A stretch of DNA of 64,000 nucleotides from Malus domestica. Lineage: Eukaryota; Streptophyta; Magnoliopsida; Rosales; Rosaceae. This document shows positions 1-64,000 of this stretch, in pieces. A program made the translations under genes and the position numbers. Location of the stretch: positions 22,011,501 through 22,075,500 of the forward strand of contig NC_091677.1 of NCBI RefSeq assembly GCF_042453785.1, given 5' to 3'. The notes beneath the pieces were generated by a model, which saw nothing but the letters and a program-made list of their open reading frames with translations, did not search any database and was not told the origin of the DNA. Numbering within the stretch: the stretch's first letter is position 1; every line of letters starts with the position of its first letter.

Positions 1-1766
1 CTTTCGGCTATCACGTGCAACTTTGTCAGATATCACTGACAAAGTTGAAAACGCGTGAGGTCCATTATGCCAACTACCACACTTCTGCCGACAAGCGTGG
101 GTGACAAGGCCACGCTCGCCCTGCCACTTGATGTTGAGAGCTCACCATATAATTCGACCTCCATCCCATAGCAAGACACGCATCCAGCCTGACCCCTTTC
201 TTCCTTGCCGAAGACATCTGCAACCAAAACTCAGTTTCTTCCTCCCTGAAAACACATCCAGCCTGACCTTTCTTCCTCGCCGAGGGCATCTGCAACCAAA
301 ACTCAGTTTTCTTCCTCCCTAGAAACGCCTCTTCAACCAAGCCACACCAGAGTAAAGGTATCTCATATCATTGGGGTTGAGAGCAAGAGTATCTCATAGC
401 ATGCTTTCTCCCTATCCTTTTCTTTGTCCTCCCTCTTCACTGCGAAGACAAGGATAAAGAAAGCAATATGTCGGAACCTCCACTCAAGCTCCTGATGATG
501 CAGGTGAAGATGATGCAGATGAAGATGATGCATCGAAGCATATGGAGACAAGCACGACGAATGCATGTGTTGATCGTCCGCTACTTCTTCAAAAGCAAAA
601 GTATCTCATATCACTGGGGTCGAAAGCAAAGGTATCTCATATCATGCTCTTCCCCCATCTTCTCCTTTGCCCTTGCTCTTGCCTGCTGAACAAGGAGAAA
701 TGATGCAATCAGTCGGAACCTGAAATTAAATGTCCGACCAGGAACTGATTGCCCGGAACCTTTGCCTGGTTACTTACCTAGCGTTGCTCTCGAGTGCTCA
801 TCTTCAACTGCTGATATGTCTCGAATCCCCTCAGCAAATGCTTCAGGAGTGTGGATCTGTTAACATCGGCGCTTTGCACTGAAGCTGCCAAGCATGGGTG
901 AGTCGCTGAGAGATTATGCTCCGAAGAACCATTTAAAGGCAAAAGGTTGCACACCGCTTCAGCTATGCAAAAGAAACAAGCAGAGAAGAATGCAATACAA
1001 CGAGCTGGAATAAATCATGAAGCATGAAGCCCTTCCCTGCATAACCACACAATCCAGACGGATGAGTTCAAGTAAAGATCCAAGCTGGACAGCGTTGCTC
1101 TAACCAAAAGGCTCGAGAAGCTTTAACAACCCTTCGCTGGCACCGTCACCGAAGAGCAAAGCCTCGATAATCCTTAAAGATCAAGTCACCAACTGGAAGA
1201 AGAGCCCATCAATCTTGAAGATCATACTGTTGACTAAACTGCTCAGGGTTCATATGAAAATGCTGCGAACTTCCTTGATCTTTCAAAGCATGCATGTCCT
1301 GAAACTGCTCGTGGTCATGTTTAAGTTCGAAATCAAGCCTCAACGACCCTGACTCAAGATCAAGTGTCCACCACCCTTGAGTCAAATCCAGTTCAAGATT
1401 AAGTCTGTGGAAAGTCCGTTGGAGGAAACCAGAAAACTCCTCCAGCCTAGTTCAAGATCAAAGCTGTGGAAAGTCAACAAGCACAACAAAATACGTGCCG
1501 ATTCATCCATTATCAAAGCCAAGGATCGTCTACTACGTGAGGCTCCTTGTGGTCCAATTTCATCCAAGATCAAGCCTCAACGGCCTTTGAGGAAATTTCA
1601 AACAAAATTCAAGAACAAGCCTTAACGGCACTTGAAGAAACTCCCAGACCAGTTCAAGATCAAGCCTCAACGGCCCTTGGATCGACATCTACATTAAGGG
1701 ACTTCAAAACGCATCTTCTACACGTGGCAAGCACATGTATACTACGCGCCTTGAAGTGGGGGCATT
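1..1766 (+). mobile_element. LTR retrotransposon internal region (3' part, non-coding)
   Basis: This stretch runs into a polypurine tract and then an LTR, so it is the 3' internal part of an element whose 5' half lies outside the window. No long reading frame or gag/pol motif is visible. It holds local duplications: a segment of about 75 bp at 184-258 recurs at 262-335, and a block near 365-475 recurs near 618-715. From about 1330 a short motif built on CAAGATCAAGCCTCAACGG recurs with spacing changes (1333, 1567, 1655) and also appears inside the LTR. It is probably a non-autonomous or decayed Gypsy-type element; the superfamily is a guess. Confidence 0.6.
1753..1766 (+). other. Polypurine tract of LTR element
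   Basis: The purine-rich run GAAGTGGGGGCATT directly precedes the TG that opens the LTR at 1767. This is the expected place for the plus-strand primer, so the LTR is the 3' LTR of a + strand element. Confidence 0.6.
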
Positions 1767-1871
1767 TGTAGACATTGAAATTTCGTTGAAATAAATGTTA
1801 GCCATCACATTAAAATTACATTTGTAAACATTGAAATTTTAGTGAAATAAATGTTGACCATTGCATTAAAA

Positions 1872-2229
1872 CTACAACCTTCACCCAAATTCACCTACAA
1901 CATACACCCAAATTCACCTACAACAATCCATCCAAATTCACCTACAACCTTCACCCAAATTCACCTACAACATACACCCAAATTCACCTACAACAATCCT
2001 ACCCAAATTCACCTACAACATACACCCAAATTCACCTACAACAATCCATCCAAATTCACCTACAACCTCCACCCAAATTCACCTACCCAAATTCACCTAC
2101 AACATACACCCAAATTCACCTACAACAATCCATCCAAATTCACCTACAACCTCCACCCAAATTCACCTACAACAATCCACCAATTCACCTACAACAATCC
2201 ACCAATTCACCTACAACATCCACCAAAAC
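1872..2229 (+). repeat. Minisatellite inside the LTR
   Basis: Head-to-tail copies of the unit CAAATTCACCTACAAC, separated by variable spacers (ATACACC, AATCCATC, CTTCACC, CTCCACC), give a higher-order period of about 20-23 and 45 bp. There are roughly sixteen units. The open frame across it is only a consequence of the repeat and is not a protein gene. Confidence 0.85.
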
Positions 2230-2260
2230 AAATGGATGGTGGTGGTTCATTCCCAAAGCC

Positions 2261-2268
2261 TATAAATA
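2261..2268 (+). promoter_or_regulatory. TATA box of the 3' LTR
   Basis: TATAAATA sits just after the minisatellite and about 440 bp before the LTR end. It is a good candidate Pol II promoter for transcripts reading rightward out of the LTR into the flanking DNA. Confidence 0.5.
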
Positions 2269-2708
2269 GGCTCCTCCATCAAAGAATCAAAGGGGGGATT
2301 TTAGATACACTTTCTCTACTCCCAAATTGGAAGAGAAATCACACCACACCAAAGCTTTGAAGCCTCGAAACTCTGAAGCTCTCAAGCAAATCCCGAAGGA
2401 TCAAGAAAACCCTATCTGTTCTTCGTGAAATCCTCCTTCAAGATCAAGCTCCAACGCCCCTTGAAGAACTTCCACCCATTCAAGATCAAGCCCCGACGGC
2501 CCTTGAAGAAGGTGTTCATCATTCATCAACTGTTCGTCCAAGATCAAGCCTCGACGGCCCTTGGATCAACAACACTACATCTACACGTTTCAAAGATAGA
2601 ATCAGAGGATAAATTTGTAGAAGAGATTGTAACCCCTAAATCATTAATACAAATATTATTTTGTACACGTGTTCTTGTCTGATTCATTGCAGGAATTCCG
2701 TGTTTACA

Positions 2709-3130
2709 CGATCTCTGTTCTACGGCCTGAGAACCAGAGGAAACGTCACCGTGTCGCCGATCTCGATGGCTTCCATGTCCAACCCCCGAGACATTTTCTA
2801 GGACTTAAAGGGTTGAAGCAGCATGGTTTGCGTGCGGGATTTGGGTTTTGGGAGCTGAAAGTTGGAGGGTATGGAGCTGGAGTAAGAAGAAGAACAAAAG
2901 GTAAACCACTAGCGGTATGTTTTGCTTTGTTTCTCGTTTTGGTTTTTTGGTTTGCTTTTCTTGTTTCTGCTTTCGGATTCATACAGTTTTGTTGCTGCTG
3001 CTGATGATGATATTGTTGGTTTTCATTGGCTCGTCACTTTCGGCTCAGATGAGGAGAGAGAGGGTGAGAGAGGAGAGAGGAGAGAGGAGAGAGAGTGTTC
3101 TTTGCTCGCTCCACAGTGTAGGTAGCTAAA
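2709..3130. other. Host flank of the LTR with a possible cut gene start on the minus strand
   Basis: The sequence next to the LTR is less AT-rich than its surroundings. On the minus strand an ATG at 2792-2794 opens a 24-codon frame (MSRGLDMEAI...) that stops at 2720-2722, 12 bp from the LTR junction. Upstream of it on that strand is a CT-rich stretch (3045-3115) like a plant 5' leader. It may be the first exon of a gene broken by the LTR insertion; I do not recognise the peptide. Confidence 0.25.
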
Positions 3131-4069
3131 AAATCTTTACCTTTGAATATCTTTTCGTTTTTCTTTCACGCTTCTTGAATGACCAAAATGGCCTTGAACT
3201 CAATTCGCATGATTACTTTTCTTCAATGCCTTTGAATTTTCAGACCAACCAACCACAGTAAAAACTAAGATCAAAGTGGGCCAACCGGATGCAACCACGT
3301 ATACAATGAGAGTTCTTGCCAACAACAAATGTATACCATGTTTCTCGTATAATTATGTCATCAGTAATTCTGATCAAATGTATTCCCTGTTTCTCGTTTT
3401 GGTTTTGATTTGCTTTTCTTGTTTTTGCAGTAACTTACGATTTGAATGCAAAATCTACTAGTTTTTCGATTTATTTAAATGTCATTATATGTGACTCATG
3501 TAAACTACGTATGTATATAACGCTCTTCTAATTATTTCTTTACACATTAGCTATGTGATCTTTGCTAAAAAAAAGCGTTGCGTACAGAGAATTCTTCGTA
3601 ACAAACAAAGATTAAGCAGCATCAGTTATTATCATCATTTTTTTTCTTTTTGATTATGTGATGTCATTGGAATTTACAATCTCTATTACCAAATCACAAA
3701 AATTCAAATTGAGGTCAAGTAAAGAAGTGGGATTTAGAAATTCCAAAAAAAAATAAAAAAATAAATCTCTCCAAAAATTGAAAGTATTAACCTCGGTACA
3801 ATCTCATTTACCAGATTATCTAACAAAAATGAGCTAAGCGTTGTTAGTTTCACCTGTTATGAACTTAATTATGACTCGTGTCAATAAAATAGGATTTAGA
3901 AATACCAAACAAAATTCTCACGCAAGCAGAAAAATGCCATTGACACTTTAAAATATCATTTTACACTTTTTATACGTGTAATTTTTTTAAATATAAAAAA
4001 ATTGTAAAATGTCTTATTGGAATGTTAATAAATTATTGTGTTATTGCATGTATGAATCAAATTGGGTGG
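3131..4069. other. AT-rich intergenic DNA, no gene seen
   Basis: No coding signal. A T-rich block at about 3385-3433 repeats the sequence at about 2925-2977 (both contain TTTCTCGTTTTGGTTTT), suggesting an old local duplication. The rest is AT-rich sequence without recognisable repeats. Confidence 0.5.
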
Positions 4070-4225
4070 TTTTTTTTTTAACAAACGATGTTATCTACGT
4101 TAAGAAGATAAGGAAGTAGGTTAAACCTCACAATAGGCAAGCAATAATGTGGTTCAAATTTATTTTTTAGCAAAAATCGAACTTAAGACCTCTTATTTAT
4201 AAATGAAAAAAAATGTCACTAGATT
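4070..4225 (-). mobile_element. tRNA-derived SINE, reverse orientation
   Basis: Read on the minus strand it has a B-box-like GGTCTTAAGTTCGATTT, a middle part ending in CTTAACGTAGATAACATCG, and a 3' run of A (the T run at 4070-4079 on the plus strand). The same family recurs at 25523-25675 and 44400-44555. I recall this type as common in apple/pear, from memory only. Confidence 0.6.
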
Positions 4226-5320
4226 GTAAGATTAAATGAAACTTAATAGATTATTTTATTTTATTTTTTAGGAAGATACAATTTGAATCAAAGGTCCTGA
4301 AGAATTTTTAGGATCTTTCTATTAAAGGGAGTTAGTTAGTATCATTCATGATGGCAATTGGGTCAAAAGGAAATATTAGAGGAAGATGTGCAGTCCCTGC
4401 AGAGTGAGAGATAAAGCGCCCATCAGAGAAAGAGAATAAAAATAAAAATAAAGTAAAAAAATAAAAAAAATAAAAAGAGAAAAGCTTTTGAAATACTAAA
4501 AGGCATGGCGAGGCAGCAGAGGACACCATCATTAGCTTTTTGCATGCGTCTCGATTTCAAAGCTAATACCAAAAAAGAAAAAATATTATTACTTGCACAC
4601 CAGACACACACCAATATTTTTTTCTTTCTAATTTTCTATTTATTTGTCAGCTTCATTTTGTATTATTTTATTTATTAGGAGGCTACGTCATCATGATCAC
4701 TATGCTATGGAATACATCCTACTACATCATGGTAATATTTATATTTATAAATAATAAATATTTCGATGGTATTTGCATTCGTATGCAGTAAAATGGAGAG
4801 AATGCAGGCACATTATACTCTCATTGCTGATAAGACATGTGACATTTGAGATGGAAAAAACAAATGGTGATGTGATGTGTTTGCAGGGATAATAATGTTT
4901 CTGATTATTTTGAACTGAATTAGTTTCGAGACTTAAGCTGCATTAGTGCGGCATAAATTAAATATTATAAAAATAACGAAATGTAAGATGCATTGTCGAA
5001 TTAAGTCACGACCTAAATTTTTTTTTAAATTTAATACTTTTTATCATTTTTTTAAGTCATCTTATTAACATGTATTGATATTAATCCACATTTTTTTGTC
5101 CGACTCACTCTCTCTTCCCTCTCTACATGTCCTTTCCTTTTCTTTCTCTTCTTCACACTGTCTAGAATTGCTCTTGTCGACATACTAGTTAGCGACAACC
5201 CCTCTCATCACCTTCCACAAAAGCTCATCCTCGTTTAAACCTTTTGTCTCGTTCAAACCTACAAGATCTTTGGAGCCCACCTCCAATTTTGTTTTCTCTT
5301 TGCTATCAACCACCATAACT
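4226..5320. other. AT-rich intergenic DNA, no gene seen
   Basis: Simple A/T runs (for example 4435-4490) and no coding or repeat structure I can name. Confidence 0.5.
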
Positions 5321-5323
5321 TAA

Positions 5324-5846
5324 GGGTGCGTTTATTGTATCGGACTATCTTAGACTAGACTAGCTTTAATGACTAAGTTGGATTGCCTTAGAATAGACTA
5401 AGCTAGACTAACTTAGAGAAACATTTGGTGCAGTGTCGGATTAAAAAGCAAGATAATTAATAAATTCTAATAATATTATATTAATTTATCTATATCTCTA
5501 TTAATATTTTATCCTTACCCACCATTGGGTTCACAAAGATCTTGTGATTCGGGTTTGAATGGAGATCATCAGCGGCGATCTATGCCCACAACGGTCGGAG
5601 GTGGTGCAATTATATGGGTCTTGTTGGAGGAGGAAGAGACAGAAGATAGTAGAGAAGGAATACAGTTTTAGCTAGTCTCCTCCTTTTCGAGGGCTCTTGC
5701 TAAGAACTTCTAGCGAGCCTATTAGTCCACACGAGTCCCCTTTAGTCTCATTAAACATAATCCCAATATCTAACAAACATTACACTATAGTCCAGTCTAA
5801 TCTAGTCTAATCCAGTGAAAGTTAAGGAAGCTAAACAAACGCATCC
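5324..5846. mobile_element. Tourist-like MITE (523 bp)
   Basis: The ends are imperfect inverted repeats: GGGTGCGTTTATTG at the left, and GGATGCGTTTGTTT as the reverse complement of the right end. Sub-terminal TAGACTAGACTAG / CTAGTCTAATC blocks mirror each other. It is flanked by the direct repeat TAA (5321-5323 and 5847-5849), as expected for PIF/Harbinger-type elements. A second copy was split by the LTR at 6278-8700. Confidence 0.7.
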
Positions 5847-5849
5847 TAA

Positions 5850-6277
5850 ATATATTACATGCCTAATCTCTGGAAAATGTGCAGCATGATTAATATTGAC
5901 CTCACAAGGGAAGCCTAATTGTACCACATGCTTAATTTTCCAATGGCCTAGAAATTTGACCTTGTGATAATCTCTGCCTATGACAAGAACTCTAGAAAAT
6001 TTTCTACCAATCTTGAGGCAATTCACAGCTGCATTATATGCAACAAATTCCTCTAAGCCATAACCCATGTTAAGGCTAAAATTATGGGAGAAGAGGTGTG
6101 GGGTGGCGCCTACATCAATCTAAGCCTCAGATCGAGCCGACCCATGAGTGAGTAGTAAACAGATTTTGAGATTTAGGCGGTGGGTGAGGCTGTTGATGCA
6201 AATAGATAGAGCAAGGGAGAGAGAGAGCAAGAGACAGAGAGAAAAGCATACAAAGTAGACAAAGTGAAGGTCTTAGC
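5850..6277. other. Intergenic DNA ending in the left half of a second MITE copy
   Basis: 5850-6150 has no recognisable gene. From about 6190 the GA-rich sequence (GAGAGCAAGAGACAGAGAG) parallels the interior of the 5324 MITE. It stops at TTAGC (6273-6277), the target site of the LTR that follows. Confidence 0.4.
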
Positions 6278-8700
6278 TGTGAAATCCCATCCACCGATTC
6301 AAGTATTCAATAAATTATATTCGTTTTTGAGAAATTGATATATTTTCCTTTAACTTGGAGTTTTGATTACTTAGTTGTAAAGTTTGATTTTTTCTAATTA
6401 GTCATTAAAAAAATCAATAGACCTTTTAGGGTCACTTTTAGTATTCTAGATTAAGTTCGATCCTACGATAGCGTAGGCAAAAACCATTCGCGAAACAAAA
6501 TTGTAACAAATGAATTACGAGCTTCCAAAGGCATGAGCAAAATAGTAATCTCCCGCTTTCTATATATAGCAACCCAACCTAATCCATTGGGGGAATCAAA
6601 TATTTTTGGAATGTTAACTATGATGAAAGTCCTAACTTGGTGAACCGAGTGAAGGACAAGACCCGGTTACTTGGCAACTTTTTCGATGCCAAGTTTGACA
6701 TTTTCTAGTTGTTGAAGTCAACGCCACCACTTGGGCGCGACTTCTCTCAACATCTAAATCAATAATCACTTGAGGTTCACCTCGGTTGATCGACGTACAT
6801 GACGGATCGGAGGCTTGAAAGTTCAAAATTCTGACGATTACACCGTTACTGTTCAAGATTCCGTCCATCAGCACTACCATTTAACATCTCATCCCAAAAG
6901 TTCTAGCCATTCGAGACTTTTTAACGAATTTCGCCATCCTCCAGCCATCTTCACGTTCCGACACATGTATAAATCTTATTTGCATCTTCATGATCTATAA
7001 TCTGGTATAATTTGAGCCATAATGACGTTAGTCTAAAAAACTAGTGAGTCGAGACTGTCAACTACCACTTGTAGGCTTGATGACCCACGTTGTCTACTTA
7101 GGCTAATTTCTATATTCTGAATCTAGTTTTGACATCCGTTTGACGAGATTTGACTGTTTAACCCTATTTTCGTAAAGGTTTACCGCGTGGCCTCTGTAGT
7201 AAATGAAGATCCGATTGTTGGATTGTCACAAAATTATAGTATGTTATGCGTATTATTTGAGGACCATAAGAATTTATGGATTGAAATCCAATATGCGGAT
7301 CTTTTGAATTAGATTGTGTAGGGTTATGGACCCTACTGTTAACCACATTAACCAATGGTTAACTTTTGTGACCATAAGCACTCTAAAGATGACTCCACTT
7401 GGTTAATTCGCATTAAGGGGTCACTGTTTACCTAGTTACATTACTTTCATAGGTGGTCCCGTCTGGTATCCATATTGGGGATCCACACTACTTGATGCTT
7501 GCACATGGTCCTACTTTAATCAACATTGTGGGAATATATGCATTTTAGGGGTGGCCTTAACCTAGTTAATCCGCAGTGAGGGGTCACTACCTACCTGGTC
7601 ACATTATGTCCATATGTGGTTCTGCTTGGTTAGTCTGCATTGGGGGACCACACTATCGGATGGTTGCGTATGGTCATGCTTGGTTAATCCGTATTGGGAC
7701 CAAACGCATTCTAGAGATAAATTTCGTTGAATGGTTTCCTTTTCCCTATTTGGTTCCATTAAGTGGTCCAGAACCCTATGTTCGTTTGATTTCGTTGAGT
7801 AGTCTGGAATCCCCCTCCCTATTTGATTTCATTAAGTAGTCCAGAATTGTGTTTTGTTTGAATTCTTTTGAGTGGTCCGAAATCCCTTCCCGTGTCAATT
7901 TCATTGAGTGGTCCGAAATTGTGTCTTGTTGAAGTTTCGTTGAATGGTCTGGTACCCTACTTCGTTTAGATTCCATTGAATGGTCTGGAATCCCTATCTC
8001 CATTTGATTCTATTGGGTTGGTCTAGAACTACATCCCTAGAAATCTTTACAGTAATTTTAAGTCAGTCAAATATGGAAACATAGGAATTATAGGCATTCG
8101 TCGAACTGTGTCACTCTTGCCCCTAGTTTTCAGCATGATTGTGAACAAAAGATTTGAGAATCTTTGTGAACCGATTTAGAAAAAACAATGGTTGTCTGTG
8201 TGATTACTTCAAGATTTCTAGCTCTTTTATTTATGGTTTATAAAGTATGGTTTTATGAATGATTTTTTATTTGATTGGTTGATCAATGTAGTTAAAGATT
8301 AATGTTGTCTAATGTGGGCTTATGGAAATGCTATATGTTGTTGATTGTGGCTTTGTTGATGGAAAACGTGTATGTGAATGATGAAATAACATATTGGTAT
8401 ATCACGCATGTTGGGAGTTGTTGGGAATTCTATGTTTCTTGTCAGCTAATGCCTTGAGAAATGTTGGAGTTTGAAAAAAGGGTGAACTATAAATGGCTTC
8501 ATCTCATCTTAGGATATATAGGCAATCTAACACAGAGGTTAAATGTAGCCATCAAATAAAAGAAATGGTTATTGCATTGTTAAACCATTGGTTTATTTTG
8601 GTCATGCCTCAGAAGTGAAGCATAATAGTTAAATAGATACACAGGTACTTTCTGATGTCACATGTCGATACTGGACGTATCTCGAGATCGGGGTGTGACA
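6278..8700. mobile_element. Solo LTR, Gypsy-like (2.4 kb)
   Basis: It starts TGTGAAATCCCATCC and ends GATCGGGGTGTGACA, so the termini are inverted repeats of the form TGTSACAYCCCRTC. A perfect 5-bp target duplication TTAGC flanks it (6273-6277, 8701-8705). There is no internal region or second LTR, so it is a solo LTR. It contains degenerate tandem sub-repeats (7370-8030). Gypsy assignment rests on my memory of plant LTRs ending this way. Confidence 0.75.
7370..8030 (+). repeat. Degenerate tandem sub-repeats in the solo LTR
   Basis: Between 7720 and 8030 a unit of about 45 bp recurs about seven times, built on TTTCATTGAGTGGTCCGAAAT with scattered changes. Between 7370 and 7700 a looser unit containing TGGTTAATCCGCATTG and GGGGTCACT recurs. 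The open frames here reflect the periodicity and are not genes. Confidence 0.65.
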
Positions 8701-8705
8701 TTAGC

Positions 8706-8875
8706 AGTCCTATGTTTTTTAAAGGCTTAAGCTAAGATCATCTAGCGAGGTCTTTAGTCAAGGCAAGTCACTAATAATATTAAAGCTAGTCCATATGGGT
8801 AACAAATGCAGGACTACATTAACCCTTAGTTCAGTCCAGTAGAGTGAAGGCTAGTGATGGCAAATAAAATTAACG
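8706..8875. mobile_element. Right half of the MITE split by the solo LTR
   Basis: TCTAGCGAGGTCTTTAGTC, GCTAGTCCATATGGG and TTCAGTCCAGTAGAGTGAAG match the right half of the 5324-5846 MITE in the same order. The LTR entered at a TTAGC that corresponds to TTTTAGC in the intact copy. Confidence 0.55.
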
Positions 8876-9640
8876 TAAGGGGTTAGCATGGCTTACCTTA
8901 GGCAACTTTTCCAAGAAAGGTTCAGGTTAGGATTAGAATCAGTCACAAAAGATGGTAGGATGATGCCATTGAGTGCTCCAGAGTAACGACACTTTAAATG
9001 TTTTAACCATTGGATCTTGATTTTTATATTATTAAACAAAGATATAACACTTAAAACATTTAAAATATGAATGCTCTGGACCACTCAAGAAAATCCCCTT
9101 TAAATAGTCCAAACACATAGAATGCTAGAGGTTGGTTAATATAATACAGTCTCACATCATAAGATTCATAACAATTTGGTGAATGTGGTTGGGGGTGGAG
9201 GGTTGGACACTGATATTTTACATTTTTATTGTTATATATGATTATTAGGTACGTAGAGGATTGTGTTTTTAGCATTACTCGTAAGAACATAATAGTACTG
9301 ATGAGATGAGAACATCTTTAAAGAAGTGATCATGTCTACATTTACTTTTACGATAAGAAGAATGTGTGATTACTTTTTTAATGAGTGAATTGCAACTCTA
9401 AAAGGCCTCATTTGTTACTTGTTAGGGAGAATTTGGCATGAATATTCACTATATTATGGCATTTTAAAAAAGAAATAGATGACAACTTTATTATTTTGTC
9501 CGAGTTGAAGGTTACTCATGAACAATAGATATCACTTCTAATTCCTTTAAAATTGTAGAGTTAAAAGGGACAACTTTTCTTCATGAACAATACATCTCCC
9601 TAATTGCGGCAATCTCACAGCACACTTCTCATTCTTGAGA
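8876..9640. other. AT-rich intergenic DNA upstream of RPL23 pseudogene
   Basis: No gene or clear repeat seen. The final 50 bases may belong to the former 5' leader and promoter of the ribosomal protein gene. Confidence 0.4.
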
Positions 9641-9675
9641 TCTGAAGCCTCTCTAGTGCAGCTATGTTCAAACGA

Positions 9676-9679
<4 letters not shown>

Positions 9680-9717
<38 letters not shown>
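9680..9717 (+). repeat. (CT)n microsatellite in intron 1
   Basis: About 18 uninterrupted CT units start right after the exon 1 donor of the RPL23 pseudogene. Confidence 0.9.
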
Positions 9718-9719
<2 letters not shown>

Positions 9720-11092
9720 ATTTTAGTATTTCTGGGTCTTTCAAAGATTAAAACTTTCTTGCTTTCTGATCCAAAATTTTCTCAGCAACCAATCAGAACT
9801 TGATGGATTTTTCTATTCCATGTTATAAGTTAATTAATTTGTTTAATTTTCAATTCGTTTAAATTGCAGGGCGTGGAGGGTTTGCCGAAAACAAGTTTTG
9901 GATGTCACTAGGTCTGTCGGTGGCCGCCACTGTGAACTACACCGACAACACCAGTGCCAAGAACCTTTACATCATCTCAGTGAAGGGAATCAAGGGTCGC
10001 TTTAACCACCTTCCTTCTGCGTGTGTTGGCAACATGGTCATGGCTACTGTCAAGAAGGGCAAGCCCGACCTTCGAAAGAAGGTCTTGCCAGCCATCATTG
10101 TCCGCCAGCTCAAGCCGTGGGGCCGAAAGGACGGTGTTTTCATGTACTTTGAAGGTAGTTAATTGTGTTTATATTGGATAAATTATGTTCTTGATATGAA
10201 TATGTTTAGAGAAAAAAAAACCCCCGAAAGGATGGTGCTTTCGTGTAATTTGAAGGTTGTTAATTGTGTTTTTTATTGAATATATTATGTTCCTTTGTGA
10301 TGATATGAACATGTTTAGAGGAAGCAAAAGTGTTTGATTGGTTTTGAGTTAGATTGAAATCAATGCTTGTAGCAAATGTGGAAGTTTTCGGGATGTCAGG
10401 TTCTAGAGTTAGTTTGATTTTATTAGTTGGACTTTGTAATTCTAGGTTCTCCTACATCACCTTGTTTTTTAATATTGTTTGGGGACTAGTTGTGGGCAAT
10501 TGGGGATTTTCGAATTTGAATGGTTGTTTAGGATGGTCACTCTGATTAATTATATACTTTTTGTTAACATACGGTGTTTTTTTTTCCGTATTAATTTGTC
10601 ATTAAGCTGAACATTTTTTGTTCTGACAATGTAGAGAATTTAGGAAAAAGGTTGTAAATATTATGTGTTGCAGTATTAGTTTAGCTCATTTTTTGAAATT
10701 TGAAGTATCTCGGAGTGCTTTTAGTTTAAGATCTGCTCTTATGGTGATGAAATGGTTCTGCTTCTCAAGGTTTCTGACCATGATTGTTCTTGTGATGCAG
10801 ATAATGCTGGTGTTATTGTGATTTTGAAGGGTGAAATGAAAGGTGTGTTGAGATTCTATAACATCTTCGTTGAAATTACTTGTCTGCCTGTAATGCAATT
10901 ACGTCATCTGACATTACTTTTGTTAATTTTTAACGTTGTAGGACCATCATCTTGATAATGTTCTTCATTTCACTTGCACTCATTGTACTGAATACTAACT
11001 CATATTTTTTTGGTATTGTTGTAGGGTCTGCAATCATCTGACCTATTAGAAAGGATTGTGAAAATCTATGGGCTAGACTTGCAAGTGCTGTC

Positions 11093-12885
11093 TGAAGGAA
11101 ATATTGTGAAAAACATGTTCATTTGAGCAACATCTATAGCATGCAATTAACAATTAAAAGGCGGAATCATGCTTGCATGCACTCAAAAAACAAAACATTA
11201 ACCATGAAATTCAAAGCCTAGTAGATTGGTGAACCTTGACTCAACTTAAAACAACATTTGTTAGTTGAGAAATTATTTTGCATAAGCAAAGGCTAATCAC
11301 CCAAAAAGAGGGTCTTCATTCCTTGCATCTTAGATCTATGGATTTGGATGGATGAAATGGTTCTCCAAGTTCCCAAAATTGAGAACCTCTAAGTCTCTTC
11401 ACCAACGTTAGATTGGAGAAGAAATGAGTGACCTTGGAGTAGTAGGATTGCTAGCTAAATCCTCCAAGGAGGCCGGCCACTTTAGAGAGAAAGGAGAGCT
11501 TATGTTCTCATCCTTTCCCCAAAAGAAAACCCTAAATGAATTTTGGCTATAAAGTCATAGTTATACCTTAATTCATTGGAGTGGCAAACTTGTAATTAAG
11601 TCCAAAACCCACTCCTTTAACAAAATGGCCGGCCATAGGGTTTCGTTGGGCTTTTAAGGCCTTTGTGAATTATTTGTCATTAAGTTGTCATACAACTTAA
11701 GTCAATGGGCTTGACGTTCGAAGCCCATTGGGCCTTGAGGCCCAAAACTATCCCGAGGTCTTTAACGAACTTATTCGTTTGATTAATTAACATATTAATT
11801 AATCCTTGCCATAAATAATTAAACCATTTAATTATTCTTACTCATCTCCATTGTTTCTTCAATCTCCACCTTACACGGTGTACGATCCATTAGGTTCCTT
11901 TTAGCGAGGCAGTGGGCGATTAAAACCATTTCAAATCGATTGTGAATTGAAACTTACTTTCAATTCTCCCTTTAGTGATTATACACGTTTAGGGCTTCCA
12001 CAAATCATGAGTGACACCTAGCAGCATATCATGGTTACCCAAGCTAATTAGAAGAGGTGGAGAACCTATTAAGTTTAGGATTACAAATGCAATACGGTAT
12101 TTCTCTAATACAATACTCTTAACCACATTGTTTGGTTTGATAGTTTATTCATGTCTACTATCCAATGTGATTCATGTGCTTATATGATTACCTTGAATGT
12201 GATTTGGAACGACTTCCTAAATCTCATTCATACTCTGGCCAGAGATTTTTAATCATATCATAGAGTATTCTCCCCCAAACGGTTTGAAGGTTAGAGATCC
12301 CTTGTTGCGCATTCACTTGCCTCCATGGCTAAGTGGCTTAACCCCGACGATGTCGTGGACACCCTCGAATTGAGTGACTTTGACATAATCAAAGATCAAG
12401 GACTTAACTACAAGACAACTATGATGCCTCAAGTCAAATGACTACTTTGCATTATCCCAACCATGAGTTCTCATGTGACATGAGTATGAGAACTCTTCGT
12501 TGATCGTGTTCAGTGAACTCATTCCTTATTGAGCACCTACGTACTTGTCTTGGTGTCACACACACCAATGACTCGAGACTAGTCACTCTCCCTGAGAGAA
12601 GACACAACACGTACTGATCTTAACGGACTGTCAATGCCCAATTGGCAATCCTATGATCAGGAACGTTTAGGAAGTGTCTACGAAAGAATGGTCTCATGAA
12701 TCTAACTTCTTTAGATCGCATTCTCCCAATCACATATTCCTTGGACTTATCGTTTAAGCGTATAACATTTATATGAGACGGCTCAAACAATAATCTTTGC
12801 CCTTGATATTAAACTAGATTAGTTTAACATGTGAAATGTCCGTAAAGTATCATCATATGATTGGTTTTAGGGCACATTTCCAACA
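11093..12885 (-). mobile_element. Solo LTR (1793 bp) in RPL23 exon 4
   Basis: On the minus strand it opens TGTTGGAAATGTGCCC and closes ATATTTCCTTCA. The flanks are CTGTC (11088-11092) and CTGCC (12886-12890), a 5-bp target duplication with one change; CTGCC is the ancestral exon sequence. No internal domain or second LTR is present. It shares organisation and internal blocks with the LTRs at 16486-18376 and 14161-19330. It is probably Copia-type, by memory of similar plant LTR starts. Confidence 0.8.
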
Positions 12886-12905
12886 CTGCCAATGCCATCG
12901 TTTAA

Positions 12906-13482
12906 GTTCTTCACTTTCTTGTCTTTAGGATGTTTTTGTTGGTTTTCTGGATATTAAATTCACTATCATGTATACTTTGTTATGATTCTGAAATGGATCA
13001 TTTTCGTTTAAATGTCTGCTGGTTTTCGGGATATTAAATTTTCACTACCTTTTCTGCGTCCATTTCTTTCTCCTTTTTCTTCCCGACCCTTTTTTATCTG
13101 TCATAGATATATTTCGGTTGCACGATTTTGCGTGATTGCATTGCCAAATCGAAGTACTGCATTAAGGTGTAATAGACTGGTTTGATGAAGAATACCAAAA
13201 TTATCAAGTTGAAGGATCACATGAGATAGAAGCATTAAGAAATAGAATAACAGCAAGTTCGATGAATGCATCTAATTAAACTACTTTCAAGTATATTAAC
13301 AATATTGTACTAATGAATCCTAGTTATTCAGTATAAAATATTTCAATTGAAGTTTGTCATACTAATTAATATTTAAGATAAAGTTTATAAATATTTTTCT
13401 TTTAAAAATAAAGTATATTTAGTAATTCACCTTTATTTTTTAAGAAAATTAAATTAATAGCACATTTAGTATTATACCTTTT
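12906..13482. other. Region 3' of the RPL23 pseudogene
   Basis: This is probably the former 3' UTR, followed by AT-rich DNA. A short direct repeat, GGTTTTCTGGATATTAAATT at 12940 and its near-copy at 13021, is visible. No gene. Confidence 0.45.
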
Positions 13483-13686
13483 TTGTTATTTCACACAGTT
13501 ACAGTTGTTTTACATAAAAGTTTACCAAATATTATCATACTACTTTTTTTTTCCATAAGCACTTTTACAAAAAAGTTTACCAAATACTTTGCTGCTTTAT
13601 TTCACAACTGTTTATTCTCACAGCACAACACAGCAGAAACAGTTTTTTTTTATTTTTCAAAGCACATTAATACCAAACCAGCCCTA
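13483..13686. mobile_element. hAT-like MITE fragment
   Basis: AAGCACTTTTACAAAAAAG, TTTACCAAATACTTTGCTGC and TTATTCTCACAGCACAAC, ending ATACCAAACCAGCCCT, match the right half of the element at 56271-56630 in order and orientation. The left terminus is not recognisable. Confidence 0.55.
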
Positions 13687-14160
13687 AATCCAAAGATTAA
13701 GGTCAGTAGTAAGGTTGGAAATTATCTTTCTTGATCTATTTCTTCTCTTCATCTTCATGTTTTTTGTAGTAATCGCTCACTCCTTTTAATGTGAATAGCC
13801 TTTTGTAGCGGTTAAGACTTATTGTTTAACAATTGATCTTAGAGCGACGATTGTTGTTAAAATATGAGGTCGTGGTTATGTAGTTGGTGCGTTAGGCAAA
13901 CAACTATGAGGAGGAAGCTTGACGTTTGCTAGAGGTACACATAGCATAATTTTTTTACAATTATTGCAAGATTATTAGGTGACGGTGTTTGCTGGTTTAA
14001 AGGAATTCATAGTCACTTGTTTTTGTTGTTTGTCTTTGCAGGGACTTTAGTTGATGGTACAATATTTATCTTGTGTGTCTTGATGATGTTGAGTCTGGCT
14101 TGTAAGGTTTAGTCTTTGTGAACTTATCATTCATGCATGTTGGTTAGGTGCAGGTCTTCC
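13687..14160. other. Intergenic DNA, no gene seen
   Basis: Low-complexity, AT-rich DNA. The last five bases, CTTCC (14156-14160), may be one copy of the target duplication of the next LTR. Confidence 0.4.
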
Positions 14161-14395
14161 TGTTAGAGTTGTGCCCTAATATTGGGTAACCAACCCTATA
14201 TTAATTAATAAATAAATGGGCAGGATTTATTCATTCATGAACTTGGCTTTATATTAAAGAAATATATTGTGAATGAGTCTATAGGATTTTACGGTATGGA
14301 AGTAATGTCCTAAACGATGTTATAGCAAAGAAACTTGTATTCTATAGTCACCTAGTCCTTAAATGAAGTTCCTAGCCATTTGGAAAGTCAACTGA

Positions 14396-15793
14396 TGATG
14401 TGGTAGAAACTAACACACAAATTAAACCCTATAAATTATGCAATTGTAGAACAAGTAAGTAGGGATTGTTCTATTCTGGGGATTAGAAGGAATGCTAATC
14501 AACACAAATTAAACTTATAAAACTAACAAATAAGTTAAACTAACATTAAAACAATTACTGGGGGAATTTTGGACAAATTTAATTAAAACAAAAGTAAATG
14601 GCAGCAAGTAAATTAAGTTGTGAATGAAATATGGATGAAATGATAGCTAAAGGCACACATGAATCATATGCATACAAATCGATTTCCAATTATTCTTTCT
14701 ATAAACCATGAATGACAATGCCCCAAATTAATCATGAGTAGCACTAATTAACCCTCATATTTTCCTAAATTCATTGAATTGGACTCAGAGACGCAACCAA
14801 ATTATTCTTCTCAAGTTCCCTAAATATGAAAGGCATGATAAAGATACATCTCAAAGATCATTACGTTTTGTGAAAATCATAAGCCTTGACAAAGCATTCG
14901 TAACAATGAAAAGCATGATAATTATGCTAAGAATTTACTTAACTCAATCATGACTAGTGACATTTACTACTTACAAATATAAGTTCATAACAATTAGGTA
15001 AAATTCCCTTATATTCTAGCATCAAATCCTTGCATGCAAACTAAGTATGCATCCTTAATAAACGTACAAGAATAAGTTCTCTATAAAGCAGATAAGTAAA
15101 TCGCATTCATGTTTTATTAAACAATAACTGGATGTTATCAATTTATGTAAAACATATGATCATGGCTTCGAATTCTCCTCTAACTAAAAAGAAACTTAGT
15201 TACACATGTTCATCATAACTTAAAAGCAATCTAAAATAAACATTTAAACTTGAAACAAAGAAAGAAAGAACTTTGAAAATTCCAACACACCCTAAATCGC
15301 TGCAGGAATTTCATATATATATAGAGGGACGGCTAAATCCAAAGAGGAAAGGGTTTTGATGTTTTAAATTATTTTAGAACTCTAAGAATCAGGTAGAAAA
15401 TGTTGAAATGTGATTAGGATTCCTCTTTGCAGCTAGAGATATGATAAGATAATGTTGGATAAGATAGGATAAGATAATGTTCCTGTCCAACTAGGATTCA
15501 TCTTTCTTGTGTAATTCCTAGTCTTCGAAGCCTCAACTTTAATTTCTCCAGAGTTTAGCACATGTCTAACACCATTTAAACACCAAAAAAGTCCACCCCA
15601 TATGCTATCCACGCATGCTATCCAATCATAGTCCAAAACTGCTCCAAATTGCTCCATTTAGCTATTTATTGTCATCTTTACCAACTGGACCTACAATAAT
15701 ATGAAAATAACTTAAATTACCAAAATAAATGGAAATTAACTAAGTAAATGCAAAGAAATAAGATAACAAAGTCGCATAAATATGCTCCTATCA
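14396..15793 (-). mobile_element. Solo LTR (1398 bp), TGATAAGAGCATA-type family
   Basis: It starts TGATGTGG and ends GCTCCTATCA; on the minus strand that reads TGATAGGAGCATA at the start. The flanks ACTGA (14391-14395) and ACTGG (15794-15798) are a one-mismatch 5-bp target duplication. The sequence matches the element at 30704-32330 along its length, for example AAAGATCATTACGTTT and CCTTATATTCTAGCA. No coding capacity. Confidence 0.75.
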
Positions 15794-15932
15794 ACTGGAC
15801 ATTGACTATCCAAAAAGGTTGATGTGCATCACATAAAGTTTAGCATGGTCTCGTGCTACGAGTGTTGGTCACCTAGTGGATACACACGTGCTTGTCCGTT
15901 GGACAAGTTCATTGAACACTGACATACAAGAA

Positions 15933-16092
15933 GCTTAAACGTATGAAGCTTACCATATGTCAATTGTTACAAAGCTTCTAATTGTAGTATGCAAATAGTT
16001 GTCAGACCTAAGGCTTAAACGTATGAAGCTTACCATATGTCAATTGTTACAAAGCTTCTAATTGTAGTATGCAAATAGTTGTCAGACCTAAG
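15933..16092 (+). repeat. 80-bp tandem duplication
   Basis: Two head-to-tail copies, 15933-16012 and 16013-16092, start with GCTTAAACGTATGAAGC and end with GACCTAAG. They look identical to the eye, so the event is recent relative to the surrounding LTR. Confidence 0.9.
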
Positions 16093-16485
16093 GCATTATA
16101 GGTGTCTTATACTTGTAAATATGAACATTGATTTCACCTCAAATCCATCATTGTCTCGTATGGTCTAATATTGTGATACTTGGGTTCATATGTATGAGTA
16201 TGAAGAAACATGAATGCGCAGTAAGGAGTCTATCACCTTCTGGTAATTGTTCAATAGAAGGAGATATTCATCAAAGCCATTGAAGATCCATTTAAAAAAT
16301 CTTCGGTTGAAATACTTGTTGATCAAGTTATGTTTGAAAGAACTACTTCAACGTGAGATGCATCATGGTGATCATAGATTACCACATGTGATTTGACATA
16401 AATTCATATCACATAAATCTTCATTAGGATATGGATGTTAGAGTAATCAAATTGCATTGTAACTACAATCAAGATTCGAAAAAGT

Positions 16486-18376
16486 TGAAGGGAAATATTG
16501 AGATTTAAGTGGGATTGCTAGTGACTAGCATGCATATTCAATTCAAAATTAACATACATACGCAACGGAAGAAAATTATCAAAACTATAGTCATGCAAAT
16601 CCCCTTCAAGAAGCATAGATTCATATTTAGTGCATCTAAGAAACTTATTGAAAACAAGTTCAAGGATAAATGTGTTTTACCTTTGGACCTTAACTTGAGT
16701 CCAATAAGTGACCACCTCTAATACCTCTCTTCTTGGAGGTTCTTGAGCCTAGCCTCCCTCCTTGCTTCCTCCACCTTGATAGGTTTGGAACTCCCTTGAT
16801 TCTCCTCTAGTCTCCAAGGTAGAAGACCTATAAAGATCCACACCTACTAGTGTAATGAGATGGATGTTAGAATAACTAAAAGGAGAAGAGATGATTAGCT
16901 ATTTTCTCCTTTTGGTGGCCATCTATGTGTGTGTGTAGAGAGAGACTTATTTTTCTCTTGTTGAAAAGAACACACAAAAGCCCTAATAAAACTTTTTCAT
17001 TAAACTCCCTTTATAAAGGTAAAAAAAGTAAGTCAACTATTTGACTCTTTCTCTCTCTTCTTTCCTCATCTTTGGCCAGCCATTTAATGTTGGTTTGGAC
17101 TTTGGATTTTTATCATTTCAAGTCATCCTATGATTGAATAAAAAGATCCAATGGGCTTGGGCCTGAATGAACCCTAACTTTTCTTTAAGCCCGAAACAAT
17201 CTTTCATCGCTTCTATGATTTATTTAGACTGTCTAATTAATCATAGCACTTAATTAATCCAATTAATTAATTCCATCATCCTTTAGTTGTCTCACCACAA
17301 GAGTGTATCAATGTACAATCATTTTAGGTTCTAATTGGCTAGGCAGTGAGGTGATTGGTAGCAATCCAATTGATTAGTATTTATCCAATCATTGAGTGAA
17401 TTAAAACTTACTTTTAATTCTCATTCTTCTTTGATGACTACTTATTCAATCATCAAGAAGGACCCATAAGCCATGAGTGACATCTAACCATATATCATGG
17501 CTACCCAAACTAATGTAGAATTTGGTCGGAGAACCTATTCAATTGGAATTACAATGTAATTTGATCATTCTCTAAATCAATACTCTCAATCACATTACTG
17601 GGGTATGGATACTTTATGTCAAACCCCTAATGTGATTAAACTATGTCATATAATTCAATTGAGTTGTATGAGAATGCCTTTCATCATTACGCTTGATACT
17701 TCGGCCGAAGATTCCCGAATCATATATTATAGTATTATTCCTCTCATAACGAGGATTAGAGATCATTTGTTGATCATTCACATGTCTATGAGAATAAATC
17801 ACTGACCCCAACAATGCATAGAACACATCCAAGATGAGATGTGGTCATGTCTCATTATCAAATGATCAATTACGTATCTCCAAGACAACTATGACGTCTC
17901 ATGTCAAAGGACTACTTACATTATTCCAACCAGTAGAGTTACTTGCTTGACATATGAGTAAACCTCCATACAAGTACTCTCGTTTGATTGTGTTCAGTGA
18001 ACTCATTCCCTTAATAATCACCTACATATTGTCTTAGTGTCACTACACGAATGACTTGAGACTTTCCATCCTTCCTATTTGAAGGGAACATTGTATGTAT
18101 TGGTCTATGTATTGTCAGTCTCCCTTTGACAATCCTATGAACAGGAACCTTTTGGATATTTTGGTTGTGTGAATAATGTCTTTGTAGTCTATCATCATTA
18201 GATTACTTCTTCCATCGATCCATTGTCCATGGATTCACTATTTTGGACGTATATCATTTATTGAGATAGTTCTAATGAGTGACTTTGCCTTTTGCTATAT
18301 TAGAGTTATCTATACATACAGACATTGTCCTGCAAGGTTTCTTCCAAAGATTGACTTTCAAGGCATATCTCCAACA
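16486..18376 (-). mobile_element. Solo LTR (1891 bp) nested in the 14161 LTR
   Basis: On the minus strand it starts TGTTGGAGATATGCC and ends ATATTTCCCTTCA. The flanks AAAGT (16481-16485) and AGAGT (18377-18381) are a one-mismatch target duplication. Blocks such as AGGCAGTG, ATGAGTGACA and GTGTTCAGTGAACTCATTCC occur in the same order in the LTR at 11093-12885, so they are one family. Confidence 0.75.
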
Positions 18377-19330
18377 AGAGTATCATGATTAGTTCACGTA
18401 TACTTCTACTAATTTGGGTAATCATGCGCATGCTGCTAGGTGTCACTCACGGTTTGTGAAATTAAATTAATTCCTTAATTAATTTCGTTGTCAGCTTTAG
18501 TTAGAACCTAAGAGGTCGCACACATATGATAAATTATAGTAACCTAAATTAGTTCATTAATTAGTTTCACTATCTGCTTTAGTTAGAACCTAAGAAGTCA
18601 CAGATATATGATAAGTTATAGTGACGTTATATGGTTTATGGTAAGATATAATTAATTGTTAAGAATGTTGGATTAATTATTTGGGCCTATTAAACATGGT
18701 ATTAAAATTAAAATAGCTTTGGACTTTTTTTTTAATTTAAAAGGGGTCTAAGTCACAACCCCCAGCTGGCAAGTTAAATTAGGCTAGGCGCATAGGTCAA
18801 GGCCATGACTTCAAAACCCTATGAAAGGTGCGGCATAAAGAAGCAATGAGTCTCTAAAAATACTTTGTGTTTTCTCTCATAAGTTACGATCGTTCATTTT
18901 TGCCCCTTAGAGAAAGGAGAGAAAAAATCATAAGCTAAAACATCTAGTGTTGTCCATTCTATAGTGATCTAAGTGAGAGGTATTGCTAGCACATTTAAAT
19001 CAATAACTCCATCATCTGTTGGTAGATCTATCGGTGTGGATACTCTTAGAAGCTCACACTTAGAGAGCTTCGCGTGATCAATTATGAAGAGGAAGATTGC
19101 AAGTATCAGGATGATCCAATCATACGGCATGTACATGGATAGAGATTCAAGTAAGTTAATCTCTTCAGCTTCTTACTTTGTTACGTTATCAATTACGACC
19201 AACTGGATATATAATTGGAAGAACATATTGTATTTTATTTATTATTTTTCGCTACGCATTTAATTATTTAAATTAATTAATTCGAATAATATGCTTGAAA
19301 ACCCAATACTACCAATGATGAGGAATCGTA

Positions 19331-19990
19331 CTTCTAGAAGTTTAATTTGTGTCATTTTATATTATTTTATTATTATTTGCTATTTCTGGTTTTGTTATCA
19401 ATTTGCATGGCAAATTGCTATGAGGACATCTTTTTTTTGATGTCTCATAACAATGCTTACTTGTCGAATGAATGTCATTTTTTGCAAGTTTATTAGATGG
19501 AGATTCAAAGCTTTGTTCTTGTGAACGTTATCTTTCTGTTTGGTTGGATATGATTATAAGGTTAGATTTTGTATTATATTTATAATTTTTTAAATTATTA
19601 TTATTAAAAAGAGAGAGAGGATTCGAAACTGTTACTATAATTAGGGGAAATAAGAGTTTCAAACTCAAGTAGCATGGATAAATCTATAACACCCCATCAA
19701 CTAGATTTTGAATTATCTTTCTATTGGCTTTGTGATAAAAAAATCTGGTCATATTCCATGTCAATGTTGTTTATAGTTTGATTTATTGATAGAAATATTT
19801 CTTACACCTTTATAAAAGTATGATTCATTTCATAACCCGCCAAACCTCAACTAGTGAATTGAGTTGAGGAGAGTGATAAAGACTATACTATTGGAGGCGT
19901 AGGTAGAGTACGGAACATTGACTTTGAGACCACAACAATCATGTACCCCTTCCATCTTCAACGCCCTATCGCCAACACATTAGATTTTTA
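19331..19990. other. AT-rich intergenic DNA, no gene seen
   Basis: No coding or repeat signal I can name. Confidence 0.45.
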
Positions 19991-20140
19991 GGAAAACTAA
20001 TGAAAAAAATATGAAAACTTTGAGTTTTAATGATAAGGACAAAATAAAGGGTAAAGGGAATAGTATCAGGTTTGACCTTTTAGTGTAAAAATATGATTTT
20101 TCGTTAAAATGAACAATACCGTGAACTTTTCGTTAAAACT
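19991..20140 (-). mobile_element. Short dispersed MITE, copy A
   Basis: Ends GGAAAACTAATGAAAA and TTCGTTAAAACTC, with a core GACAAAATAAAGGGTAAA..TTTTAGTGTAAAAATA. Four further copies of this family of about 150 bp lie at 39020, 49388, 55520 and 55982. The short inverted motif AACGAAAA / TTTTCGTT is near one end. Confidence 0.6.
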
Positions 20141-20669
20141 CGCTAGATTTTTTTAGTAGTATGAAAGTACGAGCCGATACATCATGCTTCGTCATACAAT
20201 TGATAAGATGTTTAAAATTACATTTCTTAGACTATTATATAATAATTCTGATAATTCCAAAATTTTACTCCTCCAACACATCATGCATGCTCAGATTGCC
20301 CTATTAATACTGTCGACATACACATTATATTATATACATATTTACATAACATTCCCGTGACATCAATTGTCAAATGGTAAAAGAGCGTTGTGTGGGGGGA
20401 GGAGGAGCCGCACAAGTGGCTTTATGAAGGTGGTGGGCTGGACGTGGGCCCGGAGGGAAGGAGAGGGGACGAGGCATGACCCTTGACAAGGAAATGGTGG
20501 GGCCCACGAGGGGTGCATGACTTCGATTTCTGAATCGATGACGTGGCGGCGAAACGCCATGATGACTTTTGATTCAGGGTGGGGCGATTTCCTCGGCGGC
20601 GTCCCCGGCCATATCGTGGCACACCCATGCACTCATATCACCTTGCGTGTTTTTCAAGTCTGTCTCTCA
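20141..20669. other. Upstream region of SEC13
   Basis: AT-rich to about 20340, then markedly GC-rich from 20390 to 20640. Open frames in the GC-rich part on both strands are uninterrupted only because stops are scarce; I see no conserved protein in them. Confidence 0.4.
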
Positions 20670-20722
20670 AGCCCAATGGGCCGCTCTTCTCCAGGTATTG
20701 GGCTTCTGGGGAATAATGGGCC
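20670..20722 (+). promoter_or_regulatory. Cluster of Site II (TGGGCY) promoter motifs
   Basis: TGGGCC at 20677 and 20717, TGGGCT at 20699 and an inverted AGCCCA at 20670 lie within 53 bp. Such clusters are typical of plant housekeeping genes bound by TCP factors. They sit about 40-70 bp before the likely SEC13 leader. Confidence 0.6.
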
Positions 20723-21437
20723 TAATTTCAGCAAAAGCGTTGTATGCATAGAAACTGAAAGCACAGAGAAGTCTTCTTCCTGTGCGAGTTTCTTCGTTTC
20801 GCAGCAGCAGATACAATTCGCAATCCGCTTCCTTCTCAAACTGCGTCGTTTGGATCCCAATCTTTGCTTCCCCAGGTTAGATCCCTTGCTCTTTCACTGC
20901 ATTTCTTGTAGAATTTTGGATTGGGTGTTTTGTTTTTGTTGTAAGATTGTTATATTAATCCGTAACGAATTATTGGATTTTAATCAATTTCTGCGTTTAA
21001 TATTAGCTTAAATCGATTAGGGTTTGCATTTTTTGATATCCCAATCCGTTGCGTAGTGTTTTCGCATGAATGTGATATTCCTCTTAGAGATCTCAGTGCT
21101 GAAATTTTGCTGATTATATTGAGTACATAATTTGGGTATTTGCTCTGTCTGTTTGTTTGTTTGTTTGTTTTTGTTTTTTTTTCTGATATCGTTAATGTTA
21201 ATGCTGAAAACACGAAACCATCTTGCTTCTTTCTACATTTTGATATATTGTATCGAATTTTCTCGGCAACCAAACAGATGGGTTTTTGAGGAAAAAAAAC
21301 TAATGATCTCGTAATTGGAGGATTCGGGATTCTCTGGAGGGGCCATTAGAATTTATAAGATTATAATTATTTTTATTGAATTTTCGGTGATCTTATTGAT
21401 CTGAAGTTGTTGAAACATTAAAAAAGGAGTGGAGAAA

Positions 21438-22343
21438 ATGCCTGCACAAAAGGTTGAGACTGGTCACCAGGACACAGTCCATGATGTGGTCATGGATTAC
21501 TATGGTAAGCGCCTCGCCACAGCTTCATCCGACAACACAATTAAGATAATTGGGGTGAGCAATTCGTCCTCTCAGCATCTTGCAACCCTGACTGGTCACC
21601 AGGGGCCGGTTTGGCAGGTTGCTTGGGCTCATCCGAAATTCGGGTCTTTACTTGCTTCCTGTTCTTATGATGGGCGTGTCATACTGTGGAAGGAAGGTAA
21701 TCAGAATGAATGGACCCAAGCTCATGTTTTTGATGACCACAAATCGTCTGTGAACTCGATTGCTTGGGCTCCTCATGAACTCGGTCTTTGTTTGGCGTGT
21801 GGTTCTTCTGATGGGAACATCTCAGTTTTCACTGCAAGGTCGGATGGTGGCTGGGATACCTCAAGGATCGATCAAGCTCACCCAGTTGGTGTCACCTCTG
21901 TTTCTTGGGCTCCCTCAACAGCCCCAGGTGCTCTTGTTGGTTCTGGTCTGCTTGACCCTGTTCAGAAGCTGTGTTCCGGTGGCTGTGATAATACTGTAAA
22001 GGTGTGGAAGCTTGGTAATGGCGTTTGGAAGCTGGACTGCTTTCCGGCTCTTCAGATGCATGTTGATTGGGTCAGGGATGTTGCTTGGGCGCCCAACTTG
22101 GGACTGCCGAAATCTACGATTGCCAGTGCCTCACAGGATGGTAAGGTGATTGTATGGACTGTGGGCAAGGATGGGGATCAATGGGAAGGTAAGGTGCTAC
22201 ATGATTTCAATGCACCTGTTTGGAGGGTCTCATGGTCGCTGACCGGAAACATATTGGCTGTGGCTGATGGGAACAACAGCGTGACACTATGGAAGGAAGA
22301 AATAGATGGCGAGTGGCAACAGGTGACAACGGTTGAGCCGTAG
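21438..22343 (+). CDS. SEC13: SEC13, COPII coat / nuclear pore WD-repeat protein
   Basis: 301 residues, the usual length for plant SEC13. The protein is a six-bladed WD40 propeller. It pairs with SEC31 in the outer COPII cage for ER-to-Golgi vesicles and is shared with the Nup107-160 nuclear pore complex. Visible blades: GHQDTVHD..SSDNTIKI (residues 9-37), GHQGPVWQVAW..SYDGRVILW (53-84), SSVNSIAW..SSDGNISVF (103-131), VTSVSW..GCDNTVKVW (152-190), DWVRDVAW..SQDGKVIVW (210-240), APVWRVSW..GNNSVTLW (259-285). The ATG at 21438 is the methionine that gives the family N-terminus MPAQKVETGHQD; there is no upstream in-frame ATG. The coding region has no intron. The leader (about 20745-21437) probably contains one, with a donor at CCCCAG/GTTAGA (20875-20880) and an uncertain acceptor. 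Intact and probably expressed. Confidence 0.96.
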   Translation: MPAQKVETGHQDTVHDVVMDYYGKRLATASSDNTIKIIGVSNSSSQHLATLTGHQGPVWQVAWAHPKFGSLLASCSYDGRVILWKEGNQNEWTQAHVFDDHKSSVNSIAWAPHELGLCLACGSSDGNISVFTARSDGGWDTSRIDQAHPVGVTSVSWAPSTAPGALVGSGLLDPVQKLCSGGCDNTVKVWKLGNGVWKLDCFPALQMHVDWVRDVAWAPNLGLPKSTIASASQDGKVIVWTVGKDGDQWEGKVLHDFNAPVWRVSWSLTGNILAVADGNNSVTLWKEEIDGEWQQVTTVEP

Positions 22344-22920
22344 AAACTTGTTTTTGAAATTTTGCTTCTGTTACAGCACATTATATCTGAACCTCTTTAT
22401 CAACATAGCTCCTTTCATCAAAGTATCATAAAATTGATCACTTTTGATTAATGTTGATGAACCCGAAAAATTTCCTACTATGTCGCTGGAGTAATATGCA
22501 GTACACTCAGTTTGACTGTTTTGTTTTTATTGACATTTGGACGTGGTTTGATTTGCATGATCTTAGTTTCTTTCGATGTTTATCAAATTCTTTTGCAGCC
22601 GCACATTACACATTGCATACTAACTTGCAAGTTACTCTAACTACTCAAGGTGAAGTTATATGCTTGTTTGTATGCTGCGTTTGTCAAATGAAATGAGGAG
22701 CCAAGTTCACATCTTCATTTTCTTCTATGTTTTAGTTTCTATTCATATAAAGGTCTTGCGGTTTTGTTGTTCATATTGATGGTATGACGCCTGCGTATTG
22801 TATTGCTTAACGAATTATATGTGTTTGTGTGTGTTGCAAATTCGTTGCATAAAGTGGCTGGGGCATTCTTCGAGTCCAAAATTTGCATGTTATTAATCAA
22901 TTTGTGTTGTAGAGGGTAAG
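22344..22920. other. SEC13 3' UTR and flank
   Basis: Transcribed-looking T-rich sequence follows the stop. I cannot place the polyadenylation site with confidence. No other gene seen. Confidence 0.45.
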
Positions 22921-22980
22921 TGACACACCCCAATCCTAGAATCAAGACGTGCGCCTTGATTCTAGGATTGGGGTGTGTCA
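22921..22980. repeat. Perfect 26-bp inverted repeat with an 8-nt loop
   Basis: Arms 22921-22946 and 22955-22980 are exact reverse complements around the loop ACGTGCGC. The arm begins TGACACACCCCAATC. This resembles the terminus of the Gypsy-like LTR ending at 8700 (GATCGGGGTGTGACA), so it may be two LTR ends joined head to head. Confidence 0.9.
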
Positions 22981-22984
22981 GTAA

Positions 22985-23181
22985 GGGTCCGTTTGGTAAT
23001 CATTTTATTTTCAGTTTTTAGGTTTTGTTATTAGAGATAGAAAGTAACTAAAGGATGAATGAATTAAGGATGAGAAGGGGGTGTGGTACCATCACTCTTC
23101 ACGTCTTTATCCATTCATCATTTTCCTCTTTATTTACAACAAAAAGTGAAACTAAAAACAAAAAGGTTATCAAAAGAGGCC
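22985..23181. mobile_element. Tourist-like MITE (197 bp)
   Basis: Left end GGGTCCGTTTGGTAATC; right end, as reverse complement, GGCCTCTTTTGATAACC. The flanking direct repeat is TAA (22982-22984, 23182-23184). It is too short to code. Confidence 0.65.
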
Positions 23182-24557
23182 TAAAAGTTACAGATACATC
23201 ATATGTTGAAAAAGACACTGAAATTAAAGGCTAATTTCGTTTATGTCAACAAATATTTTTGACATTAAGCATCCCAAAATATTAGTTTTCATTTATTTAT
23301 TTTATTTCATATAATGTTACTTCTTTTTTGACATCGATAATTGCCAATATTTTTACCGATGATATATAAGACTCCTGCAAGTTCATGGTTTCAGCCCTAC
23401 ATGCTCCAAAGCGTGGAATATTTGTCTTGGAGGATGGAAGTGTAATGATCTCAAAGGGTTAGGCTTATGCAGGCCTAGCTAGATTCGTCAATCTGTAAAC
23501 CCGCCAATTTCTTGCACTATGATTGATTGCCACTGATGAGCTAAATCTAACAAAACCAGACATATATATGATATATCGATCGATTTTAGAGGTGAAGCGA
23601 ACTGAACCAGACAAACAACAATACCATATAAGATCGTATGACAACGAAAAATTATTTTCTTGTACAAGTTATGTATTTTACCACGTAATATAGAGTTTTA
23701 ACTATACATAACTCACCTGGAAGTCTGAAAATGTTTGCCTAAAACCCAAGTAATCATTTTTTTTTGGTTCCCCTTGTTCGTTTATAAATTTGAAGCTACC
23801 AACAAAGGTTGTATAGTAATAGTAGTAGCACACGTAGTAACTGAGAGTCTGAGAGAGTAATTAGCATTTAACCAAACCACTAATCAAGTTTAAACCATGC
23901 ATTAAGGAAAGAGGGGCATATGACAAGCACACACGTGCTACCATGTTAGGGTTTAGACATGGTAAGCATAATGCACGTGTGAGGAAGCACCTTAGGAAAT
24001 TGGCCTCATCATGAATAGTTTCCTGCCACGTGGTTGACCAGACCCTCTTGCATACGATAGATTTTTTAGTCTGCTCAAAATATGAGATAGTATACTACGT
24101 GTTACTATATAAATGGTAAATACTTGTGTTAAAAAATTAATGATATGTAATGTACTATTCGTATGTTTCGGACATAATAAAAAATTTCTTCCTACATACA
24201 TGCAAAGAAGTTCATTGTTTTAGATTTCTAAAAAAACCAATCAAAGATGGTGATGTATGGTAGAGGTAGACACACCAAGCCATTATTGTACTTGTTTTGT
24301 ACGCTGAACTGGATTCCATGGATAATTTTTTCATAAATTTATTGTATATTTTCTAAGTTGATTATCTGACCCAAAAAAAAGTGCAAGTAACTAACATTAA
24401 AATGTTGTCAAATAAGTTTTACAAAGAAAAGGAATATAATCCAAATTTTTCCATTTGTAACTTGTTTAATTATCTTTTTCTCTTTTTCTTTCTCATTTTA
24501 TAATATTGTACAAATTGATGGTTGTCCTCTTTATCTTAAAAGTCATCTTACAACAAG
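23182..24557. other. AT-rich intergenic DNA, no gene seen
   Basis: Only scattered short frames and simple A/T runs; no recognised repeat. Confidence 0.45.
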
Positions 24558-24682
24558 TGGTCCTCTACCACAGTGGTGGAGAAAGTGTTGCCCTTGCACC
24601 ACGGTGTAGGTTCGAACCCTGTCGGTTCCATAATCTAACATCTAATCTAACAAATCTAATGTTTAACAAAAAAGAAAGTCTT
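24558..24682 (+). mobile_element. tRNA-derived SINE
   Basis: An A-box-like CTACCACAGTGGTGGAG is followed at the right distance by a B box, GGTTCGAACCCTGTCGG. The tail is TTAACAAAAAAG. It is not a functional tRNA gene: no cloverleaf stem set or CCA-side acceptor is visible. The family differs from the SINEs at 4070 and 25523. Confidence 0.6.
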
Positions 24683-25522
24683 CCTACAAAGGATCATTAT
24701 TATATGTGAAAATTAACAAAATTGACCATCGTTGAGTCATTTATGTGATAATATAGTATTTAAAATGAAACAATGAAAACATTATGTAAATCTATTTATT
24801 TGATAGAGTTGAATAATTAAATAATGTTTCTACTCAGTTAATTATTTGCGTAAATGGTCTCCGATCAATAAATATTGGACTAGAAGATAGATAACCAATC
24901 TGGTAATTACATTTAATCCGTTTAAACGATTGAAAATAAGATTTTAACTTGAGTATAGAGAATGGATCACATTGTTGTATTAAACTTAACTAAACTCTTA
25001 TATTCCGAGAAATAGATCATTGTGTTCATCAAACTATATTATGTAATGGAACCAGAATAAGAAAATGTAGGTTGACCCAAAAAAATCAACAAGGTAGAAG
25101 AAAAATTGGCAAAAAAAAAAAAAAAACAAAAAAAGTGGAAGAAGGGAACATCCAAGCGGGAGGTGGCAAGGCGACTAGCCAACTTTGATTACTGTTATAC
25201 TAGCATATGACTATACACTTTGTTTATATGAAGGTTTTTTGTTTTTATTTTTAAAATAGAAAGAAAGGGAGAGAGAGAAGGTTGGGGGGGGGGGGGAGAG
25301 TCGGAGTGGGAGGTTTCTGGATTATTTTTGTTATTTTTTTTAATATTAAATATATCTTAAAATCAACGGTAGGTGAGGTTTCAATAAAAAATGGTTAAAT
25401 TTAAATCTGTAAATTTATATTATTGACCATAATATTTTTGTGTGATAAAAAACTAAATAGTATTTTCATTATCTTTTGGTTGACAAAGCGAGTTCTATTG
25501 GTAGTTTACATTATTGGGTGAA
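24683..25522. other. AT-rich intergenic DNA with a poly-G run
   Basis: A run of about 14 G lies near 25284-25297, with A runs near 25110. No gene. Confidence 0.45.
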
Positions 25523-25675
25523 TTTTTTTTTTTGAACAAACGATATATCTACACTAAGGGGATGAGAGATTAGGCTAAATCTCACAATGAGCTAATAGTA
25601 ATGTAGTTTAAATTTTACATTTGTTAAAAATCGAACCTAAAATATTTATACTGAAGTACTAAGTGGCATATTATG
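25523..25675 (-). mobile_element. tRNA-derived SINE, second copy
   Basis: T run at 25523-25533, then GAACAAACGATATATCTACACTAAGG and a B-box complement near AAAATCGAACCTAA. This is the same order as the copy at 4070-4225. Confidence 0.6.
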
Positions 25676-26859
25676 GGATAATTGATTAAAAAATAATGAA
25701 GTAATTAGCATACACAAAGAAAAATAAAAAAATTGAAGTACAATTTTCAAACCCTGTAGGCTGAGAAATTTTTAGTTGTGACAGGAAGACGGATAATACA
25801 TCACGTGTTTTTATGCAAGTGGTAGAAAATTTTAATTTTTAAGTTGTTAATCTTTTAACATACATAATCCACTATTTATATAAAAACACATAGTGTACCA
25901 CCTAGTATGACAGCCACATTGAAAAATCACTCTGGTAGGCTATAGCCTATAGAATCGATCTGTTTGCATGTTTTGTCGCTGTGATAACGCCAATAGTGTC
26001 CAAGTTTGCAGCCGGATTCCTCTGCTCCTAATAATTTTTTGCCCTTTGGGAATTGTGCTTTTACTTTAATTAAGTTTTCTTCCCCCTCATTTTTCCACCA
26101 TTTAAACTTGGAATTAACTCTACTTTCTACTGCTATTTGCCCTATCATGTTGTTTATATTCCCCACCCACGTTTAAGCACGATGCTTACAGCTCACTTAA
26201 TCAAACAACGGTCTTGATCACTTCCACGTGGCCAGTTAGGGCAGGGTTTTCACTTTTATTGATTTTATCCTAATTGCTTCTTCCCTCATAATCCTAATGC
26301 TATTGACTTATTGTTAACTTATGGCTAAACTCCCCTAATTAGATCAACAAATTCATATTTCACGACCAAAAGACAAAGATGAAACCAAACATTATTTTAC
26401 ATGAAATTTAAAATTTCAATAGTACCCAACAAATGTGTTTATAATTTTGATATTAATTTCAAAGTGAAAAGTTAAAAAAGAGTTTATGAGGAAATGACCT
26501 GATAAAACAATGGACTATACCTTCACTTTGGCTCGTAGAAAAAGAGTGCAATACCATTTCTATATGTAAAAAGTGTTTTAGTATCTGAATTGTGTCATTT
26601 TATAGTACTTCCTACATAATTGACTAAGTATTTATTGAACCGAAAACATAGTAAAAGTAACATAATTTAGAAACTTCTCCCAATATTCTCTCACTACCTT
26701 CCTAGATTTGAGAATTCAAATATAAGGAAAAAAGCTTTGCCAAATTCTAAGCAAATATGCCCCAATTCCCATGAGCTTACCTTCCATATGCTATCACAGT
26801 CTATAAGAAAATTAATCATTCATCGTTCAATCTTAATTATCAGTAAAAGAGAAAGGCTC
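25676..26859. other. Intergenic DNA upstream of the LINE
   Basis: No convincing gene. A minus-strand frame at 25927-26166 has no family features I recognise. Confidence 0.4.
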
Positions 26860-27123
26860 TTTAGGTTTCTCGCGAACCCTAGGAGGGCGATTGGCGATTA
26901 TCGAAAATTTTAGGGTTTCGCTCTTTCACAATGAGGAGGCAGGCATAGGGGATGTACGACTCTTGGATAATTCATGGTGTGGGGGGAATTCTTACACTTC
27001 TCTGTTCGGTGTTTAAGGCTTTGCACACGAAGTTGGCTCTGGGTCACAAACAATTTGATGTCAATGGAGGACATTGTGTCGAAGTTTGCAGGCTAGTTTG
27101 CTATTACGGAGGAAGAACAGAAG

Positions 27124-28342
27124 GTGATTGTGATTGATAAAAAGAAGGCTTCATCCTTGAAGTCGTCAAAAGTGTTTCTTGTGGGAAGGGTACTTTCCTC
27201 TAAACTGGTGAACAAGGAGAGCATTAAGAGACAAATGAGGAATCTCTGGCGCCCTAAAGCGAATATAGTTGTGACTGATTTAGAGGAAGATCGATTTGCC
27301 TTTGTATTCAATTCCATGCAGGAGCGTACCACCATTCTGAGAGGAAGATCTTGGTTATATAATAAGCAGTATCTACTCGTACTTGGCAATGCAGATAATC
27401 TGGCATATCCTGCTAGGGTTTCGCTGTAATCTCAAGAGTTTTGGGTTCGGTTTAAGGGTTTGCCTCTCTGTTATATGACTCGCCCAATGGGTAAGTTCTT
27501 GGGGAACCTGCTGGGAGAGTATGTTACAGACCAAGGTCACAAGGATGAGCAATTTGGTAGTATTCTTAGAGTCAAGGTGTGACTGGATGTGAGGAAGTTA
27601 TTGCGATGGTACGTTTCTGTACAATTGGAGGGCACGACTATGAATATTGATGCTCGTTGTGAAAAACTGTCATTAACTTGCTTTCTTTAAGGAATGATGG
27701 ATCATGTTGAGGATCAATGCGAGTGATATGATGATAAACGAGTGGACGATATGGCTAAACCATATGGTAGATGGTTCCAAGATGATGTGTTAGAGAAAGA
27801 TTACAGACGACCTGCAGGTAAAAGGTTTGGGCTCGATTGTAGCACCACTGTCGAAGGAATTAGATGACCCTATGGATGAGCAAGCGGAGGAACCCATTTT
27901 GTGTGGGGAGAATGACCACATACCTGATCTTAATGAAGTTTTTAATGATAACGGTAGGTTAGCTGATACTATGGCATTGCTACCATATATGTTGAGGGAA
28001 CATACTTGGACCCAACATGAGAATACATCACTTATTACTAAGGGCAACGTGACACTTGTATTGCAACCATTGCTTTTGTTTGGGACAAAAATTACACCAA
28101 GAGTGGGGGATGATGTGTTAGCTTATGAAGTGAACGAGGCTTTTACAGGGAATTTAGCACTTTCTTTGTCAGGAGATGATTATAGAGAGATGACTAGAAG
28201 GGATGGCAGTTTTTTACAGAATAATTCTTCTCTTTCTCTAGGGTCTGATCCTTTCAACTTGGCACCGTTCATCTTTGGGCCTGGTGCTGAAGAGGGTCAT
28301 TGCCCTCCAGGAAATGTGTTTCGTAGAAAGAAAATTAGTTAG
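27124..28342 (+). pseudogene. LINE ORF1 remnant (DUF4283-type)
   Basis: 27124-27429 reads a DUF4283 domain, found in plant L1 ORF1 RNA-binding proteins: LVGRVLSSKLVNKESIKRQM, then W..KANIVVTDLEEDRFAFVF and RSWLYNKQYLLVLG. The reading continues in other frames past a stop at 27427 to 28342. No intact zinc knuckle is visible. Confidence 0.65.
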
Positions 28343-28429
28343 TCAAAACCAGAACAATTTATCCCCCCGAAGCTTGGGAATAGAGGTCTACGTGAGAAAG
28401 ATGGGGTGTGGAATTTCCCTACAACAAAG

Positions 28430-29104
28430 AAACATGCTATTTCGATATCGATGAGTTCTATAGTGGCGACAGCTAACAGAGATTAGCCCCGCCAAGCCTA
28501 ATGAGTTGCATCAGCTAGAATTGTTGGAGGCTTGGGTACATTCGGGCAATTCAAACGCTTAAGAGGCTTGTTATTTTTAAAGATTCATTGGTGATTTTTC
28601 TGTGCAAAACTAAAAGCTCGAAGGAGCATATGGAGAGATTAAAATCATAGATGAAGTTTGATTTTGCGTTTACAATACCAAGTTCGGGACGTTCGAGGGG
28701 TTTATGTGCCATATGGAGAATGGAAGCCAATCTTTCATTAAGATCTTATTCCTCTAATCATATTGATTTAGAGGTTAGAGGGATAGGAGATATGAATCAC
28801 TGGAGAGTTACTTTCTTTTATGGTTTTCTAGCTGAGGCGGAAATACATTAATCATGGAGTTTGCTTCAACGTTTGCGGGATAATTCAAACTTGTTGTGGT
28901 GTTGCATGAGGGATTTTAATGAGGTTTTGCAGGCCGAGGAGCAGGAAGATGGTGATTTACGAAGTGAACGACAAATAGACGGTTTTCGAAATGCGCTCAC
29001 ATGTTGCCAACTACAAGATTTGGGGTTTGTAGGTAATAAGTTCACTTGGGTTACGACTAGGAGTGGTGGAATTAAAGTTTGTTTGGATAGAGTCTTAGCA
29101 ACGT
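28430..29104 (+). pseudogene. LINE endonuclease domain remnant
   Basis: Pieces of an APE-type endonuclease: RSRGLCAIW and HWRVTFFYGF (28651-28850), then RDFNEVLQAEEQEDGD, GFVGNKFTWV and CLDRVLAT (28861-29104). The usual GDFNE reads RDFNE, and stops at 28849 and 29104 break the frame. Confidence 0.7.
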
Positions 29105-29741
29105 AAAGTTGGATTTATTTGTTTCCACATTTCAATGTCACCCATTTAAAGCCTACCTCGTTAGATCATATAACAATTTTGTTGGACTGGATTCAAAAGA
29201 GAAGTTAAATTTAAAAGGACCTTTCGATATAAGGAAGAGTGGTTTGTTAAGGATGGATGTGGGGCTGCAATACAACAAGGGTGGGCGTCGGATTTTCAGG
29301 CCTCACCTATGTTCAAAGTCATGGAGAAGATTAAGGCAACATGAATCCAGTTGACTAACTGGGCAAAAACCATGGAATGTTCAATTCCTGGGGAAATTTC
29401 AGAAACGGAAGACAAGTTGAACTCTTTATTTGGACAACCTTTTGCCGAGACAACTATTGCCCAAATGCATGAGTTATTTACCTAGCTGCATTCGTTACTT
29501 GCACAAGAAGAAGTTTTTGGCATCAGAGGTCTAAGAAAAATTGGCTATGGCTTGGTGATCAAAATACGAAGTTCTTTCACCAGAAAGCAAATCGACGACA
29601 AAGGAGAAACGAATTGCATGGGTTATTTGATGAGGCCGAGAATTGACATGAGGATAAAATGGGTATGGAGGCTATTATTATGGAGTATTTCACAAAACTA
29701 TTTGACTTCAGGGTGCGACAGATCCGTGGAAATTTTAAGGG

Positions 29742-30600
29742 TTGTGGCTCCTAAGGTATGATCATAAAATAACCAAGGCTCCAGGACTTGACAATATGTC
29801 ACCTGGTTTCTATCAGAAACATTGGGAGTTTGTGGGACAAGATGTTTGTGATAGGGTTAGGTTTATCTTTTCATTTGTGCATATGCTTCGGAAAATTAAC
29901 TATACACATGTTACTTTAATTCCTAAGAAACTTGATCATACCTTAATGACTCAACTTTGGCTGATTAGTCATTTACAAGATATTTTTTTTTTCCAAAGTT
30001 CTTACTAATAAGATAAAGGTCATCTTGCTGGATATTGTATCATCCTCTCAAAGTGCATTTATTCATTGACGGTTAATTTCAGATAATTGTTTGGTAGCTT
30101 CGGAGATTGCACACTATCTGCATAGAAAGAACAATGGGTGGAATGGGGTAATGGCATTGAAGTTGGATATAAGTAAGGCTTATGTTCATATTGAATGAAG
30201 TTTTCTGGAGCAAATGATGATGAGGTTGGGATTTGCAGAGGAATGAATAAACTGGATAATGATGTGTGTTACTACAGTTTCTTATTCGTTCAAACTAAAT
30301 GGGGAGCCTGTGGGTCTTGTACAACCTAAACGTGGAATTCGTCAGGGAGACCCATTGTCACCGTTCTTGCTTGTTCTGTGTGCCGAGGGTTTATTTGCAC
30401 TGTTTAATATGTGGGAAGCACAAGGCCGAATTCAAGGTGTCCAGGAGTGTGTACAGTTGAAAGAGCTGCTAAAAACTTACGAACGGGTGTTTGGGCAAGC
30501 TGTTAACCTTTCAAAAAGTAGTGTGGCCTTTAGTAGAAATTTAATGGACATGGATGCACGAGTTTTGTCTAATTGTCTTGGGATGGAATGAGTGGAGTAT
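29742..30600 (+). pseudogene. LINE reverse transcriptase, fingers/palm remnant
   Basis: APGLDNMSPGFYQKHW (from about 29780) and the hallmark RGIRQGDPLSPFLLVLCAEGL (about 30327-30390) identify a non-LTR RT. The sequence then jumps from IQGVQECVQ to LKELLKTYE, so the expected catalytic FADD segment between them is deleted. The enzyme is dead independently of the nested LTR. Confidence 0.8.
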
Positions 30601-30660
30601 CATGACCGGTATCTCGGCATACTAGTGTTTGTTGGACAATCTAAGAAAGCTACGTTTGCA

Positions 30661-30696
30661 TATATATATGTATGTATGTATGTATATATATATATA
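30661..30696 (+). repeat. (TA)n/(TATG)n microsatellite
   Basis: Alternating TA and TATG units lie immediately left of the nested solo LTR, inside the LINE. Confidence 0.85.
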
Positions 30697-30703
30697 GGAC
30701 TGT

Positions 30704-32330
30704 TGATGCGAAAATTAACTTAACACACAAATTTAACCCTCTTTTGACAATTGCAGTACAAGTATAAGTAGGGATCGTTCTGGACCGAGGATTAGGTGGG
30801 CTTGCTAATAACCTCTAAACTGACTCAAATACATAAAACTAAACTTAAAAACACTTAACAAGACTCACAATACTCAAAGCAAACTTAAAATACTCAAAAC
30901 AGCTTAAAACAACCAAATAAACTTAAACTAGACACTAGGAATGACTTTGGATGACATCATTCGACAACCCAAAACATTCTTCAAAAGTTCCCTACATGAC
31001 ATCATAATAGAGATACAATAAAAGATCATTACGTTTAATGAAAATCATAAGCATTGACAAAGCACTTGCAACTATGACATAATGTCGCTTATGCTAGGAA
31101 TTGAACTTAACGCGATCATTTATAAGCGACCTTCACTACTTGTGAATATAAGTTTGTAACGATTATGTGAAACTTCCTTATATTCTAGCAACGGATTTAT
31201 GCATGCCAATTAAGTGTCGACCTTTAATTAACAAATACAAATAAGTTATCAATCAAATAGTAAAGCCAATTGCATTCACGATTCAAGAGTTCATAACTGG
31301 AATTTATCAAATTATATTGCACACATAATCATGGCTTTGAAATCACCCCTAGCCAAGAGGGATTTAGCCACTCATAATTACAACAAAATGAAAGGAAATG
31401 AATTTAAACATTAGAAACAAAAGAAAGAAAACACCTAAACGCTCTAACGATTCAAGTTGGACAGCAAGCACGTCCAAGCACTTTCCTTCCCTTCCTTTGC
31501 TACGGCATAAGGTGTTGGTGAGTGTTTGAAGGTTTGTTTGTATGGAGGAATGGGTGTGAAGATGAATGGATGTGTTTGGATGAAGGTTGTGTTGAAATGG
31601 TGGTGAATGCTCTAACAAAAACTCAACTCAATTTATGTTACACACACTTCCTTTTATAGAGGAAGTGCATGGCAATGGAGGGGAACATGGATTGGTGTAG
31701 CAATTGAGTGCAATGATGCATGAAATCTGAAATGATGGAGGGAACAAGGAATACTGTAGCAATTGAGTTCTGAAATAATGAAGGGGACAAGGGTGATGAT
31801 GCACGGCATGGGTGAAAATTGGAGTGATTTATGGTAGAAAATAAGAAATGGATGGCTCCCTTGCACGGCAAGGAAGAGAAATGGTGAAGGATGATATGGC
31901 TTGGACTTTTAAGGCAGATTTAGGACTTGTAGAATATGTAATGAAATGTCCCAAAGTATTTAGAAACCCTTTGTGTGACTGAATCTTTGGTAATTTAGAT
32001 TAGAAAAGGTAAAGACAAGATAAGGCAAGTTTGACTAATCTTTCCTCTTTCTTGATGGTTTCCTTGTCTTCCTTGGTCCTCTATTTATTTTCTTCCTCTC
32101 CTTGGCACATTCCTAGCTTCTTTAGATCTTTAATTTCGTCCAACCACTTTGCTCCATGCATGTGCTATCCATTCCAAGCCCAAAACTGCTCCAAAATGCA
32201 CCTTATTGCATACTTTGTCCTTAGAACCTGAAATTGCACGAAAATGAGTTTAAACACTAAAACAACTAAGGAATAACAATATAAATGCATGAGAACAAGC
32301 TAACTCAGTTGCATAAGTATGCTCTTATCA
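30704..32330 (-). mobile_element. Solo LTR (1627 bp) inside the LINE
   Basis: It starts TGATGCGAAAATTAAC and ends GCTCTTATCA; the minus-strand reading opens TGATAAGAGCATAC. A perfect target duplication ACTGT flanks it (30699-30703, 32331-32335). It is homologous to 14396-15793. Removing it and one ACTGT copy rejoins the LINE frame around LWKKLNGW..SLLSSVGKE. Confidence 0.85.
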
Positions 32331-32335
32331 ACTGT

Positions 32336-33465
32336 CTATGGAAGAAGTTGAATGGCTGACGTGGTTCTTTGTTGAGCAGTGTTGGCAAAGAAATTTTGAC
32401 AAAAATTGTAGCTCAAGCATTTCCATTGTACATGATGCAGACGTTTTTGTTGCCTAAGTCTTTTTGTGAAGAGTTGAACCAAATGGTGGCACAATTTTGG
32501 TGGGGAATGGAAGCAAGCAAGCGTCGAATACACTGGATTAAATGGAAAACGCTGTGTAAACTAAAAAGTGAGGGTGGCTTGGGATTTAAGGACTTATATG
32601 CTTTTAACCTTGCGTTGCTTGCTAAGTAAGGGTGGAGAGTAATACAACACCCGCAGTCTCTTATTGCTCAAATATTCAAAGCTTGGTACTACCTTACAAC
32701 ATATTTTCTGCAAGCTTCAGTTAGACCAAACTTGTCTTATTGTTGGAGTAGTGTGGCGGGATCCAGAATAATTATTCAGAGAGGTGGTAGGTGGAGGGTT
32801 GGAGATGGCCTATGAATACAAATTTGGGGGGACAGTTGGTTGCCAAGGGAGAATTTTTATAAAGTTATTAGCCCCATACCGATGAGGTGTATCCTTCTCT
32901 TACTGTGAGATCGTAAGTGGTGAATCATGATGGAGTTTGGTGGAATACGGATTTAATCCATAGTTGGTTTTTGGAGGATGAAGCACACTTGATTTTGAGT
33001 ATTCAATTAAATTTGTTCAATCTGGATGATACTATGATTTGAACTAAAGAACCCAAGGGCCTGTTTGCAACTAAGAGTGCTTACTTTGCGGCAAGAACGT
33101 GTCATGGTATTGGTGGGGATGAGCTCATGGGATTTGTGATAAATGAGGAGACCAAGTTTTTATGGAAAGCTTTGTGGCAAGCTATGGTGCCGGGGAAAGT
33201 TAAGATTTATGTATGGCGTTCTGGATGCTTTGCCATCTAAGGTGAATTTGACAAAAAAGATGAGTTCTTATGGAGGATGTTTGTGGGTTATGTGATAAAG
33301 AAGCAGAGACAATTAAAAGCAGAGACAATTAAACATGCCTTATTACATTGCTTTAGATCAACTGTTATTTAGTTTGTGAGGATGGCCTATGTGGTTGGTT
33401 GGCATATATGGCGCAAGCGTTATCTAAGGACAATGTGATTGGTTGGTATACTCTGGCTGGTTCCT
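32336..33465 (+). pseudogene. LINE RT thumb and zf-RVT remnant
   Basis: SSVGKEILTKIVAQAFPLYMM, FWWGMEASKRRIHWIKWKTLC and GGLGFKDLYAFNLALLAK (32369-32626) are the typical C-terminal RT part. TKSAYFAARTCHG and KALWQAMVPGKVKIYVWR (about 33070-33220) are the zf-RVT domain. Several frameshifts are present. Confidence 0.75.
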
Positions 33466-34090
33466 AGCGACCCACTTCCTCTGGGCCTCACCTGTGGCGC
33501 CAAGCTCTCCAGGCCCAAGCGAATCGACTTCATACAGCGGCCTCACACTTGCTGACTTCTCAGACTACTGATGTGAATCTCCTTCTCGCGATTCTCCAAG
33601 CTGTGAATCTCCTTTTCCAAGCTCCCTTCTGCTTCTTCTTCCTCTGGGTCGTCTCAATCTTGACCTCTCTAGCTTGTTGCAGAGTGGAGTTGACAGAAAA
33701 CGTAAAGCCGAAGTCGACGAAGAGGATGAGACGATACCAAGCTTGGAGCTTCAGTCATTGGGTCTGGTTCAGTGGGCAAAAAGCTGCAGTTTTTTTGTAC
33801 GAATGCTACGCTTTTCTTTGAGAAGCTGAATGACAACCCATTAACATATGGGATTTGTAGAAGGTCCACACTGATCTTCCTGAAGCTTTTTTTTTCTCTT
33901 CCTTATTCTTCAAGGGATTCGAGTAAAAGTTTTGAACTTTCAAATGGGTTTTCTGAAATCTGAAATGGGTTTTGCTTAAAATTGAAGAGAAATGATTGGA
34001 GTGAGAGTGAGAAATGTGGTGGGTTTATAGTTAAGAAAGTAGAGAGAGAGTGAGAGATGAGATGGCTCCGTGGAGATGATGTTCGTCTGT

Positions 34091-34552
34091 TTAAAAATCC
34101 CTCGTCTGAGCAACTATCTCATTGCCTTTGTAGATGGTGCAAGATTTTTGGAAAGGAAAACCCTTCACTTTGAAATCACAGGCTGGATCTGCTGAGTTTT
34201 CACCAACAAGAAACACTTCCAACTCAGTTCTGGTAAGCTTATTTTTCGTTCTCTTCACTCTAAATTTCAAGTCTTTCTCCTCACTATCTCCCCCTTTGTA
34301 TCCTTCCAAGCTTTCATGATCTTTACGGTGCAAAGAAAATAGAGGATTTCCGGAGGCGTCAAGCAGCACGCGCTTGTGAGAAGAAATCTTGGGAGATTGA
34401 TGGGTGACTTTGTAAACGGTGTCGCCGGAGGAATCGAGGAAACCCAATTCGCCATGTGGAAGGCCGAGATATTTCTTGGAGACAAAGAGATCGACCGGGA
34501 TTTGTGAGCTCGTGGGATGAACAAGGGCTGAAGCTGGAACGATGTCAGCCAT
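34091..34552 (-). pseudogene. Truncated LURP-one-related (LOR/DUF567) gene captured by an LTR element
   Basis: 153 codons from the ATG at 34550-34552. The LOR fold (tubby-like) is clear: VDLFVSKKYLGLP, GDTVYKV, HKRVLLDASGNPLFSLH, DLKFRVKRTK, TELEVFLVG, CDFKVKGFPFQKSCTIYKGNEIVAQ. Family members are about 190-220 residues and continue with a final part of about 45 residues, including a conserved YPNVDYAF-like stretch and a hydrophobic C-terminal helix. Here the frame runs TRDF and stops, so that end is lost. Plant LOR proteins include LURP1, needed for basal defence against oomycetes; most have unknown biochemistry. The ATG is about 180 bp inside the LTR boundary, on the same strand as the LTR promoter. 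An uninterrupted frame with no intron would fit capture from spliced RNA, if the parent gene has introns here. Confidence 0.8.
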
Positions 34553-34709
34553 TTTACAGAAGCAATGGATTCATTTGAATTCAATTGAGTTTTTGGGAAT
34601 TCTGGAAACTGGGTTCAGTTGATTTATTTGGTGTTTGGTTCTTGGGTTTCTGCAGATTCATGGTGGTGAGATGAAAAAAAATGAAAGAGAACCGACATGA
34701 TTTCTTGTG

Positions 34710-34731
34710 TCGATTCCCACAAACGGCGCCA
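34710..34731 (-). other. Primer-binding site, tRNA-Asp-like
   Basis: On the minus strand, two bases after the LTR end, the sequence reads TGGCGCCGTTTGTGGGAATC. The first ten bases equal the complement of the 3' end of plant tRNA-Asp(GTC), and a further downstream ATCGA also fits. This sets the orientation of the element as minus. Confidence 0.7.
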
Positions 34732-34733
34732 AA

Positions 34734-35077
34734 TGTTGATGCATAAAACTAGAGGGGTCTTGGAACAATGTAAATCCGACCATGAATCTGCAAGAAAGTA
34801 AATAACACAAGACATATCGTGGTTCACCCCAATGTTTGGGCTACGTCCACACTGATATTGTATTTCTCTGTTTGTGAGAGGATGAGAGGGTGAGAGAGAC
34901 CTTTCTTATGGCCTAAGAATTGGCCTCCCTTAATGAGGAGAGTGAGGGGTCCTTTTATAGAATAAGGGCTCCTCACTTATTACATATTTGCTCCTTCATT
35001 TATTACATAATTACATTTGAGTCTTCTGAGTATTTATACGAGATCTAAATACGGAGGCCCTAAGTATGGTACAAACA
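34734..35077 (-). mobile_element. LTR (344 bp) of the LOR-carrying element
   Basis: It is bounded by TGTTGATGCAT and GGTACAAACA, giving TGTT..AACA inverted ends. It is followed on the minus strand by a primer-binding site, so it is the 5' LTR. To its right the LINE resumes in its RNase H part at CTGCTG. I recall very similar LTRs from apple sequence, from memory only. Confidence 0.75.
34952..34959 (-). promoter_or_regulatory. TATA box in the LTR, facing the LOR gene
   Basis: TATAAAAG on the minus strand lies mid-LTR, about 400 bp upstream of the LOR ATG. It is the likely start region for a transcript crossing the primer site and LOR frame. Confidence 0.55.
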
Positions 35078-35733
35078 CTGCTGTTTTATTATGGAGTAAA
35101 TTGAAGGTGCACAATGAGCTTTTATGGAATGGTGTAGAGGTTTCCCCTTTGGACACCCAACTTAAAGCTCAAACTTGGCTGTCAGAATACAGAAAATGGA
35201 ATGAGGTCAAAATGCACGACATCACGGAACGAGTTCAGAAATGGCAGAAGCTAGATTTTGGTTGGATAAAATGCAACTTTGATGCTGCTTGGTATAAGAT
35301 TGGATCGCGTGGAGGTATTGGGATTGTGGTAAGAAACTCAGAGGCCGAGTTCATTGCAGCAATGGTGGTCCGGGAGAATGAGATTCGTTCTGCATTGCAT
35401 GCCGAGGCTGTTGCTGTGCGTGCAACAATTGTGTTTACACGGCAATGGTCAACTAAACAGGTGCAGGTGGAGGGTGATGCTCTTATGGTGATATCTGAAA
35501 TCCATAATGAAGGAACAACGCATCATGACCCTTATGAACATCTGTTTGCTGATACGTGGCAAATCCTTCTAAGTTTCAAGCAATGGAAGGTTTCATTTGG
35601 TCGAAAAGATACGAATAAGGTGGCTCACCGCCTAGCAAGATTTAGTTTAGGTCTCGATCACCCAGTTTCTTGGTTCGAGGAACCTCCTGATGTAATTTCT
35701 GATTTATTATTGAAAGATAGTATTAGTAGTTAA
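35078..35733 (+). pseudogene. LINE RNase H domain (RVT_3-type) remnant
   Basis: The LINE resumes with LLWSKLKVHNELLWNGV, then KCNFDAAW, GGIGIVVRNSEAEFIAA, ALHAEAVAVRATIVF, QVEGDALMVI and NKVAHRLARFSLG, and stops at 35731-35733. The acidic residues expected of RNase H (D in NFDAAW, E in HAEAVA, D in EGDAL) are all present, so this domain is the best preserved part of the LINE. Confidence 0.8.
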
Positions 35734-35885
35734 GTTTGGTGCGAGATATTATTTTTCCCTTTTTTCAGGTTGAAAGCCTCGAAAAGATTTTTATTGGGGC
35801 CCACTATTAGCATCATATCCTTACTTTCATATGTACTTCTCTATTCAATGAATATCGTACTTCCATTCAAAAAAAAAAAAAAAAA

Positions 35886-36626
35886 CTGAACGGTAAATAA
35901 TTGTAATTTTCTTGAAGTATGGTGTATAAGATAACAAAACTGCACTACACATTTTCTAGTTCCTAGACAAGGTTTTGCAAGACCGAGTCGGATGGGCCCG
36001 AGTCACTCGACGCTAATCCCATGGCACGTTGACTATGGTAAATTTGGATAAGGTCCGTTTATTCACAATTACATTTATTACCCATCCAAATATTGTCAAC
36101 CATATTAATTTTTACTTTCATTTTTATTTTCCTGAATTTATAAGATAAAAGGGATAGGGGTACTCAATATTTTTGTGATATTCCTTTTCACTTGTAAGTG
36201 AAATAAGATAATGAATTCGATACTAAATTAAATTACTTATTATGTGATTTAGCTAAAATCTTACATATTTTCAATATAAATATATCCTTTTACTCGAAAA
36301 ATAAAATAAAATAAGGACGTGGGGTGGGGGAGGTCGGTCCAAAAGGCACGTGACAAGGGTGGAGGTGGTGTCAGCGATCATGTGAGGACTTTCATAAGGG
36401 TTCAACTTCCCCTTCCTATTGTTTAATACAAATCTCTCACCATGCAAAATCGTGCTCCAATTTCCACTTATTTACACCCATACCCGTCTCCTCTCTCCTA
36501 AAATGTTAAAACCCCCCCCCCTCCCAACGCCCTCCATTATCTCTCTCACTCATCACTCATCACTCTCACACTATCCAAGCAAACTCTTTCTCTCTCTAGA
36601 AATTTTCACTATCAATTCCTTCACAA
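35886..36626. other. Upstream region of the GATA gene
   Basis: AT-rich to 36300, with a possible SINE relic near 36175-36215 (TTCACTTGTAAGTGA..GAATTCGAT). From 36410 the sequence is CT-rich, like a 5' leader. A run of nine C lies near 36512. The leader before the ATG contains CTCTCTCTAG. Confidence 0.4.
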
Positions 36627-37985
36627 ATGGAACTGCCCGAGTTCTACCTCGGCGGCTACTTCAACGGCGGAGCCACCACGTTATCGCCGGAAAAGAAGCC
36701 TACCGGCGGCGATTTCACCGTTGACGACCTCCTCAACTTCTCTAATGAAGACCCCTTCGTCACCACAGCGGACGGCGGCGGCGGTTTCTTTGACCCTGCC
36801 GCCCATTCCTCAGCGGTCACCGCCGTTGACAGCTGTAATTCCTCGGTCTCTGGCGGAGAGCCTCAGTTCTCCGGCAACCGGAGCTTTGGCGACTCTCAGA
36901 TCTCCGGCGACCTCTGCGTTCCGGTAAACCTCCAATTCCATTAATTCGTGAATTCTAATGATATTCATTAATTTTTGGCTTCTGCATGCAATTTGCATGA
37001 TCCTGACGTTAATTTTATAATGAACTATTTAACAAAATAGTTTATTTCGGGAATTGATAATTAAAATTATTTTTATTTTCAAATTATAATAAATTCATAT
37101 GTAATTGTTGTCCTGAAATGTAATTCGCAGGACAGGAGGATAATTCTTTATATATTGCATGCAATATATAGAATATACGATGATTACGATCACCACATTA
37201 CTTTTATGTTTGATTATTATGTAAAATTAATTAATTATTTATTGGCAAATTAATTGCAATTTTTATTAATTTGTATAATTAAAAATTGATTGCAGTACGA
37301 CGATTTGGCGGAGCTGGAATGGCTGTCGAACTTTGTGGAGGATTCTTTCTCAGCAGACAAGGATTTACAATCTCTCCAGTTCCTCTCCGTAAGCAACACA
37401 ACCAAACCTCAAACCCCCGAAACGTGTTCATCCTCCGAAACGCCTCAGAACGCACCGCTTTTCCCCTCCGAAACGCCTCTCCCGGGCAAGGCTCGAAGCA
37501 AGCGCTCACGCGCCGCCCCCGGAGACTGGTCCACGCGCCTCCTCCACCTCATCACTCCCAACAATGACACCAAACCTCCCACAACAACATTGCATAAGAA
37601 GAGAGATGGTGCCACCGGTGGGGGCAATTCGCATTCGGGTTCAGACTCTTCAGGCCGAAAATGCCTCCATTGCGCGGCTGAGAAGACCCCGCAATGGCGA
37701 ACTGGGCCCATGGGACCTAAAACTCTTTGCAACGCTTGCGGCGTCCGGTACAAGTCAGGTCGGCTTGTGCCCGAGTACCGGCCCGCCGCGAGCCCTACTT
37801 TCGTGTCGGCTAGGCACTCCAATTCGCATAGGAAGGTTCTGGAGCTCCGAAGACAGAAGGAGGTTCAGAGATCACATCATCATCAATTTCTGAGTCAAAG
37901 TTCCATTTTTGGCGTATCCAACGGTGGTCATGATGAGTACTTGATCCATCATCATAATGTGAACGATTTTCGGCAGATGATGTAG
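36627..37985 (+). CDS. GATA-type zinc-finger transcription factor (subfamily A)
   Basis: Two exons, 36627-36923 and 37296-37985, joined in phase 0 across a GT-AG intron of 372 bp; 328 residues. The N-terminus has [15 protein letters not shown] (about residues 30-44), the acidic segment typical of subfamily A plant GATA factors. Residues 100-115 read [16 protein letters not shown], also conserved in that group. A basic KARSKRSR (164-171) is a likely nuclear signal. The single type-IV finger spans residues 222-247 as C-X2-C-X18-C-X2-C, with [19 protein letters not shown], followed by [20 protein letters not shown]. The C-terminal tail is His-rich. Such factors bind (A/T)GATA(A/G) sites; the nearest Arabidopsis relatives are the GATA4/9/12 group, by memory. 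The intron sits at the same place as in other subfamily A genes. Intact. Confidence 0.93.
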
Positions 37986-39019
37986 TGGATGCTAGAGTAG
38001 GATAATTAAGGTGGACCTCTCTAATTTTAACATGAAATCTCTAGCTTAATTTGCTAATTTTTTGGCTGTTAAAATTTGAATTTGTAGTCAAATGTTTTAA
38101 GGGTCATTGGGAAAAAAATTGTAGAATTGAAAAAAAAAAGTAAAAATTGGGGTTGGCTTTGTATTCTACTTTCTTTTTATTGCCGAATTTGGCAAATTTA
38201 GAATCAATTTTATCTACATTTTGTTCTTTTGATAAGTTTAATAAAATTAACAAATTTTGTTTATTGAGGAACAAATAAAAGAAGAAGAATGTAACAAAAA
38301 ATAAATAAAGAAGAAATGTCAATTTACTAATGTAAGTGTGATGTCAAGGACTCGATAATATTTTTTCCTATTTTTTAGACCATATATCAACCATATTATA
38401 GCCACAAAGGATCGAGTTATATTTTACTAGTATGAAAATTAAGTGTATATATAGTCTTATTTGAATGTGATGTAGTTAGGACATTAGTCCTTATACATTA
38501 CGGTTAACTATACTTTGGACAAGTTAGGGACAATGTCAATGTTTATCTTGATCGGATATTAAATACGATAAGTTCACATTATCATCAAATAAATAGTCTG
38601 TCACTCCCATGATGAGGAGCTACCAAAAGTTTGTCCAATTTGTATAAATTTCCATGAACATATATAGCATTTCCTAGAACTTACGAAATTTGGAACATAT
38701 AATTAAAGTGCAACATGCAAACTTGAAAGGAATATAATATATGTGGAGAGAAAGCAAAGTTCATGTACTAGACTTGTGATTGATCAGTGGCACCCTTTTG
38801 TGAATATCGAGGGCCCAAATTTCATGGCACATTAGGAGAATATTAAGGCAATACAGCAGGAATCAGCAAGGTAGGAGAGAGAGCATGGAATTCAGTGAGG
38901 AATTTATAAGTATTATGTTGATACATCGTCTTGTGTACGTACCATTTTAAATATATTAAAGTGAGTTTTTTTTTGTTAAAAAGTGAATAGTATCAGAATT
39001 TTTTTACTAAAGTTTCTTT
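37986..39019. other. GATA 3' UTR and AT-rich flank
   Basis: T-rich downstream sequence; no further gene or named repeat. Confidence 0.45.
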
Positions 39020-39160
39020 GAAAAGAACAACTAATGAAAATGATTTGGAAACTTTGAGTTTTAACGAAAATAACAAAATAAAGGGTAAAGTGAATAGTAC
39101 CAAGATTGATTTTTTAGTGTTAAAATGAACAGTACCAGAAACTTTTAACTAAAGTTCTCT
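39020..39160 (-). mobile_element. Short dispersed MITE, copy B
   Basis: Core AACGAAAATAACAAAATAAAGGG..TTTTAGTGTTAAAATGAACAGTACC matches the family seen at 19991-20140. Confidence 0.6.
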
Positions 39161-39256
39161 TTTTAAAAAGCTTGGGAAACCAATGCAAAGCAAAGAGAAG
39201 AGACGAATGGAGAAAGAAAGAGAGGAGGAGAAAGTGCGTAAAAATTTGAAAAGAAA

Positions 39257-39720
39257 ATTATAGCAATAGTCTCTCAATTTTAACTCAATTGGAGTAATGA
39301 TTTTTAAAAAAATTCATGATTATTAGTCCATTAACTCATCAAAATGTGCATCTATGGTCATTTTCTTCAATTTTGTTAGAATTTTGTCAAAATGAGTGAT
39401 GTTGGAATGACTATTGCTACAATTGGGTTAAAGTTGAGAGACCATTACTCTAGTTGGGTTAAAGTTGAGAGACCATTGCTACAATTTTCTCATTTGGTTT
39501 TCTATATTTGCCCCTTGATTCAGCCTCGTGTGCATGACACGTGATTCGTTTTTACGGAAATTCTAACAGAGTTGACGAAAAAAACCATAGCCACACGTTT
39601 TAATGAGTTAAGGAACCACTGATCGTGTTCCGGAGGGACCAGCCATTGTACTTCTTAGATTTTTAATTGAGAGACCATTACTCCAATTGAGTTAAAGTTG
39701 ATGGACCATTATTATAATTT
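39257..39720. repeat. Foldback element with long imperfect terminal inverted repeats
   Basis: The left arm reads AAATTATAGCAATAGTCTCTC.. and the right arm, ending near 39720, reads CTCCAATTGAGTTAAAGTTG..AAATT, its approximate reverse complement. An internal segment GGGTTAAAGTTGAGAGACC is tandemly duplicated (about 39425-39476). It is probably a Mutator-like MITE. Confidence 0.6.
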
Positions 39721-40590
39721 CCTCAAATTTAAAGGGGGAATTTGGCATTGGTTGCACAAAGTTGCTAGCAAAAATTAAGAGATTTTTTCATGTATTCAGA
39801 GCACAAGTCGGTGAAGCACAATTTGTAAAGCTCACATCATAATATAAGTGAAGGAAGTAAAATTTTCAATGTCTCTTTACTTATATTTATAACACATTAT
39901 GTACCTATCATCTTGTATTTAGTTCATTGAAAAACTTCTCCAAAAATAATGCGGGAGGGACACATGTGGGGGATCAATAAACAAAGGATTAGGTACACCT
40001 GGGGACTGATTTAGCTGTCCACCCGATCCTAGACATTTGCCCTTCCATGAGGTCCCACTGTCTTATTACTTATAATTAGATTAGTTGTTTTAGGGGTTAA
40101 TTATTTTATTTTTTTCTAGATCATATTTGCATTTGTTGTGTTGAGTTTGTCGAAATTTAACAACTCCATGTGTGACTGTGTGGGACTATGATTTTTCCTC
40201 CTTTTGTTCTCTAATTGACTTCACTCTATGATTTTTATTGTAGGAATGATGAACTTCAATTACATTTGGGCAACTAAGGACATGTTTGCTAATTAAGGAG
40301 AAAAAGGGAAGAAGGAGAAAGAAAAACTTGATTTTTTTTTATTACAATAGATATTTTACACGAATTTAAACTAAAGGAATGGAAATTGGTTTGAACTTGA
40401 ACACAATGGGTTGAGGAAGAAAGCCTTAACCACCAAGGCAATCTATCACTTACGGATGTAATTTTCATTTAAACATTTTTTAGTTTTAGTTTATATATGT
40501 ATGATAAATTTCCTCTCATATCTTTTCTTGATCACTTCTTTCATTGTTCTTATCTTTTTATTTTCTTTCTCATCTCTTTTAATAAACTTA
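39721..40590. other. AT-rich intergenic DNA, no gene seen
   Basis: No coding signal or named repeat. Confidence 0.45.
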
Positions 40591-40834
40591 AGGCTTGTTT
40601 ACTTATTAGCAATACGGAAATAAGAAATCGAATAACTGCGGCACGGGAAAATTAAGAAAAGGAAATTGGATTTAACACCTTCTCCTCTAGTTAATTAAAT
40701 TCCTAAAATTGGGTTATTTCATTCGGATTTTAGATAATCTCATTACTGATTACATACAGGTAAACACGAAGGAAGTCATGAAGGGAACTCATTCTCTCTC
40801 TTTTCATTTCCATTATTGATAAGTAAACAAGCCC
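40591..40834. mobile_element. Tourist-like MITE (244 bp)
   Basis: Left end AGGCTTGTTTACTTATTAGC; right end, as reverse complement, GGGCTTGTTTACTTATCAAT. It is flanked by the direct repeat TTA (40588-40590, 40835-40837). Confidence 0.7.
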
Positions 40835-41191
40835 TTAAAGAAGAGAATACATTATATAAGAACGTCACCACATATATATGTCTAAATATGTACAATAAGT
40901 GGAGTGAAGAATGAGAACTACGACCGCTTTAGACAATGCATGCAGCAGAGATATGTATATGCCCACTTTACATAACACTAATAATGCACACATGCATGGA
41001 AAGAATGTGATGGGGGCTTCAATTCATTGAGACAATGCCAAGTGCTGGGCCATGCAAAGCGAAGATGGGTACACATGCATACCCTTATCCTCCTATTCCT
41101 GCCTTTGAAATCCAACAACACACATTTATACGTACAAGACTGCAAGGGTACGCAAAAGTACACATATATGTACACCTATGCATTGTTACTA
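40835..41191. other. Intergenic DNA, no gene seen
   Basis: Complementary short frames on both strands at about 41000-41200 have no recognisable features. Confidence 0.4.
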
Positions 41192-41857
41192 TTCTAAAAA
41201 TCGGCTTAGGCAGTGCTTAGGCGCTGAACGGTGGAGCCCCACCCCAATTTTGGACAAGGCATTTGAAAAAATCGACTAGAAGCTAGGCGGGTTAGGCGGG
41301 CCTAGGCGGTCCTAGGTGGCCCTAGGTGGTCCTAGGCGGTTTTTTTTATATATATTTTTATATTAATTGTGTGTGTTTTTTTTTTCTTTTTTGGTTTCAT
41401 GATTGTATACTTATGGTGTGCCTAATTTGCAAATGATGGATTTACTACAAGTTCATCCAATAGTGAAACAAATTGAAGCACATTTGAGGGGATACATACA
41501 AAGAAAAGAAATAAACTAGATACAACAAGGTTAAATAATTTAGTCTATATCTAATCCAATGCAAGGATCATGATTCATGAACAAGAAGAATTTAGTCTAT
41601 CATCCAAATCCTCCTCATTATGATTATATGCTTATTGTTTTTTAAATATTGAATTTTTTGGATGTATATAATTTGTGTATTCTTCTACTTCTATTTTTGC
41701 ATTTTATAATTCTTTTATTATCCATACAAGTATAATGTTTTTTAGGTGTAAATAGGCACTTATTTATAAGATATATAATAAATTTACATAAATCCGCCTA
41801 GCCGCCTAGGCACTAGGCCTTGCCCGCTGCCCTGACTAGTGCCTAACGATTTTTAGA
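41192..41857. mobile_element. Non-autonomous DNA transposon with a CCTAGGCGG minisatellite
   Basis: The termini are inverted: TTCTAAAAATCGGCTTAGGC at the left, and TTCTAAAAATCGTTAGGCAC as the reverse complement of the right end. Next to the left end (about 41283-41340) lie five to six units of CCTAGGCGGT/CCTAGGTGGC. No transposase. Confidence 0.65.
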
Positions 41858-41931
41858 ACCTTGATTGTTGCTTTCTTTTTACAATCAATTCTACTTTAAT
41901 TTTCCATTATATGTATATATATATGTTTTAG

Positions 41932-42376
41932 AGATATTTGTCGGTTTGCTCCTTGAACTTGTATAGAGTTGTCAATTTCCTGAACTTTAATTTTAGTCAA
42001 TTACACCCCTGAACTTTTATAATTAGCCAATTCCCTCAAGAACTTTAACTTTAGCCGATTACCCCCCTAAAATTTTGTACATAGCCAATTCCCCCTCTAG
42101 TGTTAGATTTTAAATTTTTTATCCATCAATTTTCCATTCTTTTTGCCCCCATACAGTTGTCATTCGTTGTCCCCGTGATCAAAATGAATGGAAAATTGGA
42201 TGATTTTTTTTTAAAATTTAGTGTTATTTATAAAAGTTCAGGGGGGGGTAATCGGCTAAAATTCAAGTTCAAGAGGGGAATTGTCTAATCATAAAAATTT
42301 AGGGGCTAATCGATTAAAATTAAAGTTCAAGTGGGAAATTTACAGCTCTATACAAATTTAGGGGGCAAATATGCCT
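41932..42376. repeat. Long foldback element (MULE-MITE type)
   Basis: Each arm of about 190 bp carries three degenerate sub-units of the form GAACTTTAATTTTAGTCAATTA. The right arm is the inverted version (TTAAAGTTCAAGTGGG..). The ends GTTTGCTCCTTGAACTT and AATTTAGGGGGCAAAT mirror one another. Confidence 0.65.
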
Positions 42377-42796
42377 ATATTTTATGTAACAATACTCTAC
42401 TCTAATAGAATGACTTAACATGAATATAAAACTTCTCAAATTCTCACTTATTGATGAAGAAGAATAACACCAGTCGTACACAGTTGATATAGAGAATAAT
42501 CAATATGAGAGGATAGGGCACATTGAGCGGAAAATGTGAATTGGAGGAAGCTTCCGGGGGGATTGCATGTGGGATGATGAATGAAACCCAAGCACATGGT
42601 GTACGTGACGTGCATGCCCTGCATCTGCTTCTGTTTAAATTGGATAATATATCCAAATTTCAGAATGGCTTTGCTGCCCAGTTGTCTCGAAGATCTTTTA
42701 ACCCCCATGTTATATTTTGTTAAGAAGATATGATCGATATGTTTCTTGTCCCCCATCCCCTCCAGTGCTATCTTCTTATGACTTTCGCCCTCTCTC
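42377..42796. other. Intergenic DNA, no gene seen
   Basis: Overlapping short frames on both strands (42444-42756) have no domain features; I do not call them genes. Confidence 0.4.
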
Positions 42797-42944
42797 GGGT
42801 GAGATATTCACATACCCTATTTTACTTCTCACACACCTTTTTAATTTTCGGTTGTCGGATCGGATGAATTGAATAAGATCTAACAGACATAAATTATCAA
42901 GGGATGTGTGAGAAGTAAAACATGATGTGTGAATAGCAGACCCC
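42797..42944. mobile_element. Short MITE with inverted ends
   Basis: The left TATTCACATACCCTATTTT..CTTCTCACACACC is mirrored on the right by GGATGTGTGAGAAGTAAAAC..GTGTGAATA. Total 148 bp. Confidence 0.6.
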
Positions 42945-43580
42945 ATTTATTACAAATTTCTACTACCACTGTGCATTTTTTACACTAGTTAATTACTTAT
43001 AAGTTAAGCTGTCTATATGTGTTTATGTATATAAGTACACATATGTTTTGATTCTTAACATACAACGTGTTACAATTTGCAGCTGGAAGCATATATAACC
43101 ATTAATCAGTGAGTCAGTATATAGAAAGGTCATGAGATAAAAGCTGAGCAGGAATTAATCGATTAGAACGAAAAAAAAGGGGTCCTTTTGGGATAAAGAA
43201 GCCAACATGGAGCACAAAATTGGTTTTTCAACATGAAGAAAATATGCCCAATAAAAGGAAGCTTGTAATGGTAATGGCCTAACCAATTAGGCTTCTTCTT
43301 TTTCTCCCCCCTCAAATTATGTAGTAACAAGATAATTATAATAGGAACACACACCCTCAAATTATCTTGTTACTAATTTATCACAGGACAAGTCTGTTGG
43401 ACAGATGATTTACTTTTGAACACGTGACAAATATTTATTTGATGAGTTATACCACTGAAATTATATATGTCTTAGTTGCATGAGAGAATCTCTCTCCATC
43501 CGTTTTTTCGATAGATGATGAACTATTTGATGAGTGATGCCGTCGGACAGCATTCCATGCAATAGGAATCCCTACATGAC
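42945..43580. other. Intergenic DNA, no gene seen
   Basis: A segment containing CCTCAAATTATGTAGTAACAAG (43310) is near-repeated at 43351. Otherwise featureless. Confidence 0.4.
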
Positions 43581-43690
43581 GTTTAGGGCCGGCCCTAAGG
43601 GTAGCCGGGGAAGGCGGTCGCCTAAGGCCCCCAAGTTTCGGGGGCTCCAAATTTTTTTATACATCCTGTATATAACATATAAATAACAAA
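43581..43690. mobile_element. hAT-type transposon end
   Basis: TTTAGGGCCGGCCCTAAGG followed by GGCGGTCGCCTAAGGCCCCC and CGGGGGCTCC resembles the palindromic sub-terminal region of hAT transposons often seen in plants. The opposite end is not identified. Confidence 0.4.
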
Positions 43691-44399
43691 ATGTTTAAAA
43701 CTGTCGCAAATATTATTTTTTAGCACATCGATTTATTTTTAGAGTGTTGATAGACCAACTTCATTGTTCTATTTTTCCAGCAACATTCTAATTTCACTCA
43801 CCTTAAAAAATTAAAAAATTGAAATGTTATTTTCTCACCCTTTATTATTTCTAAAGTAACCTTTAATATATATTAAAAATTTTATACATTTTTTTTAATC
43901 TATCCCATCCTTAATCGCAGCACCACATTCACGGTGCAGCCGAAGCCCCAACCCGCCTGCCCACTCATCCCCATCTCGCAACCCATCCACCACCACCTCT
44001 CAATAATCAATATCTTTGTCCCCTACCCACCACCACACTCTCTCCTGATACCTACCCCTCTGCCACCGAAACATGTCCCCCTTTTCACGCCATAACCAAA
44101 TCCTTCTCCAACTACATGGCCAACCCATAATAATTACTCTAGATAGCCCCCAACCCCTATCCTCATTTGGGATTTCAATGAATGTCATCCAACCTAAACC
44201 CTAGAACCCAACAATTTTTTTTTTATTCAAATATGTGGGTGTTCAAAAGTTTCTCGATTGAAGTGGTTATAGTAGTTGATGGTGGCGCAGTATTTACATG
44301 TCAGTTGCCCAATTATAAACAAGGGTTTAAAAGTATTTTTCTAAAATGAATATATGTCAATAACATTTTGATTACAAGGTGGGTGAGAAATGGGGTGAG
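43691..44399. other. Intergenic DNA, no gene seen
   Basis: C-rich patches (43915-44060) without a conserved frame; possibly hAT interior. Confidence 0.35.
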
Positions 44400-44555
44400 T
44401 TTAGTAGCACTCTATTTTTATACTAAATGGAGGGGAGTTTGGCTAAACCACACAATGATCAACCTAATTTGGCATCAAATTCACCATCCACGCAATTCGA
44501 ACCTAAAACATCTTACTTATGATGAATATCACCAAATCATAATACTGAGTGACTG
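44400..44555 (-). mobile_element. tRNA-derived SINE, third copy (diverged)
   Basis: GGCTAAACCACACAATGATC followed by ACGCAATTCGAACCTAAAAC and ATCTTACTTATGATG keeps the order seen at 4070 and 25523, with more divergence and no clear T run. Confidence 0.5.
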
Positions 44556-46879
44556 ATTGACTGTTATTTAAATTAAACAAGTAACCTATACTTCCCATAA
44601 ATGTAGGAAAATGGTTTTGAAGAATCCGATGCATAGGATAGAAGCATGATGGGACTTGAACTCACAAGTTCTTTATGACGCATGACTAGGATTTAATAAC
44701 CACCTTGCAAGGATTTTTAGGGTTTGGCCTGAGTAGATCAGGGATTTTACTTGATGTAATCAAAATTTGTAACTAAACACCAGTTGAAATCTGTGAGGGT
44801 GTTGGCAACCGCCAATATCTTCAATTTCGATAAACAACACTGAAGTCATAGAATTAGCCGACCAATGAGCACTTTCAATTTAGATAAACATCATTGCTTT
44901 GAGACGGACTGATTATCTAAGTCTCTGTCAGCAAATAATCTCTAAGTACTTGTTGGAATAGGTCATCTTATTAGTCTAAAATTTCATCAACTAATGATAG
45001 CTCGATCAAGAAATGAAAGGAAGCACGCGAAATTATGTACAATCTTTTATTACATTCTTATTTTATTGATTACATTCCTATTTTGTTTGTGCTTACGAAA
45101 ATGGCATATCCCGTTGACGGTAGAGTCGAAACCGAAACTGCATGGTTAATCGCTGAAAGATGTTTTCTTGTGTGGAAGAAATTTCATGAAAATTATAGCA
45201 GTCGGTATGGAACTAGTCGTAGGAAAAGTGCACTTACTAGTTACTAATATGATAAAAAATTTGAGTTTTGCATTAGGCAAATATAGAGATGCTCAGACAA
45301 AAGCGGTGAAAATTTATCAAGGTGACACAAATATTGGGGATGAGGTAAAAAAATTTCTAATTTTTTTATTAGCACCTACATTTATTTTTTTTTGAAATAA
45401 TTAATTTTTTCCCACTTTATTTGTTTTAGTTGATGCAAGCAAACAGTTGGTACCTATTTTTGCCCAAATTCATCACAAGGTTCAACCATCACAAATGTTG
45501 GAAAGTTGTGAAAATTTTGCCTAAAATACTGAATTATTAAGCTTGTTTCTAATGTTGTTCCCAAAAGACGACGCTAAGAGGTGAGACTGACAGGGAGAGT
45601 GGTTCATTTTATAGAAGTCAAGTTGAGTATGCAAGGAACTTGAGATTGATAAAAAAGATCGAAAAGCTATGTTCATGAAGGTTGACGACAAAGCATCACC
45701 AAACACACAAGCTTTTTCAAGGCACAAATGAAGGAAAGTGACAAGAAGAAGAAATCTTTTCCATGATGACGGACATGGCATCTCGAATCTTAGTGAAGAC
45801 GAACCTAGCACCACAAATTGGTCTGGGTACATATAATTATCAGGTTATCTTATTAGATTTTTAAGATGTACCCGTTTTTATTTGAGAAATAGAATTTAAT
45901 TATAATGTTTCATTGATTTATGAAAAAATAAAAATTAACAAAGCACTTTAATTAAATATAATAGAACTATATATTAAACAAATAAATCTCGAATAGTTAC
46001 AAAAATGTCCTTTAATATTTACTCCTCATTATTTGGGCTTTAATTAATATAATCGCAGATTGCATCCGCTATATTAATTGAACATAGCACCAATTAATTT
46101 ACTTTTGCTCCTTATATTGTTCTTTTGCACTTTCCGAATTTACAGTTTTGTGAATTAAATCTTTGAAAATCTATATGCGCAGGTTTGAATCCCCAAGCAT
46201 GTCGTAGGTTTGGGATATGTCACTTGCGTTCGAGTTCAAATCTTTTTTCTCACAAGTTAGATGAAAGTGGAGTATTCACCAACTTGCATGGTCGGTCTTA
46301 TAATTCTTGTGCGACATAAATAAAAAAGTGTACATGTATAATTGTGTATTAAAGTCAATTTTGATGCTCCCAAGCTACATGAATAAAAATGGTTACACCA
46401 TTCACAGACTGTACATACATCATTGGATTTAGATTCATTGTCTCTGTTAGACTAAAAACTTGAGGGTTTTAGAAAATTGGAGGTCTTGTGCGGTAACACT
46501 ACATGCACCATCCTACTTAAGTTAGGGAAAATAATACTGGTTTTTTGGATATTCAGGATAGAACTACCTGCAACTTAGCCGGGAGGCAGGAAATGGGTTT
46601 TTGGATATTTAGGGTGTGTGAATAGTTGAATAGAGAATACTTTATTGTACCGCAAACATAAATTGATAACCAAGTGTTATTATATAAGTAATTGAGCAGT
46701 TCAAAATGATTTTTTGTTTGTTTATAATATGATATTTAGTATGCCAGACCGTGTTTTTGATACAATGAAAATTTTATGTGGCATGGTTACGTTTTTGTGA
46801 CATGGCGGTTCCGTAAATGAATCCAGAGGACATAGAAAAAAAAAATGAAACGAAAGAATCCGAAGTCCCACGTCTAAAA
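44556..46879. other. Intergenic DNA before the X-Y array
   Basis: A 48-codon frame from the ATG at 45101 (MAYPVDGRVE...) has no known family features. From 46170 to 46370 the sequence (TCGAGTTCAAATCTTTTT, AACTTGCATGGTCGGTC) is a diverged relative of the left part of the Y unit at 50440-50600. Confidence 0.4.
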
Positions 46880-48345
46880 GTGGACACATCAGCACTCTCA
46901 ACTCCGTGGGTAACCAGAGGTTTAGTCAGCTATGACTGCCCACTAGGTCTCTTGACTTGGGCTGGATCTTGTAAAAAGTTGATGGGCCTCAACGTGGGTT
47001 GTCTCAAAGCTTTCACACAACGGTACTTGAGAAAATAAAAGGTTAGGATTAGATGCAACATGCATGTTTGTAACTCAAGTGATTGATCTAAGTTCTATGT
47101 TATTTTTTTATGAAACATGGTGTGGCTAAGGTAGCTAGAGTAATGTACGAACATTGTTCTCGTTATATTTTCAATAATATCTCCAAGTTAGCACGTGTGT
47201 TATAACGGATAAAATCGTAATAAGAGAACAATCAAAATCATAATAGGAGATGGAATTTAAGAATGTTTTTAAGGAGACAATAATACCATATCTACTTGAA
47301 CAAGGTTGAATTGAATTCCAGATTTCCAATTGAGGAGTGAAGAGGAGGTGGTACCTAGTGACCCTGTCAATGGGTGTAAAAGTTGGGAAATTGACCATCT
47401 CCGGATTTCTTTCACCGACTTCACTAAATCAATAAATTTGGATCCTTGAAATTTGATTTAACGGTTAAAGTTATTATAACTTTTAAAGGAATCTCCAGTT
47501 TTTAACCGTTTGATCAAATTTCAAGATCCGAATTTATTGATTGGGTGGAGGGGTAGGTACCCCCTAGCTAAGACTGGACAAGATCAGCTTATCTCCTACG
47601 ATTTTGGTACGATGTAGGCAGCTTATCTCCTCAGACTATGACCTCAGGTCTGTGGCTGATGGGTGGAGACATCCAATCGGTACAAATTAATTGATTATGA
47701 TGGATCAATAGTAGAGCATTACAATAGCTGTGATTTCGTTCACCTAGCAAAGGATTCTGCATTTATGGAGTTGTTTATGATTTTTCATAAGAAAAATTAA
47801 AATAAAATTCAAAAAAAAATAATAATGAAAAAAAAAACAAATAAAGCCGTAGTGAAAGATACTACAAAAAGATAAAAAGGTAATTTTAGTCGGACCTGGA
47901 TTCTCTCCGAGGCAAACCCTCGGGATCTTGCTGAGCGACAAACACTACAAACAGGGAGTTCCTTTTAAAGTTATAATAATTGTAACCGTTGAATTGAAAT
48001 TGAATGACCCATGTTTGTCTCTCAGCATGATCCCTAGGGTTTGCCTCAGAGGATCCAGTTCCATTTTAATCACCATTCCGCCGTTATATAGTATCCTATG
48101 GCCAGAAGGTTGAGAGAAACAATATTTATTTTACCTTTGATTACCTGATTTATGACTCAACCGGATGTGATTTTGGAGTATTTTCCTTCACAAATAAGAG
48201 AATTAGGCATTTTAGTTGCCCCAAGAGTCGTTCTTGATCCCAGTTGCATACTGCACCTGTATGGTTCGTACCTAATCTTTGATAGGTTAGTTTAATTAAA
48301 TTTTGTTTTGTTTCCCTTTTTTAGTTGGAAAGATTTGCTTTTTTA
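46880..48345 (+). repeat. X unit, copy 1 (DUF295-like relic block)
   Basis: Three blocks match the second X unit in order: 46880-47380 with 54465-54945, 47560-47750 with 55690-55930, and 48070-48345 with 56756-57015. Shared strings include GGTAACCAGAGGTTTAGTC and CGATGTAGGCAGCTTATC. The third block carries the end of an F-box/DUF295-like fragment. Between blocks 1 and 2 is a foldback (47429-47541). Confidence 0.75.
47429..47541. repeat. Foldback with arms of about 42 bp
   Basis: ATCAATAAATTTGGATCC..TTTAACGGTTAAA is mirrored by TTTTTAACCGTTTGATC..GATCCGAATTTATTGAT. This copy of X has it; the second X unit does not. Confidence 0.7.
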
Positions 48346-49387
48346 TTTTTTTTTTATAAAAGTTGTTTACTTCTCATACAGTCATACTTATATGCACTTA
48401 ATACATATATAAATCATGTGAACATGCATATTTAATATAATTACTACATTTAATCATTCATGAACGGAACATAACTACATTGGGATCAAATTATATAAAA
48501 TAGATTTAATGTCGTGTGGAGTCTTGATTCAATAACTTTTTATTATTGTAGCAAGACGTCAATATAATGATAATCCCGTTTCATATAGTCCATTTTCCTA
48601 ACAAAGACATATCAAACACTGCATGAAAAAACGGCTACTGGGATAATGTTTTATGCGAAGCCTAAGAATTGTCACATTAGATCATGAACATCGTTCCACC
48701 CTATTGAGCATAACTTGCACTTGGAAATCTCCATGCTAGGCTCAGTAACGCTATGGATTATAAGTCTCCTTGTGTCGCAATTTTCGATAAGCCTTAAAAA
48801 ACGAAAATACAGATAAATAAGATTTACCATTATAGTAATAACTAATCTCCGAGCAAAAACCAAGACAACATCAAATTGTTGAGAAATTTTTTAATGTGCC
48901 GATAATATGTCAGGTACACCAAGTGTTGAATACTTAAAAAAATATTCAAATATTTGTCTTATAACACTTGGTATACCATGTCATTTTCCTGACACTGAAC
49001 ACTTCCTTTGAAATGGGCACACCGAACACTTCCTCCAAAATGCCAAAATGCCAACCAATGTCTTACCTAGATGTGAGAAGAATTTGTTGAGTTCTCCTAA
49101 CAAGTCTCCAAGACCAAGCTCTCGGTCACAGACCAAACCTAAAAGGATAAAACTAGAAGATGGAATTCAGTACTCACGATCTATCTTGTGGAACTGTTAG
49201 CTACATTGCAAAAAATGAAAGATTAGTTCAAAAGAAGATGATATAGAGAGAGATTGAAGGCTCTTGAATTGATTGATGTCTCTGATACAATAGGTCTAGC
49301 ATAATACACAAACACACATTACACCAAATGTTCTAATGCAATTTGTAGATTTTTATTTTAACTTTTCAACTAATTAAGTTATTACAT
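48346..49387. other. AT-rich spacer, no gene seen
   Basis: No coding signal. ACACTTGGTGTACC and its inverse form a small inverted pair near 48910-48975. Confidence 0.4.
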
Positions 49388-49540
49388 GGGAACTTTAACG
49401 AAAAGCTTACAGTATTGTTCACTTTAACGAAAAATCACATTTTTACACTAAAAAGTCAATCATGTTACTATTCATTGTACCCTTTGTTTTATTTTTATAT
49501 TAAAACTCAAAATTTTCAAACTTGTTTCATTTGTTTTCTT
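49388..49540 (+). mobile_element. Short dispersed MITE, copy C
   Basis: GGGAACTTTAACGAAAAGC at the start and TTAAAACTCAAAATTTTCAA near the end: the family of 19991-20140 in the opposite orientation. Confidence 0.6.
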
Positions 49541-49564
49541 TTATTACATTTTGTTATACCAAAC

Positions 49565-49770
49565 ATTGTTCCTGATAGATTTTCAAAAATCTCTACAAGT
49601 TATCATGTGTGTTATGATGGATAAAATTGTAATAGGAGAACAGTCAAAATCGTAATCGGAGATTGAATTTAACAATGTTTTTTACGAGACAATAATACCA
49701 TATATACTTAAAAAAAGTTGAATTGAAATCCCAATTTCCAACTGAGGTGTGAGGAGGAGGTTGGCCACTT
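49565..49770 (+). repeat. Partial third copy of X block 1
   Basis: ATGTGTGTTATGATGGATAAAATTG..GAGACAATAATACCATAT..CCCAATTTCCAACTGAGG aligns with 47140-47360 and 54745-54935. Confidence 0.65.
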
Positions 49771-51131
49771 GTTTTTTGTTTTTCTATTTTCATTTTCTGT
49801 TTGTCCAAAGGGGTACAAAACAGGTCATGGCCCGGAGATGACAAACACGACGATCTCGGGTTCCGATTCAATGCCGCCTCATACGGCTTTTTTTTTTTGG
49901 GAATTGTTTTCAATAACAACACCAAGCCTGCTCCAACAATTTTGGTCTAGCAATAGGTGGCTGCTTCGCTGTTTTGGTTTGTATTGTGAGAGAGCAAGGT
50001 GCCGGGCAAATGTGAGGGAGAAGCTGGTGTTTGGTTTGCAAGAATAGTAGATATGTTGGTGTTAATATTGCCTGCGAAAATATGTTGTTTCGACTTGTAT
50101 GGTCGGTCTTACGATATTTGTTTATGTAAATGAGTCTGGAATGTTCGAGTCCTAATTATCTTCCTCGGACACTTACCTGAGCTTCTGTTCTTATCCGTTT
50201 GATAAAAATCCCATGGTCGTAATATAAAGATCAAAGTTAAAATTGAAAATATAAAGATTATAATTTTCGATATAATCTTTTTTTCAAAGTGTGCACCTAA
50301 CTTATGTCGATACCAACATGTTTTGATTTCTGATAGTTTTCTATTAAATTATAAAATGTGTTGTCAACTCTGTATTTTAGTTTTAGATATAGTTTGTTCA
50401 TTGATTTTTATATTAATCATACTTGTAAAATATGTTGTTTCGACTTGCACGGTCGATCTTATGATATTTGCTTATGCAAAGAAATCTTGAACATTCGAGT
50501 TCAAATTTCTCTTTCCATAAGTTAAGTGAATTTAGAACATATCCAAATATGTTATTTCAACTTGCATGACCGATCTTATGATTCTTGTACGATACATGAA
50601 AAAAAACAGTAACATTTTGCGTAAAATGTATATAAGTGACCGGGTTTAAAAATTTAGCTTCTTTACATACTTGCATGACTACATGGACAAAAACAGTAAT
50701 AGTATCGATAAAATGTATAAAGTTAATTGCAAAAGGAATGAAAGGGCATAATGGTATTCTGGATATCAGTGGACTGAGAGGGATAATGGTTGGTGGGATT
50801 AAGTTTTAGGTTAAGGAGGTTTTGCACCAGTATACAGTTGCGGTCACAATGGCTACATGTTTTTTGATTTTCTGTTTTCCTTTTTCATTTGTCCATAGGA
50901 ATTTTTAGTACTCATTCCTACCAGCTGCTGCGTTTGAAATCCTATATTTACAGCTATAGTCACTTACTCACTCCCTCCCTCCCTTCTCTCTTACTCACTC
51001 CCTCTATCTCATTCCTCTGTCCCTCGTCTCTGTAAACTCGCTCCCTCTATCTCCTTCCCCCCTCCCTCTTCTCTGTAAACTCGCTCTTTCTCCTTCTTCT
51101 TTCTCCCTCTTCTCTCTTCCACCTTTCTGAA

Positions 51132-51344
51132 ATGGAACATCCCGAGTTGGCTAACATTCTACCTTTCGTTTACGGAGGTATTTTCCTGCTTTTTATTCTA
51201 TATACTTGTATTGTTTACTTAGGACAACCTGCGGAGGATGACAACCTCCGGAGGGGGAATGCTGCTCAGCTGAGCGTCATTCCCCCTCCGGAGGTTGTCC
51301 TTGAGCGTCATTCTCCTCCTCCGCAGGTTGTCCTAAGTAAATAA
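51132..51344 (+). other. 70-codon frame spanning a hairpin; function unknown
   Basis: It starts MEHPELANILPFVYGG, continues into a hydrophobic stretch (IFLLFILYTCIVYL, about residues 17-30), and ends in a Pro/Val-rich tail. It follows a strongly CT-rich leader (50980-51130) with a tandem duplication around TCTGTAAACTCGCTC. The frame is identical in copy 2 at 59439-59651. Most of it lies in the arms of an inverted repeat, and a GT (GGAG/GTATTT) after residue 15 could be a splice donor. I do not recognise the peptide and do not call it a gene. Confidence 0.35.
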
Positions 51345-51402
51345 TACAAGCATATAGGATAAAAAGCAGAAAAATACCTCCGTAAACGGAAGTTAGAATG
51401 TT
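51153..51402. repeat. 250-bp foldback in Y copy 1
   Basis: The left arm from AACATTCTACC and the right arm ending GGTTAGAATGTT-like are about 93% complementary over the outer 86 bp. The inner part AACCTCCGGAGGGGGAATG is exact, around a centre GCTCAGCTGAGC (51264-51275). The right arm has about 16 extra bases from a 31-bp internal duplication (GAGCGTCATTC..GTTGTCCT twice). Confidence 0.85.
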
Positions 51403-51404
51403 AT

Positions 51405-51705
51405 GTCGTTGATATAATTTGTATTTTTAGTTTTCGAATACATTTTTATTTTTTTTTCAAATACAGTCGAGGATATGTTGTTGATATGATTTGTATTTTT
51501 AATTTTTGAACACATTTTTATTTTTATTTTTTCAAATACAACTGACGGCATGTCATTGATATGATTTGTACTTTGGAATTTTTTTTTTCAAATACAGCCG
51601 ACGACATGTCGTTGATATGATTTGTATTTTTAGTTTTCGAATACATTTTTTATTTTTTTTTTCCAAATACAGTCGACTGCATGTTGATATGATTTGTATT
51701 TTTGG
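51405..51705 (+). repeat. T-rich tandem repeats, about 75-bp period
   Basis: About four degenerate units of the form GTTGATATGATTTGTATTTTT..TTCAAATACAGTCGA. The same array is at 59712-60010 in Y copy 2. Confidence 0.8.
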
Positions 51706-51983
51706 AAAGAGAAGCCTATGGCCGCACGAACCAGTAGCAGGAAGACAAGAATAGAGAAGAAAGGAAGATTATGAATCCGTTTCATTCCTTGGCCGTCTTC
51801 ATTGTGCCTCTCCTATCTTTGCTTTCCCATTCCATTTCCTTTCCTTTTGCTTTTCTGCGGCATTTCGTCGAGCAGGTTTTCTTCGATGTTTTTGTTCACA
51901 AATTGTTAACACTTACAACAGACATGTATGGTTCATCTTATTACCCGTTTTAAATTTGTGCTTTTCTTTTAATTACAGAAACC

Positions 51984-53680
51984 ATGATCAGATTGTTTAA
52001 AGTGAAAGAAAAGCAAAAGGAAACAGCTGAAAACGCAAAAGAGAATGGTCTCGTAAAGAAGCAAAGTGCAGGAGAATTGCGTCTTCATAGAGGTAAATAT
52101 GATTTTAGGATGTATATATGTTATGATTTGTTGCAATGTGGTACAAAGTTATACGCTTACATGCATATTAAGTTCCTAAATACACGTTTAACTCCAACGT
52201 ACGTAAAGGCAAGGTTTCTGTGTTTATTTTAATTCCTTCAACCAGTCCTTCAATTGTATTATGACACAGAAATCAACGCAATGACGTTTTAGGATTCATA
52301 TTGCCGATCCTATTTAGTGAGAAAAGGCTTTGTTGTTGTTGTTGTTGTTGTTGTCGTCCTTCAATTGTATTATGATGTTGTCTTGTAGATATAAGTGAGT
52401 TGAACATGCCAGAAGAATGCAAGATTTCATTCCCCAATGGAAAGGATGATTTGATGGACTTTGAGATTACCATTACACCTTATCGGGGATATTATATGTA
52501 AGTAACCTTTGATCTGAAGCTTCATTTGGCTCTCTATACGTTGTTTGGATTTTGCAACTTCGATGTCATCTTGCTGACACCGACATTTTGTACCTCTTGT
52601 CGCAGGGGTGGTGGGTTTGTCTTCACGTTTAAAGTTCCCGCAGTCTACCCTCATGAGCCTCCGAAGGTCAAGTGCAAAACCAAGGTAACGAAACCTTAGT
52701 TATATCAGAACTTAACTTTCGTGTATATTGGTTACGATCCAAACCATAATATATATCTGGTGTTGTATAATGCATACCATATGTGCAGATCTACCATCTC
52801 AACATCGACTTAGAAGGAAACACTTGACTTAACATTCTTCGGGAAGACTGGAAACCTGTCTTAAATATAAACACTGTTATTTACGGATTGTATCACCTAT
52901 TCACGGTATCTCTGATCGCAACACAAAATATTTCGTGACCTCAACCTCAATCATTTGGGGATGCAGTTATTAATAAAACAACAATTCAACATATCGTGTC
53001 TCCCAGTTCAACCTCAATCATTTACGGTCTTGTCTTGTGGCAAATTTTCAGCCCATAATTTGCGGGTGCATGTATAAAATCATAACTATTATACGTATGA
53101 TTTAGCATTTTGCTCATTCGGAGTATTAGATTAAACTCATGAAAACATAAAACTTCAGAGAAATGGGACTACATAGTGGCGGTGTCCCAATCCCTTATGC
53201 ATCGTCATGTGCTTTAATTTACTGACATAACATTTCATGATTAGTTTAAAACATCATCACTTTAGCATGTTAGTTGTATGCGAGTTCTTCTCCCAAAGAT
53301 GCATGAATGCAAATTGCAATCAGTTTTTCAGCATGTTTGATCCATATCCTGTAATTTTGGGTTGGGCCTGGTGAAATAGGCATTAAATGTTGGAATTCAA
53401 AGCCCATTATCTTACCCAAAAGCCGTTTTCCTTCTTCCTCTTGTGCAACTCAAATCCCCATGAACACTGTTATTTACGGATTGTATCACCTGTTCACGGT
53501 ATCTCTGATCGTAACACAAAATATTTCGTGACCTCAAACAAATTATCCGTTTTGTTGTTGCTAGGTTTTATTTGGATGTGTACCTGTTGTGAACTCAAAT
53601 CCTGCATTTCTTCATGCAGGAACCTAACATCGACTTAGAAGCGGGAGCTGTTGCTGAACCGAAATCAAATTCATCACAGT
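51984..53680 (+). pseudogene. RCE1: NEDD8-conjugating enzyme E2 (RCE1/UBC12) pseudogene, copy 1
   Basis: Exons 51984-52092, 52389-52497, 52606-52684 and 52789-52905, all with GT-AG junctions and correct phases. They read MIRLFKVKEKQKETAEN, KKQSAGELRLH, PNGKDDLMDFEITI, VYPHEPPKVKCKTK, then IYHLNIDLEGNT[19 protein letters not shown]. UBC12 enzymes take NEDD8/RUB1 from the E1 through a cysteine in [12 protein letters not shown] and pass it to cullins. Here that codon, number 112, is TGA (52825-52827). HPN is HLN, also unusual for an E2. A candidate last exon at 53621 (EPNIDLEAGA..) fits the family EPNSEDPLN only at its start. A 5' UTR intron seems present, with a donor near 51873 and an acceptor before the ATG. 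The splice sites and most residues are well kept, so inactivation looks recent. Confidence 0.9.
52323..52352 (+). repeat. (GTT)n microsatellite in intron 1
   Basis: About eight TTG units; the same tract lies at 60613-60642 in copy 2. The poly-Gln frame on the minus strand is only its shadow. Confidence 0.85.
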
Positions 53681-54029
53681 ATGCTTCCATGTCTTTCAAT
53701 GCATCTTTATAGCACCGTTTATTTTTCTAATTCCATTTGTGAGATGATATGGTGGCGATCAATTGTCAATTTAGGACAAAAATCACCCTAAAGATAGTCA
53801 GGTTCTTAGGAATATGATGCATCAGGGAAAGCAATAGAGATATTTTTATGTCCTCTAGATTTATGTAACGAAGATTATAGATCCCGAATGCATAATTTGC
53901 ATTTTTACATAGTATGTTGTTCCTACCACCTGATTTCCTTTGTCTTATTTATTAGACATAACCCTAAGTTTTCTGGATTTTGCCCTAGGAATAAATGCTG
54001 TATTTCTAGTGCATTTTATGAAATTGATA
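52892..54029 (+). other. RCE1: Sequence after Y copy 1, with a partial exon-4 duplication
   Basis: 53464-53541 repeats the end of exon 4 and the intron start (AACACTGTTATTTACGGATT..CACGGTATCTCTGATCG), also present at 52869-52942. A sequence with a TGCAG acceptor precedes the candidate last exon at 53621. The remainder is AT-rich. Confidence 0.55.
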
Positions 54030-54464
54030 GGCAGTGGAAAAAATCTTAAAGGTTATGATATGTCCTCTGGCCGCTAGGAGGCTTATCCTACGTTGACTAA
54101 AATCTTAAGGCTTAAGGATATCTTCCAATCATGCCGCTGGTCTTGGGTTCCGAGATCGGTCAATCTGGCGGCGAACCGCTTGGCGTCGAGAAGTAACACG
54201 GAGATGTGCGGGTCTACTTGGATTAGCCATCCCCCATCGTCGTTGGTTCATATTTTGAACAAGGATGGTCTCCCTTGTCCCCCATAATTGTATTTTGGTA
54301 GTGAAAGGGGTGACGCTTGGCACTTGGTGCTGTGTCTTTAGTCTGTACTCCCATCTTCACTGCTTTCTATTTTTCTCCTCTGGTTGTTGCCTCCTGGTAG
54401 GCTTCCTTGTGTTTTAGCTCCGGCCCTGTTTATGAATTTATCCAGTTTCTCAAAAAAAAAAAAA
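54030..54464 (+). mobile_element. 5'-truncated LINE fragment
   Basis: WSWVPRSVNLAANRLASRSN (about 54136-54195) is the C-terminal part of a LINE RNase H domain. It is followed by a 3' UTR and a 13-base A run (54452-54464). The left edge is approximate. X copy 2 begins directly after the A run. Confidence 0.7.
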
Positions 54465-55236
54465 TTGGACACATCAGCACTTCAACTCAGTGGGTAACCA
54501 GAGGTTTAGTCAGCTATATGACTCGGTCCACTAGGCCTCTTGACTTGGGCTGGATCTTGTAAAAGTTGATGGGGCCTCAACGTGGGTTGTGTCAAAGCTT
54601 TTACACACTACAGTACTTGAGAAAATAAAATGTTAGGATTAGATGCAACATGCGGGTTTGGAACCCAAGTGATTGATTTAGGTTGTATGTTATTTTTTTT
54701 ATGAACTATGGTGTGGCTTAAGGTAGCTAGAGTAATGTACAAACATTGTTCTCGTTATATTTTAAAAAATCTCTCCATGTTAGCACGTGTGTTATGATGG
54801 ATAAAATCGTAATAGCAAATGGAATTTAACAATGTTTTCAAGGAGACAATAATACGATATCTACTTGAATAGGGTTAATTGAATTCCAGATTTCCAATTG
54901 AGGAGTAAGGAGGAGGTGGGTCCCAGTGACCCTGCCAATGGGTGTAGGATTTTCTCCCTTCCTATTACCATCCCATTACATCCCCTCCTCTCACTCTTCT
55001 TTTTGCCTTATTTTCTATATAAAATTTTCAAAACAAGATATAAACATGGCGTAATTGCAACCGTTTAAATAAGAGGTGATGGAAGGGGGGCGAGATTAGG
55101 AGGGGAGTTCCTACTCCATAAAACTTGGACTCAGCAAATGTCACGCTTGTACAACAATTGTTGATGGCAGATCACCGACTGCTTAGAAGCCGGACTTGTC
55201 TTTGTTTTATAGGCTCAGGCGCAGACTGCGTGTCTG

Positions 55237-55463
55237 GCTCTGATATGGACAAGGATTGTCTGCCCTCCATTTCCAGTGCCCTCCTGTTTGTGTAATCACG
55301 GTTAAGCCACGTCAACATTTTATATTACTATTCATTTTTGTCTTATTATATATATAAAAAAAAAATATAAAATGTTGACGTGGCTTAACCATGACCACAC
55401 AAAACAGAAGAGCACGGGGAGGGCATCAGAAGTGGAAGGCAGACAATCCTTATCCCTCTGATA
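55237..55463. mobile_element. Foldback MITE (227 bp)
   Basis: Arms of about 85-90 bp: ATGGACAAGGATTGTCTGCC..AAGCCACGTCAACATTTTATA, and the inverse AAAATGTTGACGTGGCTTAA..GGCAGACAATCC. The centre is AT-rich. Confidence 0.8.
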
Positions 55464-55519
55464 TGCCATGCTGCAGGCTATAGATGTCCTAAACCCTTTT
55501 TTTGGAGCTTTGTTTTTTA

Positions 55520-55668
55520 AGAAAACTAATGAAATGTTTGAAAACTTTGAGTTTTAATCATAAAGACAAAATAAAAGGTAAAATAAATAATATCATAATT
55601 GATATTTTAGTGTAAAAATGTAATTTTTCGTTAAAATATACAGTACCGAGAGGTTTTCTCTAAAATTT
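55520..55668 (-). mobile_element. Short dispersed MITE, copy D
   Basis: GAAAACTAATGAAATG and TTTTAGTGTAAAAATGTAA match the family of 19991-20140. Confidence 0.6.
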
Positions 55669-55981
55669 GTTTGTTTTTGTTGTTTGGGGGTAGGGGTAGA
55701 CACCCCCTAGCTAAGACTAAGACTGGACAATATCAGCTTTTGTCCTAAGATTTTGGTACGATGTAGGCAGCTTATCTCCTCAGACTATGACCTCGTTGCT
55801 TTGGTCTGTGGCTGATGGGTGGACACGTCTAATTGATACAAATTCGTTGACTATGATGGATCAAGAGTGGAGCATTACAATGGCCGTGATTTCGTTCACC
55901 TGCCAAAAGATTTTGCATCTATGGAGTTGCTTTTTTATTTTTTGGAAGGAAAAGTCGACATCATTAACTTGAAAAATTATA

Positions 55982-56136
55982 AAGAGTTATAACGAAAAGA
56001 TCATAGTACTGTTTATTTTAACGAGAATTCACATTTTTATACTAAAAAGTCAAACTTGATACTATTTATTTTACCCTTTATTTTGTCCTTATCGTTAAAA
56101 CTCAAAGTTTTCAAGTCATTTTCATTAGTTTTCCTA
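55982..56136 (+). mobile_element. Short dispersed MITE, copy E
   Basis: AACGAAAAGATCATAGTACTG..ACTAAAAAGTCAAACTTG..TTTTCATTAGTTTTCCT, opposite orientation to copy D, 310 bp away. Confidence 0.6.
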
Positions 56137-56270
56137 AAATTATATTGTTTGTTGAATGAGAAGGTCCAGAATAACATTTGGAGGCTCCTCAATCCAAACT
56201 ACAAGCCTAAACAAGAAACATGTTTAATAGCCGATCCTTGGCATAAGGTCATGCTTGGAAAGACCTTTAG

Positions 56271-56630
56271 GAGTGGTTTGGGAGTGAGGTGCTTAAAAAA
56301 AAAAACACTCATGAAAAAAAGCTGTAAGGGTTTTAGGTGTTTGGTAAACTAAAAAAAAGGCTTATTTTGGAAGCTGCTGTGAGAATAAGCTGAAATCAAA
56401 GAAAAAAGCTGAAGCAGCTATTTACAGCTTTGGAAAACTAGTTTTTTTTTTCAAAGCACACAGAGTTACAGTGCTCCTTTAATGAAAATACCCACTATCA
56501 GACTGCTTTTTTTTTTTTTTTCCAAAAGCACTTTTACAAAAAAATTTACCAAACACTCGGCTGATTTATTTCACAGCCGCTTATTCTCACAGCAGCTTTT
56601 TGTCAAAGCACAACAATACCAAATCAGCCC
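56271..56630. mobile_element. hAT-like MITE (360 bp)
   Basis: Left end GAGTGGTTTGGGAGTG; right end, as reverse complement, GGGCTGATTTGGTATTG. The sub-terminal AGCTGCTGTGAGAATAAGC appears near both ends in inverted form. A fragment of the same family is at 13483-13686. Confidence 0.6.
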
Positions 56631-56633
56631 TTA

Positions 56634-56980
56634 GTTACACTGAGCCACCTAAGACTAAAGGATTTCGAGTGTTCAAACTGGAGTGTGATATTGATGCTGG
56701 TCCACAATGGATGCAGGTTGTTGAACTTGGTGGTCGGGTATTATTTGTGAGCAACCACCATTCCGCCGTATATTGTACTCTATGGTCAAAAGGTAGAAAA
56801 AAAACAATATTTATTTTGACTTTGATTACTCGTGTTATGACTCAACCGGATGTAACTATGGAATATTTTCCTTCACAAATAAGAGTATTAGGCATTTTAG
56901 TTGCCCCAAAAGTCGTTCTTGGTCGCAGTTGTATAGCACATCTTTATGGTTCGTACCCAATCTTTGATAGGCTAGTTTAA
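56634..56980 (+). pseudogene. F-box/DUF295-like (KIB domain) C-terminal fragment
   Basis: GFRVFKLECDIDAGPQWMQVVELGGRVLFVSNHHS (56660-56764) has the pattern of the DUF295 domain of plant SKIP23-like F-box proteins, where FxVFKLD..WVEVxSLGxRxLFVG is typical. The frame runs on to 56980 without family features. There is no F-box in reach, so this is a fragment. Its right part recurs in X copy 1 at 48070-48290. Confidence 0.6.
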
Positions 56981-57245
56981 TTAAATTTTGTTTTGTTTCC
57001 TTTTTTAGTTGGAAATATTTGCTTTTTTATTCTTATTCTTATGAAAATCGTTTACTTCTCATACTTATATGCACTTAATACATATATAACTAATGTGAAT
57101 ATATGTATTTAATACAATCTCTTTTATAAGCTAGAAAAATTTAGAGCATCTAGATATTATATTAATTTGCATGGTTGATCTTATAATCCTTGTGCGGTAT
57201 AAATAAAAAGTGTATATGTACAATCGTGGAAGTCGAATTGTGATG

Positions 57246-57440
57246 GTTAGACCTGGCAGTTTTTGACACGACACGGTGACACGACACGAAAACGACACGA
57301 AAATAACGGGTTTTGGGTTAACACGATAACTTATCGGGTCACTATCGGATGACCCGTTAAGAACCCGTTAATAACGGGTTCTTAACAGGTATACACGCGG
57401 GTAATACGTGGGTAACCTGTTTCGACCCGTTAAGAAAAAA
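57246..57440. mobile_element. hAT-type element end with CACGACAC repeats
   Basis: GACACGACACGGTGACACG, then GACCCGTTAAGAACCCGTTA and TTAACGGG-type inverted motifs, look like the sub-terminal repeats of a common plant hAT family. The other end is not seen. Confidence 0.45.
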
Positions 57441-57948
57441 ATATTTTAATAATTTTAAAATTTAATTACTAAAAGATTTATTATAAAATACAATAGTCAT
57501 ATTAATATATACAATATATTATATATTAAATATATAGTTTTGTATTATTGTTCTATGTAAATTATAAAAAAATAAAAAAAAGGGTTAGTCATTATTTATT
57601 TTTATTATGAGAGTTCCTTATTATCATTACTAGGATAAATTTTACATAACATATTCTTGTCCAAAATTAAAATATACTAGTATAGTATTTGTATATGCAG
57701 GAACTAAGAAGACATACATACAAGTATGGAAAATGTGAAAGAATATATAAACACTCGTGATTTATCATTATTCCTTCACGAATAGATAATTGTTACACTT
57801 ATATTATCGTTTAGATTTTTAAAATCCTTCAAACCCTCATGAATAATGTTTTTTATTTGAGGGCAAAATTAATAAAATTAATAATAATTATTGTAGAAGT
57901 GTAAAAAATGTAAAAAAATATATATACAATCACTCATATATAAAAAAA
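57441..57948. other. AT-rich spacer, no gene seen
   Basis: May be the interior of the hAT-like element; nothing coding. Confidence 0.35.
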
Positions 57949-58154
57949 GTAAATACTTTAAATTAAAGATCAAATTTATTCATTACATTCTTATAGGGTC
58001 GAGGAGTGTATCTGTAAAAAATCATCAAAATCGGAGCTAAAATAACCGTTAAATTGTGATTTTTCGTTTATAACCGTCGAAAACTTTTGTTCCGTTACGT
58101 AATGTCTGAATGTTTGTTTTTTACGATTTTTTATGTATGCGATCTCGGAATGTG
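57949..58154 (+). repeat. 206-bp direct repeat, copy 1
   Basis: GTAAATACTTTAAATTAAAG..GATCTCGGAATGTG is repeated at 58296-58501 with only about two differences that I can see (for example TTTTTCG / TTTTTTG). Confidence 0.85.
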
Positions 58155-58295
58155 TACAAATAAGTTTGACGGTTGGATCGTTGAACAAAGTTTCGTAGAA
58201 TGCATATTGCGTCAAAACAGTAGATTAAACAAACACTTAGAGTTAATATTATACTTCTATTAAGTATAAAATAAGTTTTTGTGGTATCTACTAGT

Positions 58296-58501
58296 GTAAA
58301 TACTTTAAATTAAAGATCAAATTTATTCATTACATTCTTATAGGGTCGAGGAGTGTATCTGTAAAAAATCATCAAAATCGGAGCTAAAATAACCGTTAAA
58401 TTGTGATTTTTTGTTTATAACCGTCGAAAACTTTTGTTCCATTACGTAATGTCTGAATGTTTGTTTTTTACGATTTTTTATGTATGCGATCTCGGAATGT
58501 G
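58296..58501 (+). repeat. 206-bp direct repeat, copy 2, at the Y2 breakpoint
   Basis: It ends at 58501, one base before Y copy 2 begins (CCGTTTGATAAAAATCCC at 58502). The junction of the segmental duplication therefore sits at the edge of this repeat. Confidence 0.85.
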
Positions 58502-59459
58502 CCGTTTGATAAAAATCCCATGGTCGTAATATAAAGATCAAAGTTAAAATTGAAAATATAAAGATTATAATTTTCGATATAATCTTTTTTTCAAAGTGTG
58601 CACCTAACTTATGTCGATACCAACATGTTTTGATTTCTGATAGTTTTCTATTAAATTATAAAATGTGTTGTCAACTCTGTATTTTAGTTTTAGATATAGT
58701 TTGTTCATTGATTTTTATATTAATCATACTTGTAAAATATGTTGTTTCGACTTGCACGGTCGATCTTATGATATTTGCTTATGCAAAGAAATCTTGAACA
58801 TTCGAGTTCAAATTTCTCTTTCCATAAGTTAAGTGAATTTAGAACATATCCAAATATGTTATTTCAACTTGCATGACCGATCTTATGATTCTTGTACGAT
58901 ACATGAAAAAAAACAGTAACATTTTGCGTAAAATGTATATAAGTGACCGGGTTTAAAAATTTAGCTTCTTTACATACTTGCATGACTACATGGACAAAAA
59001 CAGTAATAGTATCGATAAAATGTATAAAGTTAATTGCAAAAGGAATGAAAGGGCATAATGGTATTCTGGATATCAGTGGACTGAGAGGGATAATGGTTGG
59101 TGGGATTAAGTTTTAGGTTAAGGAGGTTTTGCACCAGTATACAGTTGCGGTCACAATGGCTACATGTTTTTTGATTTTCTGTTTTCCTTTTTCATTTGTC
59201 CATAGGAATTTTTAGTACTCATTCCTACCAGCTGCTGCGTTTGAAATCCTATATTTACAGCTATAGTCCCTTACTCCCTCCCTCCCTCCCTTCTCTCTTA
59301 CTCACTCCCTCTATCTTATTCCTCTGTCCCTCGTCTCTGTAAACTCGCTCCCTCTATCTCCTTCCCCCCTCCCTCTTCTCTGTAAACTCGCTCTTTCTCC
59401 TTCTTCTTTCTCCCTCTTCTCTCTTCCACCTTTCTGAAATGGAACATCCCGAGTTGGCT

Positions 59460-59709
59460 AACATTCTACCTTTCGTTTACGGAGGTATTTTCCTGCTTTT
59501 TATTCTATATACTTGTATTGTTTACTTAGGACAACCTGCGGAGGATGACAACCTCCGGAGGGGGAATGCTGCTCAGCTGAGCGTCATTCCCCCTCCGGAG
59601 GTTGTCCTTGAGCGTCATTCTCCTCCTCCGCAGGTTGTCCTAAGTAAATAATACAAGCATATAGGATAAAAAGCAGAAAAATACCTCCGTAAACGGAAGT
59701 TAGAATGTT
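59460..59709. repeat. 250-bp foldback in Y copy 2
   Basis: Same inverted repeat as 51153-51402, with no differences that I can see. Confidence 0.85.
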
Positions 59710-60273
59710 ATGTCGTTGTTATAATTTGTATTTTTAGTTTTCGAATACATTTTTATTTTTTTTTCAAATACAGTCGAGGATATGTTGTTGATATGATTTG
59801 TATTTTTAATTTTTGAACACATTTTTATTTTTATTTTTTCAAATACAACTGACGGCATGTCATTGATATGATTTGTACTTTGGAATTTTTTTTTCAAATA
59901 CAGCCGACGACATGTCGTTGATATGATTTGTATTTTTAGTTTTCGAATACATTTTTTATTTTTTTTTTCCAAATACAGTCGACTGCATGTTGATATGATT
60001 TGTATTTTTGGAAAGAGAAGCCTATGGCCGCACGAACCAGTAGCAGGAAGACAAGAATAGAGAAGAAAGGAAGATTATGAATCCGTTTCATTCCTTGGCC
60101 GTCTTCATTGTGCCTCTCCTATCTTTGCTTTCCCATTCCATTTCCTTTCCTTTTGCTTTTCTGCGGCATTTCGTCGAGTTTTGTTCACAAATTGTTAAAC
60201 ACTTACAACAGACATGTATGGTTCATCTTATTACCCGTTTTAAATTTGTGCTTTTCTTTTAATTACAGAAACC

Positions 60274-61181
60274 ATGATCAGATTGTTTAAAGTGAAAGAA
60301 AAGCAAAAGGAAACAGCTGAAAACGCAAAAGAGAATGGTCTCGTAAAGAAGCAAAGTGCAGGAGAATTGCGTCTTCATAGAGGTAAATATGATTTTAGGA
60401 TGTATATATGTTATGATTTGTTGCAATGTGGTACAAAGTTATACGCTTACATGCATATTAAGTTCCTAAATACACGTTTAACTCCAACGTACGTAAAGGC
60501 AAGGTTTCTGTGTTTATTTTAATTCCTTCAACCAGTCCTTCAATTGTATTATGACACAGAAATCAACGCAATGACGTTTTAGGATTCATATTGCCGATCC
60601 TATTTAGTGAGAAAAGGCTTTGTTGTTGTTGTTGTTGTTGTTGTCGTCCTTCAATTGTATTATGATGTTGTCTTGTAGATATAAGTGAGTTGAACATGCC
60701 AGAAGAATGCAAGATTTCATTCCCCAAAGGAAAGGATGATTTGATGGACTTTGAGATTACCATTACACCTTATCGGGGATATTATATGTAAGTAACCTTT
60801 GATCTGAAGCTTCATTTGGCTCTCTATACGTTGTTTGGATTTTGCAACTTCGATGTCATCTTGCTGACACCGACATTTTGTACCTCTTGTCGCAGGGGTG
60901 GTGGGTTTGTCTTCACGTTTAAAGTTCCCGCAGTCTACCCTCATGAGCCTCCGAAGGTCAAGTGCAAAACCAAGGTAACGAAACCTTAGTTATATCAGAA
61001 CTTAACTTTCGTGTATATTGGTTACGATCCAAACCATAATATATATCTGGTGTTGTATAATGCATACCATATGTGCAGATCTACCATCTCAACATCGACT
61101 TAGAAGGAAACACTTGACTTAACATTCTTCGGGAAGACTGGAAACCTGTCTTAAATATAAACACTGTTATTTACGGATTGT
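60274..61181 (+). pseudogene. RCE1: NEDD8-conjugating enzyme E2 (RCE1/UBC12) pseudogene, copy 2
   Basis: Exons 60274-60382, 60679-60787, 60896-60974 and 61079-61181 (cut). The same TGA replaces the catalytic Cys codon (61115-61117), so the mutation predates the duplication. Exon 2 reads PKGKDD where copy 1 has PNGKDD. A 17-bp deletion near 60176 removes the GT donor of the presumed 5' UTR intron (copy 1 has GAGCAG/GTTTTC). Exon 4 is broken after YGL, and no last exon follows. Confidence 0.88.
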
Positions 61182-61781
61182 GAAAGCGTGCACATGTACA
61201 ATTGTGAAAGTCAAACTTGTGATGCACACTAGCTACATGAATAAAAATAGTAACATTTTGCGTAAAATGTATATTTGTGACCGAGTTTAAAAATCTAGCT
61301 AGTCTACATACTTGCATGACTACATAGACAAAAACAGTAAGAGTATCCATAAAATGTATAAAGTTGATTGCAAAAGGAATGCAAGGGTATAATGATATTT
61401 TGCGTAAATATATATTCATATATTACAGGATGGGACATAAATAGGAAAATTAAAAAGTTCCACTATTTTTATTTTATTTTTCAAATTAAGAAGCATCTGG
61501 TTGCTTCGTCAAGGTAGTCTATTTTTTTGGAGTCCAAAAAGACTTACCGAGTTATTTTAGCCTCCATAGCCATTATTGTGTATGCACAAGCGTCAAAAAT
61601 TGAACAGAGGACATTACCGTGTGAAACATTGAAGATTGATTGTGGTCAACGAATACCATATAGGGAAAGAATTGTGTAGTCCTAATTATCTTCCTCGGAC
61701 ACTTACCTGAGCTTCTGTTCTTATCCGTTTGATAAAAATCCCATGGTCGTAATATAAAGATCAAAGTTAAAATTGAAAATA
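61182..61781 (+). repeat. Y-derived fragments and spacer
   Basis: 61240-61420 is a diverged copy of 50606-50770 (ACATTTTGCGTAAAATGTATA..TGCATGACTACAT). 61680-61781 matches 50151-50260 (CCTAATTATCTTCCTCGGAC..) and breaks at ATTTTTTTTC. The sequence between is unassigned. Confidence 0.7.
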
Positions 61782-62561
61782 TAATTTTTTTTCTTTTAGA
61801 TGGAAGTTTCCTGCATGTTTCACTTCCCCTCTTTACTTTACGTCTCAATATCCTCTAGCAATTATTCAGCAGCCATGGATGAGAGGGAGAGATAGAGATC
61901 GAGACGGGCGATATTTAAGGGTGAGAATCAAACTCAAGATGTTGAATACTTAATTAAATAAGGGGTACCCTTAAATAAGCTACAAGTCCATCGTTGGTTG
62001 AATTGAATGCTTGAATTTAGGCGAACTGTTATGTCTTCGGGCCATTGGGGCCAAGCCCGTCTAAGCTTAATTGTTGCTTATAGATAATTATTTGTAAAAA
62101 TCGTGTTTATTAATTAGCATATATGCTTCATGTATTCTTGGAACAATATGGGTTCACAATTTTAGTTCCTTAGCTTTGAATACAAAATGATACGACAAAT
62201 TCAAAAACTAGTTCCCGTTGTTAGACTCGTGTAACTTTATTAACAAAAAAGAAAAACATCAACCTTGTTTTATGAAACTGGCGGGGTGAGCTAGACCAGA
62301 GTAAATGAGCATCCAACCATAGCTTAATCCGAGCGACGCCATTTTTGTCTCTGACTTGACGGATCATAGACTGTATTCTGTGTTACAGTTGCATCCCAAA
62401 CTTGTTATATGAGAATAGTATGATATTTATTATTTCGATAAACTCGTTTTCGAGTTGCATATTAATTGGTTCCTCCCATAGGCTCTGTTTACTTCTCTTC
62501 CAACCCAAAACCCAGCAAAAGGCCAAAAATTTCAGTGGGTATATCTGTTCCATGCTGGGTC
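61782..62561. other. Intergenic DNA, no gene seen
   Basis: No conserved frame; short frames here overlap the Cassandra LTR on both strands. Confidence 0.4.
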
Positions 62562-62822
62562 TGCAACATCTCACATCGATCAACAGAGAGAAAGTGATAT
62601 GCCTTATATATACATGTTCACCTCCATTTACTACGAGACCTTTTGAAACCTCACTGGCTTCGAAGTTCATCGGAACTCCGAAGTTAAATGAGTTCGAGCG
62701 AGAACAATCCAAAGATGGATGATCCACTAAGAAGTTTTTGTGTTTTTCCATAAACAAAATCGTGCAAGCTGACCTAAAACAGATAATATCGTGCTACGAT
62801 AAAATCAGTCTGGAATGAGACA
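62562..62822 (+). mobile_element. Cassandra-type solo LTR with a 5S rRNA-like domain
   Basis: Starts TGCAACATCTCACATCG and ends GGAATGAGACA. A perfect target duplication GGGTC flanks it (62557-62561, 62823-62827). Within it, 62665-62740 keeps 5S rRNA sequence including CGGAACTCCGAAGTTAA and GATGGATGATCC, matching the Pol III internal control region. Cassandra is a non-coding TRIM retrotransposon known in Rosaceae whose LTRs carry a 5S domain. Many changes from the 5S pattern are C to T or G to A, as expected from methylated-C decay. Confidence 0.85.
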
Positions 62823-63562
62823 GGGTCTGCGTTGCCATGCTTGGTGTGTACTGAGGGGAGAAGTGCTGGGTCTGCGTTGTCGACACACCATCACAATATT
62901 TCAGTAATTTTCTGGGTCACCAAAATTATTGTATATATCTAATTTTAAATTGACTTGGTCGTTGCTTGGTCTTACACACCAGTCCAAAAACAAGGCTAAT
63001 TTGGTAAATTCATCAAAACCAGAAGCAGCAGAAAAGCCAGCCTCTTCCCTTCCTTCCCAAGCCCACTTAAACACCATGACCCAACCACTCCCACCCTCAC
63101 CAGAGAAAAATGCGTGACAGAGTCCTTACCATAGGTAAATGAAAGTTGTGGCCCTCCCTCAGCCTGCGGTCAATCAGTCATCCCTCCCTCAGCCTGCGGT
63201 CAATCAGTCATAGCTTGTCACATCTTTCATAAGTTCATAGGTTCAACTGGCATTTCCAAAAAAAAATGTGGAAACAAAGAATTTTGTTATTGCCAGAATC
63301 CAAATAAAGGTTTTACATATAATATTATTGTTTGTGTCAAACGATTATCACTTACTAATTATCTCCACTTCTTAAAGTTTCAAAGCTCATTTGATATCTT
63401 AATGATTTAAATAATAAGATTCAACTAGGGGTCCAAGTCGGAATGAGATTTTAATTTTTGACAATAAATTTTTTTGAATCTCTACACAAAAATTTCGAAT
63501 TTAATGTTTTTTCAAAAGTTGAAATGAAAATTTGAATGGATTGAGAGATTCTGATAACTTGG
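62823..63562. other. Spacer between Cassandra LTR and Y copy 3
   Basis: GGGTCTGCGTTG occurs at 62823 and again at about 62868. It contains a 30-bp tandem duplication (separate entry). No gene. Confidence 0.4.
63152..63211 (+). repeat. 30-bp tandem duplication
   Basis: Two identical copies, 63152-63181 and 63182-63211, of a unit starting CCCTCCCTCAGCCTGCGG and ending CAGTCAT. Confidence 0.9.
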
Positions 63563-64000
63563 AATTTTCGATATAATCTTTTTTTCAAAGTGTGCACCTA
63601 ACTTATGTCGATACCAACATGTTTTGATTTCTGATAGTTTTCTATTAAATTATAAAATGTGTTGTCAACTCTGTATTTTAGTTTTAGATATAGTTTGTTC
63701 ATTGATTTTTATATTAATCATACTTGTAAAATATGTTGTTTCGACTTGCACGGTCGATCTTATGATATTTGCTTATGCAAAGAAATCTTGAACATTCGAG
63801 TTCAAATTTCTCTTTCCACAAGTTAAGTGAATTTAGAACATATCCAAATATGTTATTTCAACTTGCATGACCGATCTTATGATTCTTGTACGATACATGA
63901 AAAAGAACAGTAACATTTTGTGTAAAATGTATATAAGTGACCGGGTTTAAAAATTTAGCTTCTTTACATACTTGCATGACTACATGGACAAAAACAGTAA
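63563..64000 (+). repeat. Y unit, copy 3 (start only; runs off the window)
   Basis: Matches 50262-50699 and 58569-59006 almost base for base (AATTTTCGATATAATC.., ending CATGGACAAAAACAGTAA), with a few changes such as CCACAAG for CCATAAG. Its left edge is 67 bp further in than the left edge of copies 1 and 2. Confidence 0.9.

Follow-up and report, generated by a model that had tools for sequence, protein, structure and literature searches.

The window, by which we mean the whole 64,000-nucleotide stretch of Malus domestica contig NC_091677.1 that was analysed (positions 22,011,501 to 22,075,500, forward strand), contains two kinds of sequence block, X and Y. In self-BLASTN they follow one another in the order X1, Y1, X2, Y2 and the start of Y3, and our view is limited to the window, whose right edge is position 64000. 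The same order was given in the original prediction, in which the Y coordinates were exact and the X edges off by at most ~100 bp. The features are collected in Table 1. A tRNA scan found none, and Rfam gave 0 matches at gathering level in the window.

Table 1. Features of the X and Y region of the Malus domestica window (window coordinates).
Feature	Position	Strand	Basis or remark
X1, decayed and F-box-associated (DUF295/KIB1-4), related to X2	46876-48441	+	BLASTN to X2
Third X-like piece, just upstream of Y1	49562-49761	+	BLASTN
Y1, stretch common to Y2	50195-52891	+	BLASTN
Near-perfect foldback in Y1	51152-51403	.	Self-inverted BLASTN match; Y2 copy 59459-59710
Tandem repeat between foldback and Y1 exons	51448-51707	+	131-bp period, sub-period ~72 bp
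Y1 exons 1-4, UBC12/RCE1-type NEDD8 E2	51984-52891 (51984-52092, 52389-52497, 52606-52684, 52789-)	+	Splice sites, frame, Pfam, human UBC12 alignment
Y1-only 3' continuation	52892-53680	+	Remainder of exon 4, 78-bp duplication, likely exon 5 remnant
X2, putative decayed F-box-associated pseudogene	54461-57118	+	BLASTN, Pfam
206-bp direct repeat	57949-58501	+	Copies 57949-58154 and 58296-58501
Y2, shorter than Y1 at both ends	58502-61181	+	BLASTN, flank comparison
Y2 exons	60274-60382, 60679-60787, 60896-60974, 61079-	+	Splice sites, frame
Older Y-related fragment	61234-61402	+	Related to 50593-50761
Probable left end of Y3	61678-61784	+	100% to 50148-50254
Y3 body, continues off window	63563-64000	+	438 bp compared

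In Y1 and Y2 alike, three GT-AG introns separate four exons of a NEDD8-conjugating enzyme of UBC12/RCE1 type, the enzyme that attaches NEDD8 to cullins; the retained introns rule out a retrocopy. The protein matches Pfam UQ_con (2.9e-26) and human UBC12 (E ~1e-48), sharing 77 of 137 residues with chain 4p5o_I, which bears out the NEDD8-E2 likeness first proposed for Y. Query residues 1-137 align with residues 1-136 of 4p5o_I, so that the UBC12 N-terminal extension and the UQ_con core are both present. The reading frame continues without an indel for 111 codons and ends in a TGA, common to both copies, at the catalytic-Cys column; this column holds S in 4p5o and A in 2nvu, both human UBC12 structures, which we take to be the mutated catalytic Cys. 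Residues 102-104 are HLN in Y1 and Y2, where both UBC12 chains show HP, at a site that presumably corresponds to the motif named HPN before the active site. Because the TGA and the HLN are found in both copies, Y is, as far as its sequence allows one to judge, disabled as an enzyme and would have been so before Y1 and Y2 were copied. Y thus differs from UBC12/RCE1 in the stop at the catalytic Cys, in HLN for HPN, and in a 3' part that is missing from Y2 and decayed in Y1. Only Y1 has the remainder of exon 4. Its continuation also carries a 78-bp duplication (52867-52944 and 53460-53537) and, at 53620, where 'EPN' follows an AG acceptor, a likely remnant of exon 5. Pfam, searched at E up to 1, gave no family for a 70-residue frame upstream of exon 1. 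A pattern search of viral and genome contig collections returned 6 and 73 matches, respectively, none a relative of the Y protein, as expected for a plant gene.

X1 and X2 align in three blocks of 85.9%, 82.7%, and 85.1% identity (E 2e-167 to 1e-76), with 46/478, 34/264, and 44/364 substitutions, 124/1,106 in total. Two foldbacks of X1 (47419-47550 and 47892-48062) lie in the gaps separating the blocks matched to X2. The third X-like piece is 85% identical to 47150-47349 of X1 (30 differences in 200), and the overlapping stretch 49560-49764 is 74% identical to 54740-54920 of X2. The proposed DUF295 likeness is supported for X2, which matches positions 180-241 of PF03478, part of the F-box DUF295/KIB1-4 β-propeller genes, with 31.0 bits against a cut-off of 27.4 (E 2.4e-7), only when two frames are joined; unjoined, the KIB1-4/DUF295 match has 19.2 bits (E 9.3e-4), below cut-off. 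X1 by itself matched nothing in Pfam, either in the three forward frames or as a fragment, and no F-box domain was matched at E up to 10 in the three forward frames of X1 and X2. The X1 frame at 48118 aligns to the DUF295 tail of X2 over 54 codons, with a stop inside it; Ka there is 0.13 and Ks 0.20, a small test with 5.5 synonymous differences. Unlike F-box DUF295/KIB1-4 genes, X lacks an F-box match, and X2 is frameshifted, X1 has an internal stop, and several insertions are present. On this evidence X1 and X2 are putative pseudogene fragments of F-box-associated (KIB1-4/DUF295) sequence.

The Y copies are much more alike. Y1 and Y2 are 99.1% identical over 2,698 columns (E 0), with substitutions at 5 of 2,679 aligned bases (95% CI 0.06-0.44%) and three indels of 1, 17, and 1 bp. 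The Y3 body is 99.3% identical to both over 438 bp, and the 3 positions at which it differs from Y1 are identical to the 3 at which it differs from Y2, so these changes are private to Y3. Y3 does not differ significantly in age from the Y1/Y2 pair (3/545 versus 5/2,679, Fisher p = 0.14). Set against the 124/1,106 substitutions of X1/X2, the Y1/Y2 divergence is ~60-fold lower. The original prediction that Y1 and Y2 are nearly identical, with X1 and X2 clearly diverged, and that Y was homogenised or re-duplicated after the X copies split agrees with these substitution counts, which place the copying of Y, or its last homogenisation, well after that split.

The edges of the younger copies are irregular. 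The two copies of the 206-bp direct repeat differ at 2 of 206 positions, and the end of the second is the exact start of Y2. The Y2 outer flanks show by eye no matching target-site duplication, and the Y2 junctions lack the microhomology that would be proof of template switching. The 'Y fragments' of the original prediction were located by BLASTN to the two short pieces right of Y2. One is 90% identical to its Y1 counterpart (17/169 differences, E 7e-60) and is older; the other is a 107-bp perfect match (E 1e-49) made up of 47 bp of the left flank of Y1 and the first 60 bp of Y. The latter is probably the left end of Y3, lying 1,778 bp apart from the Y3 body. At E up to 10, Rfam gave two weak snoRNA-like matches below gathering score in 61600-63700 and no 5S match, so that the Cassandra-type LTR piece (a 5S-bearing kind) suspected around 62555-62830 is at most a candidate. 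Y1 is the longest Y copy in the window, with its exon 4/5 continuation and a left flank that recurs at Y3. The truncation of Y2 at both ends, together with the abutting 206-bp local duplication, suggests patch-type break repair. Transposition of a defined element is unsupported, as Y1 and Y3 share DNA past the left edge of Y2; the right edge of Y2 falls mid-exon and no matching outer flanks were seen by eye, contrary to a class II transposon, whose copies would have fixed ends in common and a target-site duplication. Unequal crossing-over is disfavoured for Y1/Y2, whose flanks are not common to both.

The spacers between X and Y have no detectable mutual homology in 10 comparisons at E up to 1e-3, beyond dispersed repeats, all short (42-97 columns at 65-81%), and the left edge of Y3. 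Because the spacers are unrelated, the 'X-Y array' is an order, and we reject a repeating X-Y unit within the window. The interpretation put forward at the outset is therefore upheld for the family likenesses and for the relative timing of Y copying, and is not supported in its other two parts: the spacers, and duplications so far apart in divergence, speak against a jointly amplifying unit, and a Y without catalytic Cys next to an X with a frameshift or stop and no match to an F-box speaks against a functional pairing of F-box and neddylation sequences.

Local direct pairs of Y-like length are good substrates for gene conversion, and Y1 and Y2 might be duplicates as old as X1/X2 that conversion has kept alike. 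All eight differences between them (5 substitutions and 3 indels) do cluster mid-Y, away from the ends, within a 1,476-bp part of the 2,698 bp (p = 0.06 by permutation). However, the identity reaches the very limits of homology at either end and takes in the introns, the repeats, and the DNA upstream, and the adjacent 206-bp repeat and Y3 are likewise young, as expected if recent copying produced all of them. We consider conversion unlikely, and new duplication is the simpler explanation. Assemblies are prone to fail at near-identical copies, and Y2 or Y3 could be a misplaced haplotype or a repeat-graph error. This appears more doubtful still, given the substitutions and indels between Y1 and Y2 and the private differences of Y3; moreover, the Y1 and Y2 flanks differ on both sides, where a misplaced allele would carry homologous ones.

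Two further explanations would give Y a present function, and we regard both as very improbable. The N-terminal segment of UBC12 docks on E1, and an expressed, truncated NEDD8-E2 of 111 residues, retaining this docking segment without the catalytic site, could engage the NEDD8 E1 or DCN1 as a decoy, its dosage raised by local copying. The open frame and introns of both copies and the full-length alignment of the N-terminal segment with human UBC12 speak for it, and one study describes regulation of the DCN1-UBC12 interaction by N-terminal acetylation of UBC12 (PMC3968751). Against it, the stop falls mid-domain, making a stable fold of the product unlikely, 17 bp are missing from Y2 at ~95 bp before the ATG, and the start is preceded by a foldback of ~120 pairs. 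That 252-bp near-perfect foldback is the basis of the other explanation. Folded as RNA, 51140-51415 has an MFE of -190.4 kcal/mol (0/200 shuffles as good; z -25), with 121 pairs, 7 of them G-U, and -0.69 kcal/mol per nt compared with -0.30 to -0.49 in six other foldbacks of the window. Like MITE-like foldbacks, it is an inverted repeat and one of several in the window; it differs from them in being far more complementary and in having no BLASTN copy outside Y within the window and no established target-site duplication. Y might thus be a young hairpin-RNA locus in which the former NEDD8-E2 promoter and leader drive a hairpin that yields DICER-LIKE siRNAs, the downstream frame giving at most a Cys-less E2 fragment and local copying multiplying the small-RNA source. 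If the hairpin were transcribed, the birth of a small-RNA gene could be tested at this locus.

We favour, at a probability of roughly 0.7, neutral plant-genome turnover, in which an old F-box-associated pseudogene pair lies beside a disabled UBC12/RCE1 copy and Y was later copied locally. The old X1/X2 pieces would have adjoined Y1, which had introns and was already disabled. At least two copies, Y2 and Y3, would have been made much later within ~13 kb, from Y1 itself or from its immediate ancestor, and the X-Y-X-Y order would be a by-product. The route was probably the repair of a double-strand break, in which a nearby Y served as template for synthesis-dependent copying or template switching; the arbitrary, truncated ends of Y2, the 206-bp copy at its left edge, and a Y3 in two pieces agree with this. 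The copies, their divergences, the exon structure, the stop at the catalytic Cys, and the lack of relation between the spacers are observed, and from these we infer the repair route, the direction from Y1 to Y2 and Y3, and neutrality. The likeness to filler-DNA (patch) repair duplications lies in the arbitrary ends, the truncated nearby copy, and the extra local block at the junction. Some observations count against turnover: an old neutral pseudogene need not have kept 111 codons free of indels and GT-AG in three introns, and the Y2 junctions are without microhomology. Published work describes filler-DNA repair as a way in which pieces of plant genes are copied (PMC3445842, PMC4423477), reports the tandem duplication of a wheat pseudogene that had already lost its function (PMC3445842), and finds pseudogenes to be numerous among F-box genes (PMC3030570). 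Other statements in these sources are contrary: F-box genes that lack a recruitment module are enriched in pseudogenes (PMC3030570), and most pseudogenes studied are argued to form after insertion, not through it (PMC3445842).

Neither X nor Y is expected, from its sequence, to act as an SCF subunit or an enzyme. Annotation pipelines could take all three Y copies for additional NEDD8 E2 genes; Y1 and Y2 should not be counted as such because of the stop at the active-site cysteine. Two families of the cullin-RING pathway adjoin here, yet their apparently dead copies were duplicated separately, at very different divergences, so that the proximity of X and Y is not evidence of functional pairing.

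All blocks of the predicted array, in which F-box-associated (DUF295/KIB1-4) X blocks alternate with UBC12/RCE1-type NEDD8-E2-like Y blocks, were found again by self-comparison of the window, and the original prediction had placed them well. Y1 and Y2 are 99.1% identical and Y3 is 99.3% identical to both, whereas X1 and X2 share three matched blocks at 83-86%, as the predicted near-identity of Y and divergence of X would have it. In the alignments, Y1 and Y2 differ by 5 substitutions in 2,679 aligned bases, with indels of 1, 17, and 1 bp, whereas X1 and X2 differ by 124 in 1,106 (46/478, 34/264, and 44/364 by block), a gap of about 60-fold. Y is therefore recent or recently homogenized and X is old, as had been proposed.

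Features of the window, with observations made by eye marked as such
Feature	Position	Strand	Details
X1	46876-48441		
X2	54461-57118		
Y1	50195-52891		
Y2	58502-61181		
Y3	61678-61784; 63563-64000		apparently two pieces, the second from 63563 onward
Y foldback	51152-51403 (Y1); 59459-59710 (Y2)		near-perfect self-inverted repeat, ~120 pairs
Direct repeat	57949-58501		206 bp; copies 141 bp apart, 2 differences
Dispersed repeat	19977-20153; 39029-39127; 49391-49540; 55515-55681; 55972-56148		both orientations, 80-88% alike; copies within X2 and in X1-Y1 spacer
Short dispersed repeats	46281-46366; 57164-57245; 61183-61274; 50077-50157; 50427-50507		around X and Y
LINE-like 3' end	54050-54460		by eye; resembles LINE 3' end, its poly-A run ending exactly at X2 left edge
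LTR-like	62555-62830		by eye, with 5S-like stretch; resembles Cassandra-type retrotransposon LTR; no 5S match nearby in Rfam search
Tandemly repeated stretch	1872-2228		copies 84-93% alike; 3 open frames, HPNSPTT / TQIHLQ-type repeats
Ribosomal L14	9863-10159	+	Pfam match
WD40 frame	21414-22340		309 codons stop-to-stop; Pfam WD40 5.2e-32, 6 matched stretches; SEC13-like by eye
Retroelement-like remains	30247-30588		weak reverse transcriptase match, 0.023, under cut-off
LURP-one-related	34094-34570	-	Pfam match
Retroelement-like remains	35011-35730		RNase H-like RVT_3 match, 2.1e-18
GATA zinc finger	37290-37982	+	Pfam match

Conceptual splicing gives Y1 and Y2 four exons each in an identical frame; the three introns measure 296, 108, and 104 bp, each bounded by GT-AG. 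The spliced Y matches Pfam UQ_con (2.9e-26), and its top PDB match (best 60 of 264 distinct sequences listed, E up to 0.001) is human NEDD8-conjugating enzyme UBC12 (9.9e-49, N-terminal segment included; 77/137 residues identical), which bears out the NEDD8-E2-like label. RCE1 is the Arabidopsis UBC12. The frame runs for 111 codons and then meets a TGA. In the alignment this column is S in chain 4p5o_I and A in 2nvu_C, which we take to be the substituted catalytic Cys of UBC12. Just ahead of this column, at residues 102-104, Y reads HLN instead of the HPN motif, where both chains have HP. The TGA is common to both copies and so older than their separation. The shared exons show a single difference, N to K. 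Past the right edge of Y2, Y1 goes on through the remaining exon 4 to a GT donor; it also contains a 78-bp duplication whose copies show 3 differences, and an AG acceptor plus EPN codons, as expected of the UBC12-type E2 family. This acceptor-plus-EPN pattern occurs in the 64 kb once on each strand.

Upstream of E2-like exon 1 lies the Y foldback. The predicted RNA fold of 51140-51415 has 121 pairs and -190.4 kcal/mol, compared with -68.8 (standard deviation 4.8) for 200 shuffles, or -0.69 kcal/mol per nt versus -0.30 to -0.49 in six other window foldbacks. Because the window holds many foldbacks, a MITE is the default reading. Passages of PMC10004981 describe highly complementary hairpins as first substrates of siRNA-producing Dicer-like enzymes.

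X1 and X2 are pseudogene fragments. A single X2 frame matches the Pfam KIB1-4 beta-propeller (DUF295) weakly (9.3e-4, 19.2 bits; cut-off 27.4), and two frames joined across a frameshift exceed the cut-off (2.4e-7, 31.0 bits); X1 had no match in the Pfam search. Three forward frames of X1 and X2 gave no F-box domain match. The corresponding X1 frame aligns to the X2 frame over 54 codons and holds one stop, at Ka 0.13 (15.5 differences/130.3 sites) and Ks 0.20 (5.5/31.7), too few for a selection test. In both blocks, foldbacks sit in the gaps separating matched stretches. F-box genes, in the relevant passages of PMC3030570, vary highly in copy number with many pseudogenes (genomic drift), DUF295 is a frequent partner module, and predicted pseudogenes are enriched among those lacking a recruitment module; a survey of plant pseudogenes (PMC7935947) also lists DUF295 in its table of Pfam enrichment.

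Duplication of a joint X-Y unit would be expected to bring the spacer along. Ten spacer-spacer comparisons (short words, E up to 1e-3) returned five matches, four short and dispersed (42-97 columns, 65-81%) and one at the Y3 left edge (50139-50194 versus 61669-61724), so that X and Y seem to have been duplicated independently of each other and not at one time. The proposed functional F-box/neddylation pairing was unsupported.

Y1, the longest copy seen, is the likely source, because Y2 is truncated and lacks 47 bp of Y1 left flank, and Y3 looks split. The left edge of Y2 directly abuts the second copy of the 206-bp repeat, its right edge is mid-exon, and no target-site duplication was seen by eye at its outer flanks. 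The first Y3 piece carries the 47 bp; the two pieces are 1,778 bp apart, compared with 7 bp for their Y1 equivalents, and the 1,778 bp may be either an insertion in Y3 or a loss from the ancestor of Y1 and Y2. Between these two copies gene conversion is possible, as all 8 of their differences fall within 1,476 bp (p = 0.06). Break repair of the synthesis-dependent or template-switching kind, which would have copied Y, is consistent with both the arbitrary ends and the filler copied from nearby.

The locus is not named in the 12 titles listed of 14 papers touching on RCE1, NEDD8, UBC12, and apple. Parts of PMC3445842 and PMC4423477 describe filler-type break repair as a route moving gene fragments in plant genomes; the former also reports a wheat pseudogene duplicated in tandem after function loss, and argues that most of its pseudogenes arose after insertion. 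Most likely, a dead NEDD8-E2 copy has recently been duplicated within this locus, amid older F-box-associated debris.
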